Of a stretch of 64,000 bases of DNA, positions 1 to 64,000 are shown in pieces. The DNA is from Corallococcus macrosporus DSM 14697 (lineage in GTDB: Bacteria; Myxococcota; Myxococcia; Myxococcales; Myxococcaceae). Position numbers and translations under genes: made by a program. The stretch covers positions 4,566,501 to 4,630,500 of the forward strand of contig NZ_CP022203.1 of the NCBI RefSeq assembly GCF_002305895.1. Reading direction: 5' to 3'. The notes under the pieces were generated by a model. It had not been told where the DNA came from. It saw only the letters and a program-made list of their open reading frames with translations, and made no database searches. The first letter of the stretch is position 1; every line of letters begins with the position of its first letter.

Positions 1-11657
<11,657 letters not shown>

Positions 11658-14600
11658 AGCCGTCCCCCGCGAAGCTGGCCGTCCTCTGGGGCGTGCTGGA
11701 GGCCGGTGGCGCCGTCGTGGCCGTGGGCCCCACGGACCTGGGGCGCCTGCCGGACTTCGCGTCGCCCGGAGCCCGGGTGCCGGTGCTCGTCACCTGGCGC
11801 GGCCTCGTGACCGCGGCCCGGTTGGATGCGGCGCGGGTGGTCCATGTGGAGGACGCGCTGGAGTCGCCGCGCGCCATGGCGGAGCGCCCGGCCCCCGCGC
11901 CGGAGGCGCTGGCGTGGCTGCTGCCCGCGGGCGCCAACCAGTCCCCGTGGGCCCTGGTGCACCAGGGGCTCACCGAGCTGTTCGACGCGCTCGACCAGCG
12001 GCTGCGCCCCGCGGAGGGCACCACCTGGGTGGCCGCCGCGGAGTCCTCGGCCGAGCGGCCGGAGCTGGAGGCCCTGTGGGCCCTCTCCCGTGGGCTCCTC
12101 GTGAAGTTCCCCTCCGAGCAGGTGACGGCCCAGTGGGAGGTCCTCCAGGGCGGCGGTCCTCGCCAGGGGGCGATGGACCTGAGCCTCATCTACTTCGCCA
12201 ACGATGAGGACTCCCTCACCGGCCCGAAGTACGAGCTGCTGGTGGAGGGCGCCAAGTACGCGGACGCCAACGGCTTCTCCGCGGTGTGGACGCCGGAGCG
12301 GCACTTCCACTCGTTCGGCGGCCTCTATCCCCAGCCCGCGGTGGTGGCGGGCGCGCTGGCCACCATCACCCGCAACCTGAGCCTGCGCTCGGGCAGCGTG
12401 GTCCTCCCGCTGCATGACCCGTTGCTCATCGCCGAGCAGTGGTCCGTGGTGGACAACCTCTCGGGCGGCCGCGCGGGCCTGTCGGTGGCCACGGGCTGGC
12501 ACGTCGCGGACTTCACCTTCGCCCCGCAGAACTTCGAGGACCGCCGGAACATCCTCCTGCGGAACCTGGAGACGGTTCGCGCGCTGTGGCGCGGAGAGAA
12601 GGTCCGCCGTCCGGGTGGTGGCGGCACCACGGTGGAGGTGGGCCTGCGGCCCAGGCCCGTCCAGAAGGACCTGCCCGTGTGGCTCACGGCCGCGGGCAGC
12701 CCGGAGACGTTCCGGCTGGCCGGCGAGGTGGGCGCGGGCGTGCTCACCGGCCTGCTCACGCAGTCCCTGGAGGAGCTGAAGCAGAAGGTGGCGCTCTACC
12801 GCGAGGCCTGGCGCCGCAACGGGCATCCGGGCCGCGGCCAGGTCGCGCTGATGTTGCACGCGTTCATCGGCGACGACGAGCAGGAGGTGCTGCGCACCGT
12901 CCGCAAGCCGCTGCTGAGCTACTTCCGGAGCTCGGCCGAAATCACGGCCAACCTGCTGGCCGCGCAGGGCTACCAGGGTGAAATCGACAAGGTGTCCGAG
13001 GAGGACATCAACGCCCTGCTCGAACGCACCTTCGAGTACCACGCCAAGGGCACCGGCCTCATCGGCACGGTGGAGAGCGGCGTGCAACGGCTGCTCCACG
13101 TCCGGGAAGCGGACGTGGACGAGGTGGCCTGCCTCATCGACTTCGGGGTGGAGACGCCCCGGGTGCTGGAGAGCCTGCGCCGGTTGACGGCGATTCGCGA
13201 GCGCCTGGAGCAGGAGGCCTCGCGGCGGAAGGTCCAGCGGCAGGCGGAGGGGACGCTCGCGGTGGACGAGCTGCTGGCGCTGGCCCGGCAGTCGGGCGCC
13301 GTGCTCCTGCATGCCTCGGCGCGGCTGGCGCGCACGCTGGCGGAGCTGCCGCGAGCACGCGAGGCCCTGGAGCCCGTGGGCGCGCTGGTCCTGGACGGCG
13401 CCTCCACGGAGCTGGCGCTGTCACTGCACCGGAACCTGGGCACGGAGGTGCTGCTCGCGGGGGCCGCTGACGAGGGGGGCCTGCTGCCACGGCCTCCGAC
13501 GGAGCGTGTCCCCGAAGGGCTCCAGACCTGGGTGCTGGACGCGGCCGGGTTGCCGGTTCCCCCGGGCGTCGTCGGTGAGCTGGCCCTGGAAGGCGCCGGC
13601 CTCCCGTGGGACTTGTGGCGCGCGAACGAGCAGGAACGCCGCCGCTTCGTGCAGCACCCGTCGAGCAGCTCGGCGCGCCTCTTCCGGACCGGGCGGCACG
13701 CGCGGCTCCGCGTGGACGGCCGCGTGGAGCACGTCACCCTCCCCGCCGCGCCCAAGGTCCAGGCCCCCGCGCCGAAGCCGCAGCCGAAGGCGCCCTCCGC
13801 GCCGGCGCTGCCCTCGGCGAGGCAGCAACCCGAGCCCGCGGCGATTCCCCGCGTGCCCCGGACGCGCCCGCTGCCCCTGTCCTTCGCGCAGCAGCGCCTC
13901 TGGTACCTCCAGCAGCTCGACCCGAGCAGCACGGCCTACAACAACGGCAGCAACTTCCGTCTCGGCGGCGCGCTGAACATCGAGGCGCTCCAGGCCGCGC
14001 TCAACGAGGTGGTCAAGCGGCACGAGGTCCTCCGCACCACGTACCAGCTCACGGAAGAAGGCGCGGTGCAGCTCATCCACGCGGAAGGCACGCTGCCGAT
14101 GCCGGTGGAGGACGTCCCCGGCGACACGGCGGAGGCGCGCGAAGCGGAGCTGCTGCGGCGGTGCACGGAGCTCGCGGCGATTCCCTTCGACCTCGAGCAG
14201 GGCCCGGTGGCGCGCGCGTTGCTGCTCCGGATGGGACCGGAGGAGCACGTCCTCAGCCTGATGCAGCACCACGTCATCTCCGACGCGTGGTGCACCCTGG
14301 TGCTGGGCCGCGAGCTGTCGGTCCTCTACTCCTGCTTCAGCGCGGGCGTCCCGTCGCCGCTCCCGCCGCTGGAGGTGCAGTACGCGGACTACGCCGTCTG
14401 GCAGCGAAAGTGGCTGGAAGGCGCGGTGATGGAGGCGCAGCTCCGCTGGTGGAAGGAGCAGCTCACGGGCGTGCCCGCGCTGGAGCTGCCCACGGACCGG
14501 CCTCGGCCCGCGGTGCAGTCCTACGCGGGAGGCAGCTACAGCTTCGAGCTGCCGGCCGAGGTCGCCGAACCGCTGCTCGCCTTCGGGCGGCGCGAGGGCG

Positions 14601-15203
14601 CCACGTCGTTCATGGTGCTCATGGCGCTGTTCCAGGCCGTCCTGGGACGCACGTCCGGGCAGGAGGACTTCGCGGTGGGCATTCCCACGGCGGGCCGCTC
14701 GCGCCCGGAGGTGGAGGGGCTGCTGGGCTGCTTCGTGAACACGCTCGCGCTGCGCTCGCGGCTGGAAGGCGCCCCGTCGTTCCGCGAGCTGGTGGGCCGC
14801 GTGAAGCGGCATTCGCTGGAGGCGTTCGCGCACCAGGACGCGCCCTTCGAGCGCGTCATCGAAGCGCTCCAGTTGCCGCGTGACCAGAGCCGCACGCCCG
14901 TGTTCCAGGTCGTGCTCAACGTCATCAACACGCCCAGCGTGGACGTCGCGTATCAGGGGCTGAAGCTGAGCAGCCTCGGCCTCTACGCGGACACCTCCAA
15001 GTTCGACCTGAGCCTGGAGGTCGTCGAGCGCAAGAACACCCTGTACTGCCGCTTCGAGTACGCCTCGGGCCTCTTCGATGGCGCCACCCTGGAGCGGCTC
15101 GCGAGCCATTTGACGGAGCTCGCCCAGGCGGTCGTCGCCACGCCGGACCTGTCGCTTCAGCGCGTGGCGATCCTCTCGGACGGGGAACGCCAACAGGTGC
15201 TGG

Positions 15204-16517
15204 AGGGCTTCCAGGGGCGGCCGATGGCGCCCGCTGGCGAGGCGACGATTCACGCGTTGATGGAAGCGCAGGCCGCGCGCACGCCGGACGCGGTGGCGGT
15301 GGTGTTCGAGTCGGAGCGGCTGACGTACCGGGAGCTGGACGCGCGCGCCAACCAGGTGGCGCACCACCTGAGGGGCCTGGGGGTGAAGCCAGAGTCGCTG
15401 GTGGGCGTGTGCCTGGAGCGCTCGGTGGACATGGTGGTGTCGCTGCTGGGCGTGCTGAAGGCCGGGGCGGCGTACGTGCCGGTGGACCCGGCGTACCCGA
15501 AGGAGCGCCTGGGGTGGATGCTGGAGGACACGGGCGCTTCGGTGCTGCTGACGCACGAGAAGTGGAAGTCGGTGCTGCCGAAGAGCGCGGCCCGGGTGGT
15601 GTGCCTGGACAGCGCGGCGGGCGAAGTCGCGCGACAGCCGGTGACGAAGCCGGACGTGCAGGTGGGCCCGGAGTCACTGGCGTACGTCATCTTCACCTCG
15701 GGCAGCACGGGGCGGCCCAAGGGGGCGATGAATGCGCACGGGGGCGTCGTCAACCGGCTGAAGTGGATGCAGGAGGAGTACGGGCTGGGCAGCGCGGACG
15801 TGGTGCTGCAGAAGACGCCCTTCAGCTTCGACGTGTCGGTGTGGGAGTTTTTCTGGCCGCTGCTGGCCGGGGCGAAGCTGGTGGTGGCGAGGCCCGGTGG
15901 GCACCAGGAGCCGGCGTACCTGGTGAAGCTGATGAAGGCGGAGGGCGTGACGACGGTGCACTTCGTGCCGTCCATGCTGCGCGCCTTCGTGGAGGAGCCG
16001 GGGCTGGAGGAGTTGGCCAGCCTGCGGCGGGTGGTGTGCAGCGGTGAGGCGCTGAGCGCGGAGCTGGTGAAGAAGGCGTACGCGCGGCTGCCCGCACCGG
16101 TGCGGGTGCACAACCTCTACGGCCCGACGGAAGCAGCGGTGGACGTGACGTACTGGCCGTGCCCGCGTGGGGAGGACTTCCACCGGGTGCCCATTGGCCG
16201 GCCGGTGGCGAACACGGCGCTGTACGTGCTGGACGCGCACGGGCAGCCGACGCCCGTGGGCATTCCTGGCGAGCTGCACATCGGCGGCGTGCAGGTGGGG
16301 CGCGGATACTGGCAGCGGCCCCAGTTGACGGCGGAGCGCTTCATCCCGGACGCCTTCAGCGGCATCCCCGGCGCCCGCCTCTACCGCACCGGCGATGTGG
16401 CGCGGTGGCTGCCGGACGGCACCCTGGAGTACCTGGGCCGGGCCGACTTCCAGGTGAAGCTGCGTGGCTTCCGCATCGAGCTTGGAGAAATCGAAGCCGC
16501 GCTGCGCGCCCACCCGG
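15204..16517 (+). repeat. Direct repeat copy 2: predicted Ser A domain
   Basis: Partner of the copy at 1957-3270. The repeat covers the A-domain core from just before FQGRP to just after the A8 motif. The C domain upstream and the T domain downstream are not shared at this level. This argues for recent duplication or gene conversion limited to the A domain. Confidence 0.9.
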
Positions 16518-18419
16518 GAGTCCGCGACGCCGTCGCCATGGTCCGCGAGGAGACGCGCGGGGATGCGCGCCTCGTGGCCTACGTCACGGGTGACTCGGCA
16601 CCCTTGGAGGCGGAGGCGCTGCGAGCGCACCTGCTGAAGCAGCTCCCGCAGCACATGGTGCCGTCGACCTTCGTTCACCTGGGCGTCCTGCCGCTGACGC
16701 CCAGCGGGAAGGTCGACCGCAAGGCCCTGCCCGCCCCCGATGCTCCCGTCCTCCAGCAAGGCACCTATGTGGCGCCGCGCACGCCGACGGAGGAGGCCCT
16801 GGCCGAGCTGTTCGCCCAGGTGCTCGGTGTCCGCCGCATCGGCGTCCACGACGGCTTCTTCGAGTTGGGCGGTCACTCCCTGCTGGCCACCCAGGTCGTG
16901 GTCCGCGTCCGCACGCGCTTCGGCATCGAGCTGCCGCTCCGCGCCTTCTTCGAGTCCCCGACAGTCGCTGGCCTCGCGGCATACCTGGACGCGCGGAAGA
17001 ACGCGCCCGCGCAGTCCGGCGCCGCGGTGCCGGCCTTGACGCACGCGGACCGACGCGCGCCGCTGCCGCTCTCCTTCTCCCAGCAGCGGCTGTGGGTCAT
17101 CAGCCAGTGGGGCGACTCGGAGAGCAGCGCCTACAACCACCCGCTGGTGCTCCAGCTCACGGGCGTCCTGAACCTGCCCGCGCTCCAGCAGGGCTTCGAC
17201 ACGCTGGTCGCCCGGCACGAGGTGCTGCGGACGACGTTCCGCATGGAGGGTGACAGCCCGGTCCAGGTCATCCACCCGCCCGCTCCGGTCCCCATCCAGG
17301 TCCTGGACCTGACGGGGGCGGCCAACGCCCGCATCCGTGAAGAGGAGACGCTGCGCCGGGTCCAGGAAGAGGTCCGGCGCCCGTTCGACCTGTCGCAGGG
17401 CCCGGTGGTCCGCGGCCTCCTGATGAAGCAGTCCGCGAACGAGCACGTGCTGGTGCTCAACATGCATCACATCGTCACGGACGGCTGGTCCAACGGCGTG
17501 ATGGTCCGGGAGATGGCGGCGCTCTACGCGGCCTACCGGCAGGGGCAGCCGTCTCCCCTGCCCGCGCTCCCGTTCCAGTACGTGGACTTCGCGGCGTGGC
17601 AACGGAAGTACCTCCAGGGCCGGGTCCTGGAAGCCCAGCTCGACTACTGGCGCGGGATGCTCGCGGACGCGCCGGCCTACCTCGAGCTCCCGACGGACAA
17701 GCCGAGGCCGGAGCAGCCCTCCTTCCAGGGCGAGAGCACGCCCATCCAGTTGCCGGCGGAGCTGAGCGAGGCCGTGGACGCGCTCGCGCTGCGGGAGCGG
17801 GCCACGCCGTTCATGGTGCTGCTCGCGGCGTTCCAGGTGCTGCTGAACCGGTACTCCGGGCAGGACGACGTGGTGGTGGGTTCGCCCATCGCCGGACGGC
17901 GGCACGCGCAGACGGAGGGGCTCATCGGCTTCTTCGTCAACACGCTGGCGCTGCGCGCGCGCTTCGGTCAGGACCCGACGTTCCGCGAGCTGCTGGCCCA
18001 GGTGCGTGACACCACGCTGGGCGCGTACGAGCACCAGGACCTCCCCGTCGAACGGCTGGTGGAGGAGCTCCAGCCCGCTCGCGAGGAGGGCCGCACGCCG
18101 CTGTTCCAGGTGATGTTCGCCCTGCAGAACACGCCGGCGCCCGAGCTGACGCTGCCGGAGCTGACCCTCCGGGGCTTCGAGTCGAAGCACACCGTCAGCC
18201 GCTTCGAGCTGGAGCTGGTCCTCTCGCGCGTGACGGAGGGCTACCAGGGTGGGCTCGTCTACAACACCGACCTGTTCGAGCCCGCCACGGCGGAGCGGCT
18301 GGTGAAGCACCTCCAGGTCATGTTGGCGGAGGCGCTGGAATCACCGGACACCCCCGTCTCCGCGCTGTCGCTCGAAAAGGAGGAGGAGCCGCAATTATCC
18401 GATGAGGCGGACTTCCCCC

Positions 18420-19930
18420 GTGAGGCGACCTTCCACCTGCGCGTCGAGGAGCAGGCCGCGCGGACGCCCGACGCCCCCGCGGTGACGCTGGAGTCCCAGG
18501 TCCTGACGTACGCGCAGCTCAACGCGAAGGCGAACCAGCTCGCGGCGCACCTGCGCACCCTGGGCGTGAGGCCCGAGGTCCGGGTGGGGCTGTGTCTGGA
18601 GCGCACGCCGGACGCCATCGTCGCGGTGCTGGCGGTGCTCAAGGCCGGAGGGGCCTTCGTCCCCATCGACCCGGCGGCCCCGGCGCAGCGCAAGTCCTTC
18701 GTCCTGAAGGACAGCGACGCCTCCGTGCTGGTCACCCTCCATCACCTGGCGGAGGCCTGGAAGCCAGCGGTGCGTCATCTGCTGTGTCTGGACACGGACG
18801 CGCAGAAGCTGGCGTCACTCCCCACGCGGAACGTCGTGGTGGACGTCCGAGAAGAGCACCTGGCGTACGTCATCTACACGTCCGGCTCCACGGGCACGCC
18901 CAAGGGCGTCATGGTGCAGCACCGCTCGCTGCTCGCCATGCACGAGGGCACGGCGCAGGTGTTCCAGTCCGCGGGCACCACGCGCCAGCGCATCAGCCTC
19001 AACGCCCCGTTCCACTTCGACGGGGCCCTGGAGCCGCTGGCCCATCTGGCGGACGGGCACTGCCTGTGCCTGGTGCCCGAGGAGACTCGGAAGGACCCCG
19101 AGGCGATGCTGGCGTGGCTGGGGCAACAGCGCGTGGACGTGTTGGACTGCACGCCCGCGCAGCTCACGGTGCTGCTCCAGGCCGGGTTGCTGGAGCAGCG
19201 CCATGTCCCCTCGCGCATCGTCTGCGCGGGCGAGGCCATGCCCCCGGCGCTCTGGAAGCAGTTGGCCAGCACGGAGCACACGACGGCGTACAACGCCTAC
19301 GGGCCCACGGAGAGCACCGTCTGCGCCACCGCCGCCAGCGTCCGGAGCGGCACCGCGCCGGTGCCCGTCATCGGGCGGCCCATCCAGGGAACGCGCGCCT
19401 ACGTGCTGGATGCGCGGCAGCGGGTGGCTCCGGCGGGCATCGCGGGCGAGCTGTACCTCTCAGGAGAAGGCCTGGCGCGGGGCTACCTGGGACGGCCGGA
19501 CCTGACGGCGGAGCGCTTCATCCCGGACGCCTTCAGCGGCATCCCGGGCGCGCGCCTGTACCGCACGGGAGACAAGGCCCGGTGGCGGCATGACGGCACG
19601 CTGGAGTACCTGGGCCGGCTCGACTTCCAGGTGAAGCTGCGCGGCTTCCGCATCGAGCTGGGCGAAATCGAAGCGGTGCTGCGGACCCACGAGCAGGTGC
19701 GGGAGGCCGTGGTGCTGGCGCGCGAGGATGTGCCCGGCGACAAGCGGCTCGTGGCCTACGTGGTCGTCGTCGTCACCCCCGAAGCCCCGGTGACGGCGGA
19801 GCTGCTGCGTCAGCACGTCCAGGAGCGGCTGCCGGAGTACATGGTGCCGTCCGCCTTCGTGCTCATGGGCACCCTGCCCCTCACGCCCACCGGCAAGGTG
19901 GACCGGAAGGCCCTGCCCGTCCCCGACGTC
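18420..19930 (+). repeat. A-domain family repeat (also at 24830-26320 and 28000-29490)
   Basis: Three of the last four A domains are close copies. The first (here) and third (28000-29490) share long identical DNA near their 5' ends, and all three share blocks around the LDCTPAQL and YLGRLDFQVK motifs. The middle copy is more diverged. The specificity-region residues differ (HFDGALE, HFDGTVE, YFDVSMD), so the copies may have different or relaxed substrates. Confidence 0.8.
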
Positions 19931-22900
19931 TCCAACCTGGCCGCCAAGCGGGACGTCGAGCCGCCCGCGACGCCGATGGAGGCCCGGTTGGCGGAGATCT
20001 GGAAGGAGCTGCTGCGCGTCCCGGCGGTGGGCCGCCGCGACAGCTTCTTCGAGCTGGGTGGCCACTCCCTGCTGGCCACCCAGGCCGTGGCCCGCATCCG
20101 GGCCACCTTCGACGTGGACCTGAACCTGCGCACGTTCTTCGCGGCGCCCACCGTGGCCGCGCTCGCCGAGCGCCTGTCCACCGCCACCTCCGCTCCCAAG
20201 CTCCCGCCCCTGACGCGCGCCAGGCGGGACGGGCGGGTGCCGCTCTCCTTCGCCCAGCAGCGGCTCTGGTTCCTGGAGCAGCTCCAGCCGGGCAATGCCT
20301 CGTACAACATGCCGACGGCGCTGCGCCTGTCCGGGGCGCTCGACGTGGCCGCCCTCCAGCGCGCGGTGGACGAAATGGTCCGCCGGCACGAATCCCTCCG
20401 CACCACCTTCCATGCCGAGGCCGGTGAGCCCCATCAGGTCATCCACGCGCCGCCCGCCGTGCCGGTGGACGCGGTGGACCTGTCGGGCATCCAGGACCGG
20501 ACGCAGCGGGAAGCCGAGGCGCTGAAGCGCGTCACCGCCGATGCCCGGCGTCCGTTCGACCTGTCCACGGGCCCACTGCTGCGCGTCTCGCTGCTGAAGT
20601 TGGAGCCGTCCGAGCATGTGCTTCTGCTGTGCATGCACCACATCATCTCGGATGGCTGGTCCATGGGCGTGCTGGTCCGCGAGGTGACGTCGCTCTACGG
20701 CGCCTTCCATGGCGGCCAGGCCGTGACGCTGCCGGAGCTGCCCGTGCAGTACGCCGACTACGCGGTATGGCAGCGCGGCTGGCTCCAGGGCGACGCGCTG
20801 AAGCAGCAGTTCGGCTTCTGGAAGGAGCAGCTCGCCGGCGCGCCCCACGCGCTGGAGCTGCCCACCGACAAGCCGCGCCCGGCGTTCCTCGGCACCCGGG
20901 GCGCGTCCGTTCCGGTGCGGCTCTCCCTGGCGCACAGCGAGGCCGTGGAGTCGCTGGCCCAACGTGAAGGCGTGACGCCGTTCATGGTGCTCCTCGCGGC
21001 GTACCAGGTGTTGCTGAACCGGTACTCGGCGCAGGATGACGTGCTGGTTGGCTCGCCCATCGCCGGACGGCAGCATGCGCAGACGGAGCGCCTCATCGGC
21101 TTCTTCGTCAACACGCTGGTGCTGCGCGCGCGCTTCAACAAGGGGCTGACGTTCCGTCAGTTGCTGGCCCAGGTGCGCGACACCACCCTGGGCGCCTACG
21201 AGTACCAGGACCTCCCCGTGGAGCGGTTGGTGGAGGAGCTCCAGGTCGAGCGAGACCCGAGCCGCACCCCGCTGTTCCAGACGCTGTTCACCTTGCAGAA
21301 CGCGCCCATGCCCGAGCTGGTGTTGCCCGGCCTGAAGGTGCGCCCGGCCGACGGCGAGGACACCGGCGTGGCCCTGTTCGAGCTGAGCCTGGACCTGGTC
21401 CGCGGCGCGGACGGCTTCGAGGGGACGCTCAACTACAGCACGGACTTGTATGAAGCCGGCACGGCCCAGCGCCTGGCGTCGCATTACCAGCGGCTCCTGG
21501 AGAGCATCCTGGCCCGGCCGGATGAGCGCGTCGCCGTGCTGCCGATGATGGCGCCAGCGGAGCGTCAGGCCCTGCTCGACGCCTCGAACGGCGCGCGGGA
21601 GCCGCTGCCGGCGGACGCGCGCATCCACGCGCTGTTCGAGGCGCAGGTGGCTCGCACGCCAGAGGCCGTGGCCGTCGTGGCGGGCGCCTGCTCCGTGACG
21701 TACCGGGAGCTGGACGCTCGGGCCAACGCGCTGGCGCACCGGCTGCGCGCGGCGGGGGTCGGGTTGGAGCACCGCGTCGCCGTGTGCGTGGAGCGCTCGG
21801 TGGAGCTGCTGGTCGCGCTGCTGGGCGTGCTCAAGGCGGGCGGGGCGTACGTGCCGCTGGACTCGGAGTACCCGACGGAGCGCCTGCGCTTCATGCTGGA
21901 GGACAGCGGCGCTCGGGTCATCGTGGCCCGCGCCGCGCTCCGGGAGCGCCTGGGGGAAGCGGCGGGCCGAGTCTGGCTGGACGCGGAGGTGCCGGCCTCC
22001 ACCGGCGTGCCACAGGCGCCCGCCGTCGCGGTGCCTCCCGAGGCCGCGGCGTACGTGCTCTACACGTCCGGCTCGACGGGGCGCCCCAAGGGCGTGGTCG
22101 TCCAGCATCAGTCGCTGGTGAACTTCACCCGCGCGGCGTGGACGTCCTTCCCGGTGTCGCCCGGAGACCGGGTGCTCCAGTTCGCCTCCATCAGTTGGGA
22201 CACCAGCGCGGAGGAGCTCTACCCGTGCCTGACGAGCGGCGGGACGCTGGTCCTCCGGACGCCGGACATGCTCGACGTGCCCGGCGCGTTCCTGGCGAAG
22301 TGTGAAGAGGCCGGGGTGACGCAGCTCAACCTGCCCACGGCCTTCTGGCATGACGTGACGGCCAGCCTTGAGGCCGGCACCGCCCGTCTCCCCAAGGGCC
22401 TGAAGTGGGTGGTGACCGGCGGCGAGCGCGTGGCGCCCGAGCGTGTCGCCCAGTGGCGCAACAGCGTCGGGGCCGCGGTGCCCCTGCTGAACACCTACGG
22501 GCTCACCGAGGTGACGGCGGTGGCCACGTCCGTGGACCTGTCCTCCGCGGGCACGTCCCAGGTCTCGGGGACCGAGCGCGAGGTGCCCATCGGCCGGGCG
22601 TTGCAGAACGTGCGCCTGTACGTGCTGGACCGTGAGCTGGAGCCCGTCCCACAGGGCGTGCCCGGCGAGCTGTTCATCGGCGGCGGCGGCGTGGCCCGAG
22701 GCTACCTGGGCCGGCCGGAGCTGACGGCGGAGCGCTTCGTGCCGTCCCCCTTCGTCGAAGGCGAGCGGCTGTACCGGACGGGCGATCTGACCCGTTGGCG
22801 TCGGGATGGGAACCTGGAGTACCTGGGCCGCGCCGACACGCAGGTGAAGGTCCGCGGCGTCCGCATCGAGCCGGGAGAGATCGAGGCCGCCCTCCGCGCG

Positions 22901-25900
22901 CACGCCACGGTCCACGACGCCGTGGTGCAGGTCCGCGAAGACGCCGCGGGCGACAAGCGGCTGGTGGCCTACGTCGTCCCCCCGTCAGAGCCCGACGCGG
23001 CCCCCGTGGAGGCCGCCGCCCTCCGGGAGCACCTGCGCCAGAGCCTCCCCGAGTACATGGTGCCAGCGGCCTTCGTGTCCCTCACCGCCCTGCCCCTGAC
23101 GCCCAGCGGCAAGGTGGACCGGAGGGCCCTCCCGGCCCCGGAGGCCTCGCAACTGGCCCTCACCCGGGACACCGAGCCGCCCGCCACGCCCATGGAGGTC
23201 CGGCTGGCGGAGGTCTGGAAGGAGCTGCTGCGAGTCCCAACCGTGGGCCGGCGCGACAACTTCTTCGAGCTGGGCGGCCACTCCCTGCTGGCCACGCGCG
23301 TGGTGGCGCGCATCCGCGCCGACTTCGACGTGGAGCTGAGCCTGCGCGCCTTCTTCGAGGCCCCCACCGTGGCGGGCCTCGCCGAGCGCCTGGGCTCCGC
23401 GGCGTCATCCGGCCCTCGGCTCCCTCCGCTCACGCGAGCCCAGGGCGACGGTCCGATTCCCCTGTCCTTTGCGCAGCAACGCCTGTGGTTCCTGGACCAG
23501 CTTCATCCGGGAGACGTGTCCTACAACATGCCGACGGCGCTGCGGATGACGGGGACACTGCACGCCGAGGCCCTGCAGCGCGCCGTGAACGCGATGGTGG
23601 AGCGGCACCAGTCACTCCGCACCACCTTCCAGGCCGTGGACGGCGAGCCTCGCCAGGTCGTCCATCCACCGCGACCGTTGCCGTTGAGCACGGTGGACCT
23701 CTCCGCGCTCCAGGGCCGGGCGTACCGCGAGGCGGAGGCGCTGAAGCACGCCACCCGCGACGCCCAGCAGCCGTTCGACCTGTCCACGGGGCCGCTGCTG
23801 CGCATCACCCTGCTGAAGCTCGCGCCCACCGACCATGTGTTGCTGCTGTGCATGCACCACATCATCTCGGACGGCTGGTCCATGGGCGTGCTCATCCGGG
23901 AGGTGGGCGCGCTCTACGAGGCCTTCCAACGTGGGCAGCCCGCCACCCTGCCCGAGTTGCCGGTGCAGTACACCGACTTCGCCACCTGGCAGCGTGGGTG
24001 GATGCAGGGCGAGACGCTGACGCAACACCTGGCCTGGTGGGAGTCCCAGCTCGCCGGTGCGCCGCACGCGTTGGAGCTGCCCACCGACAAGCCCCGGCCC
24101 GCGCTGCTGCATCACCACGGCGCCGGCGTGCTGGTGCACCTCCCGCTGCCACTGAGCCAGGCCCTGGAGGCCCTGGCCCACAAGGAAGGTGCCACGCCGT
24201 TCATGCTCTTGCTCGCGGCCTTCCAGGTGCTGCTGTGCCGGCACTCGGGACAGGACGACGTGCTGGTGGGCTCGCCCATCGCCGGACGGCGCCACGCGGA
24301 GACGGAGCCCCTCATTGGCTTCTTCGTCAACACGCTGGTGCTGCGCGGCCGCATCGGCCCGGAGACCACCTTCCGCCAGTTGCTGGCGCAAGTGCGCGAC
24401 ACCACGCTGGGCGCGTATGAGCACCAGGACGTGCCCTTCGAGCGACTGGTGGAGGAACTCCAGCCCTCGCGCGACTTGAGCCGCACGCCGTTGTTCCAGG
24501 CCCTCTTCGCCCTGCAGAACGCACCGGGCGAGGTCGAGCGCTCCCTCCCGGAGCTGACCCTGCGGGAGCTGGAGCCGACCCACGGCGTCAGCCGCTTCGA
24601 GCTGGAGCTGGCGGTGTCCCGCGTCCCGGAGGGCTACCTGGGCGCGCTTATCTACAGCACCGAGCTGTTCGAGCCCGCCACGGCGGAGCAACTGGTGGCG
24701 CACCTGAAGCTGGTGCTGGAGGGCGCGGTGGCGTCGCCGGACACGCCCGTCTCCACCCTGCCCCTTCACACGGAGGCGGAGCACCAGCACCTGATGCTGG
24801 ACTGGAACAACACCGCGGCCAGCGCCCCGCGTGGAGGGTTGTTCCTCACGCGCTTCGAGCAGCAGGTGGGCCGCACACCGAACGCTCCCGCCGTGGCGAT
24901 GGGAGAGCAGGTGCTGTCCTTCGCCCAGCTCAACGCGAAGGCCAACCAGCTCGCCGCGCACCTGCGCACGCTGGGCGTGGGGCCCGAGGTCCGCGTCGCG
25001 GTGTGCCTGGAGCGGACGCCGGACACCATCGTGAGCCTGCTCGCGGTGCTCAAGGCCGGCGGGGCCTTCGTCCCCATCGACCCGGCCGCGCCGGCGCCGC
25101 GCAGGTCCTTCGTCCTGCAGGACAGTGACGCCGCCGTCCTGCTCACGGTCCGGCACCTGGCGGACGCCTGGACGCCCCAGGTCCGGCACCTGCTGTGCCT
25201 GGACACCGAGGCCTCGAAGCTGGCGGCCCTGCCCCCGAACAACGTCCCGTCCAACGTGCGGGGCGAGCACCTCGCGTACGTCATCTACACGTCCGGTTCC
25301 ACGGGCACGCCCAAGGGCGTCATGGTGCAGCACCGCTCGGTGCCGTGGCTGCTCCAGGGGATGACGCAGTCGCTGGAGCTGGGAACGCCCGCTGGCCAGC
25401 GCCTCAGCCTCAATGCGCCGCTGCACTTCGACGGCACCGTCGAGCGGCTCGTGCACCTGGCGGAGGGCCACTGCCTGTGCCTGGTGCCCGAGGAGACGCG
25501 CAAGGACCCCGAGGCGATGGTGGCGTGGCTGGAGCACCAGCGCGTGGACATGCTGGACTGCACGCCCGCGCAGCTCGCGCTCCTGCTCCAGGCGGGGCTC
25601 CTGGAGCGCGGCCACGTCCCCAGCAAGATCATGAGCGCGGGCGAGGCCATTCCGCCGGCGCTGTGGAAGCGGCTGGCCAGCACGGACCGCACGACGGCGT
25701 ACAACGCCTACGGTCCCACCGAGGTCACGGTGTGCGCCACCGCCACGCGCATCCAGGGCAACGCGAGTCCCGTCCCCGTCATCGGCCGTCCCATCGCGGG
25801 AACGCGGGTGTACGTCCTGGATGCCCGCCAGCAGCTCGTCCCGCTGGGCACCGCGGGGGAGCTGTGTGTCGCGGGTGAAGGCGTGGCGCGGGGCTACATC

Positions 25901-28900
25901 GGTAGGCCGGAGCTGACGGCGGAGCGCTTCATCCCGGACGCCTTCAGCAATGTTCCGGGCGCCCGCCTCTACCGCACGGGAGACAAGGCCCGGTGGCGGC
26001 ATGACGGCACGTTGGAGTACCTGGGCCGGCTCGACTTCCAGGTGAAGCTGCGCGGCTTCCGCATCGAGCTGGGTGAAATCGAAGCGGTGCTGCGGACCCA
26101 CGAGAAGGTGCAGGAGGCCGTGGTGCTGGCGCGCGAGGACGTGCCCGGCGACAAGCGGCTCGTGGCCTACGTCGTGGGCGACGCCATCTCCGTCGAGGCG
26201 CTGCGCGAGCACGTCCAGCAGCGCCTGCCCGAGTACATGGTGCCGGCCAGCTTCGTGTCCCTGCCCACCCTGCCGCTGACGTCCACGGGCAAGGTGAACC
26301 GGAAGGCGCTGCCGCCGCCGGACGCCTCGCAGCTCACGCGGACTCGTGACACCGAGCCACCCGCGACGCCGATGGAGGCCCGGCTGGCGGACATTTGGAA
26401 GGAGCTGCTGCGCATCCCCGCCGTGGGCCGGCGCGACAACTTCTTCGAGCTGGGCGGACACTCCCTGCTGGCCACCCAGGTCGTGGCCCGCATCCGGGCC
26501 GCGTTCGACGTGGAGCTGAACCTCCGCACGTTCTTCGAGGCCCCCACCGTGGCCGCCCTCGCGGAGCGCCTGTCCTCCGCGCCGCCCGGTCCCCGGCTCC
26601 CGCCCCTGAAGCGCGTGGGACGGGACGGGACGGTGCCGCTCTCGTTCGCCCAGCAGCGGCTCTGGTTCCTGGACCAGCTCAAGCCGGGCGACGTGTCCTA
26701 CAACATGCCGTCCGCGCTCCGCCTGTCGGGGGCGCTCGATGTCGAGGCCCTGCGGCGCGCCGTGACGGCCATGGTGGAGCGGCACGAATCCCTCCGCACC
26801 ACCTTCCTGTCGGTGGCCGGCGAGCCTCGCCAGGTCATCCATCCGCCGCACCCTGCCGCGGTGGAGGTGGTGGACCTCTCGGGCATCCAGGACCGGACGC
26901 AGCGGGACGCGGAGGCGCTGAAGCGCGCCACGCGCGATGCCCAGCAGCCGTTCGACCTGTCCACGGGGCCGCTGCTGCGCGTGACGCTGCTGACGCTGGC
27001 GCCGTCCGAGCACGTCCTGTTGCTATGCCTGCACCACATCGTCTCCGACGGCTGGTCCATGAGCGTGCTGGTCCGCGAACTGACGGCGCTCTACGAGTCC
27101 TTCCTCACAGGGACGCCGGCGGCCCTGCCCGAGCTTCCGGTGCAGTACGCCGACTACGCGGTGTGGCAGCGCGGCTGGCTTCAGGGCGAGACGCTGAGAG
27201 CGCAGCTCGGCTGGTGGAAGTCCCAGCTCGCCGGTGCGCCGCACGCGCTGGAGCTGCCCACCGACAAACCCCGCCCCGAGGTGTTGCGCCACCACGGCGC
27301 GGCGGTGCCGGTGCGGCTGCCGCAGGAGCTCGCCCTGACGTTGGAGGCGCTGGCGCAGCGAGAAGGCGTCACGCCGTTCATGGCGCTGCTCGCCGCCTTC
27401 CAGTCCATCCTGGCCCGGCACTCCGGGCAAGACGACGTGCTGGTGGGCTCGCCCATCGCCGGACGGCGCCACGCGGAGACGGAGCCCCTCATCGGCTTCT
27501 TCGTCAACACGCTGGTGCTGCGCGGCCGCGTCACGCCCGCGACCACCTTCCGTCAGTTGCTGGCGCAAGTGCGCGACACCACGCTGGGTGCGTACGAGCA
27601 CCAGGACGTGCCCTTCGAGCGGCTGGTGGAGGAACTCCAGCCCTCGCGTGACTTGAGCCGCACGCCGTTGTTCCAGGTGATGTTCGCGCTGCAGAACACC
27701 CAGGCCCCCGAGCTGTCCCTGCCCCGGCTGACGGTGCGCCCCGCGGAGGCCGATGCCACCGGCGTGACGTTGTTCGAGCTGAGCCTGGACCTGGCGCGGG
27801 GCGAGGACGGCTACGAGGGCGCGCTCCTCTACAGCACCGAGCTGTTCGAGCGCGCCACGGCGGAACGGCTGGCCACGCACCTCCGGCTCCTGCTGGAGCA
27901 CGTCGTGGCTTCACCGGACGTGGCCATCGCCACCCTGCCCCTCCATACGGAGACGGAGCAGCAGTTGATGGTGGACTGGCACACCGTTGCGCCGGACCCG
28001 GGGCGTGGTGGGCTCTTCCACTCACGCTTCGAACAGCAGGCCGCGCGCACGCCCGCTGCCCCCGCTGTGACGCTGGAGTCCCAGGTCCTGACGTACGCGC
28101 AGCTCAACGCGAAGGCGAACCAGCTCGCGGCGCACCTGCGCACCCTGGGCGTGGGGCCGGAGGTCCGGGTGGCGCTGTGCCTGGAGCGCACGCCGGACGC
28201 CATCGTCGCGGTGCTGGCGGTGCTCAAGGCCGGCGGGGCCTTCGTCCCCATCGACCCGGCGGCTCCGTCGCGGCGCAAGTCCTTCGTCTTGAAGGACAGC
28301 AGCGCCTCCGTGCTGCTCTCCGTCCAGCACCTGGCGGACGCCTGGAAGCCCGAGGTCCGGCACCTGCTGTGCCTGGACACCGAGGCCTCGAAGCTCGCCG
28401 CTCTGCCAACGGGCGACGTCGCCGTGAAGGTCGGCGAAGAGCACCTGGCCTACGTCATCTACACGTCCGGCTCCACGGGCACGCCCAAGGGCGTCATGGT
28501 GCAGCACCGCTCACTGGCCGCGCTGCACGGGGCGTCGAACCAGGCGTTCCACGCCGGGGGGCCGCCGGGGCAGCGCTTCAGCCTGAACGCGCCGCTCTAC
28601 TTCGACGTCAGCATGGATCAGCTCGTCCACCTGGCGGACGGGCACTGCCTGTGCCTGCTGCCCGAGGACACGCGCAAGGACCCGGAGGCGATGCTGGCGT
28701 GGTTGGAGGCGCAGCGTGTGGAGGTGCTGGACTGCACGCCCGCGCAGCTCACGCTGTTGCTCCAGGCCGGGTTGCTGGAGCGCGCCCACGTCCCCGCTCG
28801 AATCCTGTGCGCGGGTGAAGCCATGGACCTGTCGCTCTGGAGCCGGTTGGCGAGCACGGCCCGGACGACGGTGTTCAACGCCTACGGTCCCACGGAGAGC

Positions 28901-29779
28901 ACCGTGTACGCCACGTACGCGCGGGTGCGGGACAACCCGAGCCCCGTCCCCGTCATCGGCAAGCCACTCACGGACACCCGGGCGTACGTGCTGGATGCGC
29001 GGCAGCAACTGGCGCCCCTGGGCTCCGCGGGCGAGCTCTATCTGGCCGGTGATGGCCTGGCCCGGGGCTACCTGGGCCAGCCGCACCTGACGGCGGAGCG
29101 CTTCGTCCCCAACCCCTTCGCGACCACGCCGGGCGAACGGCTCTACCGCACCGGGGACAAGGCCCGGTGGCGGCATGACGGCACGCTGGAGTACCTGGGG
29201 CGGCTCGACTTCCAGGTGAAGCTGCGCGGCTTCCGCATCGAGCTGGGCGAAGTCGAGGCCGCCTTGCGTGCGCACGACGCGGTTCAGGACGCCGTGGTGC
29301 TGGCGCGCGAGGATGTGCCCGGCGACAAGCGGCTCGTGGCCTACGTGGTGGGCGACCCGGCCACCGCGGAGACCCTGCGCCCGCATCTCCAGCAGCGCCT
29401 GCCCGAGTACATGGTGCCGTCGGCCTTCGTCTCCATGCGGGCCTTGCCGCTGACGCCCAGTGGCAAGGTGGACCGCAAGGCCCTGCCCTCGCCCACGCGC
29501 GCGGACACGCGGAGCCAGGAGGCCCACGTGGCGCCACGGGACGCGCTGGAGCTGCGGCTGGTGCGCGCCTGGGAGCAGGTCCTGGGCGTGGAGCCCATCA
29601 GCGTGCGCTCCAGCTTCTTCGAGCTGGGCGGACACTCGCTGCTGGCCGTGCGGCTCATCGCGGCCCTGCGTGAGTCCCTGGACCGGCCGCTCCCCCTGGC
29701 CGCGCTGTTCCAGGCGCCCACGGTGGAGCAGCTCGCCGCCTGGCTGCGCCGCGAGGACTCCGGCCAGGCGTCCCCGCTG

Positions 29780-30583
29780 GTGCCGTTCGACGCGGGCCGG
29801 CGTGGAGCGAACGCTCCGTTCTTCTGCGTGCACCCCGTTGGAGGCAGCGTCCTGGCCTACGCGGAGCTGGCCCGGCTGCTGGGGCCGGAGCGCCCGTTCT
29901 ACGGACTCCAGGCGCGGGGGCTCGATGGCGGCGCGCCGCCGCTGGACACGGTGGAGGCGATGGCCTCGGCCTACGTCGACGCCATCCGCGAAGTCCAGCC
30001 TTCCGGTCCCTACCTGCTGGGTGGCTGGTCCGTGGGCGGGGTCATCGCCTACGAGATGGCGCGCCAGCTCCGTGAGCGCGGGGAGGCGGTGGGCTTGCTG
30101 GCGCTCATCGACGCCTACACCCCCGACGCGCTCAAGGCCGCCGAGCCCGAGCCCGACGCCGCGCAGGTCGTCTCCGCCTTCGCGAGCGACCTGCTGGGCA
30201 TCGGACTCACCGACCTGGCCCTGCCCGACGCGGGCCTGTCACCCGAGGCCCGGCTCGAGGCGCTCCACGAAGCCGGCCAGCGCGCGGGGGCCCTGCCTCC
30301 TGGGATGGAGCTCGCGCACCTGCGGGCCCTGCTCCAGGTCTTCGAGTCCAACCTCCGCGCCGCCCGCCGCTACCAGCCGCCCGCGCTGAATCCGGGCCGG
30401 GTGCTGCGGCTGAGGGCGACGGAGGGCTCGGAGGGCATGCCCGAGGACGGCGGCTGGAAGGCGCTCGTCGGGGCCGGGCTGGAGCAGCACCCCGTGCCCG
30501 GCGACCACTACGGCGTGCTGCGCGCCCCGGGCGTCCGCGAGCTGGCGGACCGGCTCCGGAGCGCGCTGAACGTCACCACCGGG
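29780..30583 (+). other. Type I thioesterase domain (chain release)
   Basis: C-terminal alpha/beta-hydrolase of the assembly line. The nucleophile motif GWSVGG places Ser at about residue 6181 of the downstream frame, and a His in PGDHYG (about 6340) fits the catalytic triad. It follows the last T domain after a short linker. Such domains release the product as a free acid or macrocycle; the sequence does not show which. Its presence marks the end of the assembly line, and no tailoring gene follows on the + strand. Confidence 0.92.
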
Positions 30584-33335
30584 TGAGGAGGAACTCGACG
30601 CCCAGGCCCAGCTCCTTGAAGTACTTGGGCGTCCCTCCCACGAACCGCCGGTCTCCCTCCGTCCGCTTGAGGAGGTAGACCGGCACCGTGAGGCGCACGC
30701 CCACCATCTCCGCCAGGTCCACGCCCAGGCGAGCCTCGGGGACCGTCAGCGCCCATTCGTTCGGCTCGCGGAGGTAGCCCGCGGACACGCCCAGGCCTGC
30801 GCGCCACCGGACGTAGGGGCCCAGGTCCAGGAACGGAATCGCGCCGGAGAAGCCGTCCATGTCGGAGACGCAGTCGATGTAGAGCCCCAGCGTGCCCCAG
30901 CGAATGCGCGTGTCGTTGGGCACGAGCTGGTCCATGTCGCGCACGCCCAGCGCGGACAGCACGGCGCCGAAGCGCCACTCGTTGCGGCTGTAGGCGTACT
31001 CCTCGCGTCCCTGCTCCGACGCGCCGAACGGCAACTCCACGCCCAGGCCCACGCCGCGCTGGCGCATGGCGCTGAGCGTCCAGACGTGGCTCGGCTTCGA
31101 GTACGTCAGCCACTCGTCCAGGAACGCGGCGCCCGCGGGCCGGAGTGGAATCTTGAGGTTGCCCTTCTGCTGGGACACGAGGCTGTGGAAGGCGGTGCCC
31201 ACGCGCTGGCGGACGGGCTCCAGGTCCTCGCGCGTGCCGGTGGCCTCCGCGCCCTCCATGACGCCTTCGCTGTACTGGTAGCCCACGTCGCCCAACGCGG
31301 CGAGCAGCACGTCCACCTGGCCCTTGTTGAGCAGTCCCGCCTGCGCCTTGTCCGTCAGTTCATCGGAGGCCATGCGGAGCCGCTCCAACTGCGGCGTCGC
31401 CGCGCAGTCGTTGCCGACGACGCAGTTGAAGCCCGCCGAGTCGATGCCCAGCACCTTCAGCACGCGCACCTCCCGGTCCCTCAGGCGCTCCTTCTCCACG
31501 CGAGGCACCAGCAGGTCCACGGCGCGCGTCGAGGTGAGCTGGGTCGACAGGAAGCGGATGGCGTCCTGCATCCCGCGGTAGAAGTCGTGCTCGCGGAAGC
31601 GGCGGTCGAAGAAGCCCATCATCGCGAACTGGAACTCCGACGGGAGCACGGACGTGCGGCGCGGAATCTGGATGCGGCCGGACAGGTTGATGTCGTGCTC
31701 CAGCGTGTTGAGCACGGCGCTGTCGCGCGCGGCGTTCAGCACGTTGCCCAGGTACTGGAAGTAGGTTTCGTCCAGGGGGCTGCGGGAGCGCTTGGGCCGG
31801 GCGGGCGGCGGGGCCCAGCTCCAGCCGACGGCGTCCTGGTCCAGGTAGACGACGGGGAAGCGCTCGCGGTTGAGCGTCGTCTCACCCGCCGAGCCGCGCT
31901 CCACCCACCGCGAGCCGAGCCGCACCGCCAGGTCCACGGGGTTGTTGTTGAGTACGCCGCCGTCGATGAGCTTGAGGGTCTCCACGGGGCCCCACTGCGT
32001 CTCATTGAAGAAGGAGACCTCCACGGGCACGGGCGGGAACGCGAGCGGAAAGGCCCCGGAGGCCTGCGGCGTGAGCAGCAGGTTCGACAAGGAGACCTCG
32101 TGCCCGCCGTCTCCCTTGGGCTGGGCGCCCAGGGCCGGGTAGTAGGCGAGCTCCTTGGGCTTCACCCCGATATGGGGGAACGACGCGCTCACCGCGCCCT
32201 CCATGAACGGCAGCCGGGCGGTGAGCTTCCCCTCGCCCTGCGTCATCACCTGGACGACGAGCTTCTCCGTCACGCGCTTCAGCTTGAACTGCGACTCGGG
32301 GCCGCCTTCACCGAACGGGACGTCGCGCCCGCGCAGGTTCGTCACGGTGATGCCGTAGGCGAAGGTGCAGTCCTCCTTGAAGCGGGTCGCCTGGGCCTTC
32401 TCCAGAATGAGCCGCAGGGTGTCCTGCATGTGCGGCTCGCTGAAGAGGTGTGTGCCCTGGTTCGGCTCCGTGGGCTCCTTGGGGAGCAGGCGCTCCAGGT
32501 CGAGCTGGTCGATCCACACGGTCCAGAAGAGGCTCTGCTCCGGAGACCACCGGGGCTGGGAGAACGCCGTGTCACACGAGGCCAGGCCCCCGAGCAGCGC
32601 GTTCACCGCCCCCGCGGAGGCGCCCGTCCAGACACGCGGCGCCGGGTTTCCCAGGTCGGCCCGCGCGCCCTCTCGCTGCGCGACGCTCCAGAACCGGACC
32701 AGCGTGGAGATGAACCCGGCCTGATAGGCGCCCAGGCTGATGCCGCCGCTGACGACGAGCGCGGGCGCGCTGCGCTCCGTCTGCTCCGCCAGCGCGCGGG
32801 CCTTGGCGTAGTCCTCGATGTGCGGTGGCAGGTACGGCGTCCCCTCGGGGACCAGCCCGGTGTCCTTCGCGAAGGCCCCCTCCTCCGCGGGCGCGGGTTC
32901 GGGAGCCTGTGGGCTCACGTCCGTCGCGGCTTCCGTACTGGCGCTGTCCGGCGGCGAGGTGGCACCGGCTTCCGTGCTGGCGTTGTCCGGCGGCGAGGTG
33001 GCGGCACCGGCTTCCGGCAGCGAGGCGGCACCGGCTTCCGGCAGCGAGGCGGCACCGGCTTCCGGCAGCGAGGCGGCACCGGCTTCCGGCAGCGAGGTGG
33101 CACCGGTTTCCCGCAGCGAGGTGGCACCGGCTTCCGTGCTGGCGTTGTCCGGCGGCGAGGCGGCGCCGGCATCCCGCAGCGCTTCGGGAGGCGCGGCCTT
33201 GGCGGGCGCGGTGTCCGGCGTGGCCGGAGCGGCGCTCTCTGCCTCGGCGGGGACGGGAGGAACGGCTTGGGCCTGCGCGGCGCTGGTGGCTGCGAGCAGG
33301 ACCACGGCACAGGCACGAAGGAGGGCTTTGGGCAT
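30573..33335 (-). CDS. Patatin-like phospholipase with secretion signal and repeat-rich linker
   Basis: 920-residue secreted or outer-membrane lipid acyl hydrolase. Residues 1-23 form a signal peptide ending in AQA. Residues 55-145 are low-complexity Ala/Pro/Glu-rich and contain a near-perfect 8-residue tandem repeat. The patatin domain begins about 190: glycine loop SGGISLGAYQAG, nucleophile elbow GASAG (Ser about 240), and catalytic DGG in LIDGGVLNNNP (Asp about 457). The last ~180 residues alternate like beta strands and end in Trp, which would fit an outer-membrane barrel; this is inference. The gene converges on the NRPS, with the two stop codons overlapping. No operon partner is visible. 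Patatin domain call is firm; location and substrate are not. Confidence 0.88.
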   Translation of the reverse strand: MPKALLRACAVVLLAATSAAQAQAVPPVPAEAESAAPATPDTAPAKAAPPEALRDAGAASPPDNASTEAGATSLRETGATSLPEAGAASLPEAGAASLPEAGAASLPEAGAATSPPDNASTEAGATSPPDSASTEAATDVSPQAPEPAPAEEGAFAKDTGLVPEGTPYLPPHIEDYAKARALAEQTERSAPALVVSGGISLGAYQAGFISTLVRFWSVAQREGARADLGNPAPRVWTGASAGAVNALLGGLASCDTAFSQPRWSPEQSLFWTVWIDQLDLERLLPKEPTEPNQGTHLFSEPHMQDTLRLILEKAQATRFKEDCTFAYGITVTNLRGRDVPFGEGGPESQFKLKRVTEKLVVQVMTQGEGKLTARLPFMEGAVSASFPHIGVKPKELAYYPALGAQPKGDGGHEVSLSNLLLTPQASGAFPLAFPPVPVEVSFFNETQWGPVETLKLIDGGVLNNNPVDLAVRLGSRWVERGSAGETTLNRERFPVVYLDQDAVGWSWAPPPARPKRSRSPLDETYFQYLGNVLNAARDSAVLNTLEHDINLSGRIQIPRRTSVLPSEFQFAMMGFFDRRFREHDFYRGMQDAIRFLSTQLTSTRAVDLLVPRVEKERLRDREVRVLKVLGIDSAGFNCVVGNDCAATPQLERLRMASDELTDKAQAGLLNKGQVDVLLAALGDVGYQYSEGVMEGAEATGTREDLEPVRQRVGTAFHSLVSQQKGNLKIPLRPAGAAFLDEWLTYSKPSHVWTLSAMRQRGVGLGVELPFGASEQGREEYAYSRNEWRFGAVLSALGVRDMDQLVPNDTRIRWGTLGLYIDCVSDMDGFSGAIPFLDLGPYVRWRAGLGVSAGYLREPNEWALTVPEARLGVDLAEMVGVRLTVPVYLLKRTEGDRRFVGGTPKYFKELGLGVEFLLTRW
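33003..33122. repeat. 24-bp tandem repeat inside the phospholipase gene
   Basis: Five head-to-tail 24-bp units at 33003, 33027, 33051, 33075 and 33099: the first three identical, the fourth with one change at its end, the fifth more diverged. Each encodes an 8-residue unit of the type LPEAGAAS in the linker after the signal peptide. Longer imperfect copies of a related Ser/Thr/Pro unit flank it on both sides (about 32930-33180). In-frame unit length means copy-number change would only shorten or lengthen the linker. Confidence 0.9.
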
Positions 33336-33435
33336 TCGCGGGCTCAGGAGGAGGACGAGGTGAAGCTATCCCTCAATCCTGACCCTGTTCCCGGAAGCCC
33401 GGCAACCACGGAAGAAGCCGTTGGTTCAGCCTCCA

Positions 33436-33465
33436 CCGCGCACGGCGCGAAATCGGCGTGCGCGG
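33436..33465 (-). terminator. Perfect 9-bp hairpin after the DedA gene
   Basis: Bases 33436-33444 and 33457-33465 form a perfect 9-bp GC-rich stem with a 12-base loop, 12 bases past the DedA stop codon. No T-run follows, so it is a terminator candidate of the U-less kind. Confidence 0.5.
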
Positions 33466-33476
33466 CGCCCCGCGAG

Positions 33477-34301
33477 CTACGACTTCTGCAGCTCGTGCGC
33501 GCTGTCGGTGGCGGCGGCCTGCTCCGGCGCCGCGACGAACAGCGCGTCGGCCGTGCCGGAGGCGACCGGCGTCCGCAGCGGCGCGGGCACCGACTCGTGG
33601 ACCAGCGCGGGCACCGGCACCGGCTCCACGACGGCGGCCTGGGCGCGCTGCGCGGCCTGCCGGCGGCGCCACACGAAGTAGCCGACCGCGGCCACGGCCA
33701 GCACGCCCATGACGGCGAACTGCCCTTCCTTGAACTTGGCGATCATCGTGTCGAGCTCGCCGCCGAAGTGGAAGCCCAGCCAGATGAACACGGGCGCGGA
33801 CAGCAGCGCGGCCAGGCCGTCCCAGAAGATGAAGCGCCAGTAGGACATGCCCACGGAGCCGGCCGTGAAGTACGTCACCGCGCGCACGCCGGGCATGAAG
33901 CGGGCGATGCAGACGACCTTGTGCCCGTGCTTGCCGAACAGCCCTTCCACCTTCGCGCGTTTCTCCGGCGTGACGATGCGGGCGAAGAAGCCACCGCTGC
34001 CCTCACGTCCCAGCCGCCCGCCCAGCCGGCGACCCGCGAGGTAGATGAGGCTGTCCCCCACGAGGATGCCCGCGAAGCCGACCACCATCATCACCGAAAG
34101 GTTGGCGGCGCCCTTGTGGGCCAGGAAGCCCCCGAGGATGAGGGAGATGTCCTCCGGCAGGGGAACACCCAGACCGCAGGCCACCAGGATGCCGAACACG
34201 GTGGCATAGGCGAAGAAGCCCTGCGAGTCGCCAAGGAGGTTGGTGAGAAGTTCTTGCACGCGTCGTCCCGTCCGTTCACGTCCGAAGGGCCTGTCCGGCA
34301 A
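33477..34301 (-). CDS. DedA family membrane protein
   Basis: 274 residues from the longest start; a GTG at 34259 (sequence VQELLTNLLGD) gives 260 residues and is a reasonable alternative, since the 14 residues before it are charged and unconserved-looking. DedA proteins are polytopic inner-membrane proteins, members of which act in undecaprenyl-phosphate or lipid flipping and envelope homeostasis. Seen here: the PLPEDISLILGG segment with conserved acidic residues, the re-entrant region, and the FMPGVRAVTYFTAGS block with its conserved Arg. Hydrophobic segments span about residues 25-75 and 150-230. A Pro/Ala-rich cytoplasmic tail of about 55 residues follows the last membrane helix. It stands alone between a hairpin and a gene-free stretch. 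Confidence 0.9.
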   Translation of the reverse strand: MPDRPFGRERTGRRVQELLTNLLGDSQGFFAYATVFGILVACGLGVPLPEDISLILGGFLAHKGAANLSVMMVVGFAGILVGDSLIYLAGRRLGGRLGREGSGGFFARIVTPEKRAKVEGLFGKHGHKVVCIARFMPGVRAVTYFTAGSVGMSYWRFIFWDGLAALLSAPVFIWLGFHFGGELDTMIAKFKEGQFAVMGVLAVAAVGYFVWRRRQAAQRAQAAVVEPVPVPALVHESVPAPLRTPVASGTADALFVAAPEQAAATDSAHELQKS

Positions 34302-34667
34302 TCACCCGGGACAGCCCCTCTAGCGCCCAGACATCAACCGGGCGCGGGTCGTCAAAACTCCGGGTAAAGGGGACTCGACTTCAGAAATCCCTGACACCCG
34401 GTCACCCCGGGGGCCCCGTCTGGCGCCCCGTCTCCCTTCTTATTCTCCGACCGACACCTCCCGCTGCCCCACTGTCCCGACGTCGCGACGCCCCTTCGGG
34501 CAGCCTGCCCACCTGGGTGCCAGTCGTCCAGGAGGCCCATGCCCGTCCTGGCGCTCGCACCGCGCGAAGGGAGTGGGCCTTCCCTCCACCCACACCCACC
34601 CTGACGGGCGCCGCTCCGAGCACCGGGCAGCTTAACCACCGTCCGGCCGGATGGCGTCTCCCCCGGC
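34302..34667. other. Intergenic stretch of 366 bases, no gene seen
   Basis: Open frames here are Arg/Gly/Pro-rich and look like noise. It should hold the DedA promoter, which I could not place. A compact palindrome-like sequence at 34639-34654, about 14 bases past the cNMP-binding gene's stop, might help end that transcript. Confidence 0.5.
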
Positions 34668-35138
34668 TCAGGCCGCGGGCGCTTTTCCGATGAGCGTGCG
34701 CAGCATGTCCCGGTTCTCCCGGGCTTTCTGGCCAAAGTGGGCGACGATGCCCATCAGCAGCTTCACGCAGGCCTGGGGCTTGGTGGCCAGCAGCTTCTGG
34801 AAGTCCGCGGCGCGAATCTCCAGCGCGGACACGTCGGTGACGGCGGTGGCGGTGCACAACCGCTCACCCTTCTGCACCAGCGCCAGCTCGCCCAGGGGTT
34901 CGCCGGAGCCGACCTCGCCCAGGGACACGTCCTCACCGGAGGCGCTCTTCGCGCTCAAGCGCACGGTGCCTTCCGCCACGATGAGGAGCGACTCCCCCGC
35001 CTTGCCTTCGGCGAAGAGCGCCGTCCCCTTGGGGAACGCGCGTGCGACAGCGACCCCGGCGAAGATCTGGATGCCGGTGTCCGTGAAACCCTTGAAAAGC
35101 GGACACGTCTTGAGCGTTGTGGCAGGCACGAGAGCCAT
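34668..35138 (-). CDS. Cyclic nucleotide-binding domain protein
   Basis: 156-residue single-domain protein of the Crp/Fnr cNMP-binding fold. The phosphate-binding cassette region reads GSGEPLGELALVQ followed by an Arg/Ala-Thr stretch, which resembles the conserved G-E-L-A plus R-x-A-T pattern. Nothing like a helix-turn-helix follows: the last ~45 residues form helices with a Lys/Arg-rich segment. It is therefore unlikely to bind DNA itself and may sense a nucleotide and act through a partner. It lies 41 bases downstream of the carbonic anhydrase-like gene on the same strand, so co-transcription is possible. Confidence 0.85.
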   Translation of the reverse strand: MALVPATTLKTCPLFKGFTDTGIQIFAGVAVARAFPKGTALFAEGKAGESLLIVAEGTVRLSAKSASGEDVSLGEVGSGEPLGELALVQKGERLCTATAVTDVSALEIRAADFQKLLATKPQACVKLLMGIVAHFGQKARENRDMLRTLIGKAPAA

Positions 35139-35179
35139 GGATGTGCTCCTAACACGCCCAGCGTGGGCCCGCGAGCGCG

Positions 35180-35695
35180 TCAGCGGTCCGTGCGGTACTC
35201 GCCCGCGAGCAGCACGTAGTGCTGGGCGGACATCAGGAGGAACTCCCGCTCCGCATCGGTGATGGGGCGCTTCACCCGGCCCGGCGAGCCCACCACCAGT
35301 GAGCCCGGGGGAATCTTCGTGCCCGGCGTCAGCAGGGCCCCGGCGCCGATGATGCAGTCATCCCCCACCTCCGCGTCATCCATGATGGTGGCGCCCATGC
35401 CCACCAGCACCCGGTTTCCAATGGTGCACCCATGGAGGATGACGTGGTGTCCCACCGTCACGTCGTCCCCCACGGTGGTGGCGGAGCGGCCGCTGGTGAC
35501 GTGAATCAGGGACAGGTCCTGCACGTTGGTGCGCTTCCCGATGCGGATGGGGTTCACGTCCCCGCGCAGCACGCAGTTGAACCAGACGGAGGCGTCCTCC
35601 CCCACCTCGATGTCGCCCACGAGCTGGGCGGAGTCGTCCACGAAGCAGCCGGGGTGGACGCGGGGCGACACGCCTCGGAAGGGCCTCAGCGGCAT
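35180..35695 (-). CDS. Gamma carbonic anhydrase-like hexapeptide-repeat protein
   Basis: 171 residues, the usual length for the YrdA/PaaY-type gamma carbonic anhydrase family, a trimeric left-handed beta helix that binds a metal between subunits. Repeats run through the protein (for example VGDDVTVGHHVILHG, then IGNRVLVGMGATIMDD). The expected metal-ligand histidines are seen in SLIHV and in GHHVILHG. Real carbonic anhydrase activity varies in this family, so the biochemical call is tentative. It starts only 4 bases after the miaB stop codon and is surely in one transcript with it. A small hairpin at 35156-35168 lies 11 bases past its stop. Confidence 0.9.
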   Translation of the reverse strand: MPLRPFRGVSPRVHPGCFVDDSAQLVGDIEVGEDASVWFNCVLRGDVNPIRIGKRTNVQDLSLIHVTSGRSATTVGDDVTVGHHVILHGCTIGNRVLVGMGATIMDDAEVGDDCIIGAGALLTPGTKIPPGSLVVGSPGRVKRPITDAEREFLLMSAQHYVLLAGEYRTDR

Positions 35696-35699
35696 GGGC

Positions 35700-37088
35700 T
35701 CAAGCCTCCGCGACGACGTGGAAGGGGTTCTCCGCCAGGGGCACCGGGAGCGGCTCCACCGTGGGCGGCTTGAGCAGCGCCACCTGCTTGCCGGCGAGCT
35801 GGTTGGGCGTGGCGCGCTCCACCTGCACCGTCACGAAGGCGCCCGCGGGGGCGTCCCCCTCGAAGTTGACGGTGCGGTTCTCCGGCGTGCGGCCGAAGCG
35901 CTTGGTGGCGTCATAGCGCGAGTGCCCCTCCACCATGACCTCCACCTCCGAGCCCACGAGCGCCGCGGTGATTTCACCGCTGATGCGCCGCTGCAGCTTC
36001 TGCAGCCGCTCCAGGCGGGCGATCTTCACCTCGTGCGGCACCGGGCCCCAGTCCTTCTCGCGCAGGGCCGCGCCCGTCTTCGGACGCGGGCTGTAGACGA
36101 AGGAGAACTGGTTGTCGTAGCGGACCTGCTCGGTGAGCTTCAGCGTCAGCTCGAACTCCTCCTCGGTCTCCCCGGGGAAGCCGACGATGATGTCCGTGGT
36201 GACGGCGATGCCCGGCCGCGCCTCGCGCAGCTTCGCCAGGCGCTCCAGGTACTGCTCCACCGTGTAGTCGCGGCGCATCATCTTCAGGATGCGGTCGCTG
36301 CCGCACTGCACCGGCAGGTGGAAGTGCGGGGTGATCTTTGGCTGCACGCGGAAGGCTTCGATCAGCTCGTCGGACAAGTCGTGCGGGTGGCTGGTGGTGA
36401 AGCGCACGCGCTCGATGCCCGGCACCTCCGCGGTGCGCAGCAGGAGCTGCGCGAAGGAGATGCCGCCCGCGTACGAGTTCACGTTCTGCCCGATGAGCGT
36501 CACCTCGCGCACGCCCACCTTGGCCAGGTCCGCCACCTCCACGAGCACGTCGGGGAACGCCCGGCTCACCTCGCGGCCACGCGTGTGCGGCACGATGCAG
36601 AACGAGCAGACGTTGTCGCAGCCCTTCATCACCGTGACGAACTCGGTGACCTTGCCGCGGGACGTCTCCGGGTCCGCGCGCGGGAAGACGTACTCCTCCG
36701 AGTTCACGAAGGCCGTCTCCACCACCCGCTCCCGCTCCGCGGACACCCGGCCGATGATGTCCGGCAGGCGCGCGATGTTGTCGGGGCCGAAGACGAAGTC
36801 CAGGTAGGGCACCTTCTTGAGGAGCTTGTCCTTCTCCTGCTGCGCCACGCAGCCGCCCACGCCAATCAGCGCGCCGCGGCTGGCCTTCACCGGCTTGTAC
36901 CGGCCCAGGGCGGACAGCATCTTGTCCTCGGCCTTCTCCCGGATGGAGCAGGTGTTGAGGATGATGAGGTCGGCGTTGTCCGGCACCGGCGTCGGCGCGT
37001 AGGACATCTGGCTCAACACCTCGCTCATCCGGAGCGAGTCGTTGACGTTCATCTGGCAGCCGAAGGTGTGGATGAAATAGCGCTTCAT
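35700..37088 (-). CDS. miaB: tRNA-2-methylthio-N6-dimethylallyladenosine synthase
   Basis: Radical-SAM enzyme that methylthiolates i6A37 of tRNAs reading UNN codons. At 462 residues it has the normal family length. N-terminal MTTase domain with Cys in TFGCQMN, LNTCSIRE and VGGCVAQQ; radical-SAM motif CDNVCSFCIVP (three cluster Cys); C-terminal TRAM domain from about residue 375. The Arg/Glu-rich REKAED and GRE motifs also match. It is the first gene of a tight pair with the carbonic anhydrase-like gene. The ATG at 37088 begins MKRYFIHTFGCQMN, the usual start for this family. Confidence 0.97.
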   Translation of the reverse strand: MKRYFIHTFGCQMNVNDSLRMSEVLSQMSYAPTPVPDNADLIILNTCSIREKAEDKMLSALGRYKPVKASRGALIGVGGCVAQQEKDKLLKKVPYLDFVFGPDNIARLPDIIGRVSAERERVVETAFVNSEEYVFPRADPETSRGKVTEFVTVMKGCDNVCSFCIVPHTRGREVSRAFPDVLVEVADLAKVGVREVTLIGQNVNSYAGGISFAQLLLRTAEVPGIERVRFTTSHPHDLSDELIEAFRVQPKITPHFHLPVQCGSDRILKMMRRDYTVEQYLERLAKLREARPGIAVTTDIIVGFPGETEEEFELTLKLTEQVRYDNQFSFVYSPRPKTGAALREKDWGPVPHEVKIARLERLQKLQRRISGEITAALVGSEVEVMVEGHSRYDATKRFGRTPENRTVNFEGDAPAGAFVTVQVERATPNQLAGKQVALLKPPTVEPLPVPLAENPFHVVAEA

Positions 37089-37161
37089 GGAAGAACCCTG
37101 AGCAAGTACGTGCCCTTATCCGATGGCCGGACGCGGAATGCAACCAGCCGCCCGCCCGGCC

Positions 37162-37668
37162 TCATCCCCGGCTGAGCAGGTGCGTCAGGCGGGTGTGCAG
37201 GTCCACCAGCTCCGCCTCGCGGGTCCGCAGCAACGCCAGGGCCTCCTCGCCGTAGCGCCGCGCCAGGGCGTCGGTCTCGCGCTCCTGCTTGGCCAGCTCG
37301 TCCTGGATGCGGCCCTGGAGCTCCGCCGCGCCGCCCGGGAGCTGCCCCAGCTTGTCCTGGAGCTTGCGGACCGCCCAGCGCCGGCCGCCAAAGGCCCGCA
37401 GCATCGCGCTCCCCTGCTCCGCCGTCTTGGAGTCGAGCCCGGCCTGGGCCAGGGCCTCGGTGTGGGCCTGGGCCAGGGCCTCCGTCCCCTTGCCGGCGGC
37501 GTGGGAGAGGTAGGCCTGCTGGTAGCGGACCAGGGCGTCGAGCATCGCCGCGTCCAGCTTGGGCGCGGCCCAGCGCAGGGTCCGGTCGTCGGCGGCGGTG
37601 AGGTCCGTGGTCGACTCCCGGTTGGGGACGTCCTGGAAGCCGTTGTCGTCGAAGAGGAAGGAGGACAT
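37162..37668 (-). CDS. Coiled-coil protein of unknown function
   Basis: 168 residues, no recognised family. The N-terminal ~40 residues are polar; the rest is strongly helical with heptad-like Leu/Ala spacing (for example around LQGRIQDELAKQERETD), suggesting a coiled coil. No signal peptide or membrane segment. It begins 33 bases after the VWA gene ends, on the same strand, so the two are probably co-transcribed and may work together. Confidence 0.75.
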   Translation of the reverse strand: MSSFLFDDNGFQDVPNRESTTDLTAADDRTLRWAAPKLDAAMLDALVRYQQAYLSHAAGKGTEALAQAHTEALAQAGLDSKTAEQGSAMLRAFGGRRWAVRKLQDKLGQLPGGAAELQGRIQDELAKQERETDALARRYGEEALALLRTREAELVDLHTRLTHLLSRG

Positions 37669-37701
37669 GGGGAGGTGCCTTGAGAGGAAAGGGGCCCGGG
37701 T

Positions 37702-39099
37702 CTACGCGGGCACGAGCTGGTCGGCGATGCGGGCCAGGTCCGACACGGAGGTGACGACGACGGCCTGGTGACAGTGCTTCTCGTAGGTGAGCATCTCGCT
37801 GTCGCCAATGCCCCAGTTGCCACGCTCCTCGGGGCAGATCCACAACAGCCGCTTCGCCTTGCGGCGCAGGTCCTTGAGGGCCCACGCGTTGTTCGCGTTG
37901 TAGTTGTTGCGCCCGTCGCCAATCACCATGACGGTGGTGCGGCGGGTGATGCTGCCCAGGTGGTCCCGGGTGAAGTCGGCCAGCGCGCGGCCGTAGTTGG
38001 AGTTCGCGCTCAGGGACACCGTCTTGCCGGCGGTGGCCATGTCGATGGCGGCGTCCACCTCCAGGTCCTTGAAGTACTGCGTCACCTCGCCCACGTCGGA
38101 CACGAAGACGAACGAGCGCACGCGCACGAAGAGCGACTGCATCGTGTGCATGAACAGCAGCATCATCCGCGACGCCTGACGCACGGAGTCGGACACGTCG
38201 CAGAGCACCACCAGCTCCGGGCGCTCCGGGCGGCGGGTGCGGAACTGGGGCACCATGGGCACCCCGCCCCACGGCAGGTTCCGGCGCAGGGTGCGGCGCA
38301 CGTTGAGGGCGCCCTTGCGGTGCGAGCGCTGCTTGCGGATGAGCCGGCTGCGCAGCTTCTCCGCCAGGGTGCGGACGGCGGACTCCATCTGGTCCACCTC
38401 CGCCTGGGTGAGCAGGTGCAGCGGCTTGTCCGCCGCGGTGTCGGTGCGGCGGCGGATGCGGGCCTCCGCCTGGCGCTTCACCTCCTGGCGGGCGGCGTCC
38501 TCTATCTTCCGCATCGCGGCCGCGACGTGGCGCGAGACGATCTCCACCCCTTCGGGCGTGAGGCCCCGGGCCCGGAGCTCGTCCTCCAGCGACTTCATGT
38601 CGGACCGGGCCTTGTCCGCCCCGGCCGCCGCCAGCATGCGCCGGGAGAAGAAGCCGGCCTGGAGCGGGCTCTCCATCCGGGACAGGTCGAGCTGCAGCGA
38701 CGCCATCCGGAAGATCTGCGCCAGCCGGGCCCGGTCCCCCGTCAGGACGGCCTGGGCCAGGGGGGACATCTCCGGGAGGAGCTGGTGCATCTGGATGAGG
38801 ACCATCTTCAGCAGGTCGCCCTCCAGGTAGCCTTCCTCCTCCAGTTGCCGCGCCAGCGACTGGTCGATGGCCTCGAACGTCCGCGCCGCGCCGGTGAAGT
38901 AGAACTCGAAGGCGCGGTTGAAGGTGTCCACGTCCAGCTCGCGCTTCACCAGCGTGGTGCGGAGCACCGAACGGAACAGGTTCCGGTCCTTCAGGCCAAC
39001 CTCGGACGTCGCGCGCAGCGCGTCCTGGACCTCGGACGTACTGACACGCACACCGTTCTGGCGGAGGACTTCGGCGAACTCGACGATACGGGCATCCAC
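37702..39099 (-). CDS. VWA domain protein of the CoxE-like family
   Basis: 465 residues from the GTG at 39099 (VDARIVEFAEVLRQNG), where family-like sequence begins. The open frame extends to 39183, but those extra 28 residues are Cys/Arg-rich and not family-like. CoxE-like proteins have a C-terminal von Willebrand A domain that binds a divalent metal and usually partners a MoxR-type AAA ATPase in assembling metal centres or other complexes. The MIDAS motif DVSDS is visible in VVLCDVSDSVRQ near residue 305. The N-terminal ~290 residues are helical and Arg-rich. No MoxR ATPase lies next to it in this window. Confidence 0.85.
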   Translation of the reverse strand: MDARIVEFAEVLRQNGVRVSTSEVQDALRATSEVGLKDRNLFRSVLRTTLVKRELDVDTFNRAFEFYFTGAARTFEAIDQSLARQLEEEGYLEGDLLKMVLIQMHQLLPEMSPLAQAVLTGDRARLAQIFRMASLQLDLSRMESPLQAGFFSRRMLAAAGADKARSDMKSLEDELRARGLTPEGVEIVSRHVAAAMRKIEDAARQEVKRQAEARIRRRTDTAADKPLHLLTQAEVDQMESAVRTLAEKLRSRLIRKQRSHRKGALNVRRTLRRNLPWGGVPMVPQFRTRRPERPELVVLCDVSDSVRQASRMMLLFMHTMQSLFVRVRSFVFVSDVGEVTQYFKDLEVDAAIDMATAGKTVSLSANSNYGRALADFTRDHLGSITRRTTVMVIGDGRNNYNANNAWALKDLRRKAKRLLWICPEERGNWGIGDSEMLTYEKHCHQAVVVTSVSDLARIADQLVPA

Positions 39100-39189
39100 G
39101 CAACCATCATGTCCGGGGCGCGCCCGCGCGCAATCGGGAATGCACCGCTTCGAACCCAGCGCCCGCTCACCTCCCTGGTACACGCGGTG

Positions 39190-39230
39190 TAATCACTAAA
39201 ATTTACTGAATTTCAGATTATTCAGCTTGA
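39190..39230 (-). promoter_or_regulatory. AT-rich upstream region of the VWA gene
   Basis: About 40 bases of strikingly AT-rich DNA in a GC-rich setting, 90-130 bases before the chosen VWA start. It contains an 11-base perfect inverted repeat (39206-39216) and a second partial copy just beyond. This is promoter-like or operator-like; I could not place convincing -35 and -10 boxes. Confidence 0.4.
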
Positions 39231-39352
39231 GGACCCGGGGCCTAACTGCCCGCCACTGAAAGCAAAGCTGTGGAAAGGCGGCCCTCGCATCGAGAAGACC
39301 GCGCCTTGTCACCGCACGCGAAACAATCACTTTGAGTGTGGGTTGCCCCTGG

Positions 39353-40648
39353 TCAGGACGTCTGCTCGAAGGACATCACGGCTTCGACGTGGTGCGTCTG
39401 GGGGAACATGTCCACCACCTGGAGGGCCAGGGGCTGGTAGCCCGCGGCGATCAGGTCCGCCGCGTCCCGGGCCAGCGAGGCCGGATCGCACGCCACGTAC
39501 ACCACGCGCCGCACGCCCAGGGCGGTCATCCACTTCGCCAGGCCGGGGGCCCCGGCGCGCGGCGGGTCCGCGAGGCACACGTCGAAGCGGCGCTGCTCGG
39601 CCACCAGTCCGTCGCACACCTTGCGCGCATCGCCCTGGACGAAGCGCACGTTCGTCACCCCACCCTCGCGCGCGCTCCGCTGGGCCAACTCCACGCCCAC
39701 GGGGGACGACTCCACGCCCAGCACGGAGGCGGCGCTCCCGGCCAGCGGGAAGGTGAAGTTCCCGTTGCCCGAGTACAGCTCCAGCACGGTGTCCGTCTCC
39801 CGAGCCCCCAGCTCGTACACCGCCGAAGTCACCAGCCCCACGTTGGCCTCGGCGTGCGCCTGGGCGAAGGCATCCGGCCGCAGGTACAGGGGGACCTCCG
39901 GCCGCAGCGGCGAAATCGAGCGCAGCGCCGGCTTGCCCAGGAGGCGAGCGGAGCCCTCCTTCGGCGTCAGCACCGCGCCCTCCAGGCGCAGGGCGCGCAC
40001 GGCCGCCTCCGCGGCCTCCAGGTGGCGCGCCGTCACCGGCCCGCTGAGCTTCACCGCGAACGCGGCCTTGTCACCCTCCGCCAGCAGCAGGACCTCCTCC
40101 GTGTCCTTCGCGAGGGGCTTGAGCAGCGGCGCCAGCTTCCCCGGCAGCGCGGTCAGCACGGGCGTGAGCGCGCCGCAGACCTCCACCGGCACGCGCTCGT
40201 GGCTGCGCCGGCCGAAGTACCCCAGCGCGCCCTTCCCCACGGGGTGCAGCACCGCGCGGCGCCGGTAGCCCCAGTCGCGGGGGGCCACCATCAGCGGACG
40301 CACCGTGAAGCGCTCCCGGGAGAGGCGGCCCAGGTGCTCCAGGGTGGAGAGGACGATCTCCTGCTTCGCGGTGCGCTGGGCGGGCTCGGCCAGCGCGAGC
40401 CAGTCACAGCCGCCACAGTCCGTGGCGTGGACGCAGGGCGCCTCACGCCGGTCCAGCCCGGGCGACACCACCTGCCGCAGGATGCCGCGCAGCACGCGGC
40501 CGTGCGCCTCCAGGTGGACGCGCACGGTGTCGCCCGGGAAGGTGCCCGGGACGAAGACGGTGCGCCCCTGCCAGGAGGCCACGCCTTCGCCGAGCTGGCC
40601 GAGGCGTTCGATGGTCAATTGGATGGGGAGCTCGGGGAGCGGCAGCAT
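39353..40648 (-). CDS. RNA (uracil-5-)-methyltransferase, RumA/RlmD-like
   Basis: Transfers a methyl group from SAM to C5 of a uridine in rRNA or tRNA. 431 residues: N-terminal TRAM domain (about 5-62); iron-sulfur Cys at 72, 78, 81 and probably in EVCG (about 162); SAM domain with ELYSGNGNFTFPLA; catalytic DPPRAG; nucleophile Cys in VYVACDPASLARD; terminal QTHHVEAV motif with the general-base Glu. These features define the TrmA/RlmC/RlmD superfamily. Which uridine is modified cannot be told from sequence alone. It follows the PilZ gene by 36 bases and is probably co-transcribed with it. Confidence 0.93.
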   Translation of the reverse strand: MLPLPELPIQLTIERLGQLGEGVASWQGRTVFVPGTFPGDTVRVHLEAHGRVLRGILRQVVSPGLDRREAPCVHATDCGGCDWLALAEPAQRTAKQEIVLSTLEHLGRLSRERFTVRPLMVAPRDWGYRRRAVLHPVGKGALGYFGRRSHERVPVEVCGALTPVLTALPGKLAPLLKPLAKDTEEVLLLAEGDKAAFAVKLSGPVTARHLEAAEAAVRALRLEGAVLTPKEGSARLLGKPALRSISPLRPEVPLYLRPDAFAQAHAEANVGLVTSAVYELGARETDTVLELYSGNGNFTFPLAGSAASVLGVESSPVGVELAQRSAREGGVTNVRFVQGDARKVCDGLVAEQRRFDVCLADPPRAGAPGLAKWMTALGVRRVVYVACDPASLARDAADLIAAGYQPLALQVVDMFPQTHHVEAVMSFEQTS

Positions 40649-40684
40649 TCAGGCACTCATCGGGCGGTGCCCGGGACAGCCGCC

Positions 40685-41074
40685 CTACTTCCGGGTCGCG
40701 CCCGGTTCATCCGGCGGGAGCTCCGAGCGCAAGCGCTCCACGAACTCCTCGATGCGCGATCGCTTGTCGTCGTCAACGTCCAGGAACTCCAGCGCCATCC
40801 CCGGGGACTGGGGCGAGGGCACGCCCACGGCGTTGGTGCGCGTCACCCGGCCCTTCAACTCCACCGGGAAGTGCGCGCCCGGCAGCGTCACCAGCAGGCG
40901 CACCACCGTGTCCACGGGCAGCGGCTTGTCGGTGTTGATGTACAGGCCCCCCTTCGACAGGTTCACCGCCCAGTCCGTCACGAAGCCGGAGACGCTGCGG
41001 TAGGCGACCGGCAGCTCGTATTCGAGTCGGGGCGCGCGGGGCTGAGGGATCGAGGTGTCGGGACTGTCGGCCAT
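40685..41074 (-). CDS. PilZ domain protein
   Basis: 129 residues, a stand-alone PilZ domain, a fold that binds cyclic di-GMP in many members. The N-terminal part has a basic motif in RAPRLEYELPV rather than the classical RxxxR, and the second motif reads NLSKGGLYI, matching D/N-x-S-x-x-G. The weak first motif leaves c-di-GMP binding uncertain. Short PilZ proteins of this style are numerous in myxobacteria. It starts just after the hairpin that closes the CoA-transferase operon and leads into the methyltransferase gene. Confidence 0.88.
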   Translation of the reverse strand: MADSPDTSIPQPRAPRLEYELPVAYRSVSGFVTDWAVNLSKGGLYINTDKPLPVDTVVRLLVTLPGAHFPVELKGRVTRTNAVGVPSPQSPGMALEFLDVDDDKRSRIEEFVERLRSELPPDEPGATRK

Positions 41075-41084
41075 GGGATGCGCT

Positions 41085-41116
41085 CCGCCGCGGGAACTGA
41101 AGAGGGCCCGCGGCGG
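41085..41116 (-). terminator. Perfect 10-bp hairpin ending the CoA-transferase operon
   Basis: Bases 41085-41094 and 41107-41116 form a perfect 10-bp GC stem with a 12-base loop, 20 bases past the subunit B stop and 11 bases before the PilZ start codon. No T-run follows. It would separate the CoA-transferase transcript from the PilZ transcript. Confidence 0.6.
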
Positions 41117-41136
41117 TGCACCTTAACCCCACACGC

Positions 41137-41793
41137 TCAGACTTTCATCTCACGGACGTCGGGGGCCACCTTCAGCTTCGGCTCGGTGAGCTTCTGCACC
41201 AGCTCCACCGTCACGCCCGGGGCCAGCTCGCGCAGGACCAGCCCCTCCGGCGTCACGTCGATGTACGCGTGGTCCGTGACGATGTGGTGGATGCACTTGA
41301 GGCCCGTCAGGGGCAGCGAGCACTTCTTGAGGATCTTCGGCTTGCCGTCCTTGTTGGCGTGCTCCATGGCCACGAAGATGCGCTGGGCGCCGACGGCCAG
41401 GTCCATGGCGCCGCCCATGCCCTTGATCATCTTCCCGGGGATCATCCAGTTGGCCAGGTCACCCTCTTCGCTGACCTCCATGGCGCCCAGCACGGCCATG
41501 TCGATGTGCCCGCCGCGGATCATCCCGAAGGACAGCGCCGAGTCGAAGTACGCGGCGCCGGGCACCGCCGTCACCGTCTCCTTGCCGGCGTTGATGAGGT
41601 CCGGGTCCTCCTGGCCCTCCACCGGCCAGGGGCCGATGCCCAGCAGGCCGTTCTCCGACTGGAGCACGATGTCCATGCCCGGCGGGATGTAGTTGGCCAC
41701 CAGGGTAGGCATGCCGATACCCAGGTTCACGTAGAAGCCGTCCTGCAGCTCCTGGGCGATGCGCTGCGCGATCTGTTCACGAGTCAGTGGCAT
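41137..41793 (-). CDS. 3-oxoacid CoA-transferase, subunit B
   Basis: 218 residues, typical subunit B length. With subunit A it moves CoA between succinyl-CoA (or acetyl-CoA) and a 3-oxoacid such as acetoacetate. The catalytic Glu lies in SENGLLGIG; the [11 protein letters not shown] and KGMGGAMDL motifs are also family-like. It is last in an operon thiolase - subunit A - subunit B, 11 bases after subunit A. The neighbouring thiolase supports a role in acetoacetate/ketone body or short-chain acid use; butyrate- or acetate-type specificity cannot be excluded. Confidence 0.93.
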
Positions 41794-41804
41794 GGATGGC
41801 TCCT

Positions 41805-42503
41805 TCAGGCCGACTTGCGGACGGTGCGCCGCTCAATCCACTTCTGGAGGTTCTTCGCCTGGACGATGCGCTTCACGAAGATGCTCGGGATGTGCACCAG
41901 GTCCGGATCCAGCTCGCCGGGCTCCACGATGTGCTCCGCCTCGACGATGGTGACCTTGGCCGCCATGCACATCATCGGGGAGAAGTTCCGCGCCGTCTTC
42001 CGGAACACCAGGTTGCCCCAGCGGTCCGCCTTCCACGCGCGGACGATGGCGAAGTCCGCCTTCAGCGGCGTCTCCAGCACGTGCAGCCGCCCCTCGATGA
42101 CGCGCGTCTCCTTGCCTTCGGCCACCTGGGTGCCGGCGCCCGTCGGGGTGAAGAAGCCGCCAATGCCGCAGCCGCCCGCGCGGATGCGCTCGGCCAGCGT
42201 GCCCTGCGGGTTCAGCTCCACCTCCAGCTCGCCGGAGAGGAACTGGCGCTCGAACTCCTTGTTCTCTCCCACGTAGCTGGACACCATCTTCTTCACCTGC
42301 TTGTTCTGAAGCAGGATGCCGAGCCCCAGCTCGGTGGTGCCGCAGTTGTTGGAGATGATGGTGAGGTCCTTCACGTTCTTCCGGTGAAGTGCCTCGATGA
42401 GATTCTCCGGGTTGCCGCACAGCCCGAAGCCGCCGCTCATGAGCGTGCAGCCATCCGGGATGTCGGCGACCGCCTCGTCCGCGTTCGCGTAGACCTTGTT
42501 CAT
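41805..42503 (-). CDS. 3-oxoacid CoA-transferase, subunit A
   Basis: 232 residues. Partner of subunit B. The glycine-rich CoA-binding motif reads [13 protein letters not shown] near residue 24, and [11 protein letters not shown] and [13 protein letters not shown] follow as expected for this subunit. Start ATG at 42503 gives [15 protein letters not shown], the usual N-terminus. It lies 83 bases after the thiolase gene and 11 bases before subunit B. A short hairpin sits in the 83-base gap. Confidence 0.93.
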
Positions 42504-42562
42504 CCGCCCTCCCGCATGTGCGAACGGGGTGAAGGCCCATTGCAGGCCCCCACCCCGTGCCC

Positions 42563-42579
42563 CTCCCCCCTATGGGGAG
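42563..42579 (-). other. Small GC hairpin between thiolase and CoA-transferase genes
   Basis: A 6-bp C/G stem (42563-42568 with 42574-42579) and a 5-base loop, just past the thiolase stop. No T-run. It could tune expression within the operon or stabilise the thiolase message; it may also be chance in such GC-rich DNA. Confidence 0.3.
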
Positions 42580-42586
42580 AGGAAGT

Positions 42587-43768
<1,182 letters not shown>

Positions 43769-43824
43769 GAAAACTGCCTCCTATGAGGATGTGCGGATGA
43801 CCTTCGATAACAGCGGCGGTGGCC

Positions 43825-43853
43825 CTTATCACCGGCCACTTCCCGGGTTTCAA
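43825..43853 (-). promoter_or_regulatory. Promoter of the thiolase/CoA-transferase operon
   Basis: On the - strand: -35 TTGAAA (43848-43853), 17-base spacer, -10 GATAAG (43825-43830). This fits the housekeeping sigma factor. The leader would be about 50 bases, with the AGGAGG ribosome site in it. Confidence 0.6.
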
Positions 43854-43969
43854 GCATCCTTGCTCGCCACGCGGACGTGAGCGTCCACTGTGCACGACGC
43901 AACGCGCCAGCCCTCGTAACCACCCGAAGTCACGAGGGCCGGCGCCGCGCTTGTCAGGCCTCTTTCCGC

Positions 43970-43981
43970 CCGACCGGTCGG
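43970..43981. other. 12-base perfect palindrome after the WD40 gene
   Basis: CCGACCGGTCGG lies 4 bases past the stop codon of the WD40 lipoprotein gene. With no loop it suits a dimeric protein better than a hairpin, but its place after a stop suggests transcript end processing. Meaning unknown. Confidence 0.4.
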
Positions 43982-43985
43982 ATGG

Positions 43986-46493
43986 TCAACGCCGGGTGCG
44001 CCAGGTGACCAGCGCGGTGTCCGCTCCACCCGTGGTGAGGGCCTGTCCATCCGGACGCCACGAGACGCCCATGACGGCGCCTTCATGCGCGCCGACCACG
44101 GAGGACTGGAGGTGGCGGTCCTCACGCAGCTCCCACTGGAAGACGAGCTCCGCCCAGCCGCCGCCGGCGAAGCGCTTCCCTTCCGGGCTCCACGCCAGGG
44201 TCCGCTGCTCGGTGGTGTTCGCCGCCTCCGCGACGAGGTTGCCCGTCGCCAGGTCCAGGACGGACACGCCCAGGCGGTCACTGCACGCCACCTGCGTCCC
44301 CTCCGGGCTGAGCGCGGCGGCGGACAGCCTCTCCCTCGGGCCCTCCACGCGTTGGCGCGCCCCCGTCTCCGGGCTCCAGAAGTCCCAGGTCGCGTCGTCA
44401 TGGACGATGACCAACCCCAGGGCGCTCCACCCCAGCGCGACGACCGGGGCGTCCGTCCGCGGGATGTAGAGCAGCTCCGCCCCCGTCCTGATGTCCCAGA
44501 CCTGCACGCCGGTCTGCCTGCCGGTGAGGATGGGATGGGCCCCCGCGACGGCCAGGTACCCTTCTCCACCAGCCGCGTGCAGCGCGACGAATTCGACGCG
44601 AGGCGTCCGCTCCGGGGCCAGCGGCGTCATCTGGAACGGCCCGCTGACCCGGACGCCTGCCGCGGGCTCCCAGATGCTGGCCCGGCCGTCCGCGCCGCCC
44701 GTCGCGAGCCAGGCGCCGCCAGCGTCCCAGCCGAGCGCGAGCACCTCCTGGCCGCCATGCCCGTCCAGCGTCGTCTGGGCCTGGCCGGAGGCGTTCCAGA
44801 GCCGGACCTTGCCGTCGCCTCCCGCCGACGCCACGGTGTGCTCTCCTGGCGCCCAGGCGATGGCATTCACGGCCTTCGCGTGGGTCAGCAGCTCGCGCCG
44901 GTGGGCCCGCGGGGACTGCGCCTCCACGCTGAAGAGGGACACCGCCGCCGGAAGCTCCTCCACCGCGACGAACGACTCCCCATGGGGGTGGAAACGCACG
45001 GCGCCGTAGCCCGTCCCGTTCAGCGGGTCCGCCGGGGGCTCGGAGGCCTCCGCGACGACGGCGCCGGTGGCGACATCGAGGACGACCAGGTTGCGGATCC
45101 GGTCCGACACCACGACCCAGTCCTTCGTCCGGCTCCAATCCAGCCGGGAGGACACGCTCCACGTTCCCGGCCAGGACGCCTCCTGCGCCTGGCTCGCCGT
45201 CCCGTACACCCGGACGTTCCGGTAGCTGCCCACCGCGTAGCGGGCGCCGTCCGGGCTCCAGGCAAAGCTCTCCGCGTTGTCCACCACGAGGGGCGGGCCC
45301 ACGGCGTCCAGCGTGTGGAGCTCCACCTGCCCCTCCTGCACCTCCAGCGCGATGCGCAGCCCATCCGGGCTCCAGTGCAGCTCCTGGACGGTGCGCGTGG
45401 CGCCCAGCGGGGGCCGGCTCTCCGTCCCCGTGGTGGCGTCCCAGAAGCGCACCTCCGCCCCGCCCGTGGCGATGTTGTGGACGGTGGCGAGCTCAGCGCC
45501 GTTCGGCAGCCAGGCCAGCTTCGCCACCGCGCCCGTGTGGGCCTTCCACGTCCGGTAGGGCTCCTCCGTGCCCGGGGAGAACAGGCTCACTCGCCCATCC
45601 GCGAGCCCCACGGCCAGGTCGTCGACCCGCGAGCCCCAGGCCACCGAGCGCAGGGCCGCGCTCTTCATGCGAAGCTCCTGGGACAGGCGTCCCTGGCTCA
45701 CGTTCCAGACGCGCACCACGCCCTGCATGCCCATGGGGTCCAGCACGGCGAGCAGCGTGCCACCGGGCCCCCAGGCCGCGTCACTGGGGCGCCAGGCGCT
45801 GGACTGCCGCCACTCGGCGGCGAGCTCCACCTTCGGCGCGAACCTCGCGGTGCAGCGCCGGTCGGATTCAATCAACATGACGTTGGGGATCGGCTCGGCG
45901 CCACAGCCCAGCCACCCCACGAAGCGCCACCCCGCCGCGGGCTCCACGTCCAGCGCGACGTGGGTCCCCAGGTTGAAGCGCGCCCTGCACGTGCCCGTGC
46001 AGCCCTCGAACCCCGCGGGGGTGCTCCTCACCTGCCCCAGCCCCAGGACGTCCAGCGTGAGCTCCCGCTTCCCGTCATCCGCGGGCGGCGGGGCTTGCAC
46101 GGCGAAGCCCGCATGCTCGGACCAGCCGCCCAACTGGCCGTGCGTGTCGACCGCGCGGCAGCGGGCCGAGAACTCGCCCACCGTCTGGAAGGTCGTCGTC
46201 ACGTCCGCGGCCGTGCCGCTGGGCACGCGCTGGGACACGCCCGTGTCGGCCTTCGCGCGCCCCCAGTCGAACACGTAGGTCAGCGCGTCGCCGTCCGGAT
46301 CCTCGGCGACGCAGCGGAAGGTCCCCGCCACTCCCGAAGTGAACGCCGCGGCGGGCCGCTCGATGCGCGCCGTGCCCGGCGGCTTCGACGTGCGCCCATC
46401 GCCGCCCTCATCAGAACAACCCAACACCGCGCTCATCGCGAGCACGCAGGCCATCCGGGCACGGGTGCCCCGGATAAAAGAACGAACAAACAT
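43986..46493 (-). CDS. Secreted WD40-repeat lipoprotein
   Basis: 835 residues from the ATG at 46493. The open frame runs to 46541, but MFVRSFIRGTRARMACVLAMSAVLGC is a textbook lipoprotein signal with the lipobox AVLGC, so the shorter start is chosen. After the lipidated Cys comes a PKD-like domain (about 35-125, EDPDGDALTYVFDWG), then a short domain resembling divergent InlB B-repeats (about 140-205, with GWRFVGWLGCG), then many WD40 blades to the C-terminus (for example VRVWNVSQG, VRLWNASG, VQVWDIRTG), enough for one large or two propellers. A surface scaffold or binding protein is likely; no enzymatic domain is seen. Ligand unknown. Confidence 0.88.
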   Translation of the reverse strand: MFVRSFIRGTRARMACVLAMSAVLGCSDEGGDGRTSKPPGTARIERPAAAFTSGVAGTFRCVAEDPDGDALTYVFDWGRAKADTGVSQRVPSGTAADVTTTFQTVGEFSARCRAVDTHGQLGGWSEHAGFAVQAPPPADDGKRELTLDVLGLGQVRSTPAGFEGCTGTCRARFNLGTHVALDVEPAAGWRFVGWLGCGAEPIPNVMLIESDRRCTARFAPKVELAAEWRQSSAWRPSDAAWGPGGTLLAVLDPMGMQGVVRVWNVSQGRLSQELRMKSAALRSVAWGSRVDDLAVGLADGRVSLFSPGTEEPYRTWKAHTGAVAKLAWLPNGAELATVHNIATGGAEVRFWDATTGTESRPPLGATRTVQELHWSPDGLRIALEVQEGQVELHTLDAVGPPLVVDNAESFAWSPDGARYAVGSYRNVRVYGTASQAQEASWPGTWSVSSRLDWSRTKDWVVVSDRIRNLVVLDVATGAVVAEASEPPADPLNGTGYGAVRFHPHGESFVAVEELPAAVSLFSVEAQSPRAHRRELLTHAKAVNAIAWAPGEHTVASAGGDGKVRLWNASGQAQTTLDGHGGQEVLALGWDAGGAWLATGGADGRASIWEPAAGVRVSGPFQMTPLAPERTPRVEFVALHAAGGEGYLAVAGAHPILTGRQTGVQVWDIRTGAELLYIPRTDAPVVALGWSALGLVIVHDDATWDFWSPETGARQRVEGPRERLSAAALSPEGTQVACSDRLGVSVLDLATGNLVAEAANTTEQRTLAWSPEGKRFAGGGWAELVFQWELREDRHLQSSVVGAHEGAVMGVSWRPDGQALTTGGADTALVTWRTRR

Positions 46494-46565
46494 GGAATGT
46501 GTCCCCGCGCGCTCGGCCCCGAAGCGCGTAGGGCCCTGCATAGCAGGGGACCTCCTGGAACGGCA

Positions 46566-46597
46566 ACGGCCGGGCCCCCCTTCAGGAACCCGGCCGT
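46566..46597 (-). terminator. Perfect 9-bp hairpin after rpsA
   Basis: Bases 46566-46574 and 46589-46597 form a perfect 9-bp stem with a 14-base loop, 29 bases past the rpsA stop. No T-run. Likely terminator for rpsA. Confidence 0.55.
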
Positions 46598-46626
46598 CTC
46601 GCCGTGTTGGCGCGTGCGGCTGAAGA

Positions 46627-48339
<1,713 letters not shown>

Positions 48340-48778
48340 GAAATGGAAGTCCTTTGAAACCGGTACAACTGCCCCCTGATGGTGGTTTTTCCGTCGCGGC
48401 CTGCGGGGAGCAGCGGGCCAGGACGTTCGTCCTCCTCATTGAGGACTTGATTTGATGGAAGCCGCGCACCCTAGACACCGGTGATTCCGGTAGTCAAGCG
48501 AGCTCGTGCCCCCTGTGCTGTTGAGTGGATGTCCTACCCCGGAAAAGTCAATGCTCCGGTTCGGCGTCCGCCCTGCTGGAATCCAGGCGGGAGGGCGTGG
48601 AAACCCGGCCGTGCGGACCCTGGCTCCTAGTTAAGAACGCCTGCCCCGCCGTGCAGCCCCGCCCCGGAGGACGCCCACCCCCAGCTTGGGGGCCGAACAA
48701 GCGGACAAGGGCCCGGAATTCCAGGGGGCGCACCGGGCCACCTCCAACCGCTGGCGGCCCCGGGCCTCTTCCCGGCCC
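48340..48778. other. 439-base intergenic region: rpsA leader, promoter and end of the beta-oxidation operon
   Basis: No gene seen. From right to left: a GC hairpin just past the acyl-CoA dehydrogenase stop (about 48754-48776, imperfect stem, no T-run), an uninformative stretch, the rpsA promoter (48468-48497), then a leader of about 120 bases with small inverted repeats (48421-48432 and 48431-48444). S1 leaders in other bacteria are often autoregulated by S1 binding; whether this one is cannot be told. Confidence 0.6.
48468..48497 (-). promoter_or_regulatory. rpsA promoter
   Basis: On the - strand: -35 TTGACT (48492-48497), 18-base spacer, -10 TAGGGT (48468-48473). A near-consensus housekeeping -35 with a typical myxobacterial-style -10. 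The predicted start is near 48460, about 120 bases before the rpsA ATG. Confidence 0.6.
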
Positions 48779-49924
48779 TCAGGCCAGGAGCTTGAAGCTC
48801 TCGCGGGCAATCACCATCCGCTGCACCTCGCTGGTGCCCTCATAGATGGTCTGCACGCGGGCGTCGCGGAAGTACCGCTCCACCGGGAACTCGTCGATGT
48901 AGCCGTAGCCGCCGTGAATCTGTACGGCCTTGTCGGCCACCTTGTTGCTCATCTCGCTGGCGAACAGCTTCGCCATGGAGGCCTCGCGGGAGAACGGCTG
49001 TCCCTTCTCCTTCATGGTCGCCGCGCGCAGCGTCAGCAGCTCCGCCGCGTCCAACTGCGTCTTCATGTCCGCCAGCATGAAGCGCGGCCCCTGGAATTCG
49101 GCGATGGGCTGACCGAAGGCCTCGCGCTCCTTCGCGTAGGCCACGGCGGCCTCGAGCGCCGCGCGGCCCACCCCGCAGGCCTGCGCCGCGATGCCAATGC
49201 GCCCGCCGTCCAGGGCCACCATCGCCAGCCTGAAGCCCTGCCCTTCCGCCCCCAGCAGGTTCTCCGCGGGGATCTCGCAGTCCTCGAACGTGAGCGACAC
49301 CGTGTTCGAGGAGCGCAGGCCCATCTTGTCCTCGTGCTTGCCGATGATGAGCCCCTTCGTCCCGCCCTCGACGATGAAGCACGACAGGCCCTTGTTGCCG
49401 GTGTTGGCCGTGCGCGCCCACACCACCATCACCCCCGCGTGCGCGCCGGAGGTGATCCACTGCTTGCTGCCGTTGAGGACCCACGTGTCCCCGCGCCGCA
49501 CCGCAGTGGTGCGCAGCGCGCCCGGGTCGGAGCCGGCGTGGGGCTCGGACAGCGCGAACGAGCCCGCGATAGCCTCTCCGGAGGCCAGGCGCGTCACGTA
49601 CTTCTCCCGCTGCGCCTCCGTGCCAAACGCGTTGATGAGCTCGCCGCACATGTTGGTGACGGCCATTGCCACCGACGTGGACGCGTCCGCCGCGGCCATC
49701 TCCATCATCGCCAGCGCGTACGCCACGACGCCGGCCTCCGAGCCGCCGTAGCGGGCCGGGAGATTCACCCCCAGCAGGCCCAGCTCGCCCAGCTGCTTGA
49801 AGAGGTCCGTGGGGAAGCGCTCCTCGCGGTCCAGGGTCCGGGCCAGGGGCGCCACGCGCTCCCGGGCGAACTTGCGCGCGGTGTCGCGGATGAGGGTCTG
49901 CGTCTCGGTGAGCTCGAGGTTCAC
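48779..49924 (-). CDS. Acyl-CoA dehydrogenase (copy 1)
   Basis: 381 residues, standard length. FAD enzyme for the first beta-oxidation step; passes electrons to ETF. FAD/substrate motifs FALSEPHAGSDPGALRT and WVLNGSKQWITSGAHAG are present; the catalytic base is the Glu of IYEGTSEVQ near the C-terminus, the position used in short-chain enzymes. Last gene of the beta-oxidation operon, 10 bases after the AgmX-like gene. It shares the fold and much sequence with the second copy upstream but is clearly diverged, so the two may take different chain lengths or branched substrates. Confidence 0.94.
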   Translation of the reverse strand: MNLELTETQTLIRDTARKFARERVAPLARTLDREERFPTDLFKQLGELGLLGVNLPARYGGSEAGVVAYALAMMEMAAADASTSVAMAVTNMCGELINAFGTEAQREKYVTRLASGEAIAGSFALSEPHAGSDPGALRTTAVRRGDTWVLNGSKQWITSGAHAGVMVVWARTANTGNKGLSCFIVEGGTKGLIIGKHEDKMGLRSSNTVSLTFEDCEIPAENLLGAEGQGFRLAMVALDGGRIGIAAQACGVGRAALEAAVAYAKEREAFGQPIAEFQGPRFMLADMKTQLDAAELLTLRAATMKEKGQPFSREASMAKLFASEMSNKVADKAVQIHGGYGYIDEFPVERYFRDARVQTIYEGTSEVQRMVIARESFKLLA

Positions 49925-49934
49925 GGGGGCTGTC

Positions 49935-50369
49935 CTACTCGATGGCCTTGAGGTTGAACGGATACTCGATGGGGTGGTCCGCGCCGTCCGGAGGCTTGGG
50001 GAAGGTCATGGACGACAGGACGGCCTCCACACAGTCGTGAAGGTTGGGGTCCTTCAGCGTGCTGGCCTTCCTCACCACCTTGGCGTCCTTCACCAGCCCG
50101 TTGGCGTCGATGGTGAAGGTCGTCATCAGCCGGCCCTGCACCGTCGCGTCCTTCTCCGCCATGTAGTCCTCGTAGCACTCCTGGATGCGGCGCTGGTGGT
50201 GCTGGACGACCTGGCGGATGGAGTCCGGGGTGAAGGGCAGCCGCTCGACGTCCGGCCCGTCGCGCTTCGCGGGGACGGGTTTGCCGCCCGTGGGGGCCTT
50301 CTGGGGGGCGCCCTGCGCGAGCGCCACCGCCGAGGCCAGGACAACTGCGGAGAGAAGCGCTCGCGTCAT
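49935..50369 (-). CDS. Secreted AgmX/PglI C-terminal-domain protein
   Basis: 144 residues from the ATG at 50369 (MTRALLSAVVLASAVALAQG), which gives a clean signal peptide; the open frame runs further upstream but only as a shadow of the dehydrogenase gene. The mature part has the pattern of the myxobacterial AgmX/PglI C-terminal domain, related to the TonB C-terminal fold: VVQHHQRRIQECYEDYM, then GRLMTTFTIDANGLVKDAKV and a DCVEAVLSSMTFPKP ending. Such domains are periplasmic and often found in motility or trafficking proteins. It sits between two acyl-CoA dehydrogenase genes, 5 bases after one and 10 bases before the other. Why a periplasmic protein lies in a beta-oxidation operon is unclear. 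Confidence 0.85.
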   Translation of the reverse strand: MTRALLSAVVLASAVALAQGAPQKAPTGGKPVPAKRDGPDVERLPFTPDSIRQVVQHHQRRIQECYEDYMAEKDATVQGRLMTTFTIDANGLVKDAKVVRKASTLKDPNLHDCVEAVLSSMTFPKPPDGADHPIEYPFNLKAIE

Positions 50370-50374
50370 GACGG

Positions 50375-51517
<1,143 letters not shown>

Positions 51518-51591
51518 GGAACCTCCATAATATGAGGGGCTTCCCTCTGGAACAGCGAAGACGCGGCGCGCGCGCGGAAGCGCGCCGTGGA

Positions 51592-52221
51592 CTACCGGTG
51601 AGACACCGTCCGGTCGCCTGAGACCCGGGATTCCCCGGGACTACCCAGGAACATGTTGAGGGGCACCGTGACGTCGAGGCTGACGTCCAGCCGGTTCCCC
51701 TCCCCCGTCCATGCCCGCCGCGCGACCACGGACAGGGTCCACGGCACCGTGTGGCGGTGCCGCTCGATGAAGTCATAGGACAACCCCAGCCCGGCCACGC
51801 CCCCCGAGCCGTCCCGCCCCCACAACCCCGCGCCTTCGGCCAACAGTCCGAAGCGCGCTGCGTCGGGAAACGCATACACCCGTGCCCCGGCGAGCATCCG
51901 GAAGGCCTTCGTTCCCAGCCGGAGCTGCGGCTCCAGGAACGGCGACACCACCAGCGTGGGCCCCGGCACGTCCAGCGGCGGCAGGGCCCACGGATGGAGG
52001 GGCCAGGACAACACCCAGCCCTCCCGGGCCTGGGGCCCCCACTCGTAGCGGACGTCGGGGAGGAGCGGCTCCAGGAAGCAGCCCGTGTAGATGCACAGGG
52101 TGCGTTTCCAGGACACCAGGACGGGGGCCCGGCCGTCCTCCGCCCCATCGTCCTCCGAGGCCCGGGCCGGCGCGGCGGCCAGGAGACACACCAGCACTCC
52201 CCCGGCCGCGAGCCCCTTCAC
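51592..52221 (-). CDS. Secreted protein of unknown function
   Basis: 209 residues with a signal peptide (cleavage after ARA, about residue 21). Two Cys in LCIYTGCFLEP may form a disulfide. The rest alternates hydrophobic and polar residues, with segments such as MLAGARVYAF and GGVAGLGLSYDF that look like transmembrane beta strands; a small outer-membrane or periplasmic beta protein is possible. No family recognised. It sits between crotonase (4 bases upstream) and an acyl-CoA dehydrogenase gene, so it is probably expressed with them. Confidence 0.75.
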   Translation of the reverse strand: MKGLAAGGVLVCLLAAAPARASEDDGAEDGRAPVLVSWKRTLCIYTGCFLEPLLPDVRYEWGPQAREGWVLSWPLHPWALPPLDVPGPTLVVSPFLEPQLRLGTKAFRMLAGARVYAFPDAARFGLLAEGAGLWGRDGSGGVAGLGLSYDFIERHRHTVPWTLSVVARRAWTGEGNRLDVSLDVTVPLNMFLGSPGESRVSGDRTVSHR

Positions 52222-52225
52222 CGCG

Positions 52226-53002
52226 CTACTTCCCGGTGAAGGTCGCGGTGCGCTTCTCCAGGAAGGCCTTCATGCCCTCGCGCTGGTCGGCGGAGCCGAA
52301 CAGGTCTCCGAAGGCCTTGCGCTCGAGCTCGTTGGCGGCGCGCAGGTCCTGGTCGGCGCCGGCCTCGATGACCTGCTTGGCCTTGGCGATGGCCAGCGGG
52401 CTGTTCTTGAGCATCTTCTCCGCCACCGCGCGGCAGTGCGCCAGCAGGCCCTCCGCGGGGAAGACCTCCAGCACCATGCCAAGCTCCTTCGCCTTGGCCG
52501 CGTCGATGCGGTCGCCGGTGAAGATGAGCTCCTTGGCGCGGGCGCGGCCCACCACGCGGGTGAGGCGCTGGGTGCCGCCGAAGCCGGGGATGACGCCCAG
52601 GCCCACCTCCGGCAGGCCGAGCTTCGCCTTCTCGGAGGCGTAGATGAAGTCACACGCCAGGGCCAGCTCGGAGCCGCCGCCCAGCGCGAAGCCGTTCACC
52701 GCCGCGATGGTGGGGATGGGCAGGGCCTCCAGCGCGGCCATGACCCGGTGCCCCAGGGCGCCGAACTCCTGGGCCTGCGCGTCGGTGAGCGCGGCCATCT
52801 CCGCGATGTCCGCGCCCGCGACGAAGGCCTTCTCGCCGCCGCCGGTGACGATGAGGACGCGCACGTCCGCGGGCAGCGACTTCAGCGCGGACTCGAGCTC
52901 CTGCAGCGTCTTCGTGTTGAGGGCGTTGAGCGCCTTGGGACGGTCGATGAAGAGGGTCGCGATGGCGCCCTCCTGCTCCAGCCGGATGTTCTCGTAGGCC
53001 AT
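52226..53002 (-). CDS. Enoyl-CoA hydratase (crotonase)
   Basis: 258 residues, typical length. Adds water to trans-2-enoyl-CoA, second step of beta-oxidation. Oxyanion-hole motifs AFVAGADIAEM and NGFALGGGSELALACD; both catalytic glutamates are seen, in GGGSELAL and in LPEVGLGVIPGFGG. It follows the 3-hydroxyacyl-CoA dehydrogenase gene by 43 bases on the same strand. The pair performs consecutive steps of the same pathway. Confidence 0.95.
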   Translation of the reverse strand: MAYENIRLEQEGAIATLFIDRPKALNALNTKTLQELESALKSLPADVRVLIVTGGGEKAFVAGADIAEMAALTDAQAQEFGALGHRVMAALEALPIPTIAAVNGFALGGGSELALACDFIYASEKAKLGLPEVGLGVIPGFGGTQRLTRVVGRARAKELIFTGDRIDAAKAKELGMVLEVFPAEGLLAHCRAVAEKMLKNSPLAIAKAKQVIEAGADQDLRAANELERKAFGDLFGSADQREGMKAFLEKRTATFTGK

Positions 53003-53045
53003 GTTCGAGGCTCCTGGGGTGGGAGTGGGTAACCGCGCGGGGCGC

Positions 53046-53894
53046 TCAGTACTTGTAGAAGCCGCGGCCGTTCTTCTTGCCGTACCAGCCGGCCTCCACG
53101 TACTGCCGCAGCAGGGGGCTGGGGCGGTACTTGGGGTCCCCCAGGCCCTTGTGGAGCACCTCGGCGATGTAGAGGACGGTGTCCAGGCCGATGAAGTCCG
53201 CGAGCTGGAGCGGGCCCATGGGCTGGTTGGTGCCCAGCTTCATCGCGGTGTCGATGTCCTCCACGGAGCCCAGGCCCTCCATGACGGCGAAGCAGGCCTC
53301 GTTGAGCATGGGGATGAGGATGCGGTTGACGATGAAGCCCGGGTAGTCCTTGGACACCACGGTCGTCTTGCCCATCTTCTCCGCCAGGGCGCGCGTGGTG
53401 TTGTACGTCTCATCGGACGTGGCGGCGCCGCGGATGATCTCCACGAGCTGCATCACCGGCACCGGGTTCATGAAGTGCATGCCGATGACGGACTCGGGGC
53501 GCTTCGTGTACGCGGCGATGCGGGTGATGGGGATGGACGACGTGTTGGTGGCGAGCACGCCGCCCGGGCGGACCACCTCAGCCAGGTCCAGGAAGATGCC
53601 GCGCTTGAGGCCCTCGCTCTCCGTCACGGCCTCCACGCCGAAGTCCACGTCCTTGACGTCGGTCACCTTGTTCGCGGTGTGGAGGTTGGCCTCGGCGGCT
53701 TGCTGCTTCGCCGCGTCCAGCTTGCCCTTCTCCACCAGCTTCTTCAGCCCGCCGCGGATGCGGTCGGCGCCCTTGGCGAGCCCCTCCTTGGAGACGTCCA
53801 CCAGCGTGACGCGGAGGCCCGCGACCAGCGCCACCTGCGCGATGCCCGCGCCCATCTGCCCTGCCCCGACGACGACAATGTGTTCCGTTGCCAT
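53046..53894 (-). CDS. 3-hydroxybutyryl-CoA dehydrogenase
   Basis: 282 residues, the length of stand-alone short-chain enzymes of this family. NAD(P)-dependent oxidation of 3-hydroxyacyl-CoA. N-terminal Rossmann motif [20 protein letters not shown] and [11 protein letters not shown] hold the active-site Ser, His and Asn; the C-terminal helical domain ends in [13 protein letters not shown]. First gene of the beta-oxidation operon. A ribosome site (AGAGGTG) lies about 10 bases before the ATG, and a promoter candidate lies just upstream. Confidence 0.95.
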
Positions 53895-53936
53895 GGCGTG
53901 TACGCACCTCTTGGGTCGGAAAGAGTGAAGAACGGC

Positions 53937-53974
53937 GTGCGGGCGGCCTTAGCCCACACCCCCGGAGCGGTCAA
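53937..53974 (-). promoter_or_regulatory. Promoter of the beta-oxidation operon, overlapping a hairpin
   Basis: On the - strand: -35 TTGACC (53969-53974), 17-base spacer, -10 TAAGGC (53946-53951). The -35 overlaps the stop codon of the upstream gene. A stem at 53937-53944 with 53952-53959 (one mismatch, 7-base loop) lies over the -10 and could also end the upstream transcript. Both readings are modest. Confidence 0.4.
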
Positions 53975-54378
53975 CGAACTGCGGCGGGCAACTGGAGCTG
54001 CTGGACGATGTAGCGGTCCTCGCCCGCCACGAGCAGCGTCTCCAGTCGCACACGGGCGTCGCTGCCCTCACGTTTCACGAAGAGCGCCGCGTCCCAGGTG
54101 CCCTCGGGCAGGTCCACCTTGTAGTTCAGCTCCGGCGGTGGCCCGGATGGGAAGAAGCGCTCCTCGCGCTTGAGGAGCTGGCCTTCCTGGTCGGAGATCT
54201 GCAGGTCCACGGCGCGCACGGAGGCCCAGCCCGGTCCGGACAACTGGAACGCGAGGTCGCGCTCGGGCGTGCCCGTCACCTGCCAGAGGTAGAGGCCCAG
54301 GCCCGCGAGCAGCAACAGCGGCAGCCGCTTCGCCAGCGCGCTCTTGCGTTCATCCCGGCGCGGCGCCGACGCGTCCAC
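53971..54378 (-). CDS. Membrane-anchored protein of unknown function
   Basis: 135 residues. A basic N-terminus precedes one membrane helix (about 19-37, LPLLLLAGLGLYLW); the rest should be periplasmic and looks like a small beta-sandwich (DLQISDQEGQLL, YKVDLPEGTWDAALFV). No family recognised. Two bases separate it from the upstream gene, and that in turn lies 16 bases after mrp, so it is the third gene of the mrp operon. Confidence 0.75.
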   Translation of the reverse strand: MDASAPRRDERKSALAKRLPLLLLAGLGLYLWQVTGTPERDLAFQLSGPGWASVRAVDLQISDQEGQLLKREERFFPSGPPPELNYKVDLPEGTWDAALFVKREGSDARVRLETLLVAGEDRYIVQQLQLPAAVR

Positions 54379-54380
54379 CG

Positions 54381-54884
54381 TTACTCCTTCTTGGTGCGCT
54401 TGGCGCCGGGGCGCTTCGCGTTGAGCTCGGAGATGACCACGCTGGGCGTGGCGGACCGGCGGGAGGTCTTCGCGGGGGCCTCGGGCTCGGAGGGCTTCTC
54501 CTCCTTCTCCGGAGGCACCAGGCGGATCTGCGCCTTGATCTCCACCGTCATGCCGGACATGAGCTTGAGGAACTCGTCGCGCAGCTTCTCCGACTGGAGG
54601 AAGCGGCGGAGCTCCTCGGTGACGGCGCGCGTCACCTCGTCCTTGGTCTTCTCGGCCTGGCCCAGGATGAAGCCCAGGGCCTCCTTGGGGAGCTTGAGCT
54701 GGCCGGCGAGGTTGCGGATGCCCTCCTCGGTCATGAAGAGGGCACCCAGGCCGGCCACGGCCATGCGGCGGACGAACTCCGGAACGAAGCCCGCGGGCCC
54801 GTTGGAGCCACTGCCTCGGCCCTGCCGTTCGTCATCGTCGAGCAGCGGGTCGGGCGGGAAATCGTCGTTGCCGGCCGGGGCCAT
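54381..54884 (-). CDS. Protein of unknown function, possibly phasin-like
   Basis: 167 residues. A Gly/Asp-rich N-terminus (1-30) is followed by a helical central part with FLQSEKLRDEFLKLMSGMTVEIKAQIRLVP, and then a basic, Pro/Lys-rich tail. The middle faintly recalls phasin or polyhydroxyalkanoate-associated helices, but this is a weak impression. No signal peptide. It lies directly after mrp and before the membrane protein gene. Confidence 0.7.
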   Translation of the reverse strand: MAPAGNDDFPPDPLLDDDERQGRGSGSNGPAGFVPEFVRRMAVAGLGALFMTEEGIRNLAGQLKLPKEALGFILGQAEKTKDEVTRAVTEELRRFLQSEKLRDEFLKLMSGMTVEIKAQIRLVPPEKEEKPSEPEAPAKTSRRSATPSVVISELNAKRPGAKRTKKE

Positions 54885-54900
54885 GATGTCTCCTCGGTGG

Positions 54901-55986
54901 TTAGCGGGCCTGCATCACCGGCAGCGGCATGCTCTTGGCGCTCTGGGCGGACACGCGCCCCGCGACGTTCCGCGCGACGTCCTGGAAGGCCTTGGCCTCC
55001 GGGCTGTCCTTGGCGCCCACGACCACCGGGACGCCGGAGTCTCCAGACACCCGCACCTTCAGGTCCAGCGGGATTTCGCCGAGGAATGGAATCCCGAACA
55101 TCTGCGCGGCCTTCTGGCCGCCGCCGTGGTTGAAGATGGGCGTGGCGTGCGAGCAGTTCGGGCAGACGAACTGGCTCATGTTCTCCACGATGCCCAGCAC
55201 GGGGATGTGGACCTTGTCGAACATCTGCTTGGCGCGCACCACGTCGGCCAGCGCCACGTCCTGCGGCGTGGTGACGAGCACGGCGCCCGCGGCGCGGACG
55301 GACTGGGACAGCGTGAGGGCCACGTCGCCAGTGCCGGGAGGCAGGTCGAGGACGAGGTAGTCCAGCTCGCCCCAGTTCACGTCCCGGACGAGCTGCATCA
55401 GCGCGCCGTGGAGCATGGGGCCGCGCCAGATGAGCGCCTGGTCCGCCTCCACGAGGAAGCCGATGGACATCACCTTGAGGCCGTGGGCCTCCAGCGGGTT
55501 GAGCGACTTGCCGTCCGGGCTGACGGGGCGCTTGTCGCCCAGGCCCGTCATCAGGGGGACGGAGGGGCCGTAGAAGTCCGCGTCGAGCAGGCCCACCTTG
55601 GCGCCGTGCTGGGCCAGGGCGGTGGCGAGGTTGACGGCGACGGTGGACTTGCCCACCCCGCCCTTCCCCGCGCCCACGAGGATGATGTTCTTCACCTTGG
55701 GGAGCAGCGCGCCGCCGGGCATGCCGCCACCAGCCGCGCGGACCTGGGCGCCCCACTCGATGTCGAAGGACTTGAGGCCGGGGACGGCCTTGAGCGCGGC
55801 CTCGGCGTCGGCCTGGATCTTCCCCTTCATGGGGCAGGCGGGCGTGGTGAGCTCGATCTTGAGTTTCGCGGTGTCGCCGCTGACGCGGATGTCCTTCACC
55901 ATTCCCGCCTTCACGAGGTCGACGTGGAGTTCGGGATCCATCACCTTCGACATCGCGCTGAGGATGTCGGCCTGGGTAACGCTCAT
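54901..55986 (-). CDS. apbC: Mrp/ApbC-family iron-sulfur cluster carrier ATPase
   Basis: 361 residues from the ATG at 55986 (MSVTQADILSAMSKVMDPEL). The frame is open to 56070, but that region carries the promoter, so the shorter start is right. Domains: MIP18/DUF59 (1-80), then a P-loop ATPase with Walker A GKGGVGKS (107-114), switch motifs (LLDADFYGPS, LDLPPGTGD) and CPNC in QFVCPNCSH, the cluster-binding Cys pair. Mrp proteins carry 4Fe-4S clusters to target enzymes. First gene of an operon with two proteins of unknown function. Confidence 0.94.
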   Translation of the reverse strand: MSVTQADILSAMSKVMDPELHVDLVKAGMVKDIRVSGDTAKLKIELTTPACPMKGKIQADAEAALKAVPGLKSFDIEWGAQVRAAGGGMPGGALLPKVKNIILVGAGKGGVGKSTVAVNLATALAQHGAKVGLLDADFYGPSVPLMTGLGDKRPVSPDGKSLNPLEAHGLKVMSIGFLVEADQALIWRGPMLHGALMQLVRDVNWGELDYLVLDLPPGTGDVALTLSQSVRAAGAVLVTTPQDVALADVVRAKQMFDKVHIPVLGIVENMSQFVCPNCSHATPIFNHGGGQKAAQMFGIPFLGEIPLDLKVRVSGDSGVPVVVGAKDSPEAKAFQDVARNVAGRVSAQSAKSMPLPVMQAR

Positions 55987-56042
55987 CAGGACACCTGAAA
56001 CCTTTTGGAAAACGGGCGGTTGTAAGCCGCCAACGGGCGCGG

Positions 56043-56070
56043 AATCTGCCAGCCCGGGGGGGGCTGTCAA
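56043..56070 (-). promoter_or_regulatory. Promoter of the mrp operon
   Basis: On the - strand: -35 TTGACA (56065-56070, consensus), 16-base spacer, -10 CAGATT (56043-56048). The expected start near 56036 gives a ~50-base leader before the ATG at 55986. This also excludes the longer reading-frame start at 56070. Confidence 0.5.
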
Positions 56071-56134
56071 CGTCGTTTAACGGGGCTGTACGCGTAGCGC
56101 ACCCTGTAGGTCCCAGGCCCGGTTGCTGAGTGTC

Positions 56135-56151
56135 GGCCCGCTGAACGGGCC
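56135..56151 (-). terminator. Hairpin downstream of the lipoprotein gene
   Basis: A 6-bp GC stem (56135-56140 with 56146-56151) and 5-base loop, 52 bases past the lipoprotein stop and upstream of the mrp promoter. No T-run. Weak terminator candidate. Confidence 0.4.
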
Positions 56152-56202
56152 TATCAGCACGGCTGGTGCGGGCCCCTGCCGGAAGGACGAGGGCCCGGTG
56201 CG

Positions 56203-56805
56203 CTACTCGATTGCCGCGATGCGGTACTCGCCGTCCTCGAGGACGAGCCGGACGGCGCGCTCGTCGCCCAGGGGGAACACGGCTTCGCCCGCGCCCACGC
56301 GGACGTGCGTGTTGAGCGCAAGTTTCGCGCGGCGGAGGCGCTCCTTGGCGAGGGGCTCACGCTCGAAGTCCTCGCGGAGGCGTTCGGGTGTGTAGCGCGC
56401 ACGAAGAGGACCGGCGAGCTGGCCCCAGGCGGCCTTCCATTCTCGGCCTTCTACGTTGTCAATGAAGCGGCGGAGCGCGGCGCGGGGCACATCGGCGGGC
56501 CGGGCTTCGACGACGCGCCACCCTTCGGGCGTCTGGGCGACCGTCAGCGAAGGTGCCCGCGCTTCGAGCAAGGACGCACCGACGCGGACATCCGCAGCCC
56601 TGGCGCTCCGGGCCTCCGGATCAGCGTAGCGCTCCAGGAACGCGACCTCGTCATCCGGGCCACCAGCGGTCAGCGCGTAGGCTTCCTGGACACGCCCCTC
56701 CTCGAGCGCACGGGCGTAAGCCTCCGCGACGGAGGTGGGCTCGCGCGACGTGGTCGCACAGCCTGTCAGAAAGACGCAGGCGGCCAGGGTACGACTCGTG
56801 AACAT
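56203..56805 (-). CDS. Predicted lipoprotein of unknown function
   Basis: 200 residues with a lipobox near residues 12-15 (LTGC, Cys about 15). The mature part has two similar ~70-residue stretches (around VAEAYARALEEGRVQEAYALT and ALRRFIDNVEGREWKAAWGQL), each starting with a helical NTF2-like pattern and ending in a short strand region. This suggests two related small domains. No family named with confidence. It stands alone, with the AAA-PIN pair upstream. Confidence 0.78.
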   Translation of the reverse strand: MFTSRTLAACVFLTGCATTSREPTSVAEAYARALEEGRVQEAYALTAGGPDDEVAFLERYADPEARSARAADVRVGASLLEARAPSLTVAQTPEGWRVVEARPADVPRAALRRFIDNVEGREWKAAWGQLAGPLRARYTPERLREDFEREPLAKERLRRAKLALNTHVRVGAGEAVFPLGDERAVRLVLEDGEYRIAAIE

Positions 56806-56912
56806 CCCGGGAGGATAGCCGCATGGGCGCTCCTGCCCAACGGGCCTTCATCAGACAGGACTCACCCGCCTGTCGTCGAGGGAGCCACGGCTGAAGGGCC
56901 TGGTTGAACTCC

Positions 56913-57398
56913 TCACATCGTGGGCAGTCTGTCGAACCGATGAAGTTGCTGATCGAGCGACCAGATATAGACCCGACGTCCCGGATTGAGATCACACTGC
57001 CTCATCCACTCCTTCTGAATGGTCAAGTCGCCCAGACCACTGCCCTTTCCCTTGGCATCCGAGCGCATCGCCCAGTCCGGAAACTCGACGAGCCAAGTCG
57101 CAAGTTCCTTGGCTTGGAAAAACGGCGTGGGGCGAAACGGCAGGTCTCCCTTGAGCGCCTCGGTCACGAACTTCACAAAGGCTGTAGCCGCCTTTCGTCT
57201 GGCCTGGCCCTGCATCGAACACTGGCCGATGTGGTTCCCAGTTTCTAAAATCGAGGTCATCGGAAGCAACAGAGTGTCGCCCGCCTTGATTTTGTCCTTC
57301 AACTGATTCTGAAACCCGCGGGCATTCGAACTCAACTTGGGAACCGCAAGGATTTCACAGAGGATACTGGTGTCGAGCAGCACCACGTTCTCGCTCAT
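56913..57398 (-). CDS. PIN-domain protein, second gene of the AAA-PIN pair
   Basis: 161 residues. The four acidic residues of a PIN nuclease are in place: Asp9 in LLDTSIL, Glu52 in SILETGN, Asp124 in GLGDLTI and Asp149 in WSLDQQL. PIN domains cut RNA (sometimes DNA) with bound Mg/Mn; most toxins of VapC type are ~130 residues, so this is slightly longer, with a Gln/Lys/Arg-rich insertion around 60-85. It overlaps the AAA gene by 4 bases (ATGA), so the two are translationally coupled. Base composition is clearly less GC-rich than its neighbours. No antitoxin-like gene accompanies it; the AAA partner fills the place of one. Confidence 0.8.
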   Translation of the reverse strand: MSENVVLLDTSILCEILAVPKLSSNARGFQNQLKDKIKAGDTLLLPMTSILETGNHIGQCSMQGQARRKAATAFVKFVTEALKGDLPFRPTPFFQAKELATWLVEFPDWAMRSDAKGKGSGLGDLTIQKEWMRQCDLNPGRRVYIWSLDQQLHRFDRLPTM

Positions 57399-58711
57399 GT
57401 CTCCTCACCCGAGTGCTGAAGGAATTCGAAGAACTCCTGGGTTCGTTGGAGTGCCTGTTCGGCGTCCGGGGGGGTCTTGAGGAAGCGATCGAGAATTCCT
57501 TGGGTGACGAGCCTCCCGATCGGGCCTTGTGCCACTAGATCCGGGTAACGCTCCAGATCTTGCAACCGCATCAATCGACTGTCGCCTTGCTCTGGATCTC
57601 GGTAGCAAGCCACGACATCCGGAATAGACTCCACTGGAATCGCGTCGAGGAGCGCTGGATTATGGGTGGTCAGGAGCACGCGCAACGCACGCTGCTTCGC
57701 CACCGCCTGGATGCGGTCGAGCAGGCTCTCAGCACGGCTCGGATGGACGCCGTTGTCAATCTCTTCAATGACTACCATGGCGCCCTCGGGAACCGACAAG
57801 AGCGCTGCGGCGACCGCAAGAACACGAAGTGTGCCGTCGGAGAGCAGCGCGGCATCCGTCTCACGCTCTTCTGTTCCAAACGACTCGGTCAGTTTCACCA
57901 TCACTTCCCCTCGAGGTCCATCCAGGAAGCCTATGTCGAGGATGTCCTGCTCTGGTAGCGAGCGGACGAACTCCAGGACCTGCTCTTTTCCCTCCGAAGA
58001 GGCACAGAGTTCATGAAGCACCGCAGAGACGTTTGCACCATCTCCCCGCAGGATTCGCTCCACGAGAAAACTGTACTCGCGCATCCGCCCCGGAACCGGA
58101 TCTAAGAAGAGAACAGCCTCAAGCGAGCGCCTGAGCCGCTCGGCTGCGACAGGGATTTCCTTCTGAGAACGTGCGTGCGTGCTTCCGAATCGCGCGGGCG
58201 TCGTCAACTGGGTAAAAACCGCCTGCTGGTCAATGCAAGTGACCCGTGGCTTCTTCCCGCCTCGAGCGAAGTTGTTGTAGGCAACCTGGATTTCGTTGCT
58301 GTACTCCGTCGCGGGCTTCTCAATTTGGTACAGCGAAGCCCCAGTATCGCCGCCCCACATCCACAACTTTTCATCGACGATCCGCATGCCTAGGCTATCG
58401 ACCTCCAGCTTCATCTGGAGTTGAAGATCTGGCCCCGAATCGTCGGAGATCATGCAATCGTAGCCGAAGGATACCGCTTCACCATGGGTGAGATTGAGCG
58501 GTGTGCCTCGCACGGAGAGTTCTCGATCCTTGAGGACCATCACCAAATCGCTCAACCGGCGCCCTTTGGCAATCCAAGCCAGCAGTTGAATCGCCTCGAT
58601 GAGGTTGCTCTTTCCAGACGCATTGGCTCCGATGAGCACCGTCAACTCGGCGAGCGGAAGCGTTGCGGACCTGTAGCTCTTGAAGTTCTCGAGGGTAATG
58701 CTTTGGAGCAT
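57395..58711 (-). CDS. AAA-family ATPase of the ABC/SMC-like type, first gene of the AAA-PIN pair
   Basis: 438 residues. Opens with LQSITLENFKSYRSATLPL, the start typical of RecF/SMC-like and OLD-like ATPases. Walker A GANASGKSN (28-36); signature-like LLSDGTLRVLAVAAALL; Walker B VVIEEIDNGVHPS; H-loop TTHNPALLDAIP. Inserted helical and beta parts (about 60-250) are the usual place for a target-sensing domain. No nuclease (TOPRIM) domain follows, unlike OLD or GajA. It is coupled by a 4-base overlap to the PIN gene. Codon use and GC are lower than around it, suggesting transfer. Such paired ATPase-effector operons are common in phage defence (for example PARIS, Septu); this pairing is not one I can name. 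Confidence 0.88.
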   Translation of the reverse strand: MLQSITLENFKSYRSATLPLAELTVLIGANASGKSNLIEAIQLLAWIAKGRRLSDLVMVLKDRELSVRGTPLNLTHGEAVSFGYDCMISDDSGPDLQLQMKLEVDSLGMRIVDEKLWMWGGDTGASLYQIEKPATEYSNEIQVAYNNFARGGKKPRVTCIDQQAVFTQLTTPARFGSTHARSQKEIPVAAERLRRSLEAVLFLDPVPGRMREYSFLVERILRGDGANVSAVLHELCASSEGKEQVLEFVRSLPEQDILDIGFLDGPRGEVMVKLTESFGTEERETDAALLSDGTLRVLAVAAALLSVPEGAMVVIEEIDNGVHPSRAESLLDRIQAVAKQRALRVLLTTHNPALLDAIPVESIPDVVACYRDPEQGDSRLMRLQDLERYPDLVAQGPIGRLVTQGILDRFLKTPPDAEQALQRTQEFFEFLQHSGEET

Positions 58712-58742
58712 GACGGTCTGTCCGGGGAGGTTAGGCGTGAAT

Positions 58743-58860
58743 CTACGGTACGGGCAGCATCTCCGCCATTTTGGTGCGTAGGGCGAAGCCGGGAGCGTTC
58801 GACGCCCGAGCGAGGCCGTCAGCGCGTGCCAGTGAGCCCACAGCGTCAGTGCAGATACGA
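58743..58860 (-). pseudogene. Possible gene remnant between lpxR-like gene and the AAA gene
   Basis: A short open stretch ends at a stop 31 bases before the AAA start and reads like a natural protein C-terminus (about SLARADGLARASNAPGFALR, then TKMAEMLPVP). It begins where the LpxR-like gene ends in another frame. It may be the tail of a gene lost when the AAA-PIN pair entered, or chance. Family unknown. Confidence 0.25.
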
Positions 58861-59898
58861 TAGCTGAATCTGGGTGAACCGGTGACCTGACAAAAGCGGA
58901 TTGGGCGGGTCGGCCATCTCCTGCGAGCGGAACACCATGCCCAGGCCGAACTGGAACCCACCCGTTCGGAACGCCGCGCCGAACTCGCTGTCCCCCACGA
59001 TGGGCGCCTTCCGCACGCTGATGCTCGGCCGGAACAGCGTGCCATCGAGGAACAGGTTCCGCGCCACCACCCTCACCTGCCCCCGGGCGTACAGGTAGGC
59101 CTCCCAGGCGCGTTCGTCGCGAAGCGGCAGGGCCTCCGAGCGCGGCTCACCACACCGCCCCCGTCGCTCCTCCAGTCCCTCCAGCACGGACGGCATTATG
59201 GGCGCCAGGCCATACGGGCGGGCGAGGTAGCCCACACGGACCGTCCCGCCCAGGCTCCCATTCACGAACACCGTGCCCAGCATCGCGCCGGCGGACCACG
59301 TCACATCCACCACGGGGCTCCAGAGCAACGGCTGCTCGTGGAGCGCGGAGAAGTGGAACGCGGGCTCCGTGGGGAGCTGCTTCTCCCAGCCCACCGGAAT
59401 CCGCGCCACCGTGTGCCCGAAGAGGTTGTTCAACGTCCGGTGCAGCCACCGCTGCGTCTGCGCCGCTCCGGACGCCGGCCCCGTAACCCCCACCGTGGCC
59501 TGAAGCGTCAGCCGCGATGCGTCCGCCGGCGCCCGCCCCGCCCGGATGTGCTGGAAGAGGACGCCGCCGTGCAGCCAGCCGCCATAGGGCCGGTCGTTCG
59601 GGTTCGGGAACACCGCCTGCTCCGGCAACGGAACGATGCGGCTCGGCGTGTACATGTTCTGCGCCAGCGACCCGCCGCACAGGTACCGGTGCTCCACACC
59701 GTCCGGAAGCCTCAGCGTCCGCGCGATGGACCGGCACCCGTCGTACTCACCGAAGTGCTCCAGGCGGACGCCGTTCGTATAGAGCCGGTCGCTCTTGGCC
59801 AACACGTCATTCTCGAAGTGGAGGCTCGTGACGAAGGGCAGCTTCTCCTCCGCCTGAGCCAGCCAGGATGCGGTCAGCAGCGCGAGTGCCTTCAGCAT
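58846..59898 (-). CDS. Lipid A 3'-O-deacylase, LpxR-like (DUF2219)
   Basis: 350 residues with a short signal peptide (about 1-16). Outer-membrane beta barrel that in enterobacteria removes the 3'-acyloxyacyl chain of lipid A. Active-site-like motif FENDVL (Asn30, Asp31) and Thr41 in YTNG; further family motifs QNMYTP, DRPYGGWL and a conserved His in FGHTVARIPVGWE. It ends in a strand-like IQLSYLH. The SppA gene lies 25 bases upstream on the same strand, so both envelope genes may be co-transcribed. Confidence 0.85.
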   Translation of the reverse strand: MLKALALLTASWLAQAEEKLPFVTSLHFENDVLAKSDRLYTNGVRLEHFGEYDGCRSIARTLRLPDGVEHRYLCGGSLAQNMYTPSRIVPLPEQAVFPNPNDRPYGGWLHGGVLFQHIRAGRAPADASRLTLQATVGVTGPASGAAQTQRWLHRTLNNLFGHTVARIPVGWEKQLPTEPAFHFSALHEQPLLWSPVVDVTWSAGAMLGTVFVNGSLGGTVRVGYLARPYGLAPIMPSVLEGLEERRGRCGEPRSEALPLRDERAWEAYLYARGQVRVVARNLFLDGTLFRPSISVRKAPIVGDSEFGAAFRTGGFQFGLGMVFRSQEMADPPNPLLSGHRFTQIQLSYLH

Positions 59899-59923
59899 CC
59901 CTCCAGTCTACCGCTGGCGCCCG

Positions 59924-61735
59924 TCAGTCCCCGAACGGCCACTGGTCAGCGGGCAACACTCGACCCACCACGTCGGCCACGTCGAAGCGCGCACCCTCAC
60001 CCTCGAACGCCTCCGCGCCCCCGAGCCCGTTGAAGCTCAGCGCCGTGGGACACAGCGCATACGTCTGCGCATGGGACGCCCCCATCAGCAGACGCAGCAG
60101 GTTCACCCGCTGCTTGGGCCCGCCATAGGTCATGATTTCAAACCGCTCCGCCGCCGGCACCTTCGCCAGCGACAGCGCATGGCGGCACGCCTCCTCGAAG
60201 CCCCCGACCTGGTCCACCAGCCCCACGGCCTTCCCGCGCATGCCCGAGTACACGCGGCCCTCCGCCAACTGGTGGATCTCCTCCTTCGTCCGCCCCCGCC
60301 CCTTCGCGACGATGTCCAGGAACGCCTGGTACATCTCCTCGACCTCGGCCTCCAGCGTCGCCAGCTCCCGCGGCGTGAAGTCCCGCGCCATCGAGAAGAT
60401 GGCCGCGTTCTGCCCCCGGGTCAGCACCGCCTTGTGCACCCCGAGCTTCTCCATCAGCCCGGACACGTCGAACTTGCCGGCGAAGACGCCAATGGAGCCC
60501 ACCATGGCGTGCGGCGCGGACCAGATCTCCTTCGCGCCCACCGCCACCATGTACCCGGCGCTGGCGCACACCCGGTCCATGTACGCGATGACGGGCTTCT
60601 TCCGCGCCACGCGCTGCACCGCCTCCAGCATCTGCTCCGACGCCAGCGGCGTCCCGCCCGGGCTGCTGATGTAGACGACCACCGCCTTGGAGCGCCTGTC
60701 CCGCCCCGCAGCGCGCAAGGCCTTTACCACCCGGTCCGCGCTCGCCATCTTCCCGCTGGCGCCCTTGCCGGGGACGATGATTCCCGACACGGGCACCACC
60801 GCGACGCGCGGGTTGCGCCGCAGCCGCTTCCAACGCACCGGCGGGAACGGCACCGTGGAGCGGTACGTCTCCATCGGCTCCAGCTCCGTCTCCTCGTCCC
60901 CTGCCTTCGCCAGCCCCAGGTGCGTGGGCAGGCTCGCCTCGCTCACCAGCGCGTCCACCAGCCCCGTGTCCAGCGCGCGCCGGGCACTGAAGGGCCCCTG
61001 GTCGATCAGCGCCCGGACCTCCTCCGGCGTCTTCCGCCTTCCCCGGGCCACCACGTCCACCAGGTCCGCGTAGCGCTCATCCAGGAACGACTCCACCGTC
61101 CGCGTCTGGATGTCCGACACCACGGGCGAGGTGAAGAGCTCCGGCGCCGTCTTGTAGTCCCCGCGCCGGACGAAGTGCGGCCGGATGCCCACTCGGGACA
61201 GGCCCACGCCCAGGGCCGTCGTTTCGGCCGCGTAGCCCACCAGCTCCACGCGGCCCATGGGGGCCAGGAGCACCTCGTCCGCCGCGCACAGGAGGGCATA
61301 CGCCTCGTTGTCCACGTGGACCGCCCAGCCCACCACCCGCTTCCCCTGGGCCCGGAACGCCGTCAGCACGGCCACCAGGGCGTCCCGCTTCGCCGCGGGC
61401 ACGGCCAGGTCCTCCACCTCCAGGAGGATGCCCTTCACCCGGCCATCCTTCGCCAGCAGCTCCAACGATTCGCGCAGGCGCTCCACGGACGTGACGTCCG
61501 AGGGCTCCGGCCGGTTGCCACCGAGTTGCACCCGGCGGCGCCGCTCCCGGTACGGCGGATCCCCCGTCAGCCGGAAGCGGACGTAGGCGGGCCGGTGGCT
61601 GGCGGCCAGCATCCGGAAGGGGGCGCCCAGCAGTGTGGCCAGGAGGAGATACAGGTTGGCGAGGACGATGAAGGGCAGGCGCAGCATGGCGTCCGGAATG
61701 GAAATGTGGGTCCCCGGCCCGTAATGGACGCTCAC
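59924..61735 (-). CDS. sppA: Signal peptide peptidase SppA (protease IV)
   Basis: 603 residues, full double-domain form. Membrane serine protease that degrades leftover signal peptides. N-terminal hydrophobic segment (about 17-40, MLRLPFIVLANLYLLLATLL); catalytic Lys195 in RRGDYKTAPE of the first S49 domain and Ser392 in CASAGYMVA of the second, the same split dyad as in the E. coli enzyme. The GTG at 61735 is the longest start; an ATG at 61687 placing MLRLPFIV at the N-terminus is a good alternative. Divergent from the small + strand gene, with 57 bases between. Confidence 0.93.
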   Translation of the reverse strand: MSVHYGPGTHISIPDAMLRLPFIVLANLYLLLATLLGAPFRMLAASHRPAYVRFRLTGDPPYRERRRRVQLGGNRPEPSDVTSVERLRESLELLAKDGRVKGILLEVEDLAVPAAKRDALVAVLTAFRAQGKRVVGWAVHVDNEAYALLCAADEVLLAPMGRVELVGYAAETTALGVGLSRVGIRPHFVRRGDYKTAPELFTSPVVSDIQTRTVESFLDERYADLVDVVARGRRKTPEEVRALIDQGPFSARRALDTGLVDALVSEASLPTHLGLAKAGDEETELEPMETYRSTVPFPPVRWKRLRRNPRVAVVPVSGIIVPGKGASGKMASADRVVKALRAAGRDRRSKAVVVYISSPGGTPLASEQMLEAVQRVARKKPVIAYMDRVCASAGYMVAVGAKEIWSAPHAMVGSIGVFAGKFDVSGLMEKLGVHKAVLTRGQNAAIFSMARDFTPRELATLEAEVEEMYQAFLDIVAKGRGRTKEEIHQLAEGRVYSGMRGKAVGLVDQVGGFEEACRHALSLAKVPAAERFEIMTYGGPKQRVNLLRLLMGASHAQTYALCPTALSFNGLGGAEAFEGEGARFDVADVVGRVLPADQWPFGD

Positions 61736-61792
61736 TCGGGGTGCAAGCCCTGTTCAGTCCATCCGTTGGGTCGTGATAGCCTCCCCGGCCAT

Positions 61793-62137
61793 ATGCGATT
61801 CCTCGTTCCCCGGTTGCTCCTCGTCCTCGCGCTCAGCTCGGGTGGTGCCGCGCTGGCCCAACCTCGCAAGCAGGTCCAGGAGTTCGAGGCCCCCCGCGAG
61901 ATGACCGCGGAGGAGCGTGAGGCCGCCAAGCAGCGCGCCATGGGCAACAACCTCAACGCCTACGGCAAGGACGTCCAGCTCAAGCAGAAGCCCATCCCCT
62001 GGATGGCCATTGGCCTGGCGGGGCTCGTGTTCGTGGGGGCCGTGCCCTTCGCCATCCGCGCCTACCGCAACACGTCCAAGGACATCGCGGGGCAGAACAC
62101 CTTCGGCGCCAACCGTGGCGACGACGAAGTGGCCTGA
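61793..62137 (+). CDS. Small membrane protein of unknown function
   Basis: 114 residues. Signal-like N-terminus (1-22, ending in AAALAQ); an acidic/basic helical stretch (about 30-60); one membrane helix (about 66-83, PWMAIGLAGLVFVGAVPF); a short tail. If the first segment is cleaved it is a single-pass membrane protein. No family recognised. The ATG at 61793 is chosen because coding character starts there; the longer frame upstream is a shadow of sppA. No clear ribosome site. The only right-half gene on the + strand, divergent from sppA and convergent with rtcA. Confidence 0.8.
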   Translation: MRFLVPRLLLVLALSSGGAALAQPRKQVQEFEAPREMTAEEREAAKQRAMGNNLNAYGKDVQLKQKPIPWMAIGLAGLVFVGAVPFAIRAYRNTSKDIAGQNTFGANRGDDEVA

Positions 62138-62142
62138 AGCCC

Positions 62143-62173
62143 GTCCGGCCTCACTCCCTCAGGCCGGCCGGAC
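62143..62173. terminator. Bidirectional hairpin between convergent genes
   Basis: Bases 62143-62150 and 62166-62173 form a perfect 8-bp GC stem with a 15-base loop, between the + strand small gene and rtcA and over the rtcA stop codon. It could end both transcripts. No T-run on either side. Confidence 0.5.
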
Positions 62174-63241
62174 CTCCACTGAACCGCCCGCCTCCACCGT
62201 GACGCGCACCGGAAGGAAGCGCTCCACGACGCGGGCGTGGGTGGTGAGGTGGTCGGTGATTCGCGCCGCCGTGAAGCGCGTGGTGCCCGGCGACGCCGGC
62301 CCCAGGCGCCCGGCGGCCAGCAGCGCGGCGGGCAGGAGGATCTGATCCGCCAGGTGCTCGTCGAGCGCCCCACCCGTCTCCATGAACCCCGCCAGGGCCT
62401 CGCCCGCCTCGCGGCCCACGTCCTCGGCGGGCCGGCCGCGCTCCCCCAGCGCGGTGAAGCCCGCGATGGTGTGCTCGAACTGCGCCAGGACGAAGGTCAC
62501 CGTCCCCACCGAGCGCGTCACCGCCAGCGGCCGGTTGTCCGCCTCCGCCAGGATGCCGCGCTCACGCAGCGCCCCCACGGCGGCGCGCGACTGACGCTCG
62601 GCGATGGTGAAGGGCAGCCCGCCGGTGAAGGACGACACGCGCACCTCGCGGAGCATGCCGCGCGCGGGCAGCTCCACCAGCAGGGGCGGCTCCTGCGGCG
62701 CCCCCACCTCCGCGACAAGCTCCCCCGCGCCCTCCGGGTAGAAGCCGGCGTGGACCAGGGACAGCAGCACGGGCAGCCCGTACGCGTGCGCCACCGGCTG
62801 CCAGACGGTGGCCACGTAGTGGAAGCTGGGGCTGTGGGACAGGTGCGTGCCGCCTCGCAGCGTCAGGCGCCCGCCGCCGGCCAGGGCCAGCGGATAGACG
62901 AGGCACTGGAAGAGCAGCGGCGTGCTGCCCGCGGTGCCCACCTCCAGCAGGTAGTCCCCGGGGCGCACGGGGCCCGGGGTGAAGGACAGCTCGGACGCGC
63001 CGACGGTGGCGCCCTCCGAGGACGCGGCGCCGCCACACAGGGCCTCCGCGCCGCGCACGCAGGCCAGGTGCTGGGGACGCAGACCGGGCGGCTCACGTCG
63101 CTCGCGCAGGCGCGTGAGGTGGAACGGGCGGCCGGTGATGAGCGACAACGACAACGCGGAGCGGAGAATCTGCCCGCCCCCTTCGCCCTCACTCCCATCC
63201 AGACGCACCAGCCCGGAGTCGGGCCCCTGGGTGCCGGTCAT
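62159..63241 (-). CDS. rtcA: RNA 3'-terminal phosphate cyclase
   Basis: 360 residues from the ATG at 63241 (MTGTQGPDSGLVRLDG), preceded by a GGAGG ribosome site; the frame is open to 63304 but those residues are not family-like. Converts an RNA 3'-phosphate to a 2',3'-cyclic phosphate through an enzyme-adenylate. Motifs: GSEGEGGGQILR near the start, the Arg/Glu-rich cyclase blocks, and the adenylated His in ALDEHLADQ near the C-terminus. RtcB and RtcR, its usual partners, are not in the window. It lies upstream of the CocE-like gene by sequence but is read in the same direction. Confidence 0.93.
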   Translation of the reverse strand: MTGTQGPDSGLVRLDGSEGEGGGQILRSALSLSLITGRPFHLTRLRERREPPGLRPQHLACVRGAEALCGGAASSEGATVGASELSFTPGPVRPGDYLLEVGTAGSTPLLFQCLVYPLALAGGGRLTLRGGTHLSHSPSFHYVATVWQPVAHAYGLPVLLSLVHAGFYPEGAGELVAEVGAPQEPPLLVELPARGMLREVRVSSFTGGLPFTIAERQSRAAVGALRERGILAEADNRPLAVTRSVGTVTFVLAQFEHTIAGFTALGERGRPAEDVGREAGEALAGFMETGGALDEHLADQILLPAALLAAGRLGPASPGTTRFTAARITDHLTTHARVVERFLPVRVTVEAGGSVEVRPA

Positions 63242-63358
63242 GTCCCTCCCGCCTGGGGTGCCACCGCGTGAAGGCCCAGGGTAACAGGAACGCAAGGCCC
63301 GCACCCGCAGGACTACGCCCGTCCCTCCACCGCTGTACAGAAGCAGCCCTGATGGCGG

Positions 63359-64000
63359 CTACTCGTCCAGGGCCGGAAGCACGCCCACCCGGACGAAGCT
63401 CGGGTTCGCCGCGGAGTGGTAGACGCGGTGGAAGGCCCGCGTGAAGTGCTCCTCCTTCGCCTCGAAGATGTTGGGCACCCAGGTCTGCGGGTTGCGGTCG
63501 ATGAACGGGAACCAGCTCGACTGGACCTGGATCATCACGCGGTGCCCGCGCTGGAAGGTGTGGAACACGTCGTTGATGACGAAGCGCACCTTCGTCACCT
63601 CGCCGGGCTTGAAGGGCTTGGGCTCGCTGAAGCTGTCGCGGAAGCGCCCGCGGAAGGGCTCGCCGCGCACCAGCGTCTGCTGATGGCCCCGGTTCTTCTT
63701 CCCCTTCTCCTCGTCCCCCTTGCGCCAGCCGCGCACCTTGCCCGGGTTGACGTCCACCAGCTTCACCACCCAGTCCGCGTCGGTGCCTGTCGTGGAAACC
63801 CACAGCTCCGCCTCCAGCGGCCCGGCCACGGTGAAGTCGCGCTCCAGCGGCTCCGTCTCGAACACCAGCACGTCCGGCCGGCGCGCGGCGAAGCGCTGAT
63901 CCTCCGTCATGTACTCCTTGCTCCAGCCCGTCATCATCTCCTGCGTGTACGGCACGGGCTTGGCCGGGTCGCTCACGTACTCGGCGAAGGACGCACCCGT
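63359..64000 (-). CDS. CocE/NonD-family hydrolase, C-terminal part (5' end outside window)
   Basis: 214 residues visible, open to the right edge. The sequence matches the beta-sandwich C-terminal domain of the X-Pro dipeptidyl-peptidase/CocE family: LVFETEPLERDFTVAGPLEAELWVSTTGTDADWVVKLVDV, then RFVINDVFHTFQRGHRVMIQVQSSWFP. This domain shapes the substrate pocket; the alpha/beta-hydrolase domain with the catalytic Ser, Asp and His lies outside. Likely substrate esters or N-terminal Pro peptides; not determinable. Ends with TAG at 63359. The gene lies 54 bases from the open frame of rtcA. Confidence 0.85.
   Translation of the reverse strand, partial: TGASFAEYVSDPAKPVPYTQEMMTGWSKEYMTEDQRFAARRPDVLVFETEPLERDFTVAGPLEAELWVSTTGTDADWVVKLVDVNPGKVRGWRKGDEEKGKKNRGHQQTLVRGEPFRGRFRDSFSEPKPFKPGEVTKVRFVINDVFHTFQRGHRVMIQVQSSWFPFIDRNPQTWVPNIFEAKEEHFTRAFHRVYHSAANPSFVRVGVLPALDE

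Follow-up and report, generated by a model that had tools for sequence, protein, structure and literature searches.

A mobile gene pair of the candidate defence family PDC-M07, encoding an SMC-type ATPase and a predicted PIN nuclease, in Corallococcus macrosporus

Two genes on the minus strand form the cassette described here, in a 64,000-nucleotide stretch of the Corallococcus macrosporus chromosome (the window). The upstream gene (57395..58711, ATG start) encodes an ABC/SMC-type ATPase of 438 amino acids, hereafter A, assigned from PADLOC, AAA_21 and a predicted model. The downstream gene (56913..57398, ATG start) encodes B, a 161-amino acid protein with a predicted PIN fold resembling VapC, assigned from PADLOC and a predicted model. 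The end of the ATPase gene and the start of the PIN gene share four bases (57395..57398, minus strand); overlaps of 4-8 bp, usually 4 or 8, are found in most homologous loci. The GC content is 0.582 in the A gene and 0.560 in the B gene, compared with about 0.67-0.75 in the neighbouring kilobases (about 70% for the region), and the sole other clear dip in the window is to 0.64, at 47-49 kb. The pair is present as a single copy in the 8.97-Mb genome (one contig) and is flanked by ordinary chromosomal genes. The overlap, the low GC and the housekeeping surroundings had all been noted in the original prediction and are borne out. No sigma-70-like promoter was found upstream of the pair. Elsewhere in the window, a simple gene caller reports one open frame of about 19 kb (11489-30586, plus strand), probably a very large multi-domain gene.

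The ATPase motifs of A are highly conserved, with invariant residues among 33 sequences in each of them: G28, N30, G33 and K34 in the Walker A motif (GANASGKS, residues 28-35; 58607..58630), S291-T294 in the ABC signature (LSDGT, residues 290-294; 57830..57844), E317 and D319 in the Walker B motif (VVIEEID, residues 313-319; 57755..57775), and the H-loop His350 (57662..57664), all on the minus strand. A matches the domains AAA_21 (6e-31), AAA_15 and SMC_N. Its predicted model (pLDDT 88.9) aligns with Rad50/SMC heads with Z up to 21 and with PtuA of Septu and retron systems with Z about 18-19 (18.9); as modelled, A falls into the same fold class as PtuA and Rad50/SMC, the Z ranges being too close to rank. 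No Toprim domain was matched in the 438 residues with Pfam or NCBIfam, and the initial description of A as an ABC/SMC-like ATPase without a nuclease domain stands.

In B, the complete PIN quartet is found at the four residues that had been predicted: Asp9 (57372..57374), Glu52 (57243..57245), Asp124 (57027..57029) and Asp149 (56952..56954), on the minus strand. The last three are invariant in 30 sequences, and the ETGNH motif around Glu52 is nearly so. Loss of the quartet among homologues was looked for; D-E-D-D is kept in 29 of the 30 relatives. The remaining one, encoded by the Anabaena cylindrica plasmid pANACY.01 (L093:9355-9837), has Tyr in place of the catalytic Asp9 with the rest intact and represents a natural active-site variant. 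The predicted model of B (mean pLDDT 91.1; the models of the cassette proteins were computed from alignments without seven rows from plasmid records) is closest to VapC20 (Z 12.9 over 125 residues, rmsd 2.4), a toxin that cuts the sarcin-ricin loop, and next to other VapC and FitB toxins. Foldseek alone gave a best E of about 1e-3. According to this model, B folds like VapC. B has no match in Pfam or NCBIfam. Matches to PIN_4 or PIN_12, with scores under the cut-off, were seen for two divergent relatives. Its profile matched no PIN protein among the sequences of solved structures, the PIN fold coming from prediction alone.

The pair had been put forward as possibly undescribed. This part of the prediction does not hold, since PADLOC-DB 2.0.0 already models exactly these two proteins as PDC-M07A and PDC-M07B. 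A matches PDC-M07A (PDLC04393) at 2e-186 over residues 1-434 and B matches PDC-M07B (PDLC04395) at 8e-55 over residues 3-157, that is, both over their full length. The A/B order and the adjacency on one strand are also those of PDC-M07, and no difference was found. From these profile matches, the window pair almost certainly belongs to PDC-M07, a candidate defence system. In PMC12988326, the PDC candidates are credited to the 2024 'guilt-by-embedding' preprint of Payne and colleagues (doi 10.1101/2024.01.29.577857). A literature search found no paper naming PDC-M07 and no phage-protection, ATPase or RNase result for any of its members; tests are possibly reported in the preprint itself. Two other PADLOC candidates, PDC-M63 and PDC-S04, were inactive when tested (PMC12409345). 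What is new for PDC-M07, a catalogued family of candidate anti-virus systems, is evidence on function and mechanism.

A and B form a near-obligate pair. The co-occurrence of their homologues, proposed as a check in the original prediction, is evident from both sides. Of 36 A-led loci, 35 have B as the next gene after A (34 by BLAST and one more, L110, by profile); the loci span 26-91% identity and are distributed over Myxococcota, Pseudomonadota, Cyanobacteriota, Actinomycetota, Acidobacteriota, Bacillota and others. Within the Myxococcota, B occurs in 15 of 195 genomes, and A is found in all 15. When the search was led by B, in 398 genomes of a different phylum, it gave 16 matches in 14 genomes (3.5%), with A immediately upstream in 15 of them, one of which (L027) was already known from the A-led set; the 16th is a decayed, truncated fragment. 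The protein distances of A and B correlate (r = 0.895, a value reached by none of 1000 permutations). Between related copies, dN/dS is 0.04-0.14 for A and 0.07-0.28 for B, so that both genes are under purifying selection. These values, together with the strong profile matches, exclude chance as the explanation of the pair. The conserved unit is A-B without any third gene. In five genomes the pair is preceded by gyrB, which was rejected as a third component: it is the single-copy housekeeping gyrB, present in 27 of 27 genomes of the genus. Decayed copies also exist. L103 (genome G139), counted among the 34 BLAST-paired loci, is a broken, frameshifted pair downstream of gyrB, and L176 (G278) is a lone truncated PIN gene.

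A and B move together as one unit, also from genus to genus. It lies directly downstream of the housekeeping gyrB in G002, G020 and G022 and in two genomes of another genus, G137 and G139. In G026, the same gyrB junction is closed by 19 bp and lacks just the two genes, which makes it a clean empty site. Window A is 91% identical to the copy in another genus (G133) and about 57% identical to copies in its own genus, and the tree groups them accordingly. Comparison with G001 and G006 delimits a variable segment in the window at 56228..58845, comprising the pair and one small gene (56203-56805). In G001, of the same genus, 122 bp separate an LpxR-like gene from the sequence of window position 56227, and the pair and its small neighbour are absent. 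At the same site, G006 carries a gene for a 1096-residue kinase-domain protein matching the PD-T4-6 and Stk2 models, plus an IS3-type transposase, as read from open reading frames. Since G006 has other DNA here, the site of the window pair is a variable one with a second defence-like gene. The G006 protein, encoded downstream of the LpxR-like gene (L114:11433-14723), has a Ser/Thr kinase domain and also matches the MkoA model. No integrase was seen beside the window pair, and its site is free of direct repeats of more than 16 bp. Homologues of A-B also reside on small and conjugative plasmids, most copies found being chromosomal. B has no match in the phage collection. The sole match on a viral contig (L088) has neighbouring genes in common with a bacterial genome (L029). 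The window pair is a genuine, mobile and conserved two-gene cassette.

Location in defence islands, the other proposed check, gives a divided answer. Some homologues sit inside type I restriction or BREX operons, whereas the window pair stands alone at a variable chromosomal site. Two plasmid types, Photobacterium pAQU1 and Vibrio campbellii pIFL1_3, carry A-B within a run of overlapping genes arranged as hsdM-hsdS-A-B-hsdR. The pair is likewise found within type I restriction genes at L021 and L023, the HsdM and HsdR of L023 being 54% and 39% identical, respectively, to those of the plasmids. The L170 copy is part of a BREX operon, with brxC on one side and pglX on the other, and the 11-kb Lactococcus plasmid pUC06D bears a lone hsdS as well as the pair. 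Among the neighbours pooled across loci there are, in addition, methyltransferases of types II and III, LmuB and several PADLOC candidates. Recognisable defence genes adjoin a minority of the homologous loci in this pooled output, and the window copy has none. As a control, 14 arbitrarily chosen regions with 109 genes, mostly of the same genomes, were searched; the only models matched there were PDC-S70, mad3 and a GlgB-like one, and no restriction or BREX gene was among the matches. Between hsdS and the pair, L023 encodes an ATPase matching the Ppl/PDC-M49A models (6211-8844) and a protein with weak similarity to pAgo models (8826-10007); several systems may be stacked in this one restriction operon.

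The combination of an ABC ATPase with a small nuclease is known from several defence systems, from which A-B is distinguished by the nuclease. Septu (PtuA-PtuB) and the retron Ec78/Eco7 effectors pair an SMC-like ABC ATPase with a small nuclease, as A-B does. However, PtuB is an HNH nuclease (PMC13096335), whereas B has a predicted PIN fold, and Pfam, NCBIfam and PADLOC gave no HNH match for it. PARIS (AriA-AriB) shares the layout of an ABC ATPase sensor and a small nuclease effector. The AriA model matches A at 2.5e-30, far below the PDC-M07A match, and AriB is a Toprim tRNase (PMC12409363), unlike the PIN protein B, which has no AriB or Toprim match in Pfam or PADLOC. WonAB and PD-T4-4 are two-gene systems of an ABC ATPase and a small nuclease (about 16 kDa) as well, but the partner (WonB) is of the PD-(D/E)xK type in place of the PIN fold with its D-E-D-D quartet. 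In OLD nucleases, the ATPase is fused to Toprim, a domain that was not matched in A. In HEC-01 and RloB-type pairs, the ATPase is related to A and the effector family differs from B. VapBC toxins share with B the PIN fold, as predicted, and the quartet. In VapBC, however, the toxin gene lies beside a small vapB, while the gene upstream of B encodes a 438-residue ATPase. In three of these systems the target is tRNA or translation: AriB of PARIS cuts tRNA (PMC12409363), Septu cuts tRNA-Tyr (PMC13096335), and WonAB stops translation with a nuclease that is toxic only in the presence of its ATPase (PMC12137116). In two recently validated, different defence systems, PIN domains or their catalytic residues are required (PMC13092281).

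The layout of ATPase sensor and nuclease effector was the basis of the defence reading in the original prediction. The near-obligate pairing, the conserved quartet, the mobility and the location of homologues inside restriction and BREX operons agree with it, and from them we strongly infer a defence role for the cassette. In the model that we consider probable, A-B is a two-gene anti-phage cassette in which ATP-gated A controls the PIN nuclease B, which would cut an essential RNA on infection. The ABC ATPase would dimerise or oligomerise through ATP and hold or position the small PIN nuclease in a complex, thereby keeping the VapC-like RNase inactive. A phage signal would then change the state of A, and B would be activated or released. 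Its substrate would most likely be tRNA, or else an rRNA loop as for VapC20. With translation halted, the phage could not multiply, an abortive outcome. It is by analogy with Septu, PARIS and WonAB that B is suggested to be a VapC-like RNase gated by ATP, with tRNA or rRNA as its substrate. The catalogued candidate PDC-M07 thereby gains a concrete, testable mechanism.

The same cassette could instead defend by direct interference, B cutting invader DNA without aborting translation. DNA nucleases do exist in the PIN superfamily, making such an activity possible, and A resembles DNA-bound Rad50/SMC heads; moreover, the restriction and BREX genes among which homologues are embedded are DNA-targeting. 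Nevertheless, the nearest folds to B are VapC RNases and not FEN-type nucleases, and in the related Septu, PARIS and WonAB it is tRNA or translation that is hit, which renders a DNA target unlikely. Slightly less likely still is a toxin-antitoxin module that serves to maintain plasmids or islands and not to defend the cell, with B as VapC-like toxin and A as antitoxin. The fold of B and the copies on small and conjugative plasmids are what this proposal would lead one to expect. It fits poorly with most copies found being chromosomal and with the nature of A, a 438-residue ATPase with strongly conserved motifs rather than a small DNA-binding VapB. Furthermore, simple sequestration has been ruled out in the related WonAB, because without the ATPase its nuclease is not toxic (PMC12137116). 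That A-B is a housekeeping or stress-response ATPase-RNase pair with no phage role seems highly improbable. Although the window pair stands alone among ordinary genes, its kind is patchily distributed (15 of 195 Myxococcota genomes), is exchanged between genera, leaves empty sites and is embedded in defence operons.

Eleven more distant ATPases, 27-32% identical to A, have no PIN gene. They form one clade (100/100), sister to two PIN-partnered ones (99/96), in a tree whose midpoint root leaves the direction of partner exchange undefined. In those with an intact downstream frame, the gene that follows, with a similar overlap, encodes a protein of about 188 residues that weakly matches HEC-01B, RloB and DUF4276. 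A tentative extension, to which we give somewhat less than an even chance, is that PDC-M07 represents a PIN RNase placed under an SMC-type ATPase and not VapB, that on phage infection it cleaves either tRNA or the sarcin-ricin loop of 23S rRNA, and that the lineage has swapped its nuclease (PIN as against the RloB/DUF4276-like protein of the sister branch). If true, VapC-type RNases, which usually come with small antitoxins, would be linked to ATPase-gated nuclease systems, and one ATPase lineage with two nuclease partners would offer a natural experiment on how sensors dock and release effectors. The sister-clade ATPases end in '...TGWLERAL', and most PIN-partnered ones run 25-30 residues further; in A this C-terminal tail spans residues ~405-438. 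Docking of B by this tail is put forward as a hypothesis only, because L107 and L108 have short tails. The sister-clade ATPase and its partner of about 188 residues (VKVLVIPEDPT..DQYI..DRD), encoded at L069:2145-2711, L064:980-1543 and L074:2145-2711, may constitute a separate, uncatalogued pair.
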